Assembly: GCA_015061625.1 (NCBI GenBank)
Contig: SUWG01000005.1
Span: 62,001-126,000, forward strand
Reading direction: 5' to 3'
Length of the DNA stretch: 64,000 nt
From: Lentisphaerota bacterium
Lineage (GTDB): Bacteria > Verrucomicrobiota > Lentisphaeria > Victivallales > Victivallaceae
Shown here: piece after piece, positions 1-64,000 of the stretch
Position numbering within the stretch: position 1 is the first letter of the stretch
Layout: each line of letters starts with the position of its first letter
Translations under genes and position numbers: made by a program
Notes under the pieces: model-generated
Databases searched by the model: none
Told to the model about the DNA's origin: nothing
What the model saw: the letters and a program-made list of their open reading frames with translations, nothing else

Positions 1-180
1 GTAATACACCTTGTCGTAGAACCACGGTTCATGATAGCGGTAATGCGGATCGACCACGACCGCCAGCAGTGCCGATCCGGCAATGATCCCCAGCGATACT
101 GAAATGACCAGTATGCTCCATTTGCCGTAATTGATTTCGGCCCGGATCACCTTTTGCAGAAATTTGCGTATTTTATCCAT
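1..180 (-). CDS. Membrane-anchored protein, N-terminal fragment (gene runs off the left edge)
   Basis: Sixty codons are readable from an ATG at 180 to the window edge; the rest of the protein lies outside. The N-terminus is basic (residues 1-18), one hydrophobic segment spans about residues 22-42 and would act as an uncleaved anchor, and it is followed by VDPHYRYHEPWFYD. A DP-x3-YH motif directly after a single membrane segment is something I associate with uncharacterised envelope proteins near polysaccharide acylation genes, but the fragment is too short to assign. It is divergent from the gene starting at 357. Confidence 0.6.
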   Translation of the reverse strand, partial: MDKIRKFLQKVIRAEINYGKWSILVISVSLGIIAGSALLAVVVDPHYRYHEPWFYDKVYY

Positions 181-288
181 AGATCACCTTTTTTTCAGAC
201 ATTTTCATACTATACTGCCAAAACTGCTTTTATTCAACATGATAAGTGTTTTTTAAATAATAATGTTAATTTTAACACGGTTCGGCGG

Positions 289-316
289 TTGATTTTTCCA
301 TTTCCGGCTGTATATT
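289..316 (+). promoter_or_regulatory. Sigma70-type promoter for the GH-like gene
   Basis: TTGATT at 289-294, a 16-bp spacer and TATATT at 311-316, about 40 bp before the start codon. The -35 is one base away from TTGACT-type boxes seen elsewhere in the window. Confidence 0.45.
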
Positions 317-356
317 AATTCCGTAAACAGCAAAACAATTATGCATGAGGTTTTAT

Positions 357-2462
357 ATGTTGCAGATCGAGCGCAGTTACGGATTCCGGAAACGGATAGA
401 TGCAGTTCACCATGAAAAAATGAATGATTCGGATTTGCCGTGTCAGGATAATGAGATCGCCCTCGGCCGCAACTGGTGCATCGTGCTGGATGAAAAAGCC
501 CCGGAACCGGTCAGAAGAACCGCTTATGATCTGGCGGATTACTTCAAAACTTCCATGGGGTTGAATCTCCATATCGAATCGGCCGGCGATACGGCGGTAA
601 CTTTTACCATCGATCCGCAGTGCGGTTTGCCTCAAGGTGCATTTATTTTACAGGTTTCGGAAAACCGGGTGAATATTTCCGCCGCTGATGCCGGTGGTAT
701 CCGCCGGGGCGGAGTCTATATCGAAGACCTCTGCAATCTGCGCGGCGCACCGATTCTGCCTTTGGGCGACGTGCGCCGGGAAAAACTTATTACTCCGCGC
801 ATTCTTCACTCCGGCTGGGGCATTGAATTATTCCCCGATTCCCATCTCAACGCCATGATGCACGCCGGATTTGATGCCGTGGCGGTCTTCTGCAAAGGCC
901 CCAACGAAACCAATGTCGGCACTCTGGATTTCAACGATCTTATCGACCGGGCGGCAAATTACGATATACAGGTTTTTCTTTATGCCTATCTGCCCAGTTT
1001 CAAACATCCGGATGATGATGATGCTGTGGAATTTTTTGAAAAAGTCTACACTGAACTTCTGCTCAACTATCCCGGTGTCGCCGGAGTGATGCTGGTCGGT
1101 GAAAGTGCCGTATTCCCCAGCAAAGACCCGGCGACCAGCGGCAAACATTACAACGATGCGATCATTGACGGTATTCCGGATGTATTGCCGTGTCCGGGGT
1201 GGTGGCCATGCAGTGATTATCCGGCATTTCTGATCCGGGTGCGCGATGCGGTGCGCAAGGCGATCCCCCATGCCAAAATCATTTTCAACACCTACAACTG
1301 GGGGTGGACGGAACTGGAGTTGCGGAAAAAATTTCTGGAAAATCTCCCGGAAGGCATCACCATTCAGGTCACTTACGACATCTTTGCCGAAAGGCGTCTT
1401 TTCGGTCAGTTGAGCCGGGTGATGGATTATTCCATTGCGGCGGACAAGCCCGGATATTATTTTGAAAGCGAGTGTCAGGAAGCCGCCAAACTTGGCATTC
1501 CTCTGCTTTCCACCGCCAACAGTGCCGGAACCACCTGGGATATCGGGGTCGCCCCTTATATCCCGGTGCCGCAAAGGTGGATAACCCGTTTCAAAGAACT
1601 TGACCGTTACCGCCGGGAGTGCAATCTTTCGGCATTTTACGACTGCCACCATTACGGCTGGTTCCCCTCGGTGATCACAGAATTGGGTAAAGCGTATTTC
1701 AACTCTCCGCAGTGCGATTTGGATGAATTGCTGAAAATTCTGGCTCGCCGGATGGCGGGCAACGGGGCGGAATCTTTGCTGGCGGCATGGCAGAAGTGGA
1801 GCGATGCATTCGGATTTCTGCCGATAACCAATGAAGATCAATACGGCCCGTTGCGCGTGGGGGCGGCATATCCCCTTATTTTCCAGCCGAATATCACCCG
1901 CACCATGAGCAGCAAAGAGATCTCCTTTCCCGCCGATCCCAAAGCGCATTTCGGCGGCAGTATCGTCAAAACGCTTTATCAGCCATACGAGAACATCAAC
2001 CAGTTGCCCGGAGCCTTGCGCTATCCGGTGGAGTTGAAAGCCCTCGATGAATTTCTGCGTCTGTGGGATGAGGGCATCGCCCTTTACGCTTCCGCCGTTG
2101 CCGCCGCTCCTGCATACCGGCAGGAGGCTCTGGAAAGGGAGTTGAATCTGGGAAAATTCATCCGTTGTGCCGTGCAGACCTGCCGCAACGTCAAACAGTG
2201 GTATTGCCTCAACCGGGATCTGCAGAATATCAAAAGTGCCGCGGAAGGTTTGGCGATCCTCGATAAGATCGAAGCCCTTGCCGCCGCCGAAGTCGAAAAT
2301 ACCAGATCCGCCATGCCGCTGGTCGCAGTCGATTCACGGCTGGGCTGGGAACCGAGTATGGAATACGTCGGCGACAAGTGGCATCTGGAGTGGAAACTGC
2401 GTCAGGTGGCAAGTGCCTTACGGGAAGTTGCCGACTACCGGAAAATTTTGCAACTGCGGTAA
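357..2462 (+). CDS. Glycoside hydrolase-like protein (GH20/GH67-type N-domain plus TIM barrel)
   Basis: About 701 residues. The first ~120 residues (PVRRTAYDLADYF, then GAFILQV and a GGVYIEDL segment) resemble the small alpha/beta domain that precedes the catalytic barrel in GH20, GH84 and GH67 enzymes. From about residue 145 (ITPRILHSGWGIELF) the pattern of alternating strands and acidic turns (MLVGESAVF, FNTYNWGW, YDCHHYGW) fits a TIM barrel acting on a carbohydrate. No signal peptide is visible, so a cytoplasmic location is likely. I cannot name the family or the catalytic pair. The ATG at 357 is preferred over the one at 345 because GAGG at 347-350 sits six bases before it. The gene stands alone between a divergent gene and the convergent rnr operon. 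Confidence 0.7.
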   Translation: MLQIERSYGFRKRIDAVHHEKMNDSDLPCQDNEIALGRNWCIVLDEKAPEPVRRTAYDLADYFKTSMGLNLHIESAGDTAVTFTIDPQCGLPQGAFILQVSENRVNISAADAGGIRRGGVYIEDLCNLRGAPILPLGDVRREKLITPRILHSGWGIELFPDSHLNAMMHAGFDAVAVFCKGPNETNVGTLDFNDLIDRAANYDIQVFLYAYLPSFKHPDDDDAVEFFEKVYTELLLNYPGVAGVMLVGESAVFPSKDPATSGKHYNDAIIDGIPDVLPCPGWWPCSDYPAFLIRVRDAVRKAIPHAKIIFNTYNWGWTELELRKKFLENLPEGITIQVTYDIFAERRLFGQLSRVMDYSIAADKPGYYFESECQEAAKLGIPLLSTANSAGTTWDIGVAPYIPVPQRWITRFKELDRYRRECNLSAFYDCHHYGWFPSVITELGKAYFNSPQCDLDELLKILARRMAGNGAESLLAAWQKWSDAFGFLPITNEDQYGPLRVGAAYPLIFQPNITRTMSSKEISFPADPKAHFGGSIVKTLYQPYENINQLPGALRYPVELKALDEFLRLWDEGIALYASAVAAAPAYRQEALERELNLGKFIRCAVQTCRNVKQWYCLNRDLQNIKSAAEGLAILDKIEALAAAEVENTRSAMPLVAVDSRLGWEPSMEYVGDKWHLEWKLRQVASALREVADYRKILQLR

Positions 2463-2466
2463 TAAT

Positions 2467-4371
2467 TCAGCGTTGAAATGTCAGGTATTCGCCCCGCAAA
2501 TCCAATGTCGCACCGATTTTGAGTGTCGATAACGGCACTTTGATATAATCGGCATCGACATAGGCAAAAAGGGCATATTCCGGCAGTTCCACCTGAATTC
2601 CGCTGTTGAGTATCCGGGTGATCAGGCAGGGGAATTTCCTGGCCGGATCACGCTCCAATTCCTGCATGACGATGCGGATCTTCAACCTTTCATTAGCGGC
2701 GGCACAGGCGGCATCGCACTGTTCTTCCATATCCGAAGCGGCCTTGGCGGTCGATTCCAGTGCCGAAGCACTGCGGGTGCGGCTGTTAAGGTCAAAATTC
2801 CACAACTGCTGATGGATCGTCAGGTCGGTGTAACGCCGGATCGGGCTGGTGAAGTGGGCGTAAAACGTCTTGCCCAAAGCGTAGTGCAATTCACCTTTGA
2901 CCGCATAACTTGCCCGCATCATGGAACGCAGAAGCATACTCAAAATCAATGGCTTGCATTCGTTATCCGGCAGATTGGCGATAAATTCCCGGCAGTAGCG
3001 GCGATTGGTGATATCCCCGCATGGTATTTGGAAATTTTCTGTTACAAAGTCGGAAAATTCCATGCTTTTTTCCATTTCCGGCTCCGGATGGATGCGGTAG
3101 ATGCCCGCCACTGATTTTTCCGGCAACTGCCGGCCGATGAATTGATTGGCGGCCAGCATACACTCCTCGACCAGTTGTTCAGATTCTCTGGAATAGCGTT
3201 TTTCGATACCGGTGACCATATTTTTCTGCTCATCGCAAACCACCCGCACTTCCGGGAGCGGCAACTCGATGAATTCTTCACTTGCTTCACGGTATTTGCG
3301 CATCTGACGGATGACTTTCGCCATTACCGGCAACGTTTTGACCGTATCTGCCAGCCAGTGACTGCGGCTTTTGCCGGTGTCAAGGAAGTGCTGGACTTCA
3401 TCATAATCCAGCCGTTGCGCCACTTTTATCAGCGTGTGATATCTTTCTCCGCTTAAAACTTTGCCCTCCTGATCGACTTTCAGAAATACGCTGTGTGCCA
3501 GTGAGTCGCAATTTTCCTGCATACTGATTTTAGCGGTCAATCCCGCCGGGAGCATCGGCAATGTGCGCCCCGGCAGATAACAACTGAAACAGCGTTTGGC
3601 GGCAAGTCGGTCAAATTTGCTTTTCGGCCGGATGAATGCCGCCACATCGGCAATGTGGATACCCACCGTGTAAGTGCCGTCACTGTTTTCCTCAATGGAT
3701 AAGGCATCATCAAAATCTTTGGCATCAAAGGGGTCGATCGTCAGCACGAAAAGATCCCGCTTGTCGGTGCGGGGGATTTCCGCCGGGATGATGGCGGCCG
3801 CTTCGGCCTCCTCGGCGGCGGAATATTTGCCGGGCAATTCAAATTCGGCCATGACCGCATCCAGATCAGCAGTGATCTCTCCGGCCTGACCGATGACTTC
3901 CACGATACGGCCGGTCAATTCGCCGCTGGATTTGCTTTCGCACTCGATTTTCACCCAGTCGCCCCGTTTGGCTCCGTTGCGTGAACCGTGGATGGATACC
4001 ACATCGGGCAGGCGGTTATTCAGCGGCGAAACGAATGAACCGGGGAGCAATTCCGCTACGAAACTTTGCCGGGAGCGTTCCAGGATTTCCAGCACTTTAC
4101 CCACCGCTCCTCTGGCGGAATCTTCCGGATGATCCGGCCGCGGCGGCAGTATTTTGATCTTCACCCGGTCGCCATCGGTGGCAAAGCCGGTGAATTTCGC
4201 CGGAATAAAGATATCTTCGCCGTCTTTTTCCGCCTCATCCGGAGTGAAAAATCCGTAGCCGCCGGATGCTATACTGATTTTACCGGTCAAAGTTTCGCCC
4301 TCACGCTCCATTCGGCGTTCTGCGGCACGGCGGGCAATGCGGCGCAGACGGATCTTGCGGGATTTTTTCAT
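2467..4371 (-). CDS. rnr: Exoribonuclease R (RNase II/R family)
   Basis: 634 residues; a processive 3'-5' exoribonuclease that degrades structured RNA. Order: a very basic N-terminal tail (residues 1-25), an OB/cold-shock domain (GKISIASGGYGFFTPDE), a second CSD, then the RNB catalytic domain. The acidic metal-binding cluster is DPFDAKDFDDAL at about residues 212-223, followed by HIADVAAFIRP and, near the end of the domain, FTSPIRRYTDL. The C-terminal S1-like domain is short, ending in LRGEYLTFQR, so the protein is shorter than E. coli RNase R (about 800) but in the range of many RNase R/VacB proteins. It starts three bases after the stop of the upstream binding protein, so the two are probably co-transcribed. 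Confidence 0.93.
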   Translation of the reverse strand: MKKSRKIRLRRIARRAAERRMEREGETLTGKISIASGGYGFFTPDEAEKDGEDIFIPAKFTGFATDGDRVKIKILPPRPDHPEDSARGAVGKVLEILERSRQSFVAELLPGSFVSPLNNRLPDVVSIHGSRNGAKRGDWVKIECESKSSGELTGRIVEVIGQAGEITADLDAVMAEFELPGKYSAAEEAEAAAIIPAEIPRTDKRDLFVLTIDPFDAKDFDDALSIEENSDGTYTVGIHIADVAAFIRPKSKFDRLAAKRCFSCYLPGRTLPMLPAGLTAKISMQENCDSLAHSVFLKVDQEGKVLSGERYHTLIKVAQRLDYDEVQHFLDTGKSRSHWLADTVKTLPVMAKVIRQMRKYREASEEFIELPLPEVRVVCDEQKNMVTGIEKRYSRESEQLVEECMLAANQFIGRQLPEKSVAGIYRIHPEPEMEKSMEFSDFVTENFQIPCGDITNRRYCREFIANLPDNECKPLILSMLLRSMMRASYAVKGELHYALGKTFYAHFTSPIRRYTDLTIHQQLWNFDLNSRTRSASALESTAKAASDMEEQCDAACAAANERLKIRIVMQELERDPARKFPCLITRILNSGIQVELPEYALFAYVDADYIKVPLSTLKIGATLDLRGEYLTFQR

Positions 4372-4374
4372 TGT

Positions 4375-5145
4375 TCACTCCTCCAGTAATACCATTAAGC
4401 CGGTATCGTTGATGATGCGGCGGAATTGATTCTGCTTCAAAACGAAAAGCAACGCCTGAAGTTTAGGCGTAAGTGTCTTGTATACCAATACATAACGGAT
4501 AGCCAGCGGGTAAGTGCCGTCACTGACCGTGGCGATCGTCGGCACGACCCCGTCGATGGTCAGTGCCTTGACTTCCACCGGGGGCTGGGGCGAAAAACGG
4601 GTGAAAAAGATCGAGGCGGTGTTGACAAAGGCAAAGCCGCCGGAAACGGAATCGACCTTGAATATTTCCGGAGAAATTTCCACGTCACCGAAGTTGCGCC
4701 GGATAAGCGAACCGGCATTGCTATCCAACGGATGAGTGATTCGCTGGATGTCGAAGTCGATATGGATATAATCTTTCCAGTTGGGCCGCGGCGCAGTCAA
4801 TATTTCCAAAACCTGACGTTTGCTCAATCCGGTTGCCGGATTGGCGGTACTGACATACAACGCCAGCGCATCGGCGGCAATGGGGATATGGGGCAGATCC
4901 CGGACGAAACGGCTGTCGATCAATACGGCATCGACTTCGCCGCGTTCCAGCCGGGGCAACGCTTCCGAAGGCACGCTCCGGCTCATGGAAAGATTCATCT
5001 CCCCGGCGAGCGACAACTGGATCGCCGCCTGCATCATAAATCCGGTCGGCGCACCGCCGGTGGCATCGATCAGAGAAAGAAAATTATCCGACCCGGTGAG
5101 CGAAACTGTCACTAAAGCAGTGATGATGACCAGAATTTTTTTCAT
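4375..5145 (-). CDS. Periplasmic phosphate-binding-like (PstS/PBP-like) protein
   Basis: 256 residues with an N-terminal signal peptide (MKKILVIITALVTVSL). The body looks like a PBP-like superfamily domain of the PstS type: repeated alpha/beta segments with LERGEVDAVLIDSRF, a typical ligand-lobe phrase, and HPLDSNAGSLIRRNF, which resembles the segment PstS proteins use near the anion site. No permease genes are adjacent, so a transport role is not shown; orphan proteins of this type can also be sensors. The start lies just downstream of a dispersed repeat (5150-5440) and the stop is three bases from the rnr start. Confidence 0.6.
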   Translation of the reverse strand: MKKILVIITALVTVSLTGSDNFLSLIDATGGAPTGFMMQAAIQLSLAGEMNLSMSRSVPSEALPRLERGEVDAVLIDSRFVRDLPHIPIAADALALYVSTANPATGLSKRQVLEILTAPRPNWKDYIHIDFDIQRITHPLDSNAGSLIRRNFGDVEISPEIFKVDSVSGGFAFVNTASIFFTRFSPQPPVEVKALTIDGVVPTIATVSDGTYPLAIRYVLVYKTLTPKLQALLFVLKQNQFRRIINDTGLMVLLEE

Positions 5146-5149
5146 TTAT

Positions 5150-5440
5150 CGCTATTATCCTTATTTTTGTAAAAAATCGTTACTGCGGTGGCGTCTTGCG
5201 GCCAATCTCTTGTCAAACCGTCGGACTCAAATTCGGTCGAGTAGGTTTACCACACTCCCTCATTTTCGCCTTGGTTTAACTTCGACCTTGGCTCGCAATC
5301 CATCCGCCGGTTGGATCAAACCCGTGTAGGCCCGGTTGACAAATCGCGACTTACGTGATATGTTTTATACGTAAAAGAAGGAGTGTTTATAAACTCATTC
5401 TTAAAATTCACAAGACTTGGGACATTATCTTTTCCTTTGT
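5150..5440. repeat. Dispersed ~285-bp intergenic repeat, divergent copy 1
   Basis: Fills the 332-bp gap between hisC and the PstS-like gene. It aligns end to end with the elements at 16026-16310 and 50998-51290: an ATT-rich start (CTTATTTTTGT), TGCGGTGGCG, a CGGTCGAGTA core, CCATCCGCCGGTTGGA, a palindromic stretch with TTTTATAC, and GGGACATTAT at the end. Within it TTGACA at about 5337 and TATGTT are 17 bp apart on the plus strand. This copy is the most diverged of the three. Confidence 0.75.
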
Positions 5441-5477
5441 CGTTGTTTTGATATACAGTTGTTTATGATGATTTACA

Positions 5478-6533
5478 TCAGGCGAAACGTTTTTTCAGCA
5501 CTTCCAGCAATCTGGCATTTTCCGCCGGAGTGCCGATGGTTATCCGCAAATATTTGCCGGTGACTTCTCCGGGAAAATAGCGGACGATCACCGCTTCATC
5601 ACGCAACGCCTTGAAACAACCCGCCCCATCCCCATCCGGCGGGGCGGCAAAGAGGAAATTCGCCTGACTGGGAACGACTTTGAAACCGAGTTTTTCCAAA
5701 TCTTTTTTCAGTTGTTCCCGGTCGGCAATGATCCTGGCACAGCAATCTTTGCGGTAGGCGGCATCGAGGAAGTTGGCTTTGGCAAGTTCCTGCGAAAGCA
5801 TATCCACATTGTAGGAGTCCTTGAGCTTCATCAGACCGTCGATCAGCACCGCATTGCCGAAAGCATACCCCAGACGCAACCCCGCCATGGAGGAACCTTT
5901 GGAAAAGGTGCGCATGACCAGCACATTTTCAAATTCAGCGGCAAATTCCGCACAGTTGTCACCGGCAAAGTCGGCATACGCCTCGTCGATCAGCACGATG
6001 CCGTCAAATTCCCGGCAGATGTCGCGCACCAGCGATTTATCTGCCGCATTACCGGTCGGCGCATTGGGGCGGGTGATGATGAGCAAATTGGCATTGCCCG
6101 CCTGTTTCACCGCATCTGCCGGATAGGCAAAAGTCTCCTTATCCAGAGCGATCTTCGTTACCGGAGCCGCTTGCATCGCCGCCAGCACCGGGTAGAGTGA
6201 ATAGGTCGGTTCAAAGACCGCCACGCCCAGATTTTCACTGGTGAATGCCCGGAAGATCATGGTCAGCAAATCATCTGAACCGTTGCCGATGATCACATTT
6301 TCCCGCTTCATATTTACGGAAGCGGCAAAAAGGTCGCGCAAGTTGTCAGCGGTCGGATCCGGATAACGGCGCAGCCGTGCCGGATCGAAGTTACGCAAAA
6401 CTTCCATCACCTGCGGTGAGGGCGGATAGGGATTTTCATTGGTATTCAGTTTGATCAGATTGCTCATTTTCGGTTGTTCACCGGGGGTGTAACCGGCAAT
6501 GGCATCGATCTCTTTGCGGAAGTAGGATTTCAT
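5478..6533 (-). CDS. hisC: Histidinol-phosphate aminotransferase
   Basis: 351 residues, normal length for HisC. This PLP enzyme converts imidazole-acetol phosphate to histidinol phosphate in histidine synthesis. Visible are the N-terminal substrate segment KLNTNENPYPPSP (about 28-40), the PLP-phosphate region IIGNGSDDLL (81-90), the cofactor Asp/Tyr segment LIDEAYADF (181-189), the Schiff-base lysine in TFSKGSSMAGLRLGY (K212), and the C-terminal Arg in KYLRITIG. Its ATG overlaps the stop of the membrane-protein gene by four bases, so it is translationally coupled to the tatD cluster. The other his gene in the window (hisB, 32.9 kb) is separate, so the pathway is scattered. Confidence 0.94.
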   Translation of the reverse strand: MKSYFRKEIDAIAGYTPGEQPKMSNLIKLNTNENPYPPSPQVMEVLRNFDPARLRRYPDPTADNLRDLFAASVNMKRENVIIGNGSDDLLTMIFRAFTSENLGVAVFEPTYSLYPVLAAMQAAPVTKIALDKETFAYPADAVKQAGNANLLIITRPNAPTGNAADKSLVRDICREFDGIVLIDEAYADFAGDNCAEFAAEFENVLVMRTFSKGSSMAGLRLGYAFGNAVLIDGLMKLKDSYNVDMLSQELAKANFLDAAYRKDCCARIIADREQLKKDLEKLGFKVVPSQANFLFAAPPDGDGAGCFKALRDEAVIVRYFPGEVTGKYLRITIGTPAENARLLEVLKKRFA

Positions 6534-7075
6534 TTGACAAATACTCCGATGATCATCATGATAAAAATATACAAGTAAAGCAGAGCCATCACCGCAGAAT
6601 ACGATGAAAGGGCATATTTCCAGTATTTATTCACCGCCGCCTTGCGGAAAATATCCCGCAAAGTGCAGGGGATCGCCGACAGCCAGATCGCCGCCACGCC
6701 GTTTATCAGCAGGATGATCGTGGCGATCCCCCCTCCGGCAATGTGGTGCTCAAAGACACCGTGAATGGCATCGTAAGAGAGCAGTATCAGGAAAAACGAT
6801 ACGCCTCTGGCGGCATAATGGTCGATGTGATAAAAGCAAAGTATCGGGAGAACCACCGCCAGCGGATAGAGCCACAGAATGAGAAAATCCGGTGAAACCG
6901 GTATGGCCAGCGGCACACAGAGCAACGCCGTCGGCAATGCATAGGCGATACCGGCGATATTGTTGCGGCAAAGTTTTTCCAATTTGCCGATATTGTCGGC
7001 TGACGCTGTGAAAAACAGCCACGCCAGAATTCCGGCAGTAGCCATGCCGGCCAGCAGTTCGAGCAGTAAAATCAT
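6530..7075 (-). CDS. Polytopic membrane protein of unknown function
   Basis: 181 residues with about five hydrophobic segments: residues 5-23, 42-62, 64-82, 92-110 and 118-137, with a sixth near the C-terminus (about 157-180). I recognise no family motif; it has the general look of small Yip1-like or inner-membrane proteins. It overlaps tatD by four bases upstream and hisC by four bases downstream (ATGA at both junctions), which supports it as a real gene expressed in the gltX-hisC run. Confidence 0.75.
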   Translation of the reverse strand: MILLLELLAGMATAGILAWLFFTASADNIGKLEKLCRNNIAGIAYALPTALLCVPLAIPVSPDFLILWLYPLAVVLPILCFYHIDHYAARGVSFFLILLSYDAIHGVFEHHIAGGGIATIILLINGVAAIWLSAIPCTLRDIFRKAAVNKYWKYALSSYSAVMALLYLYIFIMMIIGVFVK

Positions 7076-7896
7076 CTTTCCAATTCTCCGATACGGTAAA
7101 ATTTGATTGCATTATCCGTAAAAACTTCCGCCGCCTTTTCCGGCAGCATTTGCCGGTCACACCCCAAAGCCTGTGCCACCAGAGCCACCATGCCTGGAGT
7201 ATTGCTCCGGCCCCGGAACGGAACCGGCGCAAGATAGGGCGAATCCGTTTCGATCAGCAGCCTTTCCGTCGGAATAACGGCTATCGCCTCGCGGATATTG
7301 TGAGCCGCTTTGAATGTATACATACCGCCAACTCCGAAAAATCCCCCCAATTCAAGGAATTTTTCCGCATCGGCAGCACTTCCGGCGTAACAATGGATAA
7401 CAAATCTGCCCCCCGCCTGAACAAAGGGAGTCAATATTGCCAATGCATCCTCATAAGCCTGACGGCAATCATTCTTATCCCGTAAATGGAGCATGGCAGG
7501 CAAGTCCCATTGCAACGCCAGAGCCAGGAATTCTTCCAGCACCTTTTTCTGGCTGACCGGATCGGAATAATCATAGAAGTAATCCAGCCCGATCTCGCCG
7601 ACAGCCAGCAGTTTGCGTTCCCCGGCAAAGACGGAAAAATCCTCCCGGTCAGTCAGATAGTTCGCCGCATCGTGCGGATGCACCCCGCAGGCAAAGTAAA
7701 CTTCCGGCGCAAAAGCGGCAAAATCCCTTGCCCTCTGTGATTCGGCAAAGTTGCTTCCGGCGCAGAGCATCAGCAGTTTTTTCGGAACTTCCCGGAAATT
7801 TCCGGCGGCAAGCCGCAGATCACCGGCGCACTTCTGCCGGTATTCCTCAAAGGAACAATCTTTATCCAGATGAAAGTGGGTGTCAAACAATCTCAT
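7072..7896 (-). CDS. tatD: TatD-family metal-dependent DNase/hydrolase
   Basis: 274 residues. TatD proteins are amidohydrolase-fold, two-metal nucleases. The sequence shows the N-terminal metal motif DTHFHLD (HxH), GVHPHD at about 90, GEIGLDYFYD with the catalytic Glu, HLRD (metal His), IHCYAG, and the C-terminal ETDSPYLAPVPFRG with the last metal Asp. The ATG at 7896 is chosen over an in-frame GTG at 7902 because AGGTG lies five bases upstream of it and homologues begin with MxxFDTHxH. It is packed between the LptF/G-like gene and a small membrane protein. Confidence 0.92.
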   Translation of the reverse strand: MRLFDTHFHLDKDCSFEEYRQKCAGDLRLAAGNFREVPKKLLMLCAGSNFAESQRARDFAAFAPEVYFACGVHPHDAANYLTDREDFSVFAGERKLLAVGEIGLDYFYDYSDPVSQKKVLEEFLALALQWDLPAMLHLRDKNDCRQAYEDALAILTPFVQAGGRFVIHCYAGSAADAEKFLELGGFFGVGGMYTFKAAHNIREAIAVIPTERLLIETDSPYLAPVPFRGRSNTPGMVALVAQALGCDRQMLPEKAAEVFTDNAIKFYRIGELER

Positions 7897-7898
7897 GC

Positions 7899-9242
7899 TC
7901 ACACCTTGTCGTGCATGACCTTGAATATACCGGCGGCAATAAAGGCCACGGTCGGTGCCAAGCCGCAGATCATCGGATTCAGCGCACCGCTTTTGCCGAT
8001 CATCAGAAACATTTGCGCCACTAAAATATAGATCACGATCAGGGCGATCGCCGAAATGATCGACAGCATACTGCCGGTGCGCTCATTGCGCGTGGCCAGC
8101 GGAATACCCAGAAACACCGCCAGAAAACATGACCACGGAAACGCCAGACGGTAATACAACACCGTTTCATAAATGCACCGCACTTTGGATGGCATATCCG
8201 GATTATCCCGCAATATCTGCCAGATCACCGGAGTTGCCAGATTATCCTTTTCCTTGACGGCATTCAAAATATCTTCCGGCTTTTCGGGGATTATATCACC
8301 GGAAAATCTTAAGTTGTTGAATGCCACGGCACTATGCATCATGATCGTGCCTCTGGATTCCTTAAATGCCGTTTCCGCCACCCGGTCGTAACTGACGAAT
8401 GTGCCGCGGTGAAACACCCATTCACCGGCATCGTAATCGTAGCTTGCTTCATCGATCACAAAGTCCAGTTTGCGTCCTTCGAGCAGACGGATGACCTCCA
8501 ACCGGCGTTTTTCCGGCTGATCTGCCGGAGAAAGGAAGTTGTAACGGCTGCCCAGCACTTGCATAAGCATCGCTTCATACTCCGGCGTGCCGGGAGTGCC
8601 GAGCAGTTTGTCGATCATAGCTTGATTCCAGACGGTTTTCAAGGTCACATTCTGCTGCACTTCCCCGGCGACGAAAAGTTGAAACAGCCACCGCCGGGAG
8701 CCGTCACCGCTCCGGTAGGTCAACAGGCTTTTGGCATATTCCCTGCCGTCTGCCGCCTGATCAAAAAGTTTCTCCGCGGCTACCGAGGTGCGCGGAATAA
8801 GCGATTCATTGAAGTAGACATTGAGTGCTGTGACCAGCAGCCCCATGGCGAAAATCGAGCCGCCGCAACGCATCAGGGATACGCCCGATGCCCGCATGGC
8901 GGTAACTTCCAGATTCTTGCCGAATGTCGCCATCGTCCAGATACAGCCCAACAGCATCGATATCGGCATGATGAAGCGGATATTCCCCGGCAGACGGTAA
9001 AGCAGATACAAGCCGATCTCTTTCCAGCTTGCTTCGGCATCCAGAAAATCGGAAATATCCCGGTAAATATCGCTCAAAATGAACAGCATGATAAATACCA
9101 GCATCAAAATACTGTATTTGATCAGAAATTCTTTAAGCACATAGCCGTCAAGTTTCCACAACGGGAACCAGCGGCGTTTGAGCAGCTTCAAATCCCGGTA
9201 CCGGGAAGCAAATTCCACTTCGATTTTCTTTTGTTCTGTCAT
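7899..9242 (-). CDS. LptF/LptG-family permease (YjgP/YjgQ)
   Basis: 447 residues. LptF and LptG form the membrane part of the LptB2FG ABC extractor that moves lipopolysaccharide from the inner membrane to the Lpt bridge. The N-terminal half shows LDGYVLKEFLIKY plus transmembrane segments, and the typical MRASGVSLMR segment after the second helix; a large periplasmic beta-jellyroll region (about 150-330) is followed by three helices (FPWSCFLAVFLGIPLATR, IISAIALIVIYILV, MICGLAPTVAFIAAGIF). A long basic cytoplasmic N-terminus is slightly unusual. I cannot tell LptF from LptG; no second copy or lptB is in the window. It implies an outer membrane with LPS. Confidence 0.88.
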   Translation of the reverse strand: MTEQKKIEVEFASRYRDLKLLKRRWFPLWKLDGYVLKEFLIKYSILMLVFIMLFILSDIYRDISDFLDAEASWKEIGLYLLYRLPGNIRFIMPISMLLGCIWTMATFGKNLEVTAMRASGVSLMRCGGSIFAMGLLVTALNVYFNESLIPRTSVAAEKLFDQAADGREYAKSLLTYRSGDGSRRWLFQLFVAGEVQQNVTLKTVWNQAMIDKLLGTPGTPEYEAMLMQVLGSRYNFLSPADQPEKRRLEVIRLLEGRKLDFVIDEASYDYDAGEWVFHRGTFVSYDRVAETAFKESRGTIMMHSAVAFNNLRFSGDIIPEKPEDILNAVKEKDNLATPVIWQILRDNPDMPSKVRCIYETVLYYRLAFPWSCFLAVFLGIPLATRNERTGSMLSIISAIALIVIYILVAQMFLMIGKSGALNPMICGLAPTVAFIAAGIFKVMHDKV

Positions 9243-9254
9243 GAAAGAAGTTCT

Positions 9255-10712
9255 TTATCGGTTAAGGGTTACTTCCTGCCCCCGGAATTTCGCCCAGACA
9301 AAGACGATCAGCGTCAGAAAGCCGGAAATCATGTAAGCGTCAGACAAATCCAGACCCAAACCCACCGGGCCGCCCTTTGACGGATCGACCCAGAGAATGT
9401 AAGTAGTTACCACAAACGTAATGAATGCTCCGGGGATCACCGTGATAAAGGCCGGGCGTTTGATCGAAAAAAGATAGATCGAACCCGCCAGCAAAGCAAA
9501 TGCCGCGATCACCTGATTGCTCCAGGCAAAATATGTCCACAACTTCTGGAAACTGTCACTGTTGGCATTGCTCCAGTAAAGCAGGATCATCGTCAATACG
9601 ATCAGCGGGGCGACCAGCAGCAGCCGCGGCACGACCGGTTTCTGGTCGATATGAAACATTTCCGCCATGCTCAAACGCAAACTGCGCATCGCTGTATCGC
9701 CGCTGGTGATCGCCAGCACGATAACGCTGATAACCACCACCGTTGACAAATTGCCGTAAAGGAATGTATTGGTGATCGTCGCCAGCACGCCATTGGCATT
9801 GGTGCCGATCAATTCCGGGAATTTGTTGTAGACCGCCAAGGCTCCGGCCGCCCAGACCATTGCAATAAATCCTTCAGCGATCATCATGCCGAAAAAGACT
9901 CCGAAACCCTGCTTCTCACTCTTGATCGTGCGGGCGACGATCGGGGCCTGGGTCGCATGAAATCCGGAAAGAATACCGCAGGCGATCGTCACAAAAAGCA
10001 TCGGGATAATCGGTTTGTTGCCGGCCGCAGTGAACATTTTGCTCCTGAATTCTTCACTTTCCGCAAGCAGTGAACTATCCTGACCGGCACTGAACATCAA
10101 ACTGATGAATAACGCCGCCGTACCCAACAGCAGAACCGCACCGAAAATCGGATAGACCCGGCCGATGATCTTATCCACCGGAAAGAGCGTGGCGCAGACA
10201 TAATAAGCGAAAATCAGTGCGACACTCCAGTAAAATGCCTTGTTTCCGCCGCCGGTCAACCCGGCGGATAACGCCGCCGGAATATTGATGAATACCGCCA
10301 CGACCAGCAGCAGTGCCAGGATCAGAAATGCGGAAAATATCCGGTAAATGTGTTTGCCGGAGGTCAGACGCACCAGTTCCGTCAGATTCGCCCCCTTGTG
10401 GCGCATGGACATCATGCCCGCCACATAGTCATGCACCGCCCCCATAAGCACACAGCCGATGGGAATGATGATGAATACCACATCGCCGAAAAGAATTCCG
10501 CCGATCACCCCGATCACCGGGCCGATACCGGCAATATTCAACAACTGGATCAACATATTTTTCCAGTTCGGCAAGACCATGAAGTCCACGCCGTCAGCAT
10601 CGGTCACCGCCGGAGTTTTGCGGTCATCCGGCTGCAAAACTGCTTTGACGATTTTGCCATACAACAGAAATCCGACGATCAATATTCCCAATCCGGCAAG
10701 AAACAGTTTCAT
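9255..10712 (-). CDS. cstA: CstA-family carbon starvation transporter
   Basis: 485 residues, the short class of CstA. CstA proteins are multi-helix permeases (about 12-14 segments here) linked to uptake of peptides or pyruvate under carbon limitation. Family hallmarks: GPVIGVIGGILFGDV after the second helix, GAVHDYVAGMMSMRHKGANL (about 90-110), GILSGFHATQAPIVARTIKSEKQG, and DTAMRSLRLSMAEMF near two thirds. The substrate cannot be read from sequence. It is 26 bp downstream of gltX and 12 bp before the LptF/G-like gene, so probably part of the same transcript. Confidence 0.93.
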   Translation of the reverse strand: MKLFLAGLGILIVGFLLYGKIVKAVLQPDDRKTPAVTDADGVDFMVLPNWKNMLIQLLNIAGIGPVIGVIGGILFGDVVFIIIPIGCVLMGAVHDYVAGMMSMRHKGANLTELVRLTSGKHIYRIFSAFLILALLLVVAVFINIPAALSAGLTGGGNKAFYWSVALIFAYYVCATLFPVDKIIGRVYPIFGAVLLLGTAALFISLMFSAGQDSSLLAESEEFRSKMFTAAGNKPIIPMLFVTIACGILSGFHATQAPIVARTIKSEKQGFGVFFGMMIAEGFIAMVWAAGALAVYNKFPELIGTNANGVLATITNTFLYGNLSTVVVISVIVLAITSGDTAMRSLRLSMAEMFHIDQKPVVPRLLLVAPLIVLTMILLYWSNANSDSFQKLWTYFAWSNQVIAAFALLAGSIYLFSIKRPAFITVIPGAFITFVVTTYILWVDPSKGGPVGLGLDLSDAYMISGFLTLIVFVWAKFRGQEVTLNR

Positions 10713-10738
10713 TTTTTATCACCTTTAGTTTTATGATT

Positions 10739-12190
10739 TTATGCCTGAAGTTTTTTCAACGCTTTGTCAATGCGGGCCAGCGACTCCTCTTTGCCGAGGA
10801 TCTCCATGATTTCACCGGGACCGCCGGGTGTTACCGCACAACCGGAAACCGCAATACGCACCTGCCACATGGGCCGACCGGCTTTGATCTCTTTTTCAGC
10901 GGCAAATCCGCTCAATACGCCGGAAATATTTTCCGCATTCCAAACTTCCAGTGCCGCCAGTTTATCCCGCAGCTGCGGCAGGTCGGTTCCGGTGTTTTCC
11001 GGATCACTTTTGCTCTTTTTGTGGTTGAAAAGTTCCACATCATACTCCGGCTGTTCGATCAGGAATGCGATCTTTTCCGGAATTTCAGTAAGGATCTCCG
11101 TGCGGCCATGGAGCAAGGCGGCGATCATTTCCCATTTGCTTTCCAGAGCCGTGCCGGTGATTTTGGCAAATGGTTTGGCGATTTCAGCAAATTTTTCCGG
11201 TGCAAGAACTTTGATGTATTCGGAATTCATCCAGCGCAGTTTGTCATAGTCAAAGACCGCCGGAGATTTATTCAAACCGCTGATTTTGAATACTTCGCCC
11301 AGTTCCGCCAGCGTGAAGATTTCCCGGTCACTCTTGGGCGACCACCCCAGCAGGGCGATGTAGTTGACGATCGCTTCGGGCAGATAACCCTCGGCCACCA
11401 GATTTTCAAAACTTACCGAACCGTGGCGTTTGCTCAATTTGGAAACGTTCCCTTCGGCATCCCGCCCCATGATCAACGGCAAATGCACATAAGTCGGGAT
11501 CTCCCAGCCGAATGCCTCGTAAAGCAGATTGTATTTCGGCGTGCTGGAAAGATATTCCGAACCGCGCACCACATGAGTAATATTCATCAGATGATCATCG
11601 ACCACGTTGGCGAAATTGTAAGTGGGCATATTGTCCTGTTTCAGCAATATCTGGTCATCCAACACCTTGTTTTCGATCTGAATCTCGCCGAAAACCGCAT
11701 CGGTGAATGTACTTATCTTGCTCCGGTCAATGCGCTGACGGATGACGTGCGGCACTCCGGAAGCAACTTTCGCCGCCGCTTCAGCGGCATCCATCGCGGC
11801 ACACGGACACAACGCCGATGCTTCATGAATCTCACCGGTGTCGCTTTCATCGTCACATTTTTCACAGAAACAGTAATATGCATGACCGTTTTTTACCAGT
11901 TTTTCGGCGTATTCACGGTACAACCCTTTGCGTTCACTCTGAATATACGGGCCGTAACCGCCATCTTTATCCGGACCCTCATCATGTTCCAAACCGGCAC
12001 TTTTCAATGTCGCATAGATCACATCGACCGCATTTTCCACATAACGTGCCTGATCGGTATCTTCAATACGCAAAATGAATTTGCCACCTTCGGAACGGGC
12101 CAACAGCCAGGCATAAAGCGCAGTCCGCAAATTGCCAACGTGCATAAATCCCGTCGGACTCGGTGCAAAACGGGTTCTGACTTCAGACAT
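10739..12190 (-). CDS. gltX: Glutamyl-tRNA synthetase
   Basis: 483 residues, a standard class I GluRS that charges tRNA-Glu (and possibly tRNA-Gln, then amidated). The HIGH-like motif is PSPTGFMHVGNLRTAL (residues 10-25) and the KMSKS-like motif is VSKLSKRHGSVS (about 253-265). A zinc-binding segment CFCEKC...C with ALCPC lies in the connecting domain. The C-terminal alpha-helical anticodon-binding domain ends in IDKALKKLQA. It is divergent from, and only 150 bp away from, a tRNA-Glu gene, so enzyme and substrate are encoded back to back. Confidence 0.96.
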   Translation of the reverse strand: MSEVRTRFAPSPTGFMHVGNLRTALYAWLLARSEGGKFILRIEDTDQARYVENAVDVIYATLKSAGLEHDEGPDKDGGYGPYIQSERKGLYREYAEKLVKNGHAYYCFCEKCDDESDTGEIHEASALCPCAAMDAAEAAAKVASGVPHVIRQRIDRSKISTFTDAVFGEIQIENKVLDDQILLKQDNMPTYNFANVVDDHLMNITHVVRGSEYLSSTPKYNLLYEAFGWEIPTYVHLPLIMGRDAEGNVSKLSKRHGSVSFENLVAEGYLPEAIVNYIALLGWSPKSDREIFTLAELGEVFKISGLNKSPAVFDYDKLRWMNSEYIKVLAPEKFAEIAKPFAKITGTALESKWEMIAALLHGRTEILTEIPEKIAFLIEQPEYDVELFNHKKSKSDPENTGTDLPQLRDKLAALEVWNAENISGVLSGFAAEKEIKAGRPMWQVRIAVSGCAVTPGGPGEIMEILGKEESLARIDKALKKLQA

Positions 12191-12289
12191 TTTTTATTCT
12201 CCAGACATTATATATAGTAGTACACAACTGTATTTATGCATAATATAACCTTTATTCTTAATATTTTCAACTTTTATTCCCCTTTTGAC

Positions 12290-12318
12290 TTGACAATCAT
12301 TGAACTTTGGGCTATATT
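12290..12318 (+). promoter_or_regulatory. Promoter of tRNA-Glu
   Basis: Consensus TTGACA (12290-12295), 17-bp spacer, TATATT (12313-12318), 22 bp before the tRNA. Confidence 0.8.
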
Positions 12319-12339
12319 TTGTTTGTATCAGATCAGCGT

Positions 12340-12415
12340 GTCTCCATCGTCTAGAGGCCTAGGACACCGGGTTCTCATCCCGGCAACATGGGTTCGAATC
12401 CCATTGGAGATGCCA
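12340..12415 (+). tRNA. tRNA-Glu (anticodon CTC)
   Basis: A 76-nt cloverleaf including an encoded CCA. The acceptor arms GTCTCCA and TGGAGAT pair (with a terminal G:U), the anticodon stem CCGGG/CCCGG encloses loop TTCTCAT, giving CTC at positions 34-36, and the T arm carries GGTTCGAATCCC. It starts 150 bp from the divergent gltX start. The last 19 nt are copied three more times downstream (see the repeats at 12607, 12864 and 13228). Confidence 0.95.
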
Positions 12416-12471
12416 TTTCTCTTTTAAACTGCAGTTTCCGTTCGCAATCCCGTAAAAAGCAAGCAATGGCT

Positions 12472-12512
12472 TTGGAAAATAAATTTTCCCCGCCATTGCT
12501 TTTTCTTTTTAC
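12472..12512 (+). terminator. Hairpin plus T tract after tRNA-Glu
   Basis: AGCAATGGC (12472-12480) pairs perfectly with GCCATTGCT (12492-12500), with an inner GGAAAAT/ATTTTCC pairing, followed by TTTTCTTTTT. It fits a Rho-independent terminator of the tRNA transcript. The preceding AAAAAGC would let it work in the other direction too. Confidence 0.65.
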
Positions 12513-13032
12513 TTTGATCATTTTTTGCCGTTGTCAAAAAATGGGATTGCTCACTTTTTGAGGGTTGCCGTCGCTCCGCTCCGGCTCTTCGTCGCTTCGC
12601 TCCTCGTCGAATCCCATTGGAGATGTTTTTATCTTAAGATTTGATATGTTTGATATCCCTGCCGACGACAACGGAGGAGGCAGTAGTATCGGAGCGGCAC
12701 GTTTGCCGCCCGCAAAAAGCAAGCGACAGCTTGGCAAATGAATTTGCCCGCTGTCGCTTTTACTTTTTACTTTGATGCATTTTTTGCTCTGCAAAAAATG
12801 GGATTGCTCACTTTTTGAGGGTTGCGCTCGCTTTGCTCGCACACTTCGTCGCTTCGCTCCTCGTCGAATCCCATTGGAGATGTTTTTATTTTAAGATTTG
12901 ATATGTTTGATATCCCTGCCGACGACAACGGAGGAGGCAGTAGTATCGGAGCGGCACGTTTGCCGCCCTTTGCTCTTTGCAAGCAGTATGTGCTTTTGTC
13001 AGGTTTTGCAAGGAGCGAATGAGGGAGCATAC

Positions 13033-13158
13033 TATGTATGTGACCGAATGAGTGACGCCGGCAAGGCGTGAGAAAAGCCATAATGCGCTGCAAAGTATGT
13101 ATGTGACCGAATGAGTGACGCTGGCAAGGCGTGAGAAAAGCCATAATGCGCTGCAAAG
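13033..13158. repeat. Tandem 2 x 63-bp repeat
   Basis: Copies 13033-13095 and 13096-13158 differ at one base (C/T at offset 27). Each contains ATGTATGTGACCGAATGAG; the first, together with the preceding GAGCATACT, forms the same loop palindrome GGTCACATAC/GTATGCTCC as the element at 45.5 kb. Confidence 0.85.
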
Positions 13159-13432
13159 AAAGTGGGATTGCTCACTTTTTGTAGGTTGCGCTCGCTTTGC
13201 TCGCACACTTCGTCGCTTCGCTCCTCGTCGAATCCCATTGGAGATGCCATTTCTTTTTTTAATCGCAGTTTCCGTTCGCAATCCCGTAAAAAGCAAGCAA
13301 TGGCTTTGGAAAATAAATTTTCCCCGCCATTGCTTTTTCTTTTTACTTTGATCATTTTTTGCCTTTGCAAAAAATGCGGGATTGCTCACTTTTTGATGGA
13401 TTTTCAGGCAAATTGCGGAAACTTACAAGGAA

Positions 13433-14305
13433 TCAATCAGTTATATTGTGCAGTTCTTTGTATTTTTTCCACAGGAAAGGCGAAACGCAAATTTCGTCCA
13501 ATGGAGGAAAAGCGATTTTTTCTACTTCCGCCAACTCATTGGCAGATAATGGCGGCAGTTGGGCGATACGCAGATTTTCCCGCAACTGTTCGAGCGTTTC
13601 CACGCCGGTAAGCACACTTTTACTGCCCGGTTTGGCAAATAAATAACGCAGGGCAAGTTCTGCCATCGGGATACCGAGTGTTTCCAATGCCCGCCGTTTT
13701 TCAAGAATTTCTCTGACAAAGACCCCTTTTTCCGGCATCAGCAGCATTCCCTGCATATACGCTCCGCGGATAAAGCAGTGACGTTCACCGTGATCAAAGC
13801 AGTGATCAAAGCGGTGATCGAGAATACTGCACGGTACTTGCAGGCAATCGGCATTGGCCCCGGCATCTTTATAGGCAAGGGTGTTGAGTGATATTCCCGC
13901 TTCTTCGATCAGGCCTTTAACTTTCATGCTTTTGAGAATATCCAGATAGACACAATCCTGCTCAACATGGATGAGGGCGGCGGAAATAACCTCCTGCTGT
14001 AAGCGGATAAGAGAATTTTTCAACGATGCTTCAATGAATTTTTCCGGATCACAATTTCCCGGAATACGGGGAATTTTGGTGACAGTTTTGAATTTTCCCG
14101 GCAGTCCCAATTCTTTCAGGGCATTACCGATGACTTCTTCACTGTCTCCATACTCTGGTGCAGTATCCAGAGCATTCACGCCGCCGTCAAAGGCTTCACG
14201 CAGAATATTTTTCACCGTTTCAAACGATGGTTTGCCATGCGTATTGGCGACTCCGTAATCCATGCCGAATTGCACTGTACCCAGCATCAGTAATGAGTAT
14301 TTCAT
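13433..14305 (-). CDS. Aldo/keto reductase
   Basis: 290 residues, a TIM-barrel NADPH-dependent oxidoreductase that probably acts on a sugar-derived carbonyl. The catalytic tetrad positions are visible: ALDTAPEYGDSEEVIG (Asp and Tyr, about 46-61), FKTVTKIPR (Lys) and AALIHVEQD (His). The C-terminal cofactor part LRYLFAKPGSKSVLTGVETLEQLREN is typical. The ATG overlaps the stop of the SDR gene by four bases, placing it last in a three-gene operon with the SDR and the DHDPS-family aldolase. Two oxidoreductases with an aldolase suggest breakdown of a sugar acid or deoxy-sugar; the substrate is unknown. Confidence 0.88.
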   Translation of the reverse strand: MKYSLLMLGTVQFGMDYGVANTHGKPSFETVKNILREAFDGGVNALDTAPEYGDSEEVIGNALKELGLPGKFKTVTKIPRIPGNCDPEKFIEASLKNSLIRLQQEVISAALIHVEQDCVYLDILKSMKVKGLIEEAGISLNTLAYKDAGANADCLQVPCSILDHRFDHCFDHGERHCFIRGAYMQGMLLMPEKGVFVREILEKRRALETLGIPMAELALRYLFAKPGSKSVLTGVETLEQLRENLRIAQLPPLSANELAEVEKIAFPPLDEICVSPFLWKKYKELHNITD

Positions 14306-15096
14306 ATTGCAGAATATCCTCCGTCAATAACCAGATTGCTGCCGGTGACAAACGCTGAAGCATCACTGGCCAGATAGACGATGCCGCCTTTCAGATCCTC
14401 ATTGCCGCAGCAGCGGTTGAGCAAGGTACGCCCGGCGTGCTGATGGTGAAATTGATTGCGGTTGCCGTCCAGAGGTTCCAGCCCAATCAGAGTAACGCAA
14501 TTTACCCGGATATTGTATTTGCCCAGCACACTTGCCGCCCAGCGGGTGAAATTGAGCATACCGCCCTTTTCATAATGATATGCCGGACTGGGCCATACTT
14601 CCCCGTCGGTCTGCATACCTGTACCGTCATAATTGGCATGATCCAGACCGCAAATACCCATATATGAACCGATATTGATGATGTTTCCGCCGTGATTTTT
14701 CATCGTTTCAGCGGCGATTCTGGTCAACAGAAAAAGGGCGGAGGCATTGGCGTGGAAACTTCTGTCAAAATCCGCCATCGGCAGATCCCATCGGGCTAAT
14801 GCGGTGCGGGCAACGGCATTGTTGACCAGAATATCCAGTTTGCCGGATTTGGCAATGATTTGGGGAATGATATTTCTTACCTGTGCTTCATCTTCCAGAT
14901 CAAGTTGAAGCACTTTCATTCCGGGATAGTTGGCGGCAAAGGAGTTGAGTTTATCCAGATTTCTGCTGGCGATATAGACCTCTGCTCCGGCTTCATAGAG
15001 TGCTTCGGCACACTGGGCCCCGTAACCGATACGGTTGCCCGCACCGGTCACCAGAGCGACTTTCCCTTTGAGGGAGAACATCTCCATTACATTCAT
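14302..15096 (-). CDS. SDR-family oxidoreductase
   Basis: 264 residues, classical short-chain dehydrogenase. The Rossmann motif TGAGNRIGYG (about 17-26), the NNAVA variant of NNAG, INIGSYMG with the catalytic Ser, and YHYEK as YxxxK are in order, and the C-terminus YLASDASAFVTGSNLVIDGGY is the usual SDR ending. It is likely an NAD(P)-dependent dehydrogenase of a sugar or sugar acid. It starts two bases after the aldolase stop and overlaps the aldo/keto reductase start. The M1 start at 15096 is used; M4 at 15087 is an alternative. Confidence 0.9.
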   Translation of the reverse strand: MNVMEMFSLKGKVALVTGAGNRIGYGAQCAEALYEAGAEVYIASRNLDKLNSFAANYPGMKVLQLDLEDEAQVRNIIPQIIAKSGKLDILVNNAVARTALARWDLPMADFDRSFHANASALFLLTRIAAETMKNHGGNIINIGSYMGICGLDHANYDGTGMQTDGEVWPSPAYHYEKGGMLNFTRWAASVLGKYNIRVNCVTLIGLEPLDGNRNQFHHQHAGRTLLNRCCGNEDLKGGIVYLASDASAFVTGSNLVIDGGYSAI

Positions 15097-15098
15097 GG

Positions 15099-15998
15099 TC
15101 AGTCAAGCTCCGCTTTGAGATCAACCAGAGCCTTTTCGATGCGTGCTTTGGCGGCATCGGTCAGTGAATCCATCTCCTGGGCGATCGTGTAAGCTGATGA
15201 ACACAGACCAAGTTTCATCAATGCATATTTCTGACCATTCCAGACATTGCCAAGGCCGATGCCGTAAACGCCGTGGAAAACATCGATGAAAACATTTTGC
15301 AATCTGACTGCTTCGGCGATATTTCCGGCATCGACCGCTTTGGCCAGATTCACCATCACTTTGGATGCCAATGCCCCCATGCCGCAAACCATGCCGTCAT
15401 TGCCGACGATGAGAGCCTCATCAACTGCCCACTCCTGACCTTCAAGGAGCAGAGTTTTGAAGCCGCGTTCAGCACGCATTTTGAGCAATTCCCGGCGCAG
15501 CCACATATTGCTGGATGAATTTTTGATACCGGCAAGATTGGGGTGAGCCATGATTCGGGCAAATTGATCCAGCGAAAGATCAATGCCGTTATTCGGCGGG
15601 CAGTGATAGTAGTAAACCGGGCGGTCAGCGGCATCAAGCACCGTCAAAATGGATTTTACCGGATCGAGTGCTGAAGTTCTGGCAGGCAGCATAAATACAT
15701 AACTGTCAAACTCGTATTTGCTGTAACGCTTCATATTTTCCAGAGCCAGCGGCAAACTGGTGGCATTGATACCGACCAGCAGTTTGGCCCGCTTGCCGAT
15801 GATTTGAGAGCATTCGGCGACAAAATCCTCTTTGAAGTCATCGCTGAAACTGCCCCATTCTCCCATACTGCCGAGAATGAAAATACCATCGACGCCATGG
15901 GCGATGTTGCGGTCAAAGATTTTTTTCAATCCCGCTTTATCCAGAGAACCGTCTTCAAACAGCGGAGTGATTGTGGCACTGATAACAAGTTTTTTCAT
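15099..15998 (-). CDS. Dihydrodipicolinate synthase / N-acetylneuraminate lyase family aldolase
   Basis: 299 residues, class I aldolase of the DHDPS/NAL superfamily acting on pyruvate plus an aldehyde. Seen are GSMGEWGSFS (the phosphate-loop-like GxxGE segment, about 42-51), PVYYYHCPP with the catalytic Tyr (about 132-140), and the Schiff-base Lys in LAGIKNSSSN (about 162-171). The linked SDR and aldo/keto reductase argue for a catabolic 2-keto-3-deoxy-acid or sialic-acid-like aldolase rather than DapA. The longer frame to 16226 is rejected: its first 76 codons lie in a dispersed repeat, whereas ATG 15998 is preceded by GAAGGGAAAA. Confidence 0.88.
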   Translation of the reverse strand: MKKLVISATITPLFEDGSLDKAGLKKIFDRNIAHGVDGIFILGSMGEWGSFSDDFKEDFVAECSQIIGKRAKLLVGINATSLPLALENMKRYSKYEFDSYVFMLPARTSALDPVKSILTVLDAADRPVYYYHCPPNNGIDLSLDQFARIMAHPNLAGIKNSSSNMWLRRELLKMRAERGFKTLLLEGQEWAVDEALIVGNDGMVCGMGALASKVMVNLAKAVDAGNIAEAVRLQNVFIDVFHGVYGIGLGNVWNGQKYALMKLGLCSSAYTIAQEMDSLTDAAKARIEKALVDLKAELD

Positions 15999-16025
15999 GA
16001 TAATTTTCCCTTCGGTTAAAAGTTG

Positions 16026-16310
16026 TATTTGATAGTTATTGTCTTGATTTTTGTGAAAAATATAACCTGCGGTGGCGGCTTGCGGGTAATCTCGCGCCTT
16101 GCTCCTGCGCCGCAACAGTCGAGTACACAGTACACTCCTGTTGCGTACTCGTCGCAAAACCCGACCTTCCTCCGCAATCCATCCACCGGTTGGAACTGAC
16201 CCATGCAGATCTGGTTGAAAAATCACAACTTCTGTGATATATTTTATACATCACAGAAATGTTCATTTATCCCCCCTCTGCCTGGATTTCACAAAATTCG
16301 GGACATTACC
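16026..16310. repeat. Dispersed ~285-bp intergenic repeat, copy 2
   Basis: Lies directly upstream of the aldolase start codon (28 bp). Nearly identical to the copy at 50998-51290 over most of its length: TAGTTATTGTCTT start, GCGGTGGCGGCTTGCGGGTAATC, CGCCGCAACAGTCGAGTAC, CCTTCCTCCGCA, and an end with the palindrome TTCTGTGAT...ATCACAGAA and GGGACATTACC. A TTGAAA-17-TATATT pair occurs on the plus strand inside it. Confidence 0.85.
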
Positions 16311-16791
16311 ATTTGATAACATCTTTACTGTAAACTGCCAGTAATTCTGCCAGTTTTTTCTGTGCTTCAGTTTGTTTTTCGTAAACAAAAAATTCACACA
16401 CCGGCTTTTTACGGTCGATAATATTGTAGACTGCAAAAAATCCGGCTTTGGTCATCAGGGGCAGAATCCATCCCGGGCAGTGGTCACAATATTTGAGACA
16501 CGCACCGCCGTCATTGTCGGTGATTTTGCTCAAACTCGGACAAACTGCCATTTTGCAATGGAAACATCCCGGTTCAAGAAAGAGTTCCATATCGCAATTT
16601 TCTTCAATGCGGATATGTTCCCAATACTCATACATTCCCTGCAATCCTTTGGTGCGGAAAAGTTCCAGACAGTGGAACTCCTGATTGCGGGAAACCAGCG
16701 AATAGTATTTTTCCAATTCTCCGGAGTTGCGGGAATCGAGAAATTTGAAAACCTCATTGTAAAACTTAACAAAGTGATCGCTCGGTATCAT
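16306..16791 (-). CDS. ATC-hydrolase-like cysteine-rich protein, second of a pair
   Basis: 161 residues. It is a diverged paralogue of the upstream protein: both begin with a helical segment, then an E-x-Y/W-E-x(H/Y) region and a Cys-rich half (CPSLSKI, ACLKYCDHCPGW, PVCEFFVYEK). That layout resembles the L-2-amino-thiazoline-4-carboxylate (ATC) hydrolase family, whose members often have unknown substrates and a conserved CP segment. Its ATG overlaps the upstream stop by four bases. No signal peptide. The identification is tentative. Confidence 0.6.
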   Translation of the reverse strand: MIPSDHFVKFYNEVFKFLDSRNSGELEKYYSLVSRNQEFHCLELFRTKGLQGMYEYWEHIRIEENCDMELFLEPGCFHCKMAVCPSLSKITDNDGGACLKYCDHCPGWILPLMTKAGFFAVYNIIDRKKPVCEFFVYEKQTEAQKKLAELLAVYSKDVIKW

Positions 16792-17282
16792 GGTGTCACC
16801 TTCTTTCTCAAAATCTGACAGCAGGAAAACTCCCCGGTCTTTTCAAACTCTGCCGAAAATGGAGAATTTTCACACAGAGCATCGTTGAAAATCGCCGTTG
16901 CTTTACAGGCAACCGGATCCGGCTTCAACCCGGATTTCTGAAAATGCCGCAGAAGCGGGCAGGAATTGACGGTCAGACGCAATTCATCCTCACATTTTTC
17001 AATGAGATAATCAGCATCTTCCCGTTTCATGTAGTAATCCCAGTACTCAAGGAGTTCAGAAGCGTCACCGGAGCAAAGTTTTTCATACATCGTCCGGTAA
17101 ACATTTTGAGCGGTGTTTTTCAACACTTCCCGGACGGCATTTTCGCCGAAGTTTTCCTGTAAATAGTGCAGAGTATTGCAAAAGAGGATATGGAAATCTT
17201 TGTGCAATTCGCCGGTCGATCGATAACGGAGCATAAGTTTTTCCCTGGTTATATTTTTTTGTTTGGCAGCATAATTTACCAT
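16788..17282 (-). CDS. ATC-hydrolase-like protein, first of a pair
   Basis: 164 residues, cytoplasmic. NSCPLLRHFQKSGLKPDPVAC and the terminal FSCCQILRKK resemble the ATC hydrolase family (L-2-amino-thiazoline-4-carboxylic acid hydrolase-like), which uses Cys residues near SCP. The start at 17282 has AGGAATTTCCT before it. The pair with the next gene suggests a heteromer or two related activities. The AraC regulator is divergent 160 bp away and is the obvious candidate controller. Confidence 0.65.
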   Translation of the reverse strand: MVNYAAKQKNITREKLMLRYRSTGELHKDFHILFCNTLHYLQENFGENAVREVLKNTAQNVYRTMYEKLCSGDASELLEYWDYYMKREDADYLIEKCEDELRLTVNSCPLLRHFQKSGLKPDPVACKATAIFNDALCENSPFSAEFEKTGEFSCCQILRKKVTP

Positions 17283-17402
17283 AGGAAATTCCTTTGTTCA
17301 ACCGGATAAAAGATTTAACAAACAGAAGTCCCATACAAACAACAAAAGTCCTGAAAATATGGAGTTCCCAACGGACAAAAGTTACATTTTTCTGATATGT
17401 AC

Positions 17403-17431
17403 TTGAAAAATACATAAAAATATATTAAATT
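17403..17431 (+). promoter_or_regulatory. Promoter-like pair upstream of the AraC gene
   Basis: TTGAAA (17403-17408), 17 bp, TAAATT (17426-17431). If used, transcription starts only a few bases before ATG 17443, so the mRNA would be nearly leaderless or translation would start at ATG 17470. Confidence 0.45.
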
Positions 17432-17442
17432 ATCGCAGAGGT

Positions 17443-18387
17443 ATGAACCAAACCAATAAAGAATATCCGATGCAAAGAAAACATAATTTCAAAAATGACC
17501 TGGCAAGGTGGTTGGGAGAAAGCACCGACAAAGAAGTTCTGCTTGAACATTTCAAACGTTCTTTTATAAATAAATCGTTGGCTGAAAACTTCCATTATGC
17601 ATTCACTTATCCCGGTGAAAGACGCTGCTCTGAATTGCTTTATACCTTGCGGATATGCAGTTTTGAAGTTCCCGCCGGAGAAACGCTGAAAATGCGGGGG
17701 GCTTTCGACGGCATGGTCGGCATTGGAAATATCAATGACGGAGATATTCTTTGCGGCGGTTACAATGCTGCAACTGAAACGGTTGATCCGGAAGCGACCT
17801 ACGGCGGTTTTTCCATAGTATTCCACACCCATCATATCCGGTTGCATTATGTCCGTTTTGTGAAAGGTGAAATTGCTGAAAATATTTATTGCTACACCGA
17901 CAAACCGTGTGACGGCGCATTGCAGATGATGTGTCAGGCATTGGATATTGCCATTCATAATGTTGAAAGCAACCGGGATGATATCTGCCGTCCTTTGGCA
18001 GCAGCTCTGGTCAATCAACTTTACAGCGAACTGCTCCATTCATTTGATTCTGCAATGGATGAAACTTCCAAATTGGCACGCAAGATAAAGTATCATCTGG
18101 AATGTAATTTTTCGGAAAATATAAATTGTTCACTGATTTGCGATGAATTGGGGATAAACCGTTCTTATGCTTCACAAATATTTCACCGTAATTTCGGAAT
18201 AACGATGAATGATTATCTTTTTGATTTGCGGATCGCTGCGGCAAAAAAACTATTGACCAGTTCTGCCGGATTGAAAATTGCCGATATCGCGGCGTTGTGC
18301 GGTTTTCAGGATTCCGGATATTTCAGCCGGGCATTCCGCCGCAAGATGAAGTGTACTCCAATGGAATTCCGCAAAAAATTCACATGA
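17443..18387 (+). CDS. AraC-family transcriptional regulator
   Basis: 314 residues. The C-terminal ~100 residues are a double helix-turn-helix AraC domain: INCSLICDELGINRSYASQIFHRNFG forms the first HTH and IADIAALCGFQDSGYFSRAFRRKMKCTPMEFRK the second with the family signature. The N-terminal ~190 residues form an effector domain of AraC type without a motif I recognise (EVPAGETLKMRGAFDGMVG looks like a cupin-like strand region). It is divergent from the ATC-hydrolase-like pair. An internal ATG at 17470 is an alternative start because GAGG lies too close to 17443. Confidence 0.9.
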   Translation: MNQTNKEYPMQRKHNFKNDLARWLGESTDKEVLLEHFKRSFINKSLAENFHYAFTYPGERRCSELLYTLRICSFEVPAGETLKMRGAFDGMVGIGNINDGDILCGGYNAATETVDPEATYGGFSIVFHTHHIRLHYVRFVKGEIAENIYCYTDKPCDGALQMMCQALDIAIHNVESNRDDICRPLAAALVNQLYSELLHSFDSAMDETSKLARKIKYHLECNFSENINCSLICDELGINRSYASQIFHRNFGITMNDYLFDLRIAAAKKLLTSSAGLKIADIAALCGFQDSGYFSRAFRRKMKCTPMEFRKKFT

Positions 18388-18601
18388 ATTTTCCATCCGG
18401 AAATTTGAGTTATATACGGCTGTTTCTGTCACATACAGAATATGCCGTGAAAGATTGGATTTGTTACCATCCCCGCTCCTGATGCAGTCCGGATATTGGG
18501 CAGGAGACTGCCCGCAATGTGCCATTGCAAGTTATCTTTTCCCAAAAATCAGGACAATAATAAAGAATTTATAAAAAATCATTATTTTTTCATTACGACT
18601 C
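18388..18601. other. Intergenic stretch between the two regulators
   Basis: Between the AraC stop and the promoter of the next regulator. Contains a short inverted repeat around GGGCAGGAGACTGCCC and AT-rich sequence; no gene or clear terminator seen. Confidence 0.4.
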
Positions 18602-18630
18602 TTGACAATCAACCCGCATGAGTGTATTCT
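18602..18630 (+). promoter_or_regulatory. Promoter of the GntR/LacI-type regulator
   Basis: TTGACA (18602-18607), 17 bp, TATTCT (18625-18630), 61 bp before the chosen start. Confidence 0.7.
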
Positions 18631-18690
18631 ATATTGTATTAAGTTTCAAAGACTTATAAACCAACTTGGCTGGCTATGTTCGAGGGGAAA

Positions 18691-19740
18691 ATGAAAGCGC
18701 AGGAACTTTTTCAGGAATTGAAAGACAAGATCCGGAGAGGTGAACTTACCGGTAAACTGCCGTCGATCGCCGGATTTGTCCGCACCTATCACATCAGCCA
18801 TAATACGGTCAAAAAAGTTCTGGATATGCTCAAAATGCAGCAGTTGGTCTACGGCCAGCAGGGGCGCGGTGTATTCGTCCGCAACTATGCCAAACAAAAG
18901 AGCAGCGGTAAGAAAGTATTGATTTACTGCGACCTCGGCAGTTTGCATAACACCTTTTATCTGCGGGTGTTGAATATTCTGCGCCAGAAAGCGGCCGCTG
19001 ACGGTTCGTTTGTCATCGACCTGATCACCGACATCCGGCAGGCGGAAAAGATCGATTATCTGCTCTGTTTTATCGTCAAGGGCGGCAATCCGGAAGAAAT
19101 GCACCGTCTGACCGCCCGGCTTGACCGGGGCAAAGTTTGCGGCATAAATATCGAATACCGCCTCGATGGTGACAGTGATTTTCCCGGTTGTCACAATGAC
19201 AACTTTTCCGGCGGTTATATGGCCATGGAATATCTTTACAAACACGGTCACCGCCATATCGGTATTTTAAGTTGTGCGCAGGAACTGCCGGTAAATATTT
19301 TCCATTACCGTTTGCGCGGGGCGGAAAAATTTGCCGCCGACCACCCGGATTGCCAACTTTATCCACTCAATGTGACCGGTTCCGGCAGGCGGGCGGAGGA
19401 TTTCGATGTGGCTGATGCCATTACGGTATTGCGGGAAGAACTGCCGCAGATGACGGCGATTTTTGCTTTCACTGATTTTATGGCGATGCAGAGTATGCAT
19501 TTTATTCAGCAATCCGGTTTGAAAGTTCCGGAAGATATCAGCATAATCGGTTATGACAACAAAGATTTTTCCGGTCTGCTCTCCCCCGCATTGACCACTA
19601 TCGAGGAGGATGCGGAAAGTTTTGCCGAATCGGTCTGCTGTATGATCCGCAGTGCTGTTGCCGGGCGGGAATTGCCGGTGCTGCCGCCGACCATGCCCAA
19701 TTTGATCGAAAGAGCAAGTGTTTCTATGGTTTCCAAATAA
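18691..19740 (+). CDS. GntR-type HTH plus LacI-type sugar-binding regulator
   Basis: 349 residues. The N-terminus ([41 protein letters not shown]) is a GntR winged-helix, ending [10 protein letters not shown]. Residues from about 75 are a periplasmic-binding-protein-like LacI/PurR sensor: [34 protein letters not shown] and [26 protein letters not shown] are diagnostic. Such AraR-like hybrids respond to sugars. It is 43 bp upstream of a prepilin-like gene and the GH genes, so it probably controls that run. ATG 18691 is preferred to 18676 because GAGGGG lies just upstream. Confidence 0.92.
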
Positions 19741-19783
19741 CAACAACCTTAACCCCCTTATAAAAAAGGAAAGGAAAAACATC

Positions 19784-20542
19784 ATGTCAGAAAAATTCAA
19801 TCTCTCCGCACGGAGAGTAAAGCACTCATGCTTTACTCTTATTGAACTGCTCGTGGTAATTGCTATCATCGCCATTCTGGCGGCCATTCTGCTTCCGGCT
19901 TTGAATAGTGCCAGAGAGCGCGGCCGCACTGCCAGTTGTATCAACAACCTCAAACAGATCGGCAATGCATTTACTATGTATCAGAACGATAACGAGGATT
20001 ATATGCCGTCAGATACTCCTGCTTCGATCGTATTTTACGGTCAGACTTTGACATCAGGCACTCATTGGACCAGTTGGATGCATTTGGTTACTCCTTATGT
20101 TGCATTGATCGACACCGGCCATGCTACGCATCCGAAATCAGCGTGCGGTGCGCTTGCAATGTGTCCGTCAGATACTTATTTCAACTACAATTTACTGCAA
20201 ACCAGCACTCCGGGCAACTGCCGTGACAATCCGTCTTACGGTTACAATTATCGTGTCGGTCGCCCCGGAACTTTCGGCGGAGTTGCTTTCGGGCAGAAAC
20301 TTAATGAAATCAAAGTGCCGAGCCGGAAATTTATGATCGTTGATTCCGAACACTTTGCAGAGGGTAACGCTTTGAAGGCTTCCGACAAGATTTACGGTAC
20401 TGGGGATATCGCCCGCCGTCATAACAACGGTTCCAATATTCTCTTTGTCGGCGGCAATGTTTCTTCTTTGAGTGCCAGTGATGTTGCCGGATTGCCCACC
20501 AGCTGGGATCACGTCTACATCAATCCGCTTAAAGAGAATTGA
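19784..20542 (+). CDS. Prepilin-like secreted protein, DUF1559/H-X9-DG type
   Basis: 252 residues. The N-terminus is a class III type IV pilin signal: basic residues, then [14 protein letters not shown] and a 20-residue hydrophobic helix ending LLPAL, with the +5 Glu. The residue before the cleavage Phe is Cys rather than Gly. The body has [12 protein letters not shown], typical of DUF1559 proteins, and ends with [16 protein letters not shown], a variant of the H-x9-DG tail motif. Lentisphaerota and Planctomycetota encode large numbers of these, probably secretion-system or surface pseudopilins. ATG 19784 follows AAGGAAAGGAAAAACATC. The next gene starts within 15-25 bp. Confidence 0.85.
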
Positions 20543-20556
20543 TTTACAGGAGAATC

Positions 20557-23196
20557 GTGACTGTTATGAAAAAGTTATTGAGAGTTTTTTGTGCCTTTTT
20601 TGCGCTGTTTTCCGCATTGAATCTGTCGGCGATCGACCTGCCGGCATTGAGTAACGTCTTGGGTATCAAGTTTTTCTTCCTGCCCAAAGAACTTAATAAG
20701 GAAGTGCTTTTCACTTTTGAGAAAAGGGATAACAACGGTCGTGCCGGCAGTGATGCCCTGGCTCTTTCCGTGGTTTCCCCCGGCGGTGAAACGGTCTTTG
20801 AATACACCATTCCCGATGACGGCAATGCGGAAAACGGCTGGCGTTTCGGCCCCCGTCAGCCGGTGGAAGTGCGTTTCACCCCCACCGAAGCGGGCGTCTA
20901 TACGCTTGAATTCAAAATGGAGTGCGATGCTTATTTGTACTTCGACAATACCCGTATAGAGAACCTTCATGTCGGTTTTACCAACGGCAACTTCCGTACC
21001 GCCACGGAAACTCCGGCACATTTGTTTTTCTATCTGCCGGTGGATAAAGTCGGTGAGGCGGGTATCACCCACATTTCCAGCAACTATATGCATTACAGCC
21101 AGATAAGTGATATGACCATCACCGACGGCAAAACGGTCTTTTACGAGGGATTCACCGCCGACCCCGCGCCGGATAAACGGCAGATTTTCACTCACAACTT
21201 CCTGATCCGCCGCAGTGATCCGGAAGCGATCTACGAATTGACCGCCAGTAAATTTGATGTGATCAGTTTCGCTCCGCGGCTTTATCCGACGCTGACTTTC
21301 TTTCTGACCAGAGAAGCGGCGATCGCATTCAAACCGTACTTTTTCAAGAGTAACATCCACCCCAATTCCTTTGAGATATCCGCTGAAAATGCGGTCAAAC
21401 CTTTCGCTTTGGGTGCGGGGGAAAGTTACATGGTCACATTCAAACCGGCGACGAATGAAAGTTATGAATTTACCGTGGAATTGCTCGGCAAAAGTTATAC
21501 TTTCAAACCCGGAGCCGCCGGATTCATCGTCGATGTGCCGGCCAATTTCGCCTTTCCGGAAATGAAGATCACCGGCACGGCTGACGGTTCATTCACCTTC
21601 TCCCGCATGGTTTCCGACCGCCCGGATATCGAATTGCCCGCCGATGGTGCAGTTATCACTCCGGTCAACGGCAAAATCCAGTGCCGGGCATTGAGCGTCA
21701 AAGATGCTGAATCATACACTTTTACTTTCAACCATGAAAGCGGCGCAACCTTTACCGTGGAAAGTTCTGAAGCACAAACCTCCGTTCCCGCCGGGCGTCT
21801 GCGCGCCGGAGTCTGGCTGGTTTCCTGTACTCCCAAAGGCGGCAACAGCGGCCGGGCAAGCTGCTTTGCCATCAAACAGCCCCGCCCGACCTCTCCGGTC
21901 TACATTTTCGGTTACAAGCCGGTGATCGACGGCAAGGTTACGGAATTCGACCAGATCTCCGTGCAGGTTCTCCGTCCGGCGGTGGATATCGACCTGACCA
22001 AAACCACCTTTACAATCAACGGCAAAGCGTATGCCGTGAAAGTGCTGCCGGGCAACCGGATCGGCATTCCGGCATCCGGGATTCAGTTGGAAGCCGGTAA
22101 AATCGACATCGCCGCCGACATCTACGACCATTACGGCAACTATTCACACTATGAATGGTGCTTCATGTATAATGCGGATATCCCCAAAACCATCAGTTTC
22201 AATGAGGATGGCATTCTGATTTTCAACGGCCGTAAATTCCTGCCGCTGATCTGCTATCCGCCTTTGAACCGGGGCGATTACGGATTCAATACTACGCTGC
22301 CCAATGCCCTGACTACGCTGGCGCAGCTGGATGTCTACTTGAGAAACAATATGAAAAGTCTGGATGGCGGCTGTGTCTACCGCGGATTTTATACCGAAGC
22401 CGGTTCCACTCCGCTTCAGGATGTGCAGAATTTCATGAGCGGCCCCGGCGGAGCCCATCCCGCCCGTATCGGTGCGTGGATGGATGAATCCGATGCCCAT
22501 GTGCCGGATGCTTTCGCCAAAACTATCGTCGATGCCTTTTCCGTGCCGAATCGCGGCGTGGCCGGTATCTGCACCACCGGCCGTCAGCGGTATGCCGATA
22601 TGGCGAAACTCGGCGATTACCTGATGATCGATATCTATCCGCGGGCGAAAGTGCTGTCGGTGGACCGTTACTTTGCCAAAGCGATGCGTGATGCCGCCGG
22701 TAAACCGGTCTGGCAGCTCAATCAGGGTTTCGACTATGACTGGGGCAACCGGGATGAAGATCTGATGATCCCCAATAAACCGATGCTCAAATATGCTCAC
22801 TGGGCGGCATTCCGTCACGGTTTGCAGGGATTGGGATTGTATATGTGCGGCTCGACCAAATACTGGAGTTTTCCCGGTTTGTGGCAATACGTCATCGAGA
22901 TCTACCGTCAGGCCAATACCTTGAGTTTTGTGCTGGTCGAGCCGACGGTAAGAGAAACGATCCTCACGGCTCCGTCGCCTTTGACCAGCCGGGTGTTGCG
23001 GTTCAGAGACCGCTACTATCTGATCGTGCAGAATTCCTCACTGCAGGCGTTCCCGGCGGCACTTCAAATTACCGGCAATTTTGCTCCGGAAGTCCGGGTG
23101 CTGTTTGAAGATCGTATCGTCAAATTGGAAAACGGCAGATTCAATGATGTGTTTCAGGCTTTGGAAAGCCGTATCTATGAGTTGACAGTAAGATGA
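20557..23196 (+). CDS. Secreted protein with GH-like TIM barrel, family not recognised
   Basis: 879 residues from a GTG at 20557 (876 from ATG 20566; AGGAGA at 20548-20553 favours the region but does not decide). A Sec signal peptide (KKLLRVFCAFFALFSALNLSA) is followed by beta-rich segments to about residue 520, including a part with FPLPADGAVITPVNGK-like Ig/jelly-roll character, then a segment starting SFNEDGILIFNGRKFLPLICYPP, a phrase typical of the start of GH barrels, and MIDIYPRA, AHWAAFRHGLQGLGLYMCG near the end. It probably binds or cleaves a polysaccharide outside the cytoplasm. It overlaps the GH78 start by four bases. Confidence 0.65.
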   Translation: MTVMKKLLRVFCAFFALFSALNLSAIDLPALSNVLGIKFFFLPKELNKEVLFTFEKRDNNGRAGSDALALSVVSPGGETVFEYTIPDDGNAENGWRFGPRQPVEVRFTPTEAGVYTLEFKMECDAYLYFDNTRIENLHVGFTNGNFRTATETPAHLFFYLPVDKVGEAGITHISSNYMHYSQISDMTITDGKTVFYEGFTADPAPDKRQIFTHNFLIRRSDPEAIYELTASKFDVISFAPRLYPTLTFFLTREAAIAFKPYFFKSNIHPNSFEISAENAVKPFALGAGESYMVTFKPATNESYEFTVELLGKSYTFKPGAAGFIVDVPANFAFPEMKITGTADGSFTFSRMVSDRPDIELPADGAVITPVNGKIQCRALSVKDAESYTFTFNHESGATFTVESSEAQTSVPAGRLRAGVWLVSCTPKGGNSGRASCFAIKQPRPTSPVYIFGYKPVIDGKVTEFDQISVQVLRPAVDIDLTKTTFTINGKAYAVKVLPGNRIGIPASGIQLEAGKIDIAADIYDHYGNYSHYEWCFMYNADIPKTISFNEDGILIFNGRKFLPLICYPPLNRGDYGFNTTLPNALTTLAQLDVYLRNNMKSLDGGCVYRGFYTEAGSTPLQDVQNFMSGPGGAHPARIGAWMDESDAHVPDAFAKTIVDAFSVPNRGVAGICTTGRQRYADMAKLGDYLMIDIYPRAKVLSVDRYFAKAMRDAAGKPVWQLNQGFDYDWGNRDEDLMIPNKPMLKYAHWAAFRHGLQGLGLYMCGSTKYWSFPGLWQYVIEIYRQANTLSFVLVEPTVRETILTAPSPLTSRVLRFRDRYYLIVQNSSLQAFPAALQITGNFAPEVRVLFEDRIVKLENGRFNDVFQALESRIYELTVR

Positions 23197-25202
23197 AATT
23201 AAATTGTTTCTTTCTGCCCGGCAACTGGTTTTTGCGCAATACGCTTACTGTCGGGGAAAACGGGGAGGCGGCGGTGAAAATTTCCGCCGATCCCCACGAT
23301 TACCAGAAAACGTTCTGCATGAAATTGCGCTTCGGCGGTTACGATGGTGACTGGCTGCTGGGCAACAGTTATGTGAAGTTCCGCATTTATCTGGATGGTA
23401 GATTTGTCGCCTGCGGCCCATTCCGCACTCTGGTCAACGGCAACCGCATGGAACACACCTTTACTCTGCATGATCTTACTCCGGGCGAACACACGCTGGC
23501 GATCGCTTCAAGATGCGACCATCAGGGGTTGAGTGTGGAAGTTTCCGGAGCGCAGTGCGGCAGATGGAAAGCCTTTGACAGCAACGGTGTCTATGCGCCG
23601 GTCTGCTGGGAATTCCCGGCGGTTTACGGTTACTTCAAAGGAGATATCGGGCCGGGGGAATATTTTGAACACTTGCGCGGTGATCTCTATCCGGATAAGT
23701 GGCAGTTCCCCGGTTTTGATGATTCATCGTGGCAGACTCCGGAAGTGCGGGAAGTTGATTGCGGCGTGGAAACTGCCCCATTCGACTTTGAATATGAAAC
23801 GGTGCATCCGGTGAGCATCCACCGTTGCGCTGACGGCAGATATATTGCCGATTTCGGGGTGGAAAGGATCGCTTCTCTGCAACTTACCGGCCCGGAAAAG
23901 GGCGGCAATGTGGAGATCCGCCTCGGTGAAGAACTCAAGGACAGTGAAAGAGTCCTTTATCAGATGCGCAGTCATGTCTGTTATCAGGAGATATGGAAAT
24001 TCAAACCCGGCGGACAGGTTTTGAGTAACTTCGGTCTGCGGGCGTTCCGCTATGCGGAAATCGTCCATTACAGCGGAGAATTGCGGGCGGAAAATATCGC
24101 CATGCAAGTTGTCCGCGCCCCGTACCGGGCGGCGGCAAAACTGGAATGTGATCACGAAAATATCTTGAAAGTGTGGCAGTTGTGCGAAAATACCATCCGC
24201 AATATCACCTGCGATACCTTTGTCGATTGTTTCACCCGTGAAAGGGTCGCGTATGAGGCGGATGCATTGTTGACGATCGGCACATTTTTCACATTCAATC
24301 AGAATAGTTTTATCGCCCGGCGGCATTTGCCATATCAACTCAACCACCCGACCTGGCCCTGCGAATGGTCACAGATCATCCCGTTGCTCTTTTATGAGTA
24401 TTACTGGGAGACCGGAGATGAGACGGTCGTGGCGGAGAATTTTGATAAGCTGCTCGCTTACAGCGGTTACCGTGACCGGATCAAAGATGGTATGATCGAA
24501 AAATTCGATCTGGAAGTCCTGATCGACTGGCCGCGGAAGTACCGTGACCGTTACGATACCGGAGACAAGCGGTTCATGAGCGTACCGAATATGCTGGCTT
24601 GTAAAAGTATGGGCGTGCTGGCATTTCTGGCAGGCGTGATCGGCAGGGCATCTCTGGCGGCGGAGTTGCGCATGGAGCATGAGGAAATGAAAAGGGCGCT
24701 CAACGCCCGCTGTTTCGACGGGGAAAGCGGTTTGTACGTTGACCGGCCCGGTTCGCAAAACCATTCACTCTATGCGAATATGTGGGCGTTGTATGCTGAC
24801 ATCGTGCCGGAAGAACGGCAGAAAAAGGTGGCAGATTTCGTCGCTCAATGCGGCATGGAATGCAGTTTGTATTCCGGATTTTACTATCTGGATGTGCTTT
24901 TCCGTTACGGTTACGGCAAAGAGGCGTTTGAATATATCGCCAAAAACGGTTCCAAATGGCAGGAGATGCTCGACAGCGGTTGTACGGTCACCACCGAATA
25001 CTGGGTCGGCGATGTGCCGATGATGAGTCTGGCGCATCCGTGGGGCAGTTATCCGGCGCATTTCATTGCCAAATATGTTTTCGGCATCCGTGCCACTGAA
25101 CCGGGATGGCGCAAATACGAAGTCAAGCCGGATGAGTCGATCGATTTCAAAGGCACATTGCAAATCACCCGCAACGGGGTGGAAATAGTCAGCAAACGTT
25201 GA
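23193..25202 (+). CDS. GH78-family alpha-L-rhamnosidase-like enzyme
   Basis: 669 residues. The first ~310 residues are beta-sandwich modules (GEHTLAIASRCDHQG, WQFPGFDDSSWQTP), the standard front half of GH78. The (alpha/alpha)6 barrel starts about residue 320 with VWQLCENTIRNITCDTFVDCFTRERVAYEADALL, matching the DCxxRERxxxxGDA signature that holds the general acid; STRYxW-like TTEYWVGDVPMMSLAHPWGSYP carries the later conserved Glu and His. There is no signal peptide, so it may act on imported oligosaccharides. It follows the secreted GH-like gene (ATGA overlap) in the same operon. Confidence 0.85.
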   Translation: MKLNCFFLPGNWFLRNTLTVGENGEAAVKISADPHDYQKTFCMKLRFGGYDGDWLLGNSYVKFRIYLDGRFVACGPFRTLVNGNRMEHTFTLHDLTPGEHTLAIASRCDHQGLSVEVSGAQCGRWKAFDSNGVYAPVCWEFPAVYGYFKGDIGPGEYFEHLRGDLYPDKWQFPGFDDSSWQTPEVREVDCGVETAPFDFEYETVHPVSIHRCADGRYIADFGVERIASLQLTGPEKGGNVEIRLGEELKDSERVLYQMRSHVCYQEIWKFKPGGQVLSNFGLRAFRYAEIVHYSGELRAENIAMQVVRAPYRAAAKLECDHENILKVWQLCENTIRNITCDTFVDCFTRERVAYEADALLTIGTFFTFNQNSFIARRHLPYQLNHPTWPCEWSQIIPLLFYEYYWETGDETVVAENFDKLLAYSGYRDRIKDGMIEKFDLEVLIDWPRKYRDRYDTGDKRFMSVPNMLACKSMGVLAFLAGVIGRASLAAELRMEHEEMKRALNARCFDGESGLYVDRPGSQNHSLYANMWALYADIVPEERQKKVADFVAQCGMECSLYSGFYYLDVLFRYGYGKEAFEYIAKNGSKWQEMLDSGCTVTTEYWVGDVPMMSLAHPWGSYPAHFIAKYVFGIRATEPGWRKYEVKPDESIDFKGTLQITRNGVEIVSKR

Positions 25203-25279
25203 TATTTTTTCTTGCTATGTACGATACTTCATGGTATATTAGGTTATGCCATGAAGTTTTTTTATTGTGAGGTTGGATC

Positions 25280-25420
25280 GTGGTCAGAAAACACCATTTG
25301 CCGGTCACCCGGATAACCGGGGGAAACAAGCACCATTTTTTCGGCTATTTTGATAAATTTCCGTGGGATAAAAGCGGCCGGTATATTCTGGCACACGAGG
25401 TGGAGTTCACCGGAGAATGA
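25280..25420 (+). pseudogene. 46-codon N-terminal remnant of a propeller-type gene
   Basis: GTG at 25280 with GAGG seven bases upstream opens a frame that ends after 46 codons in a TGA overlapping the next ATG (ATGA, 25417-25420). The peptide reads ...RITGGNKHHFFGYFDKFPWDKSGRYILAHEVEF. I associate a GHHFFGYYDKxPWDxSGRYLL stretch with the start of much longer beta-propeller (TolB-like) proteins in PVC bacteria. So this looks like the first exon-sized piece of such a gene whose body was deleted, fused to the next gene's start. It could still be translated and act as a coupling leader. Confidence 0.5.
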
Positions 25421-26658
25421 CTATGCGCAGTAAAGCATTTGCTCAAGCCGCATTGGAAATCGCTGAACGTAAGATGTTCCGGGATGAAACTCCCGGAAAG
25501 CATTGTTCCCCGCGGCTGGGGACCGGCGGCAGTTTTGAAGATATTTTTCTCTGGGATACCGTGTTTTGCTGTCATTGGGCGAAATACCATGCCGATAAAT
25601 TTCCACTGACCGGTTCGCTGGATAACTTTTACCGCTGTCAGCAGGATGACGGATTTATTTCCCGGCAGATACACAGTAACGGAATCAGCAAATGGTCGCC
25701 GGATCATCCGGTAAGTTTCGCTCCGCCGTTATTCAGTTGGATCGAATTGGAACTCGAACGCCTGAAGATCATGCCCGGCAGATTGGCAGAAGTTTATGAT
25801 TTTCTGGTGAAACTGCATAAATTCAATTACCGCTGGCAGCGCAGCGACGGACTTTATTTTTCCGATCCGTGGGGGTGCGGTATGGATGATATTCCGAGGG
25901 TGAATGATCCGGCAGATTATTTGCGTGGCGGCGGAATAAAATTGACCCGGAATTCCATTCTTGATGAGGGGGCCGACGGCGATACATTGTTTCAGTTTAT
26001 GCACACCCGTATTCCGGGATATTTTGATTGGAATAAACAACTCGGCTGGGTGGATACCACCTGTCAGGTCGCTTTTGATGCGCTGAATCTGGCGGAAATT
26101 GCCGGAAAACTCGGCAAAAAGGATGATGCCGCAGCTTACTTAGCCGAACACCGGAAACTGGCGGAAACGGTCAATGAACTTTGCTGGGATGAGGATTCCG
26201 GCATTTACCGGGATCATCTGGATGGCGGCTGGATACGGCATAAACATATCGGCGCATTCTGGAGTTTGATTTCCGGAGTCGCACCGGAAAGCCGGGCGGA
26301 AAAACTTTTTCAGCATCTGGAAAATCCGGAAACTTTCGGTCTGCCCTGCGGAATACCGGGAATTTCCGCAGATGACCGGGAATTCGGTTTGAGCAAAGAA
26401 CATTACTGGCGCGGGCCGGTATGGGCACCGGTGGTGTATATGATTCTGTGCGGTCTGCGCCGCTTCGGGCAGAAGGAACTGGCATCCCGGATCGCCGGCA
26501 AATTTTATACCGCCGCATATAATATCTGGGAAAAAACCGGAACGATCTGGGAAAATTATTCCCCCGTGCAGAGTGACACCCCATCGGTGGCGGCGGCACC
26601 GGATTTTTGCGGCTGGTCGGCATTGATCCCCCTGACCATCCGGCGGGAATTTATATAA
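25417..26658 (+). CDS. GH63/trehalase-like (alpha/alpha)6 glycoside hydrolase
   Basis: 413 residues. Features of the GH37/GH63/mannosylglycerate-hydrolase clan are in order: FLWDTVFCCHW (about 46-56), QDDGFISRQI, GLYFSDPWGCGMDDIPR with likely catalytic Asp, WVDTTCQVAFDALNLAEIA, ELCWDEDSGIYRDHL, KEHYWRGPVWAPVVYMI, and the C-terminal TIWENYSP plus FCGWSALIPL. It cleaves a small alpha-glycoside; the exact sugar is not readable. No signal peptide. Its ATG overlaps the stop of a 46-codon remnant, and an ATG at 25423 is possible too. Confidence 0.85.
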   Translation: MTMRSKAFAQAALEIAERKMFRDETPGKHCSPRLGTGGSFEDIFLWDTVFCCHWAKYHADKFPLTGSLDNFYRCQQDDGFISRQIHSNGISKWSPDHPVSFAPPLFSWIELELERLKIMPGRLAEVYDFLVKLHKFNYRWQRSDGLYFSDPWGCGMDDIPRVNDPADYLRGGGIKLTRNSILDEGADGDTLFQFMHTRIPGYFDWNKQLGWVDTTCQVAFDALNLAEIAGKLGKKDDAAAYLAEHRKLAETVNELCWDEDSGIYRDHLDGGWIRHKHIGAFWSLISGVAPESRAEKLFQHLENPETFGLPCGIPGISADDREFGLSKEHYWRGPVWAPVVYMILCGLRRFGQKELASRIAGKFYTAAYNIWEKTGTIWENYSPVQSDTPSVAAAPDFCGWSALIPLTIRREFI

Positions 26659-26776
26659 GAAAACGGTTTTCCGCCGGAATATACAATTCAACAAAACGCA
26701 CGGTAATATCATAGATCAACTGTGCCAGTTGAAAAGATTTCAATCGGCGGTATCCGCCTGACGGGAGTAATAAATT

Positions 26777-26816
26777 TCCGTACTTATCCGTACTCATCCG
26801 TAAAAATCCGTTCATC
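26777..26816. repeat. Four 10-bp phased repeats (TCCGTAC-type)
   Basis: TCCG recurs exactly every 10 bp at 26777, 26787, 26797 and 26807 (TCCGTACTTA, TCCGTACTCA, TCCGTAAAAA, TCCGTTCATC), between the convergent GH63-like and VOC genes. The same unit and period occur at 46162-46201. Confidence 0.8.
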
Positions 26817-27189
26817 AATAGCGGCTTGCAGGGAGTATTTCCAGCCAGTAGCCATCCGGATCATTGATGAAGTAGATGCCCATTTCTTTATTTTCGTAAC
26901 AGATGCACCCCATTTTTTCGTGGCGGTCATGGGCGGCGGCGAAGTCATCCACCCGGAAAGCCAGATGGAATTCATTATCACCCAGATCGTAGGGGCGATC
27001 CATCTCTTTGACCCAGGTCAATTCCAACTGGTGAGCCGAGTTCCCTTCTGAAAGATAAACGATGATGAAACTGCCGTCTGCCGGAGCGATGCGCCGGACT
27101 TCATGCATATCCAGAGCATCGGCATAGAATTTCAAACTTTTTTCCAGATCAAAAACGTTGAGATTATTGTGGATCATCGTAAATTTCAT
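26815..27189 (-). CDS. VOC-family protein (glyoxalase I-like)
   Basis: 124 residues with the paired beta-alpha-beta-beta-beta fold of glyoxalase I. Metal-ligand positions match lactoylglutathione lyase: His in IHNNLNVFDLEKSLKFY (residue 6-7), Glu in QLELTW, His in FHLAFRVDD, Glu in GYWLEILP. It would isomerise the hemithioacetal of methylglyoxal, or act on a related substrate. The start at 27189 has GGGAGGAG nine bases upstream; the longer frame to 27357 runs into the next gene and is rejected. Confidence 0.85.
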   Translation of the reverse strand: MKFTMIHNNLNVFDLEKSLKFYADALDMHEVRRIAPADGSFIIVYLSEGNSAHQLELTWVKEMDRPYDLGDNEFHLAFRVDDFAAAHDRHEKMGCICYENKEMGIYFINDPDGYWLEILPASRY

Positions 27190-27218
27190 GAGTTGTACTC
27201 CTCCCGGTTTCAGAATCT

Positions 27219-28103
27219 TTATTCTGCCGCTCCGGCATCGGATGATTTTTGGGTAAGGGTAAGATTGGCGATCTCCACTTCTCCGGAAGTGACGAACCAT
27301 ACAGAACCTCTCTGACCGCCCAGATTTTCGGTAAATACGATATCGGCCTGTTGCCACTCTCCGGAAAACGGCATACTCTGATTGACCAGACTGTAAGTGT
27401 TGTTGCCGTGCTTGACAATGATCCGGAGTGAACCTCTGACATTGCGGTAATTGAAACGCAGACGGTAAGTGTTGTTATTGCCCAAAGGGATCTCCCGGCA
27501 ACTGAAACTGCCGTCATTGCCGCTGGCGGTGAATTTGGTTACCCGGCCGGCAAATGTCACCGCTCCTTTAAGGGATATCCAGCGGCGGTTGGTGAAATCC
27601 GGCAGCAGATTATCGCTGTAACCGGCTTCGGCGGCCGGGGCTTCCGGCGGCGGCGGGGGGATGAATTCCAAGGACACATTGGCGATTTCAATGGCTCCGG
27701 CGGTGAGAAACCAGACTGAACTGCGGGGACCGGGCTTGTTTTCGGTGAATGTCACTTCCGCTTCCTGCCACTGCCGGGAAGCGGTGAAAGATTTATCCAG
27801 TGCGCTGTAAGTGTTGTCGCCGTGTTTGACGATGACCCGCAATCCTGCCCGGATGGTGCGATAGGAGAATTTCAACCGGTAAGTTCCCTGCTGCAAAGGT
27901 ATATTCCGGCACCAGAAGCCGCCTTCGCCGCCGGAAACTTCGGCTTTGATTGCAGCTTTGCCGTCGGCAGTGCCGGTAGTTATGGTCACTTTGCCGGTGC
28001 TGTTCCATTTGCCGTCGGCATCCAGAGCGGGCAGCAGATTACCGGCAACAGCACTTTGCAGAAACAAAACCAATCCGAAAATAAAAATAAAGGGTCTTTT
28101 CAT
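27219..28103 (-). CDS. Secreted protein with two duplicated carbohydrate-binding-like domains
   Basis: 294 residues with a signal peptide (MKRPFIFIFGLVLFLQSAVA). Two ~120-residue repeats follow (about 22-150 and 165-285), each with G/N-TYRLxFxYR, LRxIVKHGxNTYS, a W-(Q)-x-A-(D/E)-(I/V)-x-F-TEN stretch and SVWFxTxGxxEIAN, joined by a Pro-rich linker (PPPPPEAPAAEA). The strand pattern fits a jelly-roll carbohydrate-binding module. No enzyme domain is present. It may hold a polysaccharide at the cell surface or be secreted. Function is inferred only from architecture. Confidence 0.75.
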   Translation of the reverse strand: MKRPFIFIFGLVLFLQSAVAGNLLPALDADGKWNSTGKVTITTGTADGKAAIKAEVSGGEGGFWCRNIPLQQGTYRLKFSYRTIRAGLRVIVKHGDNTYSALDKSFTASRQWQEAEVTFTENKPGPRSSVWFLTAGAIEIANVSLEFIPPPPPEAPAAEAGYSDNLLPDFTNRRWISLKGAVTFAGRVTKFTASGNDGSFSCREIPLGNNNTYRLRFNYRNVRGSLRIIVKHGNNTYSLVNQSMPFSGEWQQADIVFTENLGGQRGSVWFVTSGEVEIANLTLTQKSSDAGAAE

Positions 28104-28130
28104 AATATTTGCTCCGTTGACAGTTGAAAT

Positions 28131-29528
28131 TCAATTACGGTGGATGAGGATCATGGTTTGATCGTCATTCTGTTCATATTCAAACTCGTGAACCGCCGCC
28201 ATTACATCGTCGATGATCCCGGTCGTGGTATCCCGGTGGTCGCAGGCCACATGGAAGGCATTGGCCAGCCGGTCAGTGCCGAATTCCTCCCGGTCATGGT
28301 TGAGGGCTTCGCTCAAGCCGTCGGAAAAGAGCATGATGCTGGTGTCACTATCCACCGCCAGACAGATGGTGTCGAATTCCGCATCTTCATCCGGCAGCAT
28401 TCCCAGAGCTGTGCCGCGGGGGGAAAGGCGGCGCAAATGGCCGTGGATATGCATGATCATATCGGTATGCCCGGCCCGGCCGAATTCGATCAAACCGCCG
28501 CGTTTGTCGATCAGACAACACCCCATGGTGATAAAACGGTCGGCATCGGAATCCCGGTTCAAATTGGCATTGACGTCACGCAGAAATTTGGTCAGCGTGG
28601 TGAATTGTGCCGCCATGGCACGGGCAAAACTGCGGGTCATTGAAGCCAGAATACACGCCGGCATACCTTTGCCGCAGGCATCACCGACCATGACCAGCAT
28701 CCGGTTATCATCGATTTTGACCATGTCATAGAAGTCGCCATTGACCTCTTTGGCACTGGTGGTGCGGGCGCAAACCGAGAAATCGCCCAGCGTTACGGAA
28801 TCCGGCGGCAGCAGTGAAGTCTGGAACTGCCGGACAAATGCCAACTCCTGATCGATCCTTTCCCGGCGGCTGATTTCGCCGTAGACATGAACCAGTTGCT
28901 GAACCATCAGCACTTGGGAAGCGAGCGATTTCAACCGGGCAAACTGGGCAAAGGAAAATGGCCGGTCGGAGAGCATCTTGTTATCCACCGCACAGATCAC
29001 GCCGTAGACGATACCCTCTTTGACCATGGGAACCGCCATGACACTGCCCAGAGAATTTTGTGCCGGATAGCGGCTGAATCTCTCATCGATACTGGCCAGC
29101 GGCACCAATTCACCGTGGCGGGAGTCGGCGATCGAACCGATGAATCCTTCACCGCAGGGGATGACTTCACTGCGTAAAGTTTCCAGCAGTTTCCGGTTGT
29201 TCATATTCACATTGCCGTCGGCGGTCAGCGGATAATCGCCGCAGACCCCCAGTGCGGTAAGTTTGCGGTTGTTCAATCCGTAGATCGCCACAGAACCGGC
29301 TTCGATCTGTTCACAAACGTAACAGGCCGATGAGTGCAATGCACCATCCAGCCCGTCGTCGCAGTTTATGCCCGCTGAAAAGCGGGAAAGGAAGTTGGAA
29401 ATTTCCGTGCGGCTCATCACCGCACCGGTCAGATCGGTACGCAACTCATAGGCTTTACGGTAGAATGATATTGCGGTGATTATGGCAATCACCAACAATA
29501 TCGATATCATTACCAGAGCTTGAGTCAT
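28131..29528 (-). CDS. GAF-SpoIIE/PP2C-type phosphatase with one N-terminal membrane segment
   Basis: 465 residues. Residues 1-20 are a membrane helix; a GAF domain spans about 50-205 (AVPMVKEGIVYGVICAVDNK), and a PP2C-like SpoIIE/RsbU domain fills the rest: FYDMVKIDDNRMLVMVGDACGKGMPACILASM, GCCLIDKRGGLIEFGRAGH and IMLFSDGLSEALNHDREEFG. Such proteins dephosphorylate anti-anti-sigma factors of partner-switching systems. No STAS or anti-sigma partner is in the window. It is 19 bp downstream of carB. Confidence 0.88.
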   Translation of the reverse strand: MTQALVMISILLVIAIITAISFYRKAYELRTDLTGAVMSRTEISNFLSRFSAGINCDDGLDGALHSSACYVCEQIEAGSVAIYGLNNRKLTALGVCGDYPLTADGNVNMNNRKLLETLRSEVIPCGEGFIGSIADSRHGELVPLASIDERFSRYPAQNSLGSVMAVPMVKEGIVYGVICAVDNKMLSDRPFSFAQFARLKSLASQVLMVQQLVHVYGEISRRERIDQELAFVRQFQTSLLPPDSVTLGDFSVCARTTSAKEVNGDFYDMVKIDDNRMLVMVGDACGKGMPACILASMTRSFARAMAAQFTTLTKFLRDVNANLNRDSDADRFITMGCCLIDKRGGLIEFGRAGHTDMIMHIHGHLRRLSPRGTALGMLPDEDAEFDTICLAVDSDTSIMLFSDGLSEALNHDREEFGTDRLANAFHVACDHRDTTTGIIDDVMAAVHEFEYEQNDDQTMILIHRN

Positions 29529-29547
29529 ACCGTATTATCCTGTGGGT

Positions 29548-32500
29548 TCAGTCTGCCAGATATTCCTGCAGAGACTTCAGCACCGGATTGCCCTGCCGTG
29601 CTTCCCGGATGCCGGTTTCAGTGGCACGGGCGGCAGCGATGGTGGTCATATACGGGATCTTGTACTGGATCGCCAGCATCCTTATACAACTGTCATCGAT
29701 CTTGCTGAGTTTATCCATCGGAGTATTGATGATAAGTGCGACTTCCCGGTTGCGGATCAGATCGGCAACATTGGGACGGCCCTCATTGAGTTTGCAGACA
29801 TCACCGTGTTTGATACCGTGTTCATCGAGGAATTCCCCGGTACCTTCGGTGGTGATCAATTCAAAACCCATTTCTGCCAGACCTTTAACGATGGGCAGGA
29901 TCTCCGCCCGGTCGCGGCGGCGCACGGTGACCAGCACTTTGCCGCTCAAGGGCAACTGACTGCCGGCGGCCTGCTGGGCTTTGTAGTATGCCATGCCGAA
30001 AGTGGGAGCCAGCCCCATAACTTCGCCGGTGGCACGCATTTCCGGGCCGAGAACCGGGTCAACTTCCGGGAACATATTGAAGGGGAACACCGCCTCTTTC
30101 ACACCGAAATATTTGGTCGGCGGATTGCGGAGCAGAGATTTGAATTCGCTCAATTTCGCTCCCAGCATCAAGTTGGTGGCGATACGGGCGATCGGCGCGC
30201 CGGTGACTTTGGAAACGATCGGCACTGTACGCGAGGCACGGGGATTGGCTTCGATGATCCACACCTTGTCTTCGCAAACGGCGAACTGCACATTGAGAAT
30301 ACCGATGACCCGGAAGTCACGGGCGATGGCAGTGGCCTTTTCCGCAATGACATCCAGATGTTTTTTCGCCAGTGTAACCGGCGGGATGGAACAGGCGGAG
30401 TCACCGGAGTGGATACCGGCCAATTCGACGTGTTCCATAACGGCGGGGATGTAGACCTCTTCGCCGTCGCAGATGGCATCGACTTCACATTCGATCGCCG
30501 GATCGAGGAAACGGTCGATCAGCATCGGGTATTCGGGGCTTACCTGAATGGCTTCAACGGCGTAGCGTTCCAGAGTTTTTTCATCGTAGATGACCGCCAT
30601 ACCGCGGCCGCCGAGGACGAATGAGGGGCGCACCATCACCGGATAGCCGATCTTGCGGCCCAGAGCGATCGCTTCATCCAGCGAACGGGCGATGCCGGAT
30701 TCCGGCTGATTGACTTTGAGGGCGATCATTCTTTCCCGGAAGTATTCGCGGTCTTCAGCGAGGCGGATGCCTTCGGGCTGGGTGCCGATGATATTGACTC
30801 CGGCATCTTTGAGTTCCTGGGCGATATTCAGCGGGGTCTGACCGCCGAATTGGACGATCACGCCGAAAGGTTTTTCCTTATTGTAGATGCTCAACACATC
30901 TTCCGTGGTCAGCGGCTCAAAGTAGAGTTTGTCGCTGGTGTCGTAGTCGGTGGAAACGGTTTCGGGGTTGCAGTTGACCAGCACCGATTCATAACCGGCA
31001 TCCCGCAGGGCAAAAGCGGCGTGGACACAGGTGTAGTCAAATTCGATACCCTGACCGATACGGTTGGGGCCGCCGCCGAGGATCATGATCTTTTTGCGGT
31101 CGGAAACGGGGACTTCATCCGGTGCGCCGGAGTAGGTGGAGTAGTAGTAATCCTCGTTGCCTTCGGCGCCGGAAACCGGCACCCGGCAGTAGGTCGCCAC
31201 ACAACCCAGAGCGATGCGGCGTTTGCGCACCTCTTTTTCGGCGATGTTGAAAAATTTGGCGAGATATTTATCGGAGAAGGCAAATTTTTTCGCCTTGATG
31301 AGCAGCTCATCGGGCAGAGCCATCCAGGTATACTTGTTCAATTCGAGTTCAAAGAGGGCAAGTTCCTGAATTTCGGAGAGGAAGAATTTGGCGATGCTGG
31401 TCATCTTGAATGCTTCATCGACCGTCAAACCCTTTTTGAATGCTTCGTAAAGGTGGAAGAATCTTTCGCTTGAGGGGCTGGCGACCAGCGGACGCAGCTC
31501 ATCCAGTGACAATGCTTCGATCTTGCGGATGCATCCCGGACCGCTGCGGCCGATCTCCAGTGAACGGATCGCTTTCTGGAAGGCTTCTTTGAAGTCCTTA
31601 CCGATGCTCATGACTTCGCCGACCGCTTTCATCTGGGTTCCCAGCGCATCTTTGGCCTGCGGGAATTTCTCAAATGCCCAGCGGGCGAATTTCGCCACTA
31701 CATAGTCGCCGGAGGGCGTGTATTTTTCCAGAGAACCGTCACGGTAGTAGGGCAATTCATCCAGCGTTACGCCGGTGGCAAGCACGGTGGAAACTTTGGC
31801 GATGGGGAAACCGGTCGCTTTGGAAGCCAGCGCACTGGAACGGCTCGTGCGGGGGTTGATCTCAATGACGATCACCCGGCCGTCTTTGCGGTTGCGGGCA
31901 AACTGGACATTGCAGCCGCCGGTAACGCCGATGGCATCGATGATGCGGTAACTGTAATCCTGCAATTCCGCCTGGACTTCTTTGGAAATGGTCAGCATCG
32001 GAGCCACGCAGAAACTGTCGCCGGTGTGGATGCCGACCGGATCGACGTTTTCGATGAAACAGACGGTGATTTTCTGACCTTTGGCATCGCGGACGACTTC
32101 GAGTTCGAGTTCTTCCCAGCCCAGCACGCACTCCTCGACCAGCACCTGACCGATCAGACTGGCGGCCAGACCGCGGGAGACGACTTCACGCAGTTCTTCG
32201 ACGTTGTAGACGATACCGCCGCCGGTGCCGCCCATGGTGTAGGCGGGGCGCAAAACCACCGGATAGCCGAGGTCGGAAGCGATCTTTTCGGCTTCTTCCA
32301 CGGAGTAAGACGGTTCGGATTTGGCCATCGGGATACCGAGGCGGTTCATGGTGTTTTTGAATTCGATACGGTCTTCGCCGCGTTTGATCGCTTCGAGATC
32401 GACACCGATGACTTCAACGTTGTACTTGCTCAAAATGCCGGCATCATTGAGGGAGATCGCCAGATTCAAAGCAGTCTGACCGCCGAGGTTGGGGAGCAGG

Positions 32501-32754
32501 GCATCGGGTTTTTCTTTAGCGATGATGCGTTCCAGAGAATCGACGGTCAGTGGTTCGATGTAGGTATGATCGGCCATACCGGGGTCGGTCATGATGGTTG
32601 CCGGGTTGGAGTTGGTAAGCACCACCTCGTAGCCGCGTTCACGCAAGGCTTTGCAAGCCTGCGTACCGGAGTAGTCAAATTCACACGCCTGTCCGATGAT
32701 GATCGGGCCGGAACCGATGATGAGAACTTTTTTGATATCTGTCCTCTGTGCCAT
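29548..32754 (-). CDS. carB: Carbamoyl phosphate synthase large subunit
   Basis: 1068 residues, a normal CarB. It makes carbamoyl phosphate for arginine and pyrimidines with the CarA glutaminase, which is not adjacent. Two homologous ATP-grasp halves are seen: KVLIIGSGPIIIGQACEFDYSGTQA at the start and KIMILGGGPNRIGQGIEFDYTCVHA at about 555, each with its GGTG/GGRG loop (GGTGGGIVYN, LGGRGMAVIYD). The C-terminal MGS-like allosteric domain contains TTEGTGEFLDEHG and LIINTP. ATG 32754 with AAGAGG six bases upstream fits; the upstream 15 codons of the longer frame are not CarB-like. Confidence 0.97.
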   Translation of the reverse strand: MAQRTDIKKVLIIGSGPIIIGQACEFDYSGTQACKALRERGYEVVLTNSNPATIMTDPGMADHTYIEPLTVDSLERIIAKEKPDALLPNLGGQTALNLAISLNDAGILSKYNVEVIGVDLEAIKRGEDRIEFKNTMNRLGIPMAKSEPSYSVEEAEKIASDLGYPVVLRPAYTMGGTGGGIVYNVEELREVVSRGLAASLIGQVLVEECVLGWEELELEVVRDAKGQKITVCFIENVDPVGIHTGDSFCVAPMLTISKEVQAELQDYSYRIIDAIGVTGGCNVQFARNRKDGRVIVIEINPRTSRSSALASKATGFPIAKVSTVLATGVTLDELPYYRDGSLEKYTPSGDYVVAKFARWAFEKFPQAKDALGTQMKAVGEVMSIGKDFKEAFQKAIRSLEIGRSGPGCIRKIEALSLDELRPLVASPSSERFFHLYEAFKKGLTVDEAFKMTSIAKFFLSEIQELALFELELNKYTWMALPDELLIKAKKFAFSDKYLAKFFNIAEKEVRKRRIALGCVATYCRVPVSGAEGNEDYYYSTYSGAPDEVPVSDRKKIMILGGGPNRIGQGIEFDYTCVHAAFALRDAGYESVLVNCNPETVSTDYDTSDKLYFEPLTTEDVLSIYNKEKPFGVIVQFGGQTPLNIAQELKDAGVNIIGTQPEGIRLAEDREYFRERMIALKVNQPESGIARSLDEAIALGRKIGYPVMVRPSFVLGGRGMAVIYDEKTLERYAVEAIQVSPEYPMLIDRFLDPAIECEVDAICDGEEVYIPAVMEHVELAGIHSGDSACSIPPVTLAKKHLDVIAEKATAIARDFRVIGILNVQFAVCEDKVWIIEANPRASRTVPIVSKVTGAPIARIATNLMLGAKLSEFKSLLRNPPTKYFGVKEAVFPFNMFPEVDPVLGPEMRATGEVMGLAPTFGMAYYKAQQAAGSQLPLSGKVLVTVRRRDRAEILPIVKGLAEMGFELITTEGTGEFLDEHGIKHGDVCKLNEGRPNVADLIRNREVALIINTPMDKLSKIDDSCIRMLAIQYKIPYMTTIAAARATETGIREARQGNPVLKSLQEYLAD

Positions 32755-32859
32755 AAAAAACCTCTTTTCCCGTAATATTTTCAAATTGCGCTCTTTCAAA
32801 GAGCCGCCGCAAAAGACCGGGATGTAATATACACCTCTTTTTTGCTTTAGTCAAGTGTT

Positions 32860-33447
32860 TCAGAGCGTTCCTTTGGTGGAAAGTACGCCTTTTACTCTTT
32901 CATCGAATGAAAGTGCCTGATCCAGAGCCTTGGCCAGACCTTTGAATATCGCTTCAAACAGGTGGTGCGTTTCGCAGGAGGCGATCATGCGGATATGCAG
33001 ATTCAAGCCGCTTCTGACCGCAAACGCCTGAAAGAATTCATGGAAAAGCCGGGTGTCGATGTTGTTGAGGTACTGGGCCGGCGGAGTGACATCGTAGTAA
33101 AGTCCGCCTCTGCCGGAAAGGTCGAGCGCGATCATCACCAGTGTTTCATCCATCGGCAGCAGAAAGTTGCCGTAGCGGCGGATTCCGGCTTTGTCACCGG
33201 CGGCTTTGGCGAGCAGGTCGCCCAGCACGATGCCCAGATCTTCCATGGTGTGATGGCAATCGACTTCCAGATCGCCTTTGGCGGAAACATTCAGATCGAA
33301 AAATCCGTGTCTGGCAAAGAGCGTGAGCATATGATCCATAAAGGGAATGCCGGTGGAAACGGCGGATCTGCCTTCGCCGTCAAGATTTATGGAAGCGGTG
33401 ATGTCGGTTTCGGCGGTTTTTCGGGAAATTTCAGCAAATCTTGTCAT
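32860..33447 (-). CDS. hisB: Imidazoleglycerol-phosphate dehydratase
   Basis: 195 residues, the single-domain HisB. The manganese ligands are in GIPFMDHMLTLFARHG, DCHHTMEDLGIVLG and CETHHLFEAIFKGLAKAL. It catalyses the sixth step of histidine synthesis. It starts three bases after folD stops, an operon of two one-carbon/histidine genes. Confidence 0.95.
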   Translation of the reverse strand: MTRFAEISRKTAETDITASINLDGEGRSAVSTGIPFMDHMLTLFARHGFFDLNVSAKGDLEVDCHHTMEDLGIVLGDLLAKAAGDKAGIRRYGNFLLPMDETLVMIALDLSGRGGLYYDVTPPAQYLNNIDTRLFHEFFQAFAVRSGLNLHIRMIASCETHHLFEAIFKGLAKALDQALSFDERVKGVLSTKGTL

Positions 33448-33450
33448 ATT

Positions 33451-34338
33451 TCACTTCTCCAGTTTGAGTTGCAGGGCGATACAGGCATTGCGGAGCAATC
33501 CGGCGATGGTCATGGGGCCGACGCCGCCGGGTACGGGGGTGATGAACGAGGCTTTTTCCACCGCTTCGCTGTATTTCACGTCACCGACCAGCCGGTTTTT
33601 GCCGAGAGTTTCATCGTAGATGCGGTTGATGCCGACGTCGATGACCACGGCACCGTCTTTGATCATGTCGCCTTTGACGAATTCCGGTTTGCCGATGGCG
33701 GCGATGAGGATGTCGGCATCCAGCGTGTAGCGGCGGATATCCGGGGTGCCGGAGTGGACGACGGTCACGGTGGCATTGGCTCCGGCGGCCTTCTGCATGA
33801 GCAGAGCCGCCATGGGTTTGCCGACGATATTACTGCGGCCGATGACCACGGCGTGTTTGCCTTTGGGGTCGATACCGGAACGTTTGAGCAATTCCATAAC
33901 TCCCCACGGAGTGCAGGGGTGGAAGCCGGGTTTTTCACCGATGAGCAATCTGCCGACGTTGCGTTCGGCGAAACAATCGACATCCTTATCCGGATCGATG
34001 GCGAGGATGACGGCGGCCTCATCGACTTGCGGCGGCGGGGGGGATTGCACGAGGATGCCGTCGATGGTGTCATCGGCGTTGAGTTCGGCGATGACATTGA
34101 GGACATCTTCAGTAGTGCTGTCGGCGGGCATGGCGATCATGCGGGATTCGATGCCGGTATCGGCGCACGCTTTGACTTTGTTGCGCACATAGACTGCGCT
34201 GGCCGGATCGTCACCGACGAGGATCACTGCCAGACCGACTTTGCGTCCGGCTTTGGCGGCCAATTCTGCGGCGATGCGGGCGGTTTCCTGATTGATCGTT
34301 TGGGCAATGCTCTTGCCATCGATGATTTTTGCGCTCAT
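33451..34338 (-). CDS. folD: Bifunctional methylenetetrahydrofolate dehydrogenase/cyclohydrolase
   Basis: 295 residues. FolD motifs: the catalytic Lys segment YVRNKVKACADTGI, DGILVQSPPPPQVDE, the cofactor loop VIGRSNIVGKPMA and the signature PGGVGPMTIAGLL. It interconverts 5,10-methylene- and 10-formyl-THF. ATG 34338 follows AGGAGAAGTAAC; a longer frame to 34413 has no FolD similarity. It is divergent from rseP, and the 142-bp gap holds promoters for both. Confidence 0.95.
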   Translation of the reverse strand: MSAKIIDGKSIAQTINQETARIAAELAAKAGRKVGLAVILVGDDPASAVYVRNKVKACADTGIESRMIAMPADSTTEDVLNVIAELNADDTIDGILVQSPPPPQVDEAAVILAIDPDKDVDCFAERNVGRLLIGEKPGFHPCTPWGVMELLKRSGIDPKGKHAVVIGRSNIVGKPMAALLMQKAAGANATVTVVHSGTPDIRRYTLDADILIAAIGKPEFVKGDMIKDGAVVIDVGINRIYDETLGKNRLVGDVKYSEAVEKASFITPVPGGVGPMTIAGLLRNACIALQLKLEK

Positions 34339-34418
34339 GTTACTTCTCCTGAATAGTTGAAAATATGTGTCATCGGAGAAATATAACACCATTTTGTCCG
34401 GAAAACAACTCAAAAACC

Positions 34419-34447
34419 TTGAAAAAAACGGTTCAAAGTATTATTCT
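34419..34447 (+). promoter_or_regulatory. Promoter of rseP-ispG
   Basis: TTGAAA (34419-34424), 17 bp, TATTCT (34442-34447), 34 bp before ATG 34481. Confidence 0.65.
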
Positions 34448-34480
34448 ATATAAATGACATAAAAAAATGAGGTGTTTTAC

Positions 34481-36139
34481 ATGGAATTGTTTCTGGAATA
34501 TTTGAGTATTGCCGGCGTTATTCTGCTGGTTTTTCTGGCGTTGGGGTTCTGCATATTCTCTCATGAACTGGGTCACTTTCTGGCGGCCAAACTGATGGGA
34601 TTGCATATCGACGCCTTTTCCATCGGCTTCCGTCCGGTGTGGCGCAAAAAATACAAAGGCGTGGAATACCGCATCGGCTGGGTGCCGCTGGGCGGCTATG
34701 TGGAGTTGCCGCAGGTCGATGCTTCCGACGATATCCCCAAAAGTGCCGACGGCACGGAACTGCCCAAAGCATCGCCCAAAGCGAGGATCGTCACGGCGGC
34801 GGCCGGGCCGTTATTCAACATTATTTCCGGTCTGCTCATCGGCTGTATCGTCTGGGCGGTAGGTGTGCCGCAGGCAACGCCCCGGATGCGGGAGATCGAA
34901 GTATTGAGTGTGCCGGAAAATTCTCCGGAATATGCCGCCGGTCTGCGCCCCGGCGATGTGATAATCAAACTCAATGGTGAGGAGTTTTACGACACATGGG
35001 AAAAATTTGTGGAAAAGATCCTCTTTACCATCGGAGATGTGACCTTGGAAGTGCGCCGCGGCAATAAAATTATTACGATCACCTATACTCCGGCGGAAAA
35101 TCCCGATGCTCCGGGCAATGCCGGGGATGAAAAACTGGCTTATCCGTTTTTCAAACCGCTGCTGCCGGTCAAACTCTATCCTGAAGCGGGTTCTCCGGCA
35201 GAAAAAGCGGGTATCAGGGATGGGGATATCGTCATTGAGATCGATGGTGAAGCGATTTCCGGATTGACCGATTTCCAGACGGCGGTATTCTTTTCCAACG
35301 GGCGTACGCTGGATGTGGTTTTGCTGCGTGACGGAAAAAAAGTGGCGGTGAAACTCACCCCCGAAGCGGTCGAAGGGGCGGAAAGCGAAGAGCGTTATCT
35401 GACCGGAATCACGATGGAAATGCTTGACGGCAAAGTGACGGTGGCTTCCGTAATGACCGGCGGTGCCGCCGGTCAGGCGGGGGTGAAAACCGGAGATATC
35501 CTGCTCAAAGTGGATGATTTGACCATTGAAAAACCGGAAGATATGCAGAATTATATCGCCGGGAAGAAAGATACTCCGGTAGTGTTGACCGTTTTGCGTG
35601 ACGGCGCGGAAATGAGTTTCGTGCTTACTGCCCGCCGCTATGCCGCTTACGATGCGGGTGTTTCCTATGCCGCTTACAATCACCCCAATCCCTTTGAGTT
35701 GCTCTGGAGTACGCTGGAAATGAGTTGGAAAAGTTTGCGCGGCATCGCCACGACCATCGGCAATAAACTCGGTCTGACTGAAAATCACAGTTCGCTGAAA
35801 CCCAGCCATATGTCCAGCACACTGGGGATCGGTATGGTGCTTTACAACTCTTTCCGCAACAGTCCGGCATACGGTATCTATCTGGTGGCGGTGATCTCAT
35901 TTGCGCTGGCGATATTCAATCTGATGCCGTTCCCGGTGCTGGATGGCGGCCACATCTTTTTCGGAGTTCTGGAATGGGTGACCAAAAAGCGCGTGCCATC
36001 CAAAGTCATGCAGATCATTTCCTATATATTTGTCACTTTGCTGATCCTGCTGACGGTGATCATCACCTATTTCGACGGCCGCCGTCTGGTGCGCCAGATC
36101 AGTGATGACGGTGAAAAAACTGAAAGTGTGAGCAAATAA
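34481..36139 (+). CDS. rseP: RseP-type site-2 metalloprotease with three PDZ domains
   Basis: 552 residues, longer than E. coli RseP (450). The metal site is SHELGHFL (His28, Glu29, His32) in the first membrane helix; the second helix is GPLFNIISG and the LDG motif is PFPVLDGGHIFF near 480. Between them sit three PDZ-like modules: AAGLRPGDVIIKLNG, KAGIRDGDIVIEIDG and QAGVKTGDILLKVDD. It cleaves anti-sigma factors or signal peptides in the membrane. GAGG at 34469 eight bases before ATG 34481 decides the start. Its stop overlaps the ispG start by one base (TAATG). Confidence 0.92.
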   Translation: MELFLEYLSIAGVILLVFLALGFCIFSHELGHFLAAKLMGLHIDAFSIGFRPVWRKKYKGVEYRIGWVPLGGYVELPQVDASDDIPKSADGTELPKASPKARIVTAAAGPLFNIISGLLIGCIVWAVGVPQATPRMREIEVLSVPENSPEYAAGLRPGDVIIKLNGEEFYDTWEKFVEKILFTIGDVTLEVRRGNKIITITYTPAENPDAPGNAGDEKLAYPFFKPLLPVKLYPEAGSPAEKAGIRDGDIVIEIDGEAISGLTDFQTAVFFSNGRTLDVVLLRDGKKVAVKLTPEAVEGAESEERYLTGITMEMLDGKVTVASVMTGGAAGQAGVKTGDILLKVDDLTIEKPEDMQNYIAGKKDTPVVLTVLRDGAEMSFVLTARRYAAYDAGVSYAAYNHPNPFELLWSTLEMSWKSLRGIATTIGNKLGLTENHSSLKPSHMSSTLGIGMVLYNSFRNSPAYGIYLVAVISFALAIFNLMPFPVLDGGHIFFGVLEWVTKKRVPSKVMQIISYIFVTLLILLTVIITYFDGRRLVRQISDDGEKTESVSK

Positions 36140-37224
36140 TGCGGCGGCAGACCCGGAATTTTCACCTCGGAAGCAAGGGGATCGGTTCGGCACATCCGGT
36201 GACCATCCAATCAATGTGCAACACCCGCACGGCGGATATCGACCGGACGGTGGCGCAGATATCCCGTCTGGCGCAGTGCGGTTGTGATATCATCCGTCTG
36301 TCGGCGGATTCGGCGGCAGATTCGGCGGCGTTGAAAACCATCTGTGCCGCTTCGCCGATCCCGGTGATCGCCGACATCCAGTTTTCCGGAGAATCCGCAT
36401 TGGGCGCGATCGAAAGCGGCTGTGCCGGCATCCGGGTCAATCCGGGGATAATCCATGATCCCGGTCTGTTGGAGCGCATTGCCCGTGCGGCGGTACTCAA
36501 CGGCTGTGTCATCCGGGTCGGAGCCAACGCCGGAAGTTTGAAGTTGCATCAACTGGAAAAGTTGCTGGCATCCGGCATGGAAAAGAGTGAGGCACTGGCA
36601 CAACTTTTGTGTGATGCAGTAAGTGAACAGTGTCGGCTTCTGGAAAAATTCGGAGTGGAAAAGATCAAAGTTGCGGTGAAAAGTTCGGATATTGCCGTTA
36701 CGCTCAAGGCGTACCGCAGATTTGCGGGCATGAGCGATCTGCCGCTGCATCTGGGATTGACCGAAGCGGGAACTCCGGAAAAAGGGATTCTGCGTTCCGC
36801 AGTGGCGATCGGTTCACTGCTGACCGACGGCATCGGGGATACTGTCAGAGTGAGTCTGACTGCGGAACCGGAAGCGGAGATCGCCGCCGCCAAAAAAATT
36901 CTGGATGCCTGCGGACTTTCCGGCAATGCGGTGGAAGTGATCTCCTGCCCGACCTGCGGCAGAACGGAGATCGATCTGATCTCTCTGGCGCAGAAGGTGG
37001 AAAATCTGATCGCCACTTTGCAAAACAGCGGCAAAGTTATCCGCTGGCGCAAAGTGGCGGTAATGGGATGTCCGGTCAACGGGCCGGGCGAGGCGCGCAA
37101 TGCGGATATCGGTATCGCCGGCAGCCGCAACGGTCAACTGATCATCTTTCAGAAAGGCGAAGTTACCGGAGCCTATCCGGAAAGCGAAGGATTTGAAGTT
37201 TTTGCCGCTCTCCTGCAGGAATAA
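36139..37224 (+). CDS. ispG: 4-hydroxy-3-methylbut-2-enyl diphosphate synthase (MEP pathway)
   Basis: 361 residues, the short bacterial IspG. The N-terminal barrel contains PVTIQSMCNT and CAGIRVNPG; the C-terminal [4Fe-4S] domain carries SCPTCGRTEIDL and GCPVNGPGEARNADIGIAG, giving the three cluster Cys and the Glu. It converts MEcPP to HMBPP, so isoprenoids come from the MEP pathway. Coupling to rseP by a one-base overlap is common in other bacteria where dxr-rseP-ispG are linked. Confidence 0.95.
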   Translation: MRRQTRNFHLGSKGIGSAHPVTIQSMCNTRTADIDRTVAQISRLAQCGCDIIRLSADSAADSAALKTICAASPIPVIADIQFSGESALGAIESGCAGIRVNPGIIHDPGLLERIARAAVLNGCVIRVGANAGSLKLHQLEKLLASGMEKSEALAQLLCDAVSEQCRLLEKFGVEKIKVAVKSSDIAVTLKAYRRFAGMSDLPLHLGLTEAGTPEKGILRSAVAIGSLLTDGIGDTVRVSLTAEPEAEIAAAKKILDACGLSGNAVEVISCPTCGRTEIDLISLAQKVENLIATLQNSGKVIRWRKVAVMGCPVNGPGEARNADIGIAGSRNGQLIIFQKGEVTGAYPESEGFEVFAALLQE

Positions 37225-37239
37225 AATTCGCCGTGCGGC

Positions 37240-37268
37240 TTGACTTTTGGTGATCTGCACGCTATCTT
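37240..37268 (+). promoter_or_regulatory. Promoter of tRNA-Arg
   Basis: TTGACT (37240-37245), 17 bp, TATCTT (37263-37268). Confidence 0.7.
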
Positions 37269-37296
37269 ATATAAATAATATCCCAGACGGGAAAGT

Positions 37297-37373
37297 GCTC
37301 TCTTAGCTCAGTTGGATAGAGCGGCTCCCTCCTAAGGAGCAGGTCATGCGTTCGATTCGCATAGAGGGCACCA
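37297..37373 (+). tRNA. tRNA-Arg (anticodon CCT)
   Basis: 77 nt with encoded CCA. Acceptor arms GCTCTCT/AGAGGGC, D arm with AGCTCAGTTGGATAGAGC, anticodon stem GCTCC/GGAGC around CTCCTAA (CCT at 34-36), T arm with CGTTCGATTCG. Followed by a T run. Confidence 0.96.
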
Positions 37374-37519
37374 TTTTTTTGCAATGATCCAACCGCCGCG
37401 ATTCCCTGAAAAGCGGAAAATGCTATTTTTTTATTAATTCCACCATGCTATCTTTCTTAATTTCCCTGTTTTAGGAATAAAAACAATTAATTTTTTTTTC
37501 TAAATACGCATAATTAATC

Positions 37520-37548
37520 TTGAAAAAATTATTTTCAGGTGTTATATT
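37520..37548 (+). promoter_or_regulatory. Promoter of the glutamate dehydrogenase gene
   Basis: TTGAAA (37520-37525), 17 bp, TATATT (37543-37548), 50 bp before ATG 37598. The 220 bp between the tRNA and this gene are AT-rich with nothing else visible. Confidence 0.65.
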
Positions 37549-37597
37549 TTACGCCAGTTCAATCCACAAAAACCAACAACAAGAAAGTGATACTTTG

Positions 37598-39904
37598 ATG
37601 AACGAAAAAGTGTTCCCTGTGGATGCCGCCCAGTTGGCGGCAAAAGTCGATTACCCTGTCGTTAAAACTGCCTGTGCCGACGGCAAAGCCATCTGGCAGA
37701 TCGCCGCTCCCGCCGTTTTCATGGATGATGCCATGATCAATAAAATTGCGGCTCTGGCCGGCAGTGATAAAGTTGACGTTGCCACTTGCAACGCTGATGC
37801 CAAAGCTGATGACTTCTATAATAAAGCCATCCGTACCCTGACGATCGAATCCGCTGCCGCTCTGCCCGCTGATCCGGCGCGTGAAGTTGCTGAATTGCTC
37901 ATTTCCGGCGGCGATGATTTCTTCGTCACCTACGGCAGCTTTTCCACCGCTGAAGCCAACGTGCTCAATGCCGTTGCGGAATTCATCCACAGTCAGTTGT
38001 CCTTTATCGACCGCAATGCCTACACCCTTTGCGAGATCCGCCGCTTTATGGGGCTTTATCCGGAAATCCTGCGCGAATTGATGGATAAATTCCTCGCCGG
38101 CAGCAACGATGTCGCCGCCGCCAAAGCCGCCATCGCCAAAGTCAACAGCGGTATTGCCGACAAGGATGTGAAGGTCAAAACCGTTCTCAATTCCGCCGCT
38201 GAATTTTTCCGTTGTGTCATCCGCAGCAACTATGCGCTGGAAAACAAGACGGCTCTGGCATTCAAACTTGATCCCTCTTTCATGGCGTTTTTCGGTGAAG
38301 TCAGTGACAAGTACATTCAGGCTTTCCCGCCGGAGCGTCCTTTCGGAGTCTTCTTCTTCTACCGCAACAAAATCAGCGGTTTCCAGATCCGTTTCGCCCC
38401 GATCGCCCGCGGCGGCTGGCGTACGGTCGTGCCGAAAGCCGGCAACAGTCCGCTGGATAAATATGATGCATTCAATCAGGCGCACTGCGAACTTTTCCGT
38501 GAAAACTTCGTACTTGCCAACACCCAGCACAAGAAAAACAAAGATATCTACGAGGGCGGTTCCAAGATGGTGACCATTCTGGAAAACCTCGACGGTGCCG
38601 ATTTCAAAACCACCTTGTGGGCTTATCAGCGCGCTGTCTACGAGGCCTTCCTCGCTCTGCTGCTTCAGGACCGCAACGACATCATCGAGATCGGGCCGGA
38701 CGAAAATATGTTCGACGAGATGATCACCTACATGGGTGAACGCGGTGAAGCGGAAAACTACGTTCTCAAATCCGGCATCATTTCCGGTAAAGAGGATACC
38801 GGTATCAACCACAAACACTACGGCGTGACCAGTTTCGGTGTCTATCAGTATTTCATCCGCACGCTCAAACATCTGGGCATCGCTCCGGAAACTGATGATT
38901 ACTCTGTGATCCTTTCCGGCGGACCTTTCGGTGACGTGGCGGGCAACATGATGAAACTGCTGAATGCCAAAAATGCCGACGGCTCCTACAAACTGGCCAA
39001 TATCCGTATCATCGCCATCACCGACGGTCCGGCGGCCGTCTACGATCCGGCGGGTATGGATCGTGAAGAGATCAGTGCTTTGATCCACAAGGCCGCTCTG
39101 GATGGTTTCAATCCGGCCAAACTCAAAGGCGAGGGCGCATACATGATCTGGAGTGCCGCCGCCGCTGACGGTACCCACCGCATGGCCACTGTGGTCAACG
39201 GCAAAGTTGAAGAAAAAGCGATCAGCCACAACGACTTCATGCAGCTTTTCGCCAACAACATTTTCCGTGAAGCCACGGTCTTTGTTCCCGGCGGCGGCCG
39301 TCCGCAGACCATCCATGACGGCAACTGGAGCAACTTCGCCCCCAATGGTCAGCCGATCATCAAGGCGATCGTCGAAGGTGCGAATTCCTTCACCACTCCG
39401 AGTGCCCGTCTGAAACTTCAGGCTGCCGGTATCGTCAACGTGCTTGACTCCTCGGCGAATAAATGCGGCGTGATCACTTCCAGTTACGAGATTTTGAGCG
39501 GTATCCTGTTGGAAAAAGATGAATTCATCGCCAACAAAGAAGCTCTGGTCGCTGACCTGATGGATAAACTGGCCGCTTGTGCCAACAAGGAAGCCGAGTG
39601 GCTCTACAATGAATTCAACGCCCGTAAAGATGTGCCGATGACCGACTTGAGCAACGAGTTGGGCAACAAGGTCAATGAACTCAAAGCCAAACTCTTTGAT
39701 CTCTTTACGGAAAAACCGGAATTGCTCGCCGACCAGTTGATCCTCGATCACCTGCTGCCGATCTTCCGCAACAAATTCGCTGACCGCATCGTGCGCATCC
39801 CCGATCTCTACCGCAAGGCGATCGGTGCCGCCGAAGCCGCCGGCAGAATCATCTACACCCCGGCCGATCCGGCGGTGGCAGATATCATCAAAGCTCTGGC
39901 GTAA
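37598..39904 (+). CDS. NAD-type glutamate dehydrogenase domain protein (Glu/Leu/Phe/Val family)
   Basis: 768 residues, longer than the ~450-residue hexameric GDH and shorter than the 1600-residue GDH180. The substrate-binding region reads RFAPIARGGWRTVVPKAGNS, with downstream LANTQHKKNKDIYEGGSKM; a Rossmann-type dinucleotide region includes SGGPFGDVAGNMM and AIVEGANSFTTPSARLKLQ. The ~270-residue N-terminal extension is helical and probably regulatory. It would oxidise glutamate to 2-oxoglutarate and ammonia. ATG 37598 is chosen because the longer frame begins inside the promoter. High expression is suggested by codon choice, which favours CTG, GCC and AAA. Confidence 0.85.
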   Translation: MNEKVFPVDAAQLAAKVDYPVVKTACADGKAIWQIAAPAVFMDDAMINKIAALAGSDKVDVATCNADAKADDFYNKAIRTLTIESAAALPADPAREVAELLISGGDDFFVTYGSFSTAEANVLNAVAEFIHSQLSFIDRNAYTLCEIRRFMGLYPEILRELMDKFLAGSNDVAAAKAAIAKVNSGIADKDVKVKTVLNSAAEFFRCVIRSNYALENKTALAFKLDPSFMAFFGEVSDKYIQAFPPERPFGVFFFYRNKISGFQIRFAPIARGGWRTVVPKAGNSPLDKYDAFNQAHCELFRENFVLANTQHKKNKDIYEGGSKMVTILENLDGADFKTTLWAYQRAVYEAFLALLLQDRNDIIEIGPDENMFDEMITYMGERGEAENYVLKSGIISGKEDTGINHKHYGVTSFGVYQYFIRTLKHLGIAPETDDYSVILSGGPFGDVAGNMMKLLNAKNADGSYKLANIRIIAITDGPAAVYDPAGMDREEISALIHKAALDGFNPAKLKGEGAYMIWSAAAADGTHRMATVVNGKVEEKAISHNDFMQLFANNIFREATVFVPGGGRPQTIHDGNWSNFAPNGQPIIKAIVEGANSFTTPSARLKLQAAGIVNVLDSSANKCGVITSSYEILSGILLEKDEFIANKEALVADLMDKLAACANKEAEWLYNEFNARKDVPMTDLSNELGNKVNELKAKLFDLFTEKPELLADQLILDHLLPIFRNKFADRIVRIPDLYRKAIGAAEAAGRIIYTPADPAVADIIKALA

Positions 39905-39932
39905 TTCGCCGGAACTGCGAAAAGTAACAAAA

Positions 39933-39967
39933 ACACATCCGGAAAACTTGATATTTTCCGGATGTGT
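39933..39967 (+). terminator. Hairpin after the glutamate dehydrogenase gene
   Basis: A 14-bp perfect stem (ACACATCCGGAAAA / TTTTCCGGATGTGT) with a 7-nt loop; there is no long T tract on the plus strand. The right arm overlaps the promoter of the ferredoxin. Confidence 0.5.
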
Positions 39968-39975
39968 GTTATATT
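39948..39975 (+). promoter_or_regulatory. Promoter of the ferredoxin gene
   Basis: TTGATA (39948-39953), 16 bp, TATATT (39970-39975), overlapping the hairpin above. Confidence 0.55.
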
Positions 39976-40033
39976 AACTGGAAACGGGATAGCTTTATCC
40001 CGCTGAAGTTGCCCAAAATAAGGAGAAATGAAA

Positions 40034-40204
40034 ATGGCTGCTACTATCAATCAGGATACCTGCGTCGGTTGCGGCGCTTGCGTTGACACCTGCCCGGTCA
40101 GCGCGATCAAACTCGAAAACGACAAAGCCACCGTCGCCGAAGGCGAATGCATTGAGTGCGGTGCCTGCGTCGGTGCCTGCCCGACCGAAGCGATCTCCCT
40201 CTGA
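40034..40204 (+). CDS. 2[4Fe-4S] ferredoxin
   Basis: 56 residues. Two CxxCxxCxxxCP motifs (CVGCGACVDTCP at about 10-21 and CIECGACVGACP at about 39-50) place two low-potential clusters, the clostridial-type ferredoxin that carries electrons for anaerobic enzymes. GGAG lies eight bases before ATG 40034; ATG 40028 is too close to it. It has its own promoter and a strong terminator at 40222. It fits the anaerobic ribonucleotide reductase genes nearby. Confidence 0.95.
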   Translation: MAATINQDTCVGCGACVDTCPVSAIKLENDKATVAEGECIECGACVGACPTEAISL

Positions 40205-40212
40205 TTGGTTTC

Positions 40213-41568
40213 ATGGAGAAGAAAAAGCCGACTGGAATCACATCCGGTCGGCTTTTTTGTATTTTTCTGCTGACTTTATTTACCTTGTTTTATACCGGTT
40301 TTCTGACCAGGGAATTGTGGTTTGATGAAGTTCTGACCTTGCAATTTGCTTATCTGCCGCGCGCGGTGGATATTTACCGCAGTTACACGATCCCCAACAA
40401 CCAGATCATCCATACGATCTGCATCCATTTGCTCCTTAATGGCGGTTTTGCTCCGGAAATGCTGCGGATATTTCCCTTGCTTTGTGCGGCGGTGATGATA
40501 TATTTGCTGTGGAGAAATTTTGCCGGTGAAACGGGGGAAAAGCCTCTGATGCTGACGCTGGGGGCGTTGATACTTTCGCCGCCATTCATGCTTTACGGCA
40601 GTGCGGTCAGGGGGTATATGCTTGCGGCGTTATTTTGTGTATGCGCCTTGTGTGCCGCCCGGAAGTTTGTTTTCACCGGCAACAAGCGTTTTTTGGCCGG
40701 GTGGTTCATATTTTCTCTGCTGGCCGTGGGGGTGATGCCCTCGGCATTGGCGGGGATCGCCGCCGCCGGGTTGTATGTTTTGCCTTATTGCGGCAAAAAA
40801 TTCTGGAAGAACCGCAAAACTTATTATCTGGCGGTAATGCCGTTTGCAGCGTTTGCCATCTTTTATCTGCCGGTATGGCATGATTTGCAGAATGCGTTTG
40901 CCTTGAAAGAGGGGTGGCACAATGGCTGGTATGCGCTTTTGGCTCTGTTTCTGGCGGTATTGATCACCTTGGCCGTACCTTTGGTCTGCGGGATATTTTT
41001 TCACCGGTTGAAACTGCGTTACTGGCCGCGGACATTGATCTGGTTTCTGCCGCTGGGCGGGATGTTTCTGCCGGTGTCGCCATTTCCCAGAGTGTGGTGG
41101 GTATTATTTGCATTTTTTGCGTTATTGAGTGCCGGATATCTGCGGAAAATGCCGGAAAAATTTTTTCCGGTCGCCGCGGCGGCGGTTTTGTTGTGGGGAA
41201 GTTTGGTGTCGCTGGAATTTTCCCGCAAGTTGTTGAGTCCGGCAGTTTCGCTGGCCGGGCAGGATGATTTTTATGCGCCGTATTTTGCAATTTCCGGATT
41301 TGAACCGTCGGATACGGCAGGTTTCATCCGGCAAAATTTTCCGGAAAATCAAAGGGTATTTGCCTCATTTGAAGCCGATCCGTTTGCGTTGCTTTATTAT
41401 ATGCCGCTGGATATGGATGTGCCGCCGGGGCGATGCCGTTATCTGGCGCGCGGAACGGTGGTGGTGTTGAATATGGCGGAAGATCCGGCAGATTTTGAAA
41501 AACGTTTCAATGGCAGATTGACTGAAGTATATTGCAACGGTTTTCACCGGGTATGTGTGTTACAGTAA
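40213..41568 (+). CDS. GT-C type (ArnT/PMT-like) membrane glycosyltransferase
   Basis: 451 residues with about ten hydrophobic segments. After the first helix comes TRELWFDEVLTLQFA, the catalytic-Asp loop (DE after W-F) of GT39/GT83-like enzymes that use polyprenyl-phosphate sugars. The C-terminal ~70 residues form a soluble periplasmic part (DDFYAPYFAISGFEPSD, DMDVPPGRCRYLARG). It starts nine bases after the ferredoxin stop. A terminator hairpin occupies codons 4-15, which is odd (see findings). Confidence 0.75.
   Translation: MEKKKPTGITSGRLFCIFLLTLFTLFYTGFLTRELWFDEVLTLQFAYLPRAVDIYRSYTIPNNQIIHTICIHLLLNGGFAPEMLRIFPLLCAAVMIYLLWRNFAGETGEKPLMLTLGALILSPPFMLYGSAVRGYMLAALFCVCALCAARKFVFTGNKRFLAGWFIFSLLAVGVMPSALAGIAAAGLYVLPYCGKKFWKNRKTYYLAVMPFAAFAIFYLPVWHDLQNAFALKEGWHNGWYALLALFLAVLITLAVPLVCGIFFHRLKLRYWPRTLIWFLPLGGMFLPVSPFPRVWWVLFAFFALLSAGYLRKMPEKFFPVAAAAVLLWGSLVSLEFSRKLLSPAVSLAGQDDFYAPYFAISGFEPSDTAGFIRQNFPENQRVFASFEADPFALLYYMPLDMDVPPGRCRYLARGTVVVLNMAEDPADFEKRFNGRLTEVYCNGFHRVCVLQ
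40222..40258 (+). terminator. Rho-independent terminator of the ferredoxin, inside the next gene
   Basis: AAAAAGCCGACTGG pairs with CCGGTCGGCTTTTTT (nine stem pairs 227-235/244-252 plus A:T extension, one G:U), followed by a T run. It ends the ferredoxin message but lies in the first 15 codons of the glycosyltransferase. Confidence 0.8.
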
Positions 41569-41610
41569 CGCGGTGTGAATTTTCCTGTTTTTTAAGTAAT
41601 CAAATCGTTT

Positions 41611-41640
41611 ACCCTTGTCAAGTCGGCAAGGGTCTTTTTT
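41611..41640 (+). terminator. Terminator after the glycosyltransferase
   Basis: ACCCTTG (41611-41617) pairs with CAAGGGT (41627-41633), followed by CTTTTTTT. Confidence 0.8.
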
Positions 41641-41710
41641 TATGAAAATATTTTCCGGAAAAAGTCTCTTTCACCCCTTGCAATATTCCGTTGTGGTGAT
41701 ATATTGAAAA

Positions 41711-41758
41711 GCACAAGATATTGTGCGGCATGAAAACCGCTTTAACTATATACTGTGG
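41711..41758 (+). promoter_or_regulatory. Tandem NrdR-box-like operators upstream of nrdG
   Basis: Box 1 GCACAAGATATTGTGC (41711-41726, a perfect inverted repeat) and box 2 TAACTATATACTGTGG (41743-41758) are 16 bp apart, 32 bp start to start, the spacing known for NrdR box pairs with consensus ACACwATATATwGTGT. They lie 52-99 bp before the start of an anaerobic ribonucleotide-reductase activase gene. Confidence 0.65.
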
Positions 41759-41809
41759 TAAGTTGACCGGAATGGGCAACTGCAAATAGATAAAAAAAGA
41801 GTATAATAA

Positions 41810-42499
41810 ATGCGGTTCGGGTTGCGTAAATTGACTTTGCTGGATTATCCGGGCAAGGTGGGGTGTACGGTATTCACCTGCGGATGTAATTTCCGGTGTC
41901 CGTTTTGTCACAATCCTGGTCTGGTGACCGGCAGAGAGGATGATTTGGAGTGCAGTTTTGCGGAAATTCTGGAATTTCTGGAAAAGCGCACCGGTCAACT
42001 TGAAGCGGTGTGTATTACCGGCGGGGAACCGTTATTGCATGAGGATAGTATACTTCTGGCGCAGGCGGCGAAAGCGATGGGATTCCGGGTGAAACTGGAT
42101 ACCAACGGTTCATTTCCGGAGCGTTTGCAGGAGTTGGTTGCGGAAAAGGCGGTGGATTATGTGGCGATGGACATCAAAAATTCGCCGGAAAAATATGCCG
42201 TGACCAGCGGGGTGAAAAACTGGGAAAATATTTTGGAAAGTGCCGGATTTCTGTTGGAAGGTCGGGTGGATTATGAGTTCCGCACGACGGTGACGGGAAA
42301 TTTGCATGAGGCGAGTGATTTTGTTTCGATCGGTCAATGGCTGACGGGGGCGAAACGCTATTATTTGCAGGGGTTCAAAGATTCCGGCGACATATTGGCG
42401 GGGGATGCGGAAAAGTTTGCAGTGAGTGACGGAAAGTTGAAAGAGTTTCTGGAAGCCGTAAGAGAATTTATTCCGGCGGCGGCAATCCGCGGCCGTTAA
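41810..42499 (+). CDS. nrdG: Anaerobic ribonucleotide reductase activating protein
   Basis: 229 residues, a radical-SAM protein. The cluster motif is CNFRCPFCHNP (CxxxCxxC, residues 27-35) and GGEPLLHE (65-72) is the SAM-binding GGE segment. It reductively cleaves SAM to make the glycyl radical on NrdD. It is longer than E. coli NrdG (154) and has the layout of the longer type seen in Firmicutes and Lentisphaerota. nrdD follows after a 561-bp repeat-rich gap. Confidence 0.93.
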   Translation: MRFGLRKLTLLDYPGKVGCTVFTCGCNFRCPFCHNPGLVTGREDDLECSFAEILEFLEKRTGQLEAVCITGGEPLLHEDSILLAQAAKAMGFRVKLDTNGSFPERLQELVAEKAVDYVAMDIKNSPEKYAVTSGVKNWENILESAGFLLEGRVDYEFRTTVTGNLHEASDFVSIGQWLTGAKRYYLQGFKDSGDILAGDAEKFAVSDGKLKEFLEAVREFIPAAAIRGR

Positions 42500-42502
42500 A
42501 AA

Positions 42503-42960
42503 AAATTAAATAAAAATCTGCCACCGGGTGCTTACCCGGACGTGGTCCAGCGGCGGAACGCTGGTCGCCGCCGAAAGCGGCAGTTGGGCGTGAAATAAAA
42601 AATTAAATAAAAAATTTCGCTCTCCGTCGTACGGAGACGTGATCCAGCGGCGGAACGCTGGTCGCCGCCATAAGCGGCGAAAATAAGCGATAGCGCAAAA
42701 GTCGGCGTGGAAACGCCGACACCACCTGCCGTGAGCGAAGTTGTGCGACAGCACAACACTTGAGCGGCAAGGCAGTAACGGTGGCGCATTGTGGTCAATC
42801 TCTTGCCAAACCGGCGGATAACGGTTCAGTCGAGTACATAGTACACTCCTTTACCGTTACCTTGATTTGACGGCGACCTTGCCTCGCACTGCATCCACCG
42901 GGAGCGGGGGGCGGTGGCGCATTGCGGGAAATAAAAAATTAAATAAAAATCTGCCATCGT
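42503..42960. repeat. Structured repeat region between nrdG and nrdD
   Basis: Two ~85-bp units start AAATTAAATAAAAA and contain a small hairpin (CCGGGT/ACCCGG at 42524-42539; CTCCGT/ACGGAG at 42622-42636), then ACGTGRTCCAGCGGCGGAACGC. Nested hairpins follow: GTCGGCGT/ACGCCGAC (about 42692-42711) and GTTGTGC/GCACAAC (about 42741-42758). At 42781-42900 lies a copy of the dispersed GTCGAGTACATAGTACACTC family. A third AAATTAAATAAAAATCTGCCATCG occurs at about 42940. No gene seen. Confidence 0.75.
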
Positions 42961-43060
42961 GTCAGTGTGGCCGTTGGGCGGGAAATAGTTGCGGAAAAGT
43001 TGGAAACGTTTTGACGTATATACTATATGTAGTAAAAGTAAGAAAGGACGAAAAGGAAAA

Positions 43061-45448
43061 ATGTATCAGGTACAGAAACGTAACGGTAAAAACATCGACT
43101 TCGATCTGAAAAAGATCGCCGATGCAGTGAAAATGGCTTTTGAGGCCCAGGAAAAGCAGTACAATCAGTCGATCATCGACTTCATTGCTTTGAAAGTAAC
43201 GGCGGATTTCGAGCCGAAAATCAAAGAAGGTCTGATCGCAGTTGAAGATATTCAGGACAGTGTGGAATCCGTGCTGGTTCAGGCCGGTTATGCCGATGTG
43301 GCCAAAGCCTACATCCTCTACCGCCGCCAGCGTGAAAAACTGCGCAACGCCCAATCCACGATCCTCGACTTCAAAAAGACGGTCGATGACTATGTCAAAA
43401 TCAATGACTGGCGCGTGAAAGAAAACTCCACCGTCACCTATTCAGTCGGCGGATTGATTCTTTCCAACAGCGGTGCGATCACTGCCAACTACTGGCTTTC
43501 TGAAATCTATGACGATGAGATCGGCAACGCCCACCGCAACGCCGATATCCATTTGCATGACCTTTCCATGCTGACCGGTTACTGCGCCGGATGGTCACTC
43601 AAACAGTTGATCCAGGAAGGTTTGGGCGGCGTGCCGGGCAAAATTACTTCCGCCCCCGCCGGACACCTCGCCACGCTCTGCAACCAGATGGTCAACTTCC
43701 TCGGCATCATGCAGAATGAGTGGGCCGGTGCCCAGGCTTTCAGCAGTTTCGATACCTACCTTGCCCCCTTCGTCAAGGTGGATAATCTGGACTACAATCA
43801 GGTCAAAAAATGCATCGAATCCTTTATTTTCGGTGTGAATACCCCCTCCCGCTGGGGTACGCAGGCTCCTTTCAGCAATATCACGCTGGATTGGACAGTT
43901 CCCGCTGACCTTGCCGAGCAGAATTGTATCGTCGGCGGCAAAGAGATGGACTTCAAATACAAAGACTGCAAAAAAGAGATGGATATGGTCAACCGGGCAT
44001 TCATCGAAACGATGATCGAGGGCGACGCCCAGGGCCGCGGCTTCCAGTACCCGATCCCGACCTACTCCATTACCCGCGACTTTGACTGGAGCGAGACGGA
44101 AAACAACAAACTGCTCTTTGAAATGACCAGCAAATACGGTACTCCGTACTTCTCCAACTACGTCAACAGCGATATGGAACCCAGCGATATCCGCTCCATG
44201 TGCTGCCGTCTGCGCCTCGATTTGCGTGAATTGCGTAAGAAATCCGGCGGATTTTTCGGCTCCGGTGAAAGTACCGGTTCGATCGGCGTGGTGACGATCA
44301 ATATGCCCCGTATCGCCTATCTGGCACAGGACGAAAAAGAGTTCTACGAGCGTCTGGATCACATGATGGATATTTCCGCCCGGTCACTTAAAATCAAACG
44401 TGAAGTCATTTCCAAACTGCTCGACGAGGGCCTTTATCCCTACACCAAACGCTATCTGGGCAAATTCGACAACCACTTCTCCACCATCGGTCTGGTCGGT
44501 ATGAATGAAGCGTGTCTCAATGCCAAATGGCTGAAAAAAGATCTCACCAATGCCGAGGCACAGGAATTTACCAAAAATGTTCTCAACCATATGCGTGAAC
44601 GGCTTTCCGACTATCAGGAACAGTATGGCGACCTCTACAACCTCGAAGCCACTCCGGCGGAATCCACCAGTTTCCGTCTGGCCAAACACGATAAAAACCG
44701 CTTCGGCGATATCGTGACCGCTTCCGAGAATGGCACTCCGTATTACACCAACAGTTCCCATCTGCCGGTCGGCTATACCGATGATATCTTCTCCGCTCTG
44801 GATGTGCAGGATGAATTGCAGACCCTCTACACCAGCGGTACGGTTTTCCATGCCTTCCTCGGCGAAAAACTGCCCGACTGGCAGTCCGCCGCCAATCTGG
44901 TGCGCAAAATCGCCGAGAATTACAAACTGCCCTACTACACCATGTCGCCGACCTATTCCATCTGTCACAACCACGGTTATATCGCCGGTGAGGAATTCAA
45001 ATGTCCGGATTGCGGCAGTAAAACCGAGGTCTACAGCCGTATCACCGGCTATTACCGCCCCGTGCAAAACTGGAATGACGGTAAGGCACAGGAATACAAA
45101 GACCGCAAAGTTTACAACGCTTACAACGCCGTCAAACGGGAGTTCCACTCCGATACCTGCTGCTGCAGTACCGCCCCGATGGTGAATGCCGTGCCGCAGG
45201 AAACTCCGGTAATCAGCGCAGACAAACTTACGCTTTTTACCACCACCACCTGCCCGAATTGCCGGATCGCCAAAACCTTCCTCGATAAAGCCGGGATCGA
45301 ATATGAAGTGATCGTGGCTGATCAGGATGTGGAAGCCGCCCGCAAATACGATATCCGTCAGGCTCCGACTCTGGTGGTGGCCAACGGTGCGAATGCTGAA
45401 AAACTTGCCGGCATCTCCGCCATCCGCAAATACATCGACGGTCGCTGA
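43061..45448 (+). CDS. nrdD: Anaerobic ribonucleoside-triphosphate reductase fused to a C-terminal redoxin
   Basis: 795 residues. Residues 1-90 are an ATP-cone (QVQKRNGKNIDFDLKKI), the allosteric domain. The ten-stranded barrel carries MCCRLRLDLRELRKKSGGFFG with the active-site Cys, and the C-terminal glycyl-radical segment RITGYYRPVQNWNDGK (about 660-675) preceded by FKCPDCGSK. Residues ~720-795 are an NrdH/glutaredoxin domain: LTLFTTTTCPNCRIAKTFL with C731 and C734, then QAPTLVV (cis-Pro). The ATG at 43061 follows AAGGAAAA; the longer frame is not NrdD-like. Confidence 0.93.
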   Translation: MYQVQKRNGKNIDFDLKKIADAVKMAFEAQEKQYNQSIIDFIALKVTADFEPKIKEGLIAVEDIQDSVESVLVQAGYADVAKAYILYRRQREKLRNAQSTILDFKKTVDDYVKINDWRVKENSTVTYSVGGLILSNSGAITANYWLSEIYDDEIGNAHRNADIHLHDLSMLTGYCAGWSLKQLIQEGLGGVPGKITSAPAGHLATLCNQMVNFLGIMQNEWAGAQAFSSFDTYLAPFVKVDNLDYNQVKKCIESFIFGVNTPSRWGTQAPFSNITLDWTVPADLAEQNCIVGGKEMDFKYKDCKKEMDMVNRAFIETMIEGDAQGRGFQYPIPTYSITRDFDWSETENNKLLFEMTSKYGTPYFSNYVNSDMEPSDIRSMCCRLRLDLRELRKKSGGFFGSGESTGSIGVVTINMPRIAYLAQDEKEFYERLDHMMDISARSLKIKREVISKLLDEGLYPYTKRYLGKFDNHFSTIGLVGMNEACLNAKWLKKDLTNAEAQEFTKNVLNHMRERLSDYQEQYGDLYNLEATPAESTSFRLAKHDKNRFGDIVTASENGTPYYTNSSHLPVGYTDDIFSALDVQDELQTLYTSGTVFHAFLGEKLPDWQSAANLVRKIAENYKLPYYTMSPTYSICHNHGYIAGEEFKCPDCGSKTEVYSRITGYYRPVQNWNDGKAQEYKDRKVYNAYNAVKREFHSDTCCCSTAPMVNAVPQETPVISADKLTLFTTTTCPNCRIAKTFLDKAGIEYEVIVADQDVEAARKYDIRQAPTLVVANGANAEKLAGISAIRKYIDGR

Positions 45449-45567
45449 AATTTGCTTTGCATTGTGGGCAAATTCGGGCCTTGCGGGCGTCGCTCGCTCG
45501 GTCACATACCGGGGTATGCTCCCTCGCTCGCTCCTTGCAAAACCCGAATTTGCCTCACACTGCTTCG

Positions 45568-46095
45568 CAAATTGGCCGTTGGGTGGTGTGGCTCGGCGGG
45601 CGGTTGACACCGCCCTTGACAGGGGCTTCGCCCCCGTACCCCCGGTAGATTTTTGCAGTCTGCCGGGGTTTTGTTTGTTTCGGCTCGGCGGGCGGCAAAG
45701 CCGCCCTTTACAGGGGGCGTTGCCCCCCGTACCCCCCCGGTAGAGCAGTCTGCCGGGGTTTTGTTTTGGTCAAATTGGCCGTTGGGTGGTGTGGCTCGGC
45801 GGGCGGTTGACACCGCCCTTAACAGGGGCTTCGCCCCCGTACCCCCGGTAGATTTTTGCAGTCTGCCGGGGTTTTGTTTTGGTCAAATTGGCCGTTGGGT
45901 GGTATGGCTCGGCGGCCTGACGGCCTTGACAGGGGCTTCGCCCCCGTACCCCCGGTAGAGCAGTCTGCCGGGGTTTTGTTTTGGTCAAATTGGCCGTTGG
46001 GTGGTGTGGCTCGGCGGGCGGTTGACACCGCCCTTGACAGGGGGCGTTGCCCCCCGTACCCCCGGTAGAGCAGTCTGCCGGGGTTTTGTTTGTTC
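45568..46095. repeat. Tandem array of five three-hairpin units
   Basis: Units at about 45568-45680, 45681-45770, 45771-45883, 45884-45984 and 45985-46095. Each holds hairpin 1 (GGGCGG/CCGCCC variants), hairpin 2 (GGGGC-TTC-GCCCC or GGGGGC-GTT-GCCCCC) and hairpin 3 (CCCCGGTAGA/TCTGCCGGGG) followed by TTTTGTTTT. Unit 2 lacks the CAAATTGGCCGTTGGGTGG lead. Confidence 0.88.
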
Positions 46096-46101
46096 CGGCT
46101 C

Positions 46102-46340
46102 AACGGTAACTAACGGTAATTAACGGATAGCCGGCAGTGGCATTATCCCGGCTGGCGTTGCTCCGTACTCATCCGTACCCCTCCGTACCTATCCGTACCG
46201 GGCGCATATCGAGCGCAAGCGAGCCGCACAAGAGCCAATCATTGCTACATCGGTTTGTAAGTGTCAACAATACGCACAAAAGTCAATAATCACCCATTGG
46301 CCATCCGTTCTTTACCGTTTTTTACCGTTAGTTACCGTTT
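46102..46340. repeat. Helically phased 10-bp arrays with 18-bp inverted arms
   Basis: Left arm AACGGTAACTAACGGTAA (46102-46119) is the exact reverse complement of 46322-46339. Each arm is part of a 10-bp periodic run (three units on the left, four on the right from 46304), and a third run, TCCGTACYYA x4, lies between them at 46162-46201. Confidence 0.85.
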
Positions 46341-46543
46341 GCGGTTATCCGGCAGTAAATCTTCTGATATTACAGTGCAAATATCACTTTGTGGAATTTG
46401 CGTAAAAAGGATGAGCCGAAATGCCATTGCGGTTTGCTTTTTAGGCGTTTTTTGTGTAAAATAAGTTTTAGCGAATTACGGTAGTGTACCGAAATTAAAA
46501 GCAGCGGGAGTTCCGCTAAACAAAAAGAAAGGGAAAACCAAAA

Positions 46544-47185
46544 ATGAAAAAGAGTCGTGGATTCACTCTTATCGAACTGCTGGTCGTGATCGCGATCATC
46601 GCCATCCTGGCCGCCATCTTGTTGCCTGCTCTGCAGAGAGCCCGTGAAAGCGGCCGTCGCGGCAGCTGCACCAACAACCTCAAACAGATCGGAAACGCTC
46701 TGGAAATGTACTCCCAGGGTTCCAAAGGTCAGCTCCGTCCCCATGGCAAACTTGCCACCGGTTCTGATGCCAATGGTGCCGCCGGTGCTATTGTCGCTCT
46801 GGAAGCTCTCCGTCTGCAGGGCCACCTGACCGACCACAAAGTCTACGTTTGCCCCTCCAGCACCGCTACTGCCGGTGAAGGCACCGCCACTCTGACCTAT
46901 GCTGCCACCACCGACAAGAAAACCAGCGGTCAGGCCAGTTATGGTTATGTCTACATCAGCGCCCAGTACAGCAGTGCTTCTGCCGTTTCCGCTGATATGA
47001 ATGGTTCCGACAGCAGTCTGGCTGCTGCGGCCAAATCCAACCATGAAGACTATGGTAACATGCTCTATGCCGACGGTCACGTCCAGGGCTATGCTGCTGA
47101 AAAATGGTACACCAAACAGAATATCGGTGTCCGTGGCAGTGCTACCGACTATCATGTTTGGCCGAACAACACCTACAACGACTGA
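46544..47185 (+). CDS. Prepilin-like secreted protein with H-X9-DG motif
   Basis: 213 residues. The type IV pilin signal is [14 protein letters not shown] with the usual Gly before the cleavage Phe and Glu at +5, then a hydrophobic helix to [22 protein letters not shown] follows as in the 19.8-kb paralogue, and the C-terminal part has [15 protein letters not shown], the H-x9-DG motif. The Ala/Ser/Gly/Thr-rich body suggests an extracellular surface or pseudopilin protein. Codon choice (GCT, GGT, CTG) suggests high expression, and a strong terminator follows. It stands alone between the repeat region and the AAA-ATPase pair. Confidence 0.88.
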
Positions 47186-47215
47186 TCGTTGTAAGTTGAC
47201 GTAAGTCAAAAGTCC

Positions 47216-47249
47216 AAAAAGACCGGGATCAAGTTCCCGGTCTTTTTTT
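47216..47249 (+). terminator. Terminator of the prepilin-like gene
   Basis: AAAAAGACCGGGA pairs with TCCCGGTCTTTTTTT around a 6-nt loop. Confidence 0.9.
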
Positions 47250-47281
47250 GTCGTATGATACATTTTACCGGTATTTGCATC

Positions 47282-47310
47282 TTGAAAATCCCTGATTGAC
47301 AGTGTATATT
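47282..47310 (+). promoter_or_regulatory. Promoter of the first AAA-ATPase/nuclease gene
   Basis: TTGAAA (47282-47287), 17 bp, TATATT (47305-47310), 23 bp before the ATG. Confidence 0.65.
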
Positions 47311-47332
47311 ACTGTTACAGGAGTTTATTGCA

Positions 47333-48904
47333 ATGAAAGATATTACCAGCAGCGTTTACAGTTTTGAAAATCTGATACAGGGCAATTTTCTGTATGTGGA
47401 TAAAACCGAATACATCTGGCAGTTGATCAGACCTGCCAGTGCAATGTATTTCCTTTCCCGTCCGCGCCGTTTCGGTAAATCTCTGACTGTTTCCACGCTG
47501 AAAGCAATCTTTGAAGGTAAAAAAGAACTTTTCAAAGGTCTGGCTCTTTACGATAAACCCTATGATTGGAAGCCGCATCCGGTCATCCACTTGAGTTTCG
47601 GCGATTACAACCCGATCAATAATACGGTGGAGCGTTTGGATGCCTATTTGATGGAAAAAGTCAAGGCAGTCGCCCGGGAACTTGCCGTCACTTTGCCGGA
47701 AACCCAAGATGCCTCTTCCGCTTTCGGCAAGTTGATCGACAATGCTGCGGATAAAGGGGATGTGGTCATTCTGGTCGATGAGTATGACAAACCCATTCTT
47801 GACAACATTACCAATCCGGAAATCACCAATATCCAGAAGTGTCTGAAAGGTTTTTACAGCGTTCTCAAGGACCGCAATGACAAAGAGCGTTTCCTCTTTG
47901 TTACGGGTGTGAGTAAATTCAGCCATGTTTCCTTGTTTTCCGATTTGAATAACCTCTCTGATATCACCATGGATGCCCGTTATGCCACGATGTTCGGCTA
48001 TACCCAAGAGGAATTGGAGGCGAACTTCGGCGACCGTATCGAATCCGTTGCCGGGGGACAGGATATTGAATCATTCAAAGCCAAAATCAAAGAGTGGTAC
48101 AATGGCTACCGCTTTCATAAAAACGCAAAAACGGTTTACAATCCGGTATCTTTTGCCAAATTTCTTGAATCCGGCGGAGAATTCAACAACTACTGGTTTT
48201 CCACCGGCACGCCCTCGTTTCTGCTGGAGTTGACCAAGCAGAAGGATTTCGATTTCCAAGCCGCTTTGAATGAACCGGTTCCGGAAGTCGCTTTCAGTGC
48301 CTTCGAGGTCGACAATCTTGACCCGCTTACCCTGCTCTTGCAAACCGGTTATGTGACGATCAAAGATACTGAAGAGCGTTTCGGGCAGACCTGGTATTTT
48401 CTGGACTTTCCCAACCGGGAAGTCGCGGGGGCATTCAGCACTTATATCCTTCACAGTTACGCCGGAAAAACCCAGACCGGTACGGTGCAGTTCGCCGCTG
48501 AAATGGCGATGTCGCTTTTAAAAGGTGATTTGAAAAAACTCCGGAAAATAATGGAAGTTTTTTTCGCCGGTATTCCATATCCGGTGCATAAGAAACAGGA
48601 GGCCTATTTTCAGGCGATCTTCTTTTCCATGTTCCGGTTGCTCGGTCAGTATATCGAAGCGGAATCGACCACCAGCGACGGCCGGATCGATGCGGTAGTG
48701 CAGACGGATAAAGCGATCTATCTCTTTGAATTCAAACTGGATAATGATCCAACTGCATTGGAGCAGATCAAAGCAAAAGAGTATTTCCGGAAATTTCTGC
48801 TCGACGAGCGGGATATTTACATCGTCGGCGTGAATTTCGATTCTGAAAAAGGCAATCTCATCGGCTGGGCAGACCAGAAACTTGCCAAATTGCAATCGTT
48901 GTGA
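47333..48904 (+). CDS. AAA-ATPase plus PD-(D/E)XK nuclease protein, copy 1
   Basis: 523 residues. The N-terminal AAA-ATPase-like domain (PF09820 type) has the Walker A variant SRPRRFGKSLTVSTL (about 43-57) and Walker B VVILVDEYDKPI (about 143-154); the C-terminal PD-(D/E)XK_9 domain shows DGRIDAVVQTDKAIYLFEFKLD (D-x-ExK) near 450. These proteins occur in multiple copies in Bacteroidota and PVC genomes; roles in defence or in mobile-element control have been suggested, none proven. SD ACAGGAG precedes ATG. It is followed 29 bp later by a paralogue. Confidence 0.9.
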   Translation: MKDITSSVYSFENLIQGNFLYVDKTEYIWQLIRPASAMYFLSRPRRFGKSLTVSTLKAIFEGKKELFKGLALYDKPYDWKPHPVIHLSFGDYNPINNTVERLDAYLMEKVKAVARELAVTLPETQDASSAFGKLIDNAADKGDVVILVDEYDKPILDNITNPEITNIQKCLKGFYSVLKDRNDKERFLFVTGVSKFSHVSLFSDLNNLSDITMDARYATMFGYTQEELEANFGDRIESVAGGQDIESFKAKIKEWYNGYRFHKNAKTVYNPVSFAKFLESGGEFNNYWFSTGTPSFLLELTKQKDFDFQAALNEPVPEVAFSAFEVDNLDPLTLLLQTGYVTIKDTEERFGQTWYFLDFPNREVAGAFSTYILHSYAGKTQTGTVQFAAEMAMSLLKGDLKKLRKIMEVFFAGIPYPVHKKQEAYFQAIFFSMFRLLGQYIEAESTTSDGRIDAVVQTDKAIYLFEFKLDNDPTALEQIKAKEYFRKFLLDERDIYIVGVNFDSEKGNLIGWADQKLAKLQSL

Positions 48905-48910
48905 TATATT
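48882..48910 (+). promoter_or_regulatory. Promoter of the second AAA-ATPase/nuclease gene
   Basis: TTGCCA (48882-48887), 17 bp, TATATT (48905-48910), overlapping the end of copy 1; 23 bp before the ATG, the same distance as in copy 1. Confidence 0.6.
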
Positions 48911-48933
48911 ATGTGTTACAGGAGTTTATTGCA

Positions 48934-50487
48934 ATGAAAGATATTACCAGTTACGTTTACAGTTTTGAAGAAATCATACAGGGAAATTTTCTGTATGTGG
49001 ATAAGACCGAATACATCTGGCAACTTATTTTTTCCAACAGTGCCGGTTATTTCCTTTCCCGTCCGCGCCGTTTCGGTAAATCTCTGACTGTTTCCACGTT
49101 AAAAGCGGTCTTTGAGGGCAGAAAAGAACTTTTCAAAGGTTTGGCTCTTTACGATAAACCCTACGATTGGAAGCCGTATCCGGTCATCCACTTGAGTTTC
49201 GGCGATTATAATGTTACTTTCGATGCGATGAAAGAATTGCCGGATTATCTGACGGCAAAAGTAAAAAAAATCGCTGCTGAATACGGTATTGAAGTTTCCG
49301 GCTCCACCCCCGCACTTTGTTTCGGTGATTTGATCGATCAACTTGCCGGAGAAAATAAAGTGGTCATTCTGGTCGATGAATATGATAAACCCATTCTGGA
49401 TAATATTACCAATCCGGAAATCACCAATATCCAGAAGTGTCTGAAAGGTTTTTACAGTGTTTTGAAAGACCGCAATGACAAAGAGCGTTTCCTCTTTGTT
49501 ACGGGTGTGAGTAAATTCAGCCATGTTTCCTTGTTTTCCGATTTGAATAACCTCTCTGATATCACCATGGATGCCCGTTATGCCACGATGTTCGGCTATA
49601 CTCAGGAGGAGTTGGAGGCGAACTTCGGCGACCGTATCGAAGCCGTTGCCGGTGGACAGGATATAGAATCATTCAAAGCCAAAATCAAAGAGTGGTACAA
49701 TGGCTACCGCTTTGAAGAAAAGGCAAAAACGGTTTACAATCCGGTATCTTTTGCCAAATTTCTTGAATCCGGCGGTAAATTCAACAACTACTGGTTTTCC
49801 ACCGGCACGCCCTCGTTTTTATTGGCACTTATTCGCAAAAATCACTTCAATTTTGAGGATGTGCTGACCAATCCGGTTTCCTCTTTCGCCTTTGATGCTT
49901 ATGAAGTTGATAAACTCAACCCCCTGACTCTGCTTTTGCAAACCGGCTATCTGACGATCGACCGGGCGGTGGAAAGGTATGGCGATACCGCTTATATGCT
50001 CCGTTTTCCCAATCTGGAAGTCAAAGGTTCATTTGAGGCTTATCTGACCGGGGATTGCAGCGGCTTGCACGTCGAACAGGTGAAAGATTCTGTTTACCGT
50101 CTGGCGGATAAGGTGACTGCCGGTGATGTGGATGGTTTCATGGAAACCATGAAAATCTTTTTTGCCAAAGTGCCGTATGATGTGCATTGGAAAAATGAAA
50201 GCAATTTCCAGCTGCTTTTTTATTCGATCTTTATGCTGTTGGGTATCAGTATCACCGCTGAATCCCGTACCAACAACGGGCGGATCGACGCAGTGGCGAC
50301 CAATGAAAATTTCGTGTTTGTCTTTGAATTCAAGTTGAATAAAACTGATGAGATTGCCTTACAGCAGATCAGGGAACGCGACTATTTCCGGCGTTATATG
50401 GATTCCGGCAAAAAGATCATGCTTATCGGAGTAAATTTCGATAAAGATGCCGGACAGATCGATCACTGGATTTACGAAGCAGTTTGA
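48934..50487 (+). CDS. AAA-ATPase plus PD-(D/E)XK nuclease protein, copy 2
   Basis: 517 residues, tandem paralogue of copy 1 with the same domain order: FGKSLTVSTL, VVILVDEYDKPI and NGRIDAVATNENFVFVFEFKL. The block from ILVDEYDKP to about residue 270 (ending at TPSFLL) is almost identical in protein and DNA, whereas the ~70 residues before it and everything after it differ strongly, a mosaic left by gene conversion. The ATG at 48934 keeps the MKDITSxVYSFE start and the ACAGGAGTTTATTGCA leader shared with copy 1. The stop overlaps the convergent lipocalin by 16 bp. Confidence 0.9.
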   Translation: MKDITSYVYSFEEIIQGNFLYVDKTEYIWQLIFSNSAGYFLSRPRRFGKSLTVSTLKAVFEGRKELFKGLALYDKPYDWKPYPVIHLSFGDYNVTFDAMKELPDYLTAKVKKIAAEYGIEVSGSTPALCFGDLIDQLAGENKVVILVDEYDKPILDNITNPEITNIQKCLKGFYSVLKDRNDKERFLFVTGVSKFSHVSLFSDLNNLSDITMDARYATMFGYTQEELEANFGDRIEAVAGGQDIESFKAKIKEWYNGYRFEEKAKTVYNPVSFAKFLESGGKFNNYWFSTGTPSFLLALIRKNHFNFEDVLTNPVSSFAFDAYEVDKLNPLTLLLQTGYLTIDRAVERYGDTAYMLRFPNLEVKGSFEAYLTGDCSGLHVEQVKDSVYRLADKVTAGDVDGFMETMKIFFAKVPYDVHWKNESNFQLLFYSIFMLLGISITAESRTNNGRIDAVATNENFVFVFEFKLNKTDEIALQQIRERDYFRRYMDSGKKIMLIGVNFDKDAGQIDHWIYEAV

Positions 50488-50978
50488 GAAAAAATCAGTT
50501 TATCCACCGGAAAACCGTGTGTTTCCAGAAATGTGGTGATCTCTTGTAAATCTGCCGGAGCGAGGTGCGGGGTTCTGGATAATATCCATAAATATTCCGG
50601 AGTGTCGCCCATGACCACGCTGTAACGGTAATCCGGGGCCAGTTTGATGATCCGGTATGAGGCATAAAACGGCCAAAAGAAAGAAACTTCCAATTCTCCG
50701 GTATCGCTTTTTCCGTGTTGCCGGATCTTTCCGGTGACTGACTTCTTTTTACCGTTTTTCATTCCCCGGTTGATCACTTGCAGGGAATTATCCGGCTGCC
50801 GGGAATATTCAGCACTGACATCGCTCATGCCGTTTTCAAACCAATTGGGCAACCGGGCGATCTCATACCATTGCCCCAGATATTTATCCGTTTCAAAACC
50901 GGAAACAGCCGGAATTGCCTGGGGTGTTTTGCATCCTGATAATGCCAGCAAAAAAAGTAAAAATATAAGTATTTTCAT
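50472..50978 (-). CDS. blc: Lipocalin lipoprotein (Blc-like)
   Basis: 168 residues. A lipoprotein signal with lipobox LSGC (Cys16) is followed by the lipocalin motif DKYLGQWYEIARLPNWFE (GxW, about 30-47), the DxxY strand SVVMGD and the C-terminal LWILSRTPHL of bacterial Blc proteins. It would sit in the outer membrane and bind lysophospholipids or fatty acids. It is transcribed towards the AAA-ATPase gene, and a ~285-bp repeat lies 20 bp upstream of its ATG. Confidence 0.92.
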   Translation of the reverse strand: MKILIFLLFLLALSGCKTPQAIPAVSGFETDKYLGQWYEIARLPNWFENGMSDVSAEYSRQPDNSLQVINRGMKNGKKKSVTGKIRQHGKSDTGELEVSFFWPFYASYRIIKLAPDYRYSVVMGDTPEYLWILSRTPHLAPADLQEITTFLETHGFPVDKLIFSQTAS

Positions 50979-50997
50979 ATAAACGCCCTCCTGTTAC

Positions 50998-51290
50998 ACT
51001 GTTAAATATAGTTATTGTCTTATTTTTTGTGGAAAATCTAACCGGCGGTGGCGGCTTGCGGGTAATCTCGCGCCTTGCTCCTGCGCCGCAACAGTCGAGT
51101 CGGCGCAAAAACCGACCTTCCTCCGCAGTCCATCCATCAGTCTTCGCATAAAGCTGCGCCCGGACAAGCCGGTTGGAGCTGACCCGTGCAGACCTGGTTG
51201 AAATCACAACTTCTGTGATATATTTTATACATCACAGGAATGTTCATTTATCCCCTCTGCCTGGATTTCACAAAATTCGGGACATTACCT
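50998..51290. repeat. Dispersed ~285-bp intergenic repeat, copy 3
   Basis: Starts 20 bp upstream of the lipocalin ATG. Same order as copy 2: ATAGTTATTGTCTT, GGCGGTGGCGGCTTGCGGGTAATC, CAACAGTCGAGT, CTTCCTCCGCAGTCC, an inserted CTTCGCATAAAGCTGCG hairpin, ACTTCTGTGATATATTTTATAC and GGGACATTACC. Compared with copy 2 it lacks the GTACACAGTACACTCCTG stretch. It marks the left border of the sigma-TIR-cyclase island. Confidence 0.85.
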
Positions 51291-51441
51291 GAATATAAGT
51301 TAAACCGAAAATTTTTCAATGTTTGGTTATCATTTCAATTTTTTTGATGCGGATAAAATCGGGTGTTACCATTTTTTTTGGGGTAAAACTTGAGATTTCC
51401 GCGCTATTTTTTTTTTTTTGAATTTTATTTGATATTTTGCC

Positions 51442-51477
51442 TTGTATTTTGCATAAACCGGTATTATATTTGCATAA
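51442..51477 (+). promoter_or_regulatory. Promoter with direct-repeat operator for the sigma-TIR-cyclase run
   Basis: TTGTAT (51442-51447), 17 bp, TATATT (51465-51470). A direct repeat TTTGCATAA occurs at 51448-51456 and 51469-51477, 21 bp apart, that is two helical turns, straddling the -10. A T13 tract (51407-51419) lies 22 bp upstream of the -35. Confidence 0.6.
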
Positions 51478-51502
51478 CGTTATAACTTTGACGGGTGGAT
51501 TT

Positions 51503-52099
51503 ATGGGGTTGAAAGATTACAGTTCGTTGCCGGATAAAGAATTGGTGGATCTGCTGATCCAAAATGATTCCGGCGCATGGGATTATCTGCTTTTGGATGT
51601 GGTTGCACCTTTGAGCCGGATGCGTAAATATGTGGAAATTTGCAACCGTTATGCCATTTCATCAGATTCATTGGTCACCAGAGTATGGATGATGCTGACT
51701 AAAGATGATTGCCGCCGTTTGCGCAATTTCCGTTTCGCCGCTTCATTCGAAACTTACCTTTTTATCATCGTCCGTGAGGCTCAACGGTACGAAATCAGAG
51801 AAAAAACCGGAAAAATTCAATTTGTGTTGTCAGAAGATAACGAGTTCTGTTCACGAATAAGGTGCAAAGACAGATCGGATGCTCCCGATTTGGTCGATGA
51901 AATGCGCTACACCAACACTCTGCTGGGTAAATTGTGGCAGGAAAACCCCCGCCACGCATGGGTGCTGCTGATGCGGAATTCTCTGAATATGAGTGCAAAA
52001 GAGACCGCCGCCTTTCTCGATCTTAAAGAGAGCAATGTCGATCAGATGAACAAAAGAGCAAAGCACCGTATGAGTGAATTGAGAAAGGCTGACAACTGA
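51503..52099 (+). CDS. ECF-type RNA polymerase sigma factor
   Basis: 198 residues. Region 2 is the N-terminal ~85 residues (LPDKELVDLLIQNDSGAWDYLLLDVV, then RNFRFAASFETYLFIIVREAQRYE) and region 4 is at the C-terminus (AWVLLMRNSLNMSAKETAAFLDLKESNVDQMNKRAKHRMSELRK), an HTH of ECF type without regions 1 and 3. The ATG at 51503 is taken because MGLKDYSSLPDKEL is the natural start; the longer frame is not sigma-like. It overlaps the anti-sigma-like gene by one base (TGATG), the usual sigma/anti-sigma arrangement. It likely directs transcription of the run up to 63.65 kb. Confidence 0.85.
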   Translation: MGLKDYSSLPDKELVDLLIQNDSGAWDYLLLDVVAPLSRMRKYVEICNRYAISSDSLVTRVWMMLTKDDCRRLRNFRFAASFETYLFIIVREAQRYEIREKTGKIQFVLSEDNEFCSRIRCKDRSDAPDLVDEMRYTNTLLGKLWQENPRHAWVLLMRNSLNMSAKETAAFLDLKESNVDQMNKRAKHRMSELRKADN

Positions 52100-52713
52100 T
52101 GAAAAAGATGAATGAAAAATGTCCGGATACCAACACCCTCGCCGAATTCGTTGAGGGAAAACTGCTGGAGAAAAAACACGCGGAATTGGTCCGACACATC
52201 GCCGGATGTCCGGAGTGCCGTGACCTTTGCACTTTCGCCGTGATGGCTAATGGCAGAAAACGGATGCCGCAAGTCGCCGTCAGACGCCGCAATGGTATCC
52301 GGCAGAATATCAAACGGGAAGTTTTCGCAGAAAATACCCTCAAGGCCAGATGGGAGGAATTCTCAAGCCGGGTCAGTGGAATTTTCAAACAGGTCGAATG
52401 CGCTGAAGTTATCGCCGCCGGGGAAAGTGCCGCGGCAGTAAATTTCGCCTGTGAAGCGGAAACTCCGGCCGAATACAACTGGAAAATGGTTTTGAATATC
52501 CCCGCAACTTGCGGCGGTGATCTGGATATCCGGGTGCGCACGGCCAAAGATCCGGCCGTTTCCGGCAAATTGATCTTCTGCGGCAATGAGTTGACGGTCA
52601 CCAACGGCCGGGCAACGATCGGTTATGAAACTTTGAAAAATTCATTCGCCAATCCGGAAGTGGCATTCATTTTTGCCAATAATACCCGTGTCGCCGGATT
52701 CCCGATGCTGTGA
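52099..52713 (+). CDS. Soluble zf-HC2-type anti-sigma-like protein
   Basis: 204 residues. The N-terminus has the anti-sigma zinc-binding layout H-x3-C-x2-C (HIAGCPECRDLC, about 33-44) with CPDTNTLAEFVEGKL before it. The C-terminal ~90 residues are beta-rich (YNWKMVLNIPATCGGDLDIRVRT, GRATIGYETLKN). There is no membrane segment, unusual for an anti-sigma that would need an outside signal, so the inducing signal is probably cytoplasmic. Confidence 0.75.
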   Translation: MKKMNEKCPDTNTLAEFVEGKLLEKKHAELVRHIAGCPECRDLCTFAVMANGRKRMPQVAVRRRNGIRQNIKREVFAENTLKARWEEFSSRVSGIFKQVECAEVIAAGESAAAVNFACEAETPAEYNWKMVLNIPATCGGDLDIRVRTAKDPAVSGKLIFCGNELTVTNGRATIGYETLKNSFANPEVAFIFANNTRVAGFPML

Positions 52714-52735
52714 AAATATAACGGAATGAGGAAAT

Positions 52736-53365
52736 ATGCTTAAAATCGACCAGATACTGCTGGCATCCGGGATCAAAAATCCGGAAGATATCAAAAATGC
52801 GTTTCAGTTGCTTATCCAGACCGGTCTGCAACTGCTCAAAGCTGATGAGGGTTCACTGCTGATCTACCGCAAAGCGGAAAAGGATCTGCAGTTTGCCTGT
52901 ACTATAGGGGCGGATAATCCGGAAGCATTGCTGGGTAAAACGATCCCCATCGGCAAAGGAATTACCGGTATGGCGGCGATGACCTGTGAGATCCAGAGTG
53001 CGTCACGGGCGGCGGGCAGTAACTTTTTTGATATTGCCGATGACGGTTCGCCCAACAGCGTTATTGCCGCACCGATGATGCTTGATGATGAACTTATCGG
53101 TGTGATCACGGCGGTATCGTTTGACCGGGAAAAGAGTTTCAGCACGGCGGATTGTCAGAATTTCTCTCTGCTTTCCCAGATCGGTGCGGTGATAATTTCC
53201 CAGCAGCAGCAGTTGGCCAATTATGCTTCACAGCAGATAAATTCTCTGACTGAAACGGATTCCATCGAGTTGCAGGTGGCGGATGCGGCAGTGAATCTGA
53301 TCCGCAGAAAGCCGGAAAATGCACAAAAAGTTTTGAAAATGCTCTCAATTTTAGGTGAATTATAA
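52736..53365 (+). CDS. GAF-domain sensor protein
   Basis: 209 residues. One GAF domain (about 20-155): NAFQLLIQTGLQLLKADEGSLLIYRKA, GKTIPIGKGITGMAA and APMMLDDELIGVITAVSFD are its usual landmarks. The tail (about 160-209) is helical. GAF domains bind cyclic nucleotides or other small ligands, so with a cyclase in the run this could be the cNMP-responsive member. Its stop precedes the next ATG by one base. Confidence 0.82.
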   Translation: MLKIDQILLASGIKNPEDIKNAFQLLIQTGLQLLKADEGSLLIYRKAEKDLQFACTIGADNPEALLGKTIPIGKGITGMAAMTCEIQSASRAAGSNFFDIADDGSPNSVIAAPMMLDDELIGVITAVSFDREKSFSTADCQNFSLLSQIGAVIISQQQQLANYASQQINSLTETDSIELQVADAAVNLIRRKPENAQKVLKMLSILGEL

Positions 53366-53366
53366 A

Positions 53367-54899
53367 ATGTATCTGCTTTCCGACGTTCTTGCAGTTTCCA
53401 TTCCGCAGTTACGTTCACAGCGGTTGCATCCGGTGACGGTGGCGGTGATCGACAGCGGGGTGGATTCATCCCATGAGGCGTTGCGTAAAAAGGTCGTCGG
53501 AGCATGGGAATTCACCGAGAGTGATGACGGCGGAGTAAACTGCCGGAAGCTGCCGGAAAAAAGCAATAATGACGATGCCGGTCACGGTACGGCAGTGGCA
53601 AGTATCATTTCCCGGATCGCGCCGAATGCCAGAATATTGGACTTCAAAGTTTTGAGTGCCGGTTTTGCCGGTTCGGGCAAGGTGATGCTCAAAGGTTTGG
53701 AAGCGGCGATTGAGTCAGAGGCAAAAATTATCAATATGAGTCTGGCGTGTCTGGTCAAGTATCGCAGTGAATTGGAAGACTTGCTGGAAAAGGCCTATTT
53801 GCGGCACAAGATCATAATTGCTTCCAAACGCAACATTCCCAAGCCGGGAGATTTGGGATTTCCGGCGGAGTTATCCAGTTGTATAGCCGTGGATAATTAT
53901 TCTTTTGATACGCCGTTTCTGATCCGGCACACCGGCGAACAGCCGATCGAATTTGCCGCTCACGGCGAGAATGTTTTGAGTGCCAAACATGGCGGCGGTT
54001 ACTACCGGTTGACCGGAACGAGTTTTGCCACGCCCACGGTTTCCGGAGTGACGGCACTGCTGCTGGGCAGATTTCCGGAATTAGAGTTGTTTGAGATCAA
54101 GTCGGTTTTGAAGTATCACTCCGACCGCAACACCTATAAAAGCACCAAAGAGGTCAATCCGCTGGAAATCGGCGGGGTGGAACGTGACCGCACCAGGGCG
54201 TTGGGTTGTGTCTGCGGCAAATGCGGAGAATTTTTTGCGGTGAATGAGGCATTTTCCTATGCCTGCTGTCCGGAATGCGGACACACGACACCGCTGATTT
54301 TTGCGCTGGATAAGAAGTTATGCAAAGAGGTGCTGGATCATCTGGAATTCAATTTGCCGGAGAAGTGTCTGTATCATAACAAGCGGCACACCAGAGAGGT
54401 GGTGGCCAATGTCCACGCATTTGCGAGCCGTTATAATTCGATAAGCCGCAGAAAGATGCGTTGTCTGATGACGGCGGCGTTGCTTCATGATGTCGGTTAC
54501 ACGGTTCAGTACGATGATAATGAACCGCTGGCGGTGGAGTATGCGCAAAAGATATTGCCGGGATACGGTTACAGTGCCAAAGATATCGAATTGATCTGCC
54601 GGTTGATATTGGCGACAACGATGCCGGTCAAGCCGCAGGATTTGCTGGAAAAGATCATTTGTGATGCGGATGTGGGTCATATCGGTCTGGCGAATTATTA
54701 TGAGCGATCCCGGTTGTTGAGAGAGGAATTGGAAAATTACGGGATAGTGCGCAATGACCGGGAATTTCTGGAAAATGAAGCGGAATTTCTGCGGGGGCAT
54801 CGCTTTTTTCAACCGTTTTTGGAAAAGGAGCGCAAGGAGGCGCGCAAAAAGACTTTGCGGACGATCGAATTACTGCTGGCCGCTTTAAAAAGTAAATAA
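53367..54899 (+). CDS. Subtilisin-like protease fused to a zinc ribbon and an HD phosphohydrolase
   Basis: 510 residues, no signal peptide. Residues 20-250 are an S8 peptidase with the full triad: VAVIDSGVDSSH (Asp29), DAGHGTAVAS (His73) and TGTSFATPTVSG (Ser219), plus Asn156 in the oxyanion region. About 270-300 is a zinc ribbon, CVCGKCGEFF...CCPECGH. About 325-490 is an HD domain: LYHNKRHTREVV, AALLHDVGY and ICDADVGHIG, with the YHNxxHT start seen in cyclic-nucleotide phosphodiesterase-like HD proteins. ATG 53367 is preferred (AGGTGA eight bases upstream). The fusion is one I do not recognise. Confidence 0.85.
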   Translation: MYLLSDVLAVSIPQLRSQRLHPVTVAVIDSGVDSSHEALRKKVVGAWEFTESDDGGVNCRKLPEKSNNDDAGHGTAVASIISRIAPNARILDFKVLSAGFAGSGKVMLKGLEAAIESEAKIINMSLACLVKYRSELEDLLEKAYLRHKIIIASKRNIPKPGDLGFPAELSSCIAVDNYSFDTPFLIRHTGEQPIEFAAHGENVLSAKHGGGYYRLTGTSFATPTVSGVTALLLGRFPELELFEIKSVLKYHSDRNTYKSTKEVNPLEIGGVERDRTRALGCVCGKCGEFFAVNEAFSYACCPECGHTTPLIFALDKKLCKEVLDHLEFNLPEKCLYHNKRHTREVVANVHAFASRYNSISRRKMRCLMTAALLHDVGYTVQYDDNEPLAVEYAQKILPGYGYSAKDIELICRLILATTMPVKPQDLLEKIICDADVGHIGLANYYERSRLLREELENYGIVRNDREFLENEAEFLRGHRFFQPFLEKERKEARKKTLRTIELLLAALKSK

Positions 54900-54945
54900 A
54901 AATTTCGCTCTCCGTCGTAAGGAGACGTGATCCAACGGCGGAAAA
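54892..54945. repeat. CTCC/GGAG hairpin repeat unit
   Basis: AAATTTCGCTCTCCGTCGTAAGGAGACGTGATCCAACGGCGG-like sequence overlapping the stop of the S8-HD gene; the same unit as at 42597-42680 with the hairpin shortened. Confidence 0.7.
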
Positions 54946-55034
54946 ATTGAATAAAAATTAATAAAGTCTGTCAGAAAAACGATCGGCGAAGCACTGAATA
55001 TAACAGAAAGAACAAAACAAAAAAGGAATTGAAA

Positions 55035-55244
55035 ATGGCTGAATACAAAAAACTTACCGATGCGGAAGCCGCACAGATCGCAGTTGATGAAATTGGTAAA
55101 ACAGCTCCGGTCGGCAACGGGGAAGTCGAAGTGCAGGGATTTGTGATCTGTCCATTTTGTGATGCCGCATTGCACACCTGCGGCACTCCGGATTATGCGC
55201 AATGCTGTGTTTGCGAACACACATTCAATATCCGGTGGGATTGA
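55035..55244 (+). CDS. Small leader plus Zn-knuckle protein 1 (possible exported peptide precursor)
   Basis: 69 residues. An acidic/helical N-terminal part MAEYKKLTDAEAAQIAVDEI (1-20) is followed by a linker and a Cys-rich C-terminal half with CPFC (about 39-42) and CCVC (57-60) that can hold zinc or be modified. It is 40-50% similar to the next gene, both starting MAE-F/Y-KKLTDAE. Placed between a protease fusion and an ABC exporter, it looks like a peptide precursor or a small Zn-ribbon protein. AAGGAATTGAAA precedes the ATG. Confidence 0.75.
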   Translation: MAEYKKLTDAEAAQIAVDEIGKTAPVGNGEVEVQGFVICPFCDAALHTCGTPDYAQCCVCEHTFNIRWD

Positions 55245-55325
55245 ATAAGGTTGGTCGGGGAAATACCCCATAAGAAAAATAGAAAGTAGCCATAACCAAA
55301 ACAATTAAAAAAAGGAGAAAAGAAA

Positions 55326-55535
55326 ATGGCTGAATTCAAAAAACTTACCGATGCTGAAATCGCAGAAATCAACGCTTCCGAAATTGTCGATCTGGAAAAA
55401 GCCGGCGATGCTGACGTTCAGGCGCAGAGTGCTGAATGTGTTTGCCCGTATTGCAAAACTTATCTGTATTTCCGCGGTTATCCCAAATATGGTCGTTGCA
55501 GTAACTGCGGTGGTGTTTTCCGTATCTATTATTGA
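55326..55535 (+). CDS. Small leader plus Zn-knuckle protein 2 (paralogue)
   Basis: 69 residues, the same length as its paralogue. MAEFKKLTDAEIAEINASEI is the shared leader-like part; the C-terminal half has CVCPYC (37-42) and CSNC (58-61) with aromatic residues (YLYFRGYPKYG, FRIYY). AAAGGAGAAAAGAAA gives a very strong SD. A 14-bp stem follows at 55584. Whether it is a RiPP-like precursor or a folded Zn ribbon cannot be decided from sequence. Confidence 0.75.
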   Translation: MAEFKKLTDAEIAEINASEIVDLEKAGDADVQAQSAECVCPYCKTYLYFRGYPKYGRCSNCGGVFRIYY

Positions 55536-55583
55536 AAAGGGGGAAACCGCAGACGGGATACTGTCTGCTGTACGATTTGGGAA

Positions 55584-55615
55584 GATCGGTTTGCCGTATA
55601 AACGGCAAACCGATC
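55584..55615 (+). terminator. Attenuator-like hairpin between peptide genes and exporter
   Basis: A perfect 14-bp stem (55584-55597 and 55602-55615, GATCGGTTTGCCGT) with loop ATAA, followed by GTTTCGTTACTTTAAAA, which is not a full T tract. It may cut or pause the message so that the peptide genes are made in excess. Confidence 0.6.
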
Positions 55616-55651
55616 GTTTCGTTACTTTAAAAATCTGAACAGGTGGAAATA

Positions 55652-57472
55652 ATGCTCGGTTTACTTTCCAAATATTTTTATCTCGGCAAAAAGTTCTTTT
55701 TCCGGCGTAAATCTTTTTATCTTTTTATTTTATTTATTTGCGCTGTACAGATTTTTGATGTTTTATTTCCCAAAGTTACCGGCTATCTGGTGATGGTGCT
55801 TCAGCGTGTCGGAGCCGGAGAAAACTCTTCGCCGATGTCAGCAGCGGTTATTTTTCTGTCTTGCGGTGTGGCGGCATTATTTTGCCGTTTGCTTTGCGGT
55901 GTTGCAGAAAGGATTCTGGAAAGTGGAGTGAGCCGGGATATCCGGCAGGCGGTGCATGATCAGACATTGGTTATGAGTCCGCAGTTTTTTGATGAAAATA
56001 AATCCGGCGAATGTATGATGAATGTGGAAAGCGGCAATGCGGTGGCGATGACACTTGCCAACTTTTTTTCCTTGCCGCTGGTGATGCTTTCCGGAGCGGG
56101 ATTCGGTTTGGTGATGTTGATCGATTCTTTGCGGCAGGCCAATATTCCCTGGTGGCTGATCGCTTTGCTGATACCATTTATCATTTTGCAACCGTTATGC
56201 GGTTATTATCTGGGCGAATTGACGAACCGGGCATTTGCCAAATTGCGCAAGGATAATATCGCTGTCCGTAATGAGTTGATAAACTCGTTTCATGCGCCGT
56301 TGGAAATTCAGCAGATGGATGCATTCAAGCAACGCAGTGCGGTATTGGATCAAGCATTGCGGTCACAAACCGGAAAATCGATCAAAGCAAATTGCATCGG
56401 AATATTGGAAAACCAGTTGTCCGGTTCCTTTATTTTGATCGTTCAGGTTTGTGTAGCTTTTATTGCGGTGATAAAATATTCAGAGAGCAACAGTGCGGCG
56501 ATTGCGGGTATCGTGGAATGTTTTTTGCTGATTCCGGCGATATTTTCCCAGATATCCGATTTGGTTTCGGTTTACACGATGCAGAAGCAATCGGAAGTTG
56601 ATGTCGATGTGGTTTATGCGCTGTTGAATTCAAAAGTTCATGTGAAAGATGCTGCCGATGCCGGGGAGGTCGAATTTACTCCGGCGCCGTCGATCACGCT
56701 GGATGAGGTTTCTTTCGGTTATACGCCGGAAAAAACGGTGCTGGATGGGGTAAATTTGCATATTCCTGCCGGAAAATTGACGGCGATAACTGCCAATTCC
56801 GGTGGAGGTAAATCGACATTGTTTCATTTGGTTTCGCGCATACATACTCCGTTGTCAGGACGGATTTTGCTGGATGATACTGATATAAAGCAGATAAAAT
56901 CGGCGTGTTTGCGCTCGCAGTTGGTAAAAGTTTCCCAGTTTCCGTTGTTTATTCAGGGGAGTTTGCGGGATAATTTCCGGCTGCAGAAGGCGGATGTGAC
57001 CGATGAGGAGATCGAAAAAGTATGCCGGGAAACGGGAATAATCCATCTGTTTGAACAAAATGGCGGCACGGTCGGGGATTTCCAGTTGACTTTGGGGGCG
57101 GAAAATCTTTCCGGCGGGCAGAGAAGATTGTTGAGTATTGCCAGGGCCATGCTCAAAGATCCGGCGGTTCTGCTGTTGGATGAACCGACTACGGGGGTGG
57201 ATGCGCAGAGCATTCAGCAGATCATTCTGCCGTGTCTGCAAAAGTTAAAAGCGCACCGCACCGTATTGCTGGTCGATCACAATATGAATTTTGTCCGTTC
57301 ACTGGCGGATATGGTGCTGGTGTTGGATAAGGGCAAAGTGACCGATTTCGGGGCAACGGAAACGGTGTGGAGCAATGAAAATTCACTTTTCCGGCAGTTG
57401 TGGGAAGAATATAACAAAAATCAGAGTCATACCGTGTCAGAAAATGGCGGTGATGAACCACCAAAGCAGTGA
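55652..57472 (+). CDS. ABC exporter (fused permease and ATPase)
   Basis: 606 residues. The N-terminal ~320 residues have six membrane segments of exporter type; the ATPase has Walker A NSGGGKST (about 380; the first Gly is replaced by Ala-Asn), the signature LSGGQRR (about 495), Walker B VLLLDEPT and the H-loop LLVDHN. It lacks a C39 peptidase domain, so a leader would have to be cut by another protease. It would export a peptide or lipid; the upstream small genes are candidate cargo. The ATG at 55652 follows AGGTGG. Confidence 0.9.
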   Translation: MLGLLSKYFYLGKKFFFRRKSFYLFILFICAVQIFDVLFPKVTGYLVMVLQRVGAGENSSPMSAAVIFLSCGVAALFCRLLCGVAERILESGVSRDIRQAVHDQTLVMSPQFFDENKSGECMMNVESGNAVAMTLANFFSLPLVMLSGAGFGLVMLIDSLRQANIPWWLIALLIPFIILQPLCGYYLGELTNRAFAKLRKDNIAVRNELINSFHAPLEIQQMDAFKQRSAVLDQALRSQTGKSIKANCIGILENQLSGSFILIVQVCVAFIAVIKYSESNSAAIAGIVECFLLIPAIFSQISDLVSVYTMQKQSEVDVDVVYALLNSKVHVKDAADAGEVEFTPAPSITLDEVSFGYTPEKTVLDGVNLHIPAGKLTAITANSGGGKSTLFHLVSRIHTPLSGRILLDDTDIKQIKSACLRSQLVKVSQFPLFIQGSLRDNFRLQKADVTDEEIEKVCRETGIIHLFEQNGGTVGDFQLTLGAENLSGGQRRLLSIARAMLKDPAVLLLDEPTTGVDAQSIQQIILPCLQKLKAHRTVLLVDHNMNFVRSLADMVLVLDKGKVTDFGATETVWSNENSLFRQLWEEYNKNQSHTVSENGGDEPPKQ

Positions 57473-57496
57473 CGTATAACTAATATTCCGGGGGAA

Positions 57497-60400
57497 ATGA
57501 TGCCGAAACAGTATTATGCTTTTATCAGTTATTCAAGGAAGAATTCCAGAGCCGCCAACTATTTGCACCGGCAGTTGGAACACTTCCGTATTCCGGTCAA
57601 ACTGGTTGCCGAGGAAAACCGCCCGGAAAACAGCAAATTTCTGCGACCCATTTTTCGTGACCGCCGGGATCTGGAGGCTTCGGAACGGAATTTTGATGAA
57701 GATCTCAAACAGGCATTGGAAAATTCCCGTTATCTGATCGTGTTGTGTTCACCGGAATCGGCAGCTTCGGAGTATGTGGAAAATGAGATCAAATACTTTC
57801 TGGAATCTCATGCCAATGATTATTCTGCCGTCGTGCCGGTCATCTACAACAGCGGCAGCAACAGCGGCGGTCATTGGGAAGATGAGTGTCTGCCGGAAGT
57901 GTTGCGCTGTGAGGCGATCACCAGACGCAACTTACCCAATATGCAGCCGGATGCCGGGGAAAAGGAAAAAACGGGCTGGGAAAACGGCTTGATCCAATCT
58001 TTGAGTTATATGCTCAAGGTCAGCCGGGGAAAACTCAAATCATCGGTCGATGCCGAAAAAATGCGTCATTTGAGAAGTCAGGTGACACTGTTTTCATTAT
58101 TTTCCGTGGCATTAGTCCTTTTTGCGGTGTTGGCGGTTTATCATAAGAATCTGGCCGAAGCCAACGAGCGTTTGGCAAGAACGGCCCAGTATTACGCCGA
58201 AAAAAATGAAGCACGGGCAAGAGCCAACGAGGCAAAGGCAACTGCGGCACAGCATGAGGCAAAAGCCAACGAGGCAAAGGCAACTGCGGCCCAGCGTGAG
58301 GCTGATACCGCCCGGCAGAATGCCGAAGCGGCAAGACAGCAGGCACAGGCAGAGCGTGATATTGCGGTAAGATATCAGGAGTTTATCCATACGATATTTG
58401 CTGAACTTAATCCGAGAATTATTCCATACGAAGTAATCAGAACCAATGCTCCGGGAAGTTCAGGAGAGAGTCGCGGTGATGTTGATGACGGTGATGTTGA
58501 TGGCGGTAATGCCCCGGCAGTTGAGGCATCCGGAACATCCGGAGTGAAGATTGCCGGTGATCCTCAAACGAAAAAAACTCTGAAGGAAGTAATTTTGGCA
58601 AAACTTCCGGAAATCCGTAATTTTGAAGAGTGGAAACTGAAAACTGAATTGCTGACTTTTGCTGCTTATTTATTGAGTGATGAAAATGATTTTGAACAGG
58701 CATTGGCTTTGCATCAGGAAATTCTGGCAATTTATGAGGAAGAAAAAGTCGATCCGGTATTTTTTGCCAGAACATACAATCATATCGGGACAATATACTT
58801 TACTCAAAAAGACTATGTAAAATCATTAGAGTATCATCTAATGGCATTGGAGATTTTTAACGAAAAAGGCATTGAAAATCTGGAAGTATCCGAAACTTAT
58901 AGTAGTATAGGCAATGCTCATTTCTCGAATGAGCAATATGATAAGGCCTTGGAATATTATACCCGTGCCGTAACAATCTATGAAAAACTTCCGGGATGTG
59001 AGGTTGGTGTTGCAACCAATTATGCCAATATTGCCGGAGTTTATGAAAAACTCGGCGATAACAACAAAGCCTTGGAATTTCACCTTAAAGCTTTGGTTAT
59101 CCGTGAAGAAAAACTTGGCGAGCATCAAGATACTGCTGTGTCATACAATCAAATCGGCAATGTTTATTATAATCTTAAAGAATATGATAAAGCCTTGGAA
59201 TATTATACCCGTGCCGTAACAATCAATGAAAAACTTTCCGGACATGAAGTGGATCTTGCAACTAATTATAACAATATAGGCAATGTTTATTTATCTCTTG
59301 AGCAATACAACAAATCTTTGGAATTTCACCTTAAAGCCTTGGAAATCCGAGAAGAAAAACTTGGCGAGCATCAATATACAGCATGGTCTTGTTATTTGAT
59401 CGGTTACATATTTTACAATCAGAAAAACTACAGTGAAGCACTGACCTATTATCTCAAATGTGCCGCGATTGAGGAAAAAATTCAAGGTCAGGTTGCCGAT
59501 ACTGCTGCTACCTACAACGTTATAGGCGCGACTTATTATCGTCTGGAACAATATGATAAGGCCTTGGAATATTATACCCGTGCCGTAACAATCAACGAAA
59601 AACTTTCGGGGCGTGAAGTGGCTGTTGCCACCAATTATAACAATATTGCCAAAGTTTATGAAAAACTCGGCGATAACAACAAAGCCTTGGAATTTCACCT
59701 TAAAGCCTTGGAAATCCGAGAAGAAAAACTTGGCGAGCATCGTGATACCGCAAACAGTTGTTGGGAAATTGCGAATATATATTTCAATCAGGAAAAATAT
59801 GAAGAAGCTTTGACCTATTATCTCAAATGTGCCGCGATTGATGAAAAAATTCAAGGACAGGTCGCCGATACTGCTGTTACTTATGCCAATATTGCCGGAG
59901 TTTATAAAAAACTTGGCGATAACAACAAAGCCTTAGAGTATCATCTTAAAGCCTTGGCTATCCGTGAAGCAAAACTCGGCGAACATCAATATACCGCATG
60001 GTCTTGTAATCAAATCGGCATTGTTTATTATAGTCTTAAAGAATATGATAAAGCCTTGGAATATTTTACCCGTGCCGTAACAATCTATGAAAAACTTTCC
60101 GGACATGAAGTGGATCTTGCAACTAATTATAACAATATTGCCGGAGTTTATGAAAAACTTGGCGATAACAACAAAGCCTTGGAATTTTACCTTAAAGCCT
60201 TGGAAATCCGTGAAGAAAAGCTCGGCGAGCATCAAGATACCGCATGGTCTTGTAATCAAATCGGCTATGTTTATTATTCCCTTGAACAATATGATAAAGC
60301 CTTGGAATATTATACCCGTGCCGTAACAATCAACGAAAAACTTTCGGGGCGTGAAGTGGCTGTTGCCACCAATTATAACAATATTGCCGAAGTTTATGAA

Positions 60401-61771
60401 AAACTTGGCGATAACAACAAAGCCTTGGAATTTCACCTTAAAGCCTTGGAAATCCGAGAAGAAAAACTTGGCGAGCATCGTGATACCGCAAACTGTTGTT
60501 GGGAAATTGCGAATATATATTTCAATCAGGAAAAATACGCAGATGCTTTGACCTATCTTCTCAAATGTGCCGCAATTGAGGAAAAAATTCAAGGACAGGT
60601 GGCCGATACTGCAACTACTTATTACAGTATCGGCAAAACTTATGAAAGACTTGGCGATAACAACAAATCCTTGGAGTATCACCTTAAAGCCTTGGAAATC
60701 CGAGAAGAAAAACTTGGCGAACATCGTGATACCGCAAACAGTTGTTGGGAAATTGCGAATATATATTTCAATCAGGAAAAATATGAAGAGGCTTTGCCCT
60801 ATTATCTTAAATGTGCCGCGATTGAGGAAAAAATTCAAGGACAGGTTGCCGATACTGCTGTTACTTATGCCAATATTGCCAAAGTTTATGAAAAACTTGG
60901 CGATAACGACAAGGCATTGGAGTATCATCTTAAAGCCTTGGCTATCCGTGAAGAAATACTCGGTGATCATCGTGATACTGCAACCAGTTGTTGGAGAATT
61001 GCGAATATATATTTTGTACAGAAAAAATACGCAGATGCTTTGACCTATCTTCTCAAATGTGCCGCGATTGATGAAAAAATTCAAGGACAGGTTGCCGATA
61101 CTGCTGTTACTTATGCCAATATTGCCAAAGTTTATGAAAAACTTGGCGATAACGACAAGGCATTGGAGTATCACCTTAAAGACTTGGCTATCCGTGAAGA
61201 AATACTCGGTGATCATCGTGATACTGCAACCAGTTGTTGGAGAATTGCGAATATATATTTTGTACAGAAAAAATACGCAGATGCTTTGACCTATCTTCTC
61301 AAATGTGCCGCGATTGAGGAAAAAATTCAAGGACAGGTTGCCGATACTGCTGTTATCTACAACGCTATAGGCGTGACCTATTATCGTCTGGGGCAATATG
61401 ATAAAGCCTTGGAATATTATACCCGTGCCGTAACAATCAACGAAAAACTTTCGGGGTATGAAGTGGCTCTTGCCTCCAATTATTACAATATTGCCAAAGT
61501 TTATGAAAAACTCGGCGATAATGGCAAGGCTTTGGAGTATCACCTTAAGGCCTTGGTTATCCGTGAAGAAAAACTTGGCGAGCATCGTGATACTGCAAGT
61601 AGTTGTTACAATGCGGCAACCGCATATTCGGCCCTGGGTGACCGGGCCAAAGCACTTGAATTTTTGCGCCGGGCAGTGTATATTGCTGAAAAGACTCTCG
61701 GTGCAGAGCATCAGACGACGTTGCAATATAAAAATAAATTGCAGACTTTGGAAAACAGTGAACAAAATTAA
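57497..61771 (+). CDS. TIR - transmembrane - coiled coil - TPR protein
   Basis: 1424 residues. Residues 1-120 are a bacterial TIR domain: YYAFISYSRKNSRAANYLHRQL, FRDRRDLEASERNF, and SPESAASEYVENEIKYF where Glu97 corresponds to the catalytic Glu of NADase TIRs. A membrane helix lies at about 195-217, then a coiled coil of ANEAKATAAQ repeats (220-300), and about 25 TPR units of 42 residues (roughly 375-1415), alternating YDKALEYYTRAVTI, NNKALEFHLKALEI and ALTYYLKCAAI types. Many units are nearly identical in DNA. TPR DNA is noticeably AT-richer than the flanks. It is 24 bp behind the exporter. Confidence 0.88.
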   Translation: MMPKQYYAFISYSRKNSRAANYLHRQLEHFRIPVKLVAEENRPENSKFLRPIFRDRRDLEASERNFDEDLKQALENSRYLIVLCSPESAASEYVENEIKYFLESHANDYSAVVPVIYNSGSNSGGHWEDECLPEVLRCEAITRRNLPNMQPDAGEKEKTGWENGLIQSLSYMLKVSRGKLKSSVDAEKMRHLRSQVTLFSLFSVALVLFAVLAVYHKNLAEANERLARTAQYYAEKNEARARANEAKATAAQHEAKANEAKATAAQREADTARQNAEAARQQAQAERDIAVRYQEFIHTIFAELNPRIIPYEVIRTNAPGSSGESRGDVDDGDVDGGNAPAVEASGTSGVKIAGDPQTKKTLKEVILAKLPEIRNFEEWKLKTELLTFAAYLLSDENDFEQALALHQEILAIYEEEKVDPVFFARTYNHIGTIYFTQKDYVKSLEYHLMALEIFNEKGIENLEVSETYSSIGNAHFSNEQYDKALEYYTRAVTIYEKLPGCEVGVATNYANIAGVYEKLGDNNKALEFHLKALVIREEKLGEHQDTAVSYNQIGNVYYNLKEYDKALEYYTRAVTINEKLSGHEVDLATNYNNIGNVYLSLEQYNKSLEFHLKALEIREEKLGEHQYTAWSCYLIGYIFYNQKNYSEALTYYLKCAAIEEKIQGQVADTAATYNVIGATYYRLEQYDKALEYYTRAVTINEKLSGREVAVATNYNNIAKVYEKLGDNNKALEFHLKALEIREEKLGEHRDTANSCWEIANIYFNQEKYEEALTYYLKCAAIDEKIQGQVADTAVTYANIAGVYKKLGDNNKALEYHLKALAIREAKLGEHQYTAWSCNQIGIVYYSLKEYDKALEYFTRAVTIYEKLSGHEVDLATNYNNIAGVYEKLGDNNKALEFYLKALEIREEKLGEHQDTAWSCNQIGYVYYSLEQYDKALEYYTRAVTINEKLSGREVAVATNYNNIAEVYEKLGDNNKALEFHLKALEIREEKLGEHRDTANCCWEIANIYFNQEKYADALTYLLKCAAIEEKIQGQVADTATTYYSIGKTYERLGDNNKSLEYHLKALEIREEKLGEHRDTANSCWEIANIYFNQEKYEEALPYYLKCAAIEEKIQGQVADTAVTYANIAKVYEKLGDNDKALEYHLKALAIREEILGDHRDTATSCWRIANIYFVQKKYADALTYLLKCAAIDEKIQGQVADTAVTYANIAKVYEKLGDNDKALEYHLKDLAIREEILGDHRDTATSCWRIANIYFVQKKYADALTYLLKCAAIEEKIQGQVADTAVIYNAIGVTYYRLGQYDKALEYYTRAVTINEKLSGYEVALASNYYNIAKVYEKLGDNGKALEYHLKALVIREEKLGEHRDTASSCYNAATAYSALGDRAKALEFLRRAVYIAEKTLGAEHQTTLQYKNKLQTLENSEQN

Positions 61772-61785
61772 TATATGGGGCGTTT

Positions 61786-63090
61786 ATGGAAAAACTTGTT
61801 GAAAAATTGAAAAGCAGGCGGAAACTTTCCGTGCGGGAGGTGCGCGAGTTGATCCGCAACCGGGATAAGTGGCCCGAAGATCTCTCCGCTCTGCTCGCCC
61901 GCCGGGCTCTGGAAATGGGCGAAAATTTCTACGCTTATGATATCGCCGAAAATATTCCCGAAAATGACCCGCAAAGCGTTGTGCAGAAACTGCATATCAT
62001 GGCTCTCGCTCTCGCCCGTTCCGGTTCGCTGGAACGCGCTTCGGAATTGCTGAAAAAACTCCCCGATTCCGACAGCACCGAGATCGTCGGCCTCAAATCA
62101 CGCATCCTTAAAGATATGGCGGTAAATACGGTCGATGAAGAGAAAAAACGGGAACTTTTCAAGCGATCCGCCGAATTGAGTTTATCCATATTCAAGCAGA
62201 AAAATCAATACTACAACGGGATCAATGCCGCCAGTTGTCTCTTTATGGCCGGAGAAAAAAACGCCGCGGAAAAACTTATCAGGGAAGAAGTCCTGCCGCT
62301 TTGCCAGGCCGTCGAAAACCCCGGCTTGTGGGAAGAGGCCACGCTCGGTGAGTGCTTTCTGCTCCTCAACGATTACGAAGTCGCCGCCACTCATTACGGT
62401 ACCGCCGCCAATATCGCTCTGCAATCCGGACAACTCGGCAATTTCGCTTCCACTTTGAAGCAATTTTATATGCTCGCCGCCAACTTCCCGGAAAACTCCA
62501 TTCAACTCGTCATCGAAAAAATGCACCTGCCGGGCATCGGTATCTTTTCCGGTCACATGATCGACCGGCCGGGGCGCAAAATTCCCCGCTTCCCCGCTTA
62601 CGCCGAAGAACAGGTCAGAAGTGAACTGGCGGAGATCATCCGTAAACGCAACATCCGCATCGCATTCTGCTCCTGCGCCTGCGGCGGGGATATCCTCTTT
62701 CTCGAAGAAGTCCTCAAAGCCGGCGGCGAATGTTTCATCGTGCCGCCGCTGCCCATGGAGGCCACCATTTCCGGCAGTGTCGATATCATCCCCGGAGCCA
62801 ACTGGAAAGAACGCCTTTTCAATATTTTCAAAAATGACAACGTCTTTGTCTTTGAACCGGAATGTGACGAGATCGGTGTCGATGATGATGCCATCGTTTA
62901 CGATTTCACCAACCGTTATATCCTCGGTATCGCCGTTTTCCGGTCGCAGACTCTGCACTTCCCGCTTTTCGGCGTGACCGTGTGGAATGGCGAAAAATCC
63001 GGGCTTACCGGCGGCACCGATTCCGCTATCGCCCATTGGCAGCAAAAGAATATTCCACTGGATATCGTTACCCCGGAGATAAAAAAATGA
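61786..63090 (+). CDS. TPR plus SLOG-like Rossmann-domain protein
   Basis: 434 residues. Residues 1-245 are helical TPR-like repeats (HYGTAANIALQSGQLGNFAST). Residues 250-434 form an alpha/beta domain with GIGIFSGHMIDRPGR, CSCACGGDILFLEEVLKAGG and FTNRYILGIAVFRSQTL...VWNGEKSGLTGGT. I recall FSGHMIDxPGR...ACGxDILFxE in long proteins that carry a class III cyclase or a TPR/TRAFs-binding region, where it resembles the SLOG/LOG nucleotide-binding fold. Here it is separate from the cyclase gene, which it overlaps by four bases (ATGA), so the two probably act as a pair. Confidence 0.75.
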   Translation: MEKLVEKLKSRRKLSVREVRELIRNRDKWPEDLSALLARRALEMGENFYAYDIAENIPENDPQSVVQKLHIMALALARSGSLERASELLKKLPDSDSTEIVGLKSRILKDMAVNTVDEEKKRELFKRSAELSLSIFKQKNQYYNGINAASCLFMAGEKNAAEKLIREEVLPLCQAVENPGLWEEATLGECFLLLNDYEVAATHYGTAANIALQSGQLGNFASTLKQFYMLAANFPENSIQLVIEKMHLPGIGIFSGHMIDRPGRKIPRFPAYAEEQVRSELAEIIRKRNIRIAFCSCACGGDILFLEEVLKAGGECFIVPPLPMEATISGSVDIIPGANWKERLFNIFKNDNVFVFEPECDEIGVDDDAIVYDFTNRYILGIAVFRSQTLHFPLFGVTVWNGEKSGLTGGTDSAIAHWQQKNIPLDIVTPEIKK

Positions 63091-63650
63091 CCAGACGATC
63101 AATTAAAGCTCTGCTCTTTTCCGATGTCAAAAGTTTCAGTAAACTTTCGGAAAAAGAGTGTATCAATTTCTGCCGTATTTTTCATTCCGGTATTCAGAGT
63201 GATGTCCTTGCCGCTTACGATGACCGCATCGTGCTGAAAAATACCTGGGGCGATGCCCTGCACGTCGTGATGGATGATGTCGTTACCGCCGGAAAACTCG
63301 CCCTCGATCTGCGGGATTGGATGGCCGGATTCAACTGGCAGAATGCCGGAATATCTTCCACTCCGGAAATACGCATCGGCCTGCACGCCGGAGTCGTTTC
63401 CCACGTCGCCGACCCCATTACCGGAAAATTCAACTACATCGGGCGCAATACTTCCAAAGCCGCCCGTATCGAACCGATCACCTTTGAAGGGCAGGTATTC
63501 GTCAGTCAGGCTTTCGCCGCTTTGCTCTCCGCACAGGGGTCAGATGAACTTACCTGCGAATATGTGGGAGTCAGAGAACTGCCGAAAAATTCCGGCAGTA
63601 TAAGCGTGTATCTGCTTCAACGTAAATCTGCCAGAGACCGCTACCGCTGA
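63087..63650 (+). CDS. Class III nucleotidyl cyclase, catalytic domain
   Basis: 187 residues, a single cyclase domain. Metal Asp13 is in FSDVKSF and Asp56 in NTWGDAL; RIGLHAGVV and NYIGRNTSKAARIEP (115-130) follow. The two canonical purine-specifying positions are both Asn here (Asn52 for Lys, Asn116 for Asp), and the transition-state Asn is Ser123 while Arg127 is kept. So the NTP it uses is uncertain. The ATG overlaps the TPR/SLOG-like stop by four bases, with CCGGAG just upstream. Confidence 0.85.
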   Translation: MTRRSIKALLFSDVKSFSKLSEKECINFCRIFHSGIQSDVLAAYDDRIVLKNTWGDALHVVMDDVVTAGKLALDLRDWMAGFNWQNAGISSTPEIRIGLHAGVVSHVADPITGKFNYIGRNTSKAARIEPITFEGQVFVSQAFAALLSAQGSDELTCEYVGVRELPKNSGSISVYLLQRKSARDRYR

Positions 63651-63653
63651 CGG

Positions 63654-64000
63654 CGGCGGCTCGCGGGCAATTTCTTGTCAAGTCATCGGACACCGGCCCG
63701 GTCGGGTACATAGTACACCTTGTCCGCCGGAGCCTTGGCAAAGGCGGATCCCTCGCCGTTGCCTTGACTTGACGTCGACATTGCCTCACGATCCATCCGC
63801 CGGTTTCCGGCGGCGGCTCGCGGGCTTTTTTCTTGTCAAGTCATCGGACCCCGGCTCGGTCGAGTACATAGTACACCTTGTCCGCCGTTTCCTTGCTCTC
63901 CGTTACTCCGGCGGCGGCTCGCGGGCAATTTCTTGTCAAGTCATCGGACACCGGCTCGGTCGAGTACATAGTACACTCCCTCGCCGTTGCCTTGACTTGA
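63654..64000. repeat. Tandem repeats of the GTACATAGTAC family at the right edge
   Basis: Three units start CGGCGGCTCGCGGGC at 63654, 63811 and 63912, each with TTTCTTGTCAAGTCATCGGA and GGTCGRGTACATAGTACAC. The first two are 157 and 101 bp long; the third may run past the window. It forms the right border of the island; no gene seen. Confidence 0.85.

Follow-up and report, generated by a model that had tools for sequence, protein, structure and literature searches.

A locus in the genome of a gut bacterium of the Lentisphaerota brings together a putative nucleotide cyclase, a protease with a sensor partner, and a sigma factor accompanied by its inhibitor. The recurrence of this core with TIR proteins in other bacteria suggests a bacterial alarm or immune circuit not described before. 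The locus spans positions 51442..63650 of the window, that is, of the 64,000-nt stretch analyzed here (Lentisphaerota bacterium, GCA_015061625.1, SUWG01000005.1, forward-strand positions 62,001 to 126,000). Judging from gene content and conserved motifs, our preferred reading, which we regard as quite possible though still short of probable, is that of a modular conflict or stress circuit signalled by cyclic nucleotides, with a Calp-like release of the sigma factor, an HD domain as off-switch, a TIR protein as effector and an accessory peptide-export arm. A cyclic-nucleotide-controlled peptide or stress response had been put forward in the original prediction; co-occurrence of the genes and conserved catalytic residues support it in part, but the accompanying notions of a single unit and of Pycsar do not stand, and that of a RiPP layout does so only in part.

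Organization of the locus

Table 1. Features of the locus, in window coordinates
Feature	Position	Strand	Basis or remark
ECF-like sigma factor, 198 aa from ATG	51503..52099	+	weak Sigma70_r4_2; sigma70-ECF 2e-5, below cut-off
Soluble zinc anti-sigma factor (predicted)	52099..52713	+	zf-HC2 2e-4, just below cut-off; motif, hydropathy
GAF domain protein	52736..53365	+	GAF_2 2.6e-8
Cytosolic subtilase (S8) - zinc ribbon - HD phosphohydrolase fusion	53355..54899	+	S8 1e-25, HD 2.3e-8
Peptide pepA, 69 aa	55035..55244	+	N-terminal part and CxxC...CxxC ribbon
Peptide pepB, 69 aa	55326..55535	+	homologue in L119
14-bp perfect hairpin	55584..55615	+	between peptide genes and exporter gene
ABC exporter half-transporter without peptidase domain	55652..57472	+	ABC_tran 6e-26
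TIR - TM - TPR array, putative membrane effector	57500..61771	+	TIR_2 7.7e-12, about 20 TPRs
TPR-S sensor repeats and SLOG (YpsA-like) domain	61786..63090	+	
Putative class III nucleotide cyclase with noncanonical residues for base recognition	63087..63650	+	Guanylate_cyc 1.1e-9, above cut-off

The run of ten genes noticed in the original prediction is real (Table 1), but it is not a single unit, because a sister species of the same genus (G025) was found to lack the peptide, exporter and TIR block at its orthologous locus. There, the sigma, anti-sigma, GAF, S8-HD, TPR-S/SLOG and cyclase genes lie contiguously and are orthologous to those of the window, so that the ten genes split into this conserved core and a four-gene insert. 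A composite transposon between repeats was considered and rejected, since related repeats also occur elsewhere in the window and the core of the sister species stands at this site too, followed downstream by the same genes (matched by sequence and presumably a lipoprotein gene and leuS). Phage cargo was likewise rejected, since a search of 50,697 phage records with the TPR-S/SLOG protein gave nothing, and so was plasmid cargo, for which the same protein gave only seven partial matches in 72,556 plasmid records (34-64% of the query covered, each below 60% identity). Matches to PHROGs were confined to general protease, phosphohydrolase, tail-fibre (the coil) and unknown-function families.

Features of the encoded proteins

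The predicted anti-sigma factor bears HxxxCxxC at residue 33 and, by hydropathy, no TM segment. The GAF and protease genes share 11 bp, and the GAF domain is without the full NKFDE sequence that we take to be the GAF motif. In the protease fusion, the S8 catalytic residues D33, H77, N160 and S223 are invariant in nine aligned sequences, hydropathy reveals no TM-like segment, and against the QhpE model the S8 domain reaches 2.9e-24, short of the model cut-off. The HD domain, which gave no match to PDB sequences at E<=0.1, carries the pattern HNxxHT...HD...D.

The TIR protein has its TM segment at residues 192-220 and no cyclic-nucleotide-binding domain among the Pfam matches listed at E<=0.1 (25 of 27 families). 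The TPR-S region (PF20308) scores 48.5 bits against a Pfam gathering cut-off of 27.6, which places it in that family, and the adjoining domain belongs to the SLOG superfamily (Rossmann-like fold of the YpsA/LOG type); papers from 2015 and 2020 reportedly defined SLOG/RyR and TPR-S. Among 80 cyclase rows, collected with a scan pattern that favoured intact motifs, the metal Asp pair is kept in all 80 and in the window, and the transition-state Arg in 79, window included. The window and 46 of the 80 rows carry Ser in place of the transition-state Asn, and Asn occupies the purine-lysine position in 68 of the 80, a count biased by the presence of NTWGD in the scan pattern. The activities originally predicted for these domains agree with the residues present: both metal aspartates in the putative cyclase, the HD pattern in the putative hydrolase and, in the TIR domain, the position of the glutamate that we assume to be catalytic.

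The two peptides are 41% identical to each other, and pepA can be aligned with the S8-HD linker. A Cyanobacteriota MAG locus (L119) encodes a homologue of pepB (34%, E=1.6e-14 in a search against 12 window sequences only), an exporter homologue (46%, E=6e-178) and an S8-HD linker 30% identical to pepB over 60 aa (E=4e-6, single comparison). In a search of ten genomes, a full-length peptide homologue was found only in the genome of L119; among the weaker matches are the S8-HD linkers of G343 and, by length, G346. The RiPP layout proposed originally holds only for protease, exporter and peptides, a set that recurs in another phylum with L119, because the matches listed for the ten proteins include no known domain of a peptide-modifying enzyme.

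Distribution of the core and its partners

The TPR-S/SLOG protein, the S8 subfamily (E<=2.1e-56) and close sigma homologues (E<1e-30, own genome counted) occur in exactly the same five of 130 relatives, from three genera; the co-occurrence statistics take genomes as independent despite shared ancestry within genera, and a single 130-genome set for the TPR-S/SLOG, S8, sigma, TIR-TM and peptide searches is read from their equal search settings. The TIR-TM family is present in seven of the 130, namely the five core genomes and two in which it occurs without the core (G013 and G024). Two loci (L115 and L116) contain no TIR gene, TIR-TM genes lying elsewhere in those genomes, and G331 has both the S8 and the cyclase modules on different contigs. 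Within the phylum the TPR-S/SLOG protein is rare (11 of 288 genomes). The genes do co-occur elsewhere, and the lack of co-occurrence that the original prediction had named as contrary evidence was therefore not seen.

Besides its peptide and exporter homologues, L119 encodes GAF, S8-HD, TPR-S/SLOG and cyclase proteins, with no sigma, anti-sigma or TIR gene in its 21.7 kb. MAG contamination as the cause of this locus was rejected, its G+C content being 32.5% against 34.8-35.2% in its flanks and 50% in the window. S8-HD at E<=1e-20 was found in only one of the 193 genomes searched around L119, its own genome counted, and the gene set is therefore rare there.

Elsewhere, TPR-S, SLOG and cyclase are mostly fused in one protein, the commonest operon partner of which is TIR (17 of 81 neighbours, compared with no more than 1 of 81 distant genes). 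This comparison rests on ORFs of 100 aa or more, taken from 75 loci of the L118-L194 series (L119 and L170 left out); neighbours were drawn from 46 loci and distant genes were a random 81 of 161, from 40 loci, the neighbour proteins being longer in total (37,291 versus 22,486 residues). GAF and S8 lie near the fused protein in L119, L152 and L178, and S8 does so in L145 and L193; in L178 an ABC exporter is fused to it. Most of the 77 loci L118-L194, a list to which the Lentisphaeria loci L115-L117 do not belong, had no S8, GAF or sigma gene in BLAST with the window proteins, many flanks ending at contig ends. Hence, the cyclase/TIR pair seems, from gene content, to function without the protease arm elsewhere.

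Proposed circuit and alternatives

In the circuit that we propose, the TPR-S/SLOG protein would detect an insult and activate its partner cyclase, whose cyclic nucleotide product would be sensed by the GAF protein, unleashing the cytosolic subtilase. This protease would cleave the soluble zinc anti-sigma factor, and the released sigma factor would raise expression of the locus, comparably to CalpL/CalpT/CalpS in type III CRISPR immunity. Hydrolysis of the signal by the HD domain would reset the switch, and the membrane-anchored TIR-TPR protein would act as an NAD-targeting effector. In the window species and the Cyanobacteriota MAG, an accessory arm may operate in which the same protease would cleave the zinc-ribbon peptides and the ABC transporter would export them. 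Alternatively, it could be the signal, and not the insult, that the SLOG or TPR domain senses.

An anti-sigma factor and a peptidase accompany the sigma factor in 14 of 15 sigma loci, the peptidase belonging to one of three unrelated families (S8, M48 or papain-like), and this order of sigma/anti-sigma pair before peptidase points to a proteolytic release of the sigma factor. In G056, where an M48 peptidase stands in place of S8 and GAF and S8 are on another contig, neither sigma nor anti-sigma factor has a Pfam match, the latter being 26% identical to that of the window. The regularity had been overlooked in the original prediction and is the most telling one of the locus. An unlikely, though substantial, alternative is that the protease spares the anti-sigma factor, the sigma pair merely turning on an island whose main function lies with the TPR-S-SLOG-cyclase/TIR pair, and that the peptidases are interchangeable effectors digesting cell proteins. 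Such an exchange of unrelated families in the same place is often seen with effectors, and the available text of PMC7159879 counts peptidase, cyclase and TIR domains among the parts of conflict systems. Against this, GAF lies directly upstream of S8 in L115, L116, L119, L032, L152, L178 and L211, an order kept across several phyla, and the S8 domain resembles QhpE, a single-turnover processing protease, not a bulk protease.

It is improbable that the locus serves peptide signalling or bacteriocin production, with S8 removing the leader of pepA and pepB, the exporter secreting them, and cyclase, TIR and sigma factor regulating or protecting the producer. The reunion of peptide, S8-HD and exporter in L119, the QhpE/QhpF precedent and the strong hairpin between peptide and exporter genes (-44.2 kcal/mol and z = -6.3 for the enclosing 110 nt; also in a terminator-like scan list) are congruent with this view, but the core loci L115, L116 and G056 have no peptide or exporter at the locus, no modifying or immunity gene was recognized, and the 130 relatives yielded, besides the window's own two peptides, only two partial ribbon matches (G002 and G078). 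We give similarly little credence to the TPR-S-SLOG-cyclase and TIR being the sole working unit, with direct TPR contact controlling TIR and the cyclase acting as a nucleotide sensor, not a signal maker. The frequency of TIR as operon partner, the window TIR protein in which no cyclic-nucleotide-binding domain was found and the loss of cyclase metal residues in two relatives (L065 and L067) fit this possibility; on the other hand, the window and 79-80 of the 80 rows of the motif-favouring scan retain the metal aspartates and the transition-state arginine, and an HD gene adjoins the cyclase gene in L152 and L158. Least probable of all is an extended version of our own proposal, a CRISPR-independent Calp-like alarm with an unusual-base cyclic mononucleotide, in which the GAF-gated subtilase would free the sigma factor and cut pepA and pepB as free-standing linker copies, the exporter would message neighbours and prime kin, and TIR would kill or arrest the sender.

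If the proposed circuit is true, second-messenger-driven protease release of a sigma factor, known from type III CRISPR Calp, would be a wider bacterial strategy in which the proteases are swappable (S8, M48 and papain-like), and a widespread uncharacterized TPR-S-SLOG-cyclase/TIR pair would be added in many phyla. The TPR-S part ties the locus to the animal ASK1 stress kinase, and the peptide/exporter arm, if it carries an outward signal, would give such a response a branch acting between cells.

Comparison with known systems

The locus falls outside Thoeris (ThsB TIR and ThsA SIR2-SLOG), with ThsB_TIR at 6e-8 and no SIR2 among the matches listed for the ten proteins, and outside the FxSxx-COOH system, with FxsC at 23.2 bits against an NCBIfam cut-off of 130 and FxSxx_TPR at 179.8 against 300. 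With Pycsar (PycC and PycTIR) it shares a putative class III cyclase and a TIR protein in one locus; however, PycTIR is described in the available text of PMC11224242 as using a cyclic-nucleotide-binding domain, whereas the window TIR has TM and TPR regions. Because no such domain is among the Pfam matches listed and the cyclase matches the PADLOC PycC model only at E=0.0022 (15 bits), the Pycsar reading of the original prediction is not borne out.

The Qhp operon, as presented in the accessible part of PMC7876137, pairs the leader-cutting protease QhpE and the exporter QhpF with a small cysteine-bearing substrate that has a leader, and the window likewise has a cytosolic subtilase, an ABC exporter and a small cysteine-bearing peptide. 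Its S8 domain, however, reaches 85.6 bits against the NCBIfam QH_SP cut-off of 165, and no radical SAM or flavoprotein is among the Pfam matches listed for the ten proteins. The central regulatory region of ASK1 (MAP3K5) belongs to a eukaryotic stress kinase, whereas the window has SLOG and cyclase without a kinase. The conflict systems of the Aravind group comprise cNMP cyclase, peptidase, TIR and TPR parts in swappable modules, the same classes of parts as here, but the available portions of PMC7159879 and PMC8195603 do not describe TPR-S-SLOG-cyclase with GAF-S8, a zinc anti-sigma factor and linker-like peptides.

A close parallel is offered by Calp, in which, as outlined in the available text of PMC12751052, a nucleotide signal, a cytosolic protease, an anti-sigma factor and a sigma factor form one pathway of type III CRISPR. 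The window protease consists of S8, zinc ribbon and HD and is thus no SAVED-Lon protease activated by cA4 like CalpL; neither Cas10, SAVED nor Lon is among the Pfam matches listed for the ten proteins, and in their stead the window has a subtilase with a separate GAF protein, a putative class III cyclase with TPR-S/SLOG and a putative TIR effector. Signal degradation in Calp falls to the SAVED domain of CalpL, a ring nuclease according to the accessible part of PMC11417357, and the HD domain is predicted to play the like part here. Like Calp, the window locus encodes a putative cyclic-signal enzyme, a cytosolic protease, and anti-sigma-like and sigma-like proteins, between which an analogous cleavage step may be proposed.

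Organization of the run

Ten reading frames, all on one strand, were found where the original prediction had placed a ten-gene run. Pfam gave clear matches to GAF, Peptidase_S8, HD, ABC, TIR, TPR, TPR-S and Guanylate_cyc, together with weak matches, both below cut-off, to sigma region 4 and zf-HC2. Seven of the nine intergenic gaps are shorter than 82 bp, three of them being overlaps, and the widest are the 135 bp preceding pepA and the 116 bp separating pepB from the exporter gene. The latter harbors a hairpin, and the 110 nt enclosing it have a folding energy of -44.2 kcal/mol (z -6.3), which would fit production of a precursor in excess over its exporter. Hydropathy assigned transmembrane segments only to the exporter and the TIR protein (residues 192-220), and none to the protease, the anti-sigma factor or the remaining proteins; hence, protease and anti-sigma factor should be cytosolic. 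The repeat blocks described as flanking the run are indeed present on both sides, but related copies also occur elsewhere in the window.

Coordinates of features in the window (W) and in fetched loci (L handles)
Location	Feature	Remark
W 51503-63650	Ten reading frames	one strand
W 54900-61771	pepA, pepB, exporter, TIR gene	inserted here, or lost in the sister genome
W 55584-55615	Perfect 14-bp hairpin	within pepB-exporter gap
W 50998-51290, 63651-64000, 5147-5430, 16032-16310, 42779-42870	Dispersed repeats	related copies
W 47333-50487	Two tandem, closely similar proteins of ~525 aa	which we take to be AAA-ATPase-like/PD-(D/E)XK fusions
W 50472-50978 (-)	Small lipoprotein	presumably a bacterial lipocalin
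L065:8315-10330, L067:8470-10476	Two fused relatives	second metal aspartate of the cyclase lost (WGD to WLK or WNG)
L187:217-2556, L110:11310-15836	TIR proteins adjoining cyclase	KYDERGNxIEEAYFGxDGKP-type repeat in place of TPRs; long array in L110
L227:1694-5367, L213:9747-18000, L229:3755-11110	Loci headed by the window's sigma/anti-sigma family	papain-like protease and coiled-coil proteins
L227:1694-2323	Coiled-coil protein	matches Snf7 (ESCRT-III), 2.3e-7
L213:13068-14267	AAA ATPase	
L229:9119-11110	Caspase protein	

Modularity among the Lentisphaeria

On comparison of the sequences, the unit is modular. In a genome of the same genus (G025, with the same reading frames as L115, contig JAFVZS010000102 of a sheep-colon Lentisphaeria MAG), the sigma, anti-sigma, GAF, subtilase (S8)-HD, TPR-S/SLOG and cyclase genes are contiguous, with 62-90% identity to the window by domain. 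The pepA, pepB, exporter and TIR genes are missing from the corresponding place, downstream of which the neighbors match those of the window; either this block was inserted, then, or the sister has lost it. With the four genes absent from the sister locus, the run is not one ten-gene unit. The roe-deer Lentisphaeria locus L116 (same reading frames as L210 of genome G334) has the order sigma, anti-sigma, HD, GAF, S8, TPR-S/SLOG, cyclase; here HD and S8 are encoded separately. Genome G331 carries a sigma-antisigma-HD-GAF-S8 block and a TPR-S/SLOG gene on different contigs. In another genus (G056), the operon comprises sigma, anti-sigma, an M48 peptidase with a zinc ribbon, two small genes, a TIR protein (1508 aa), TPR-S/SLOG, cyclase and a TIR-TPR protein (897 aa), and GAF and S8 lie at the end of another contig; its sigma and anti-sigma, neither matched by Pfam, were named from homology (E=9.5e-32 and a 26% match, respectively).

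Across 130 relatives, TPR-S/SLOG was found in five genomes (own genome counted). The S8 domain occurs in eight: the same five match at E<=2.1e-56, and the other three at E>=1.6e-15 only. Close sigma homologues (E<1e-30) are again in the same five, and eight more genomes have none but weaker ones. The TIR-TM family is found in those five plus G013 and G024. The probabilities of such overlaps with genomes taken as independent (3e-9 and 7e-8) overstate the case, because the five genomes fall in three genera. Within the window's genus, the core is carried by just two of the genomes in this set, and has therefore often been gained or lost; in a wider draw of the phylum, TPR-S/SLOG was present in 11 of 288 genomes. 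TIR-TM-X is a multicopy family (ten matches in G331, four in G334, three in G000), and most copies in the neighborhoods inspected stood alone and differed in their C-terminal parts.

Distribution beyond the phylum

S8 and cyclase genes also occur together in other Lentisphaeria (G025, L116) and beyond (L119, L152, L178). When the joined TPR-S/SLOG and cyclase were used to scan 84,980 species genomes, 295 relatives were returned; the 80 retained came from Verrucomicrobiota, Cyanobacteriota, Pseudomonadota, Acidobacteriota, Planctomycetota and other phyla. Both parts share one frame in 75 of 77 loci (L118-L194), the cyclase part being split off in L119 and L158, and a quick cyclase tree placed the gut forms with separate genes in one clade (five rows, SH-aLRT 100). 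Having lost the second metal aspartate, the fused relatives in L065 and L067 may be signal binders, not makers.

The Cyanobacteriota locus L119 (Candidatus Gastranaerophilales MAG, red deer) presents five contiguous genes and a peptide in another phylum, all at 34-67% identity: GAF, S8-HD, exporter, TPR-S/SLOG and cyclase, with a pepB homologue on the divergent strand. In the gammaproteobacterial MAG locus L152, GAF and S8 are found with a gene whose sigma match falls below cut-off, a kinase-like gene (labeled by sequence), TIR, a RyR-TPR-S-SLOG-cyclase protein and HD. A link to RyR is evident in this protein, the one fused protein scanned that has an N-terminal RyR domain, and in L063, where a separate RyR protein adjoins. 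In an alphaproteobacterial locus (L178), GAF and S8 accompany a 1229-aa fusion of exporter, TPR-S, SLOG and cyclase. An anti-sigma-like gene occurs with S8 and sigma in L145, and L158 has TIR, HD and cyclase. S8-like genes in the fetched flanks (BLAST E<=0.01) were limited to L119, L145, L152, L178 and L193, with weak matches in L132 and L126, and the protease arm is therefore a minority partner at the 77 loci.

TIR is a frequent operon partner: among 81 same-strand neighbors (46 loci), TIR_2 was matched in 17, DUF4062 in five and nSTAND1 in four. For 81 genes at distances above 6.5 kb, TIR_2 was not among the families with at least two members; one of these genes (in L184) carried TIR by BLAST (17 versus 1, Fisher p = 6e-5, the greater length of neighbor proteins favoring them somewhat).

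Peptides, peptidases and anti-sigma factor

E19 and four cysteines (pepB numbering) are common to pepA, pepB, the L119 peptide and the S8-HD linker, and a single comparison matched pepB with the L119 linker over 60 residues (E 4e-6). The peptides resemble stand-alone copies of the linker that the protease itself carries, and are hence candidate substrates, decoys or inhibitors.

All 15 sigma places from the homologue search of the 130 relatives were examined. In 14 of them, G077 being the exception, the anti-sigma gene comes next, followed at most three genes beyond by a peptidase gene: S8 in the window, G025, G334:C11 and G331; M48 in G056 and G334:C3. The other eight places have a papain-like C1 protein: G144, G339, G334:C114, G014, G002, G013, G049 and G027. 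Three C1 labels (L227, L213, L212) come from Pfam and five from BLAST to L227 plus a common QGxR(G/N)TCxAF motif, which L212 lacks; L228, the one of these five run against Pfam, had no match. That peptidases from three unrelated families occupy the same position next to a soluble zinc anti-sigma factor suggests that the peptidase acts together with it. The papain-like/Snf7/AAA/caspase loci headed by this sigma family are a possible membrane-remodeling conflict system.

Comparison with known systems

In the literature searched, as far as its accessible text goes, no description was found of this gene set (combinations of TPR-S, SLOG, RyR, S8, GAF, TIR, sigma and cyclase), and a mention is possible in two papers outside that search that reportedly define SLOG/RyR and TPR-S. 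The window's S8 domain resembles QhpE (2.9e-24, below cut-off), which cleaves off a leader inside the cytosol, ahead of export through QhpF (PMC7876137). The type III CRISPR Calp system, in which CalpL binds cA4 and cuts the anti-sigma CalpT, freeing CalpS (PMC12751052), provides a precedent for a peptidase acting with an anti-sigma factor, as suggested for the sigma places. We classify the set as a new form of known nucleotide-signaled conflict systems.
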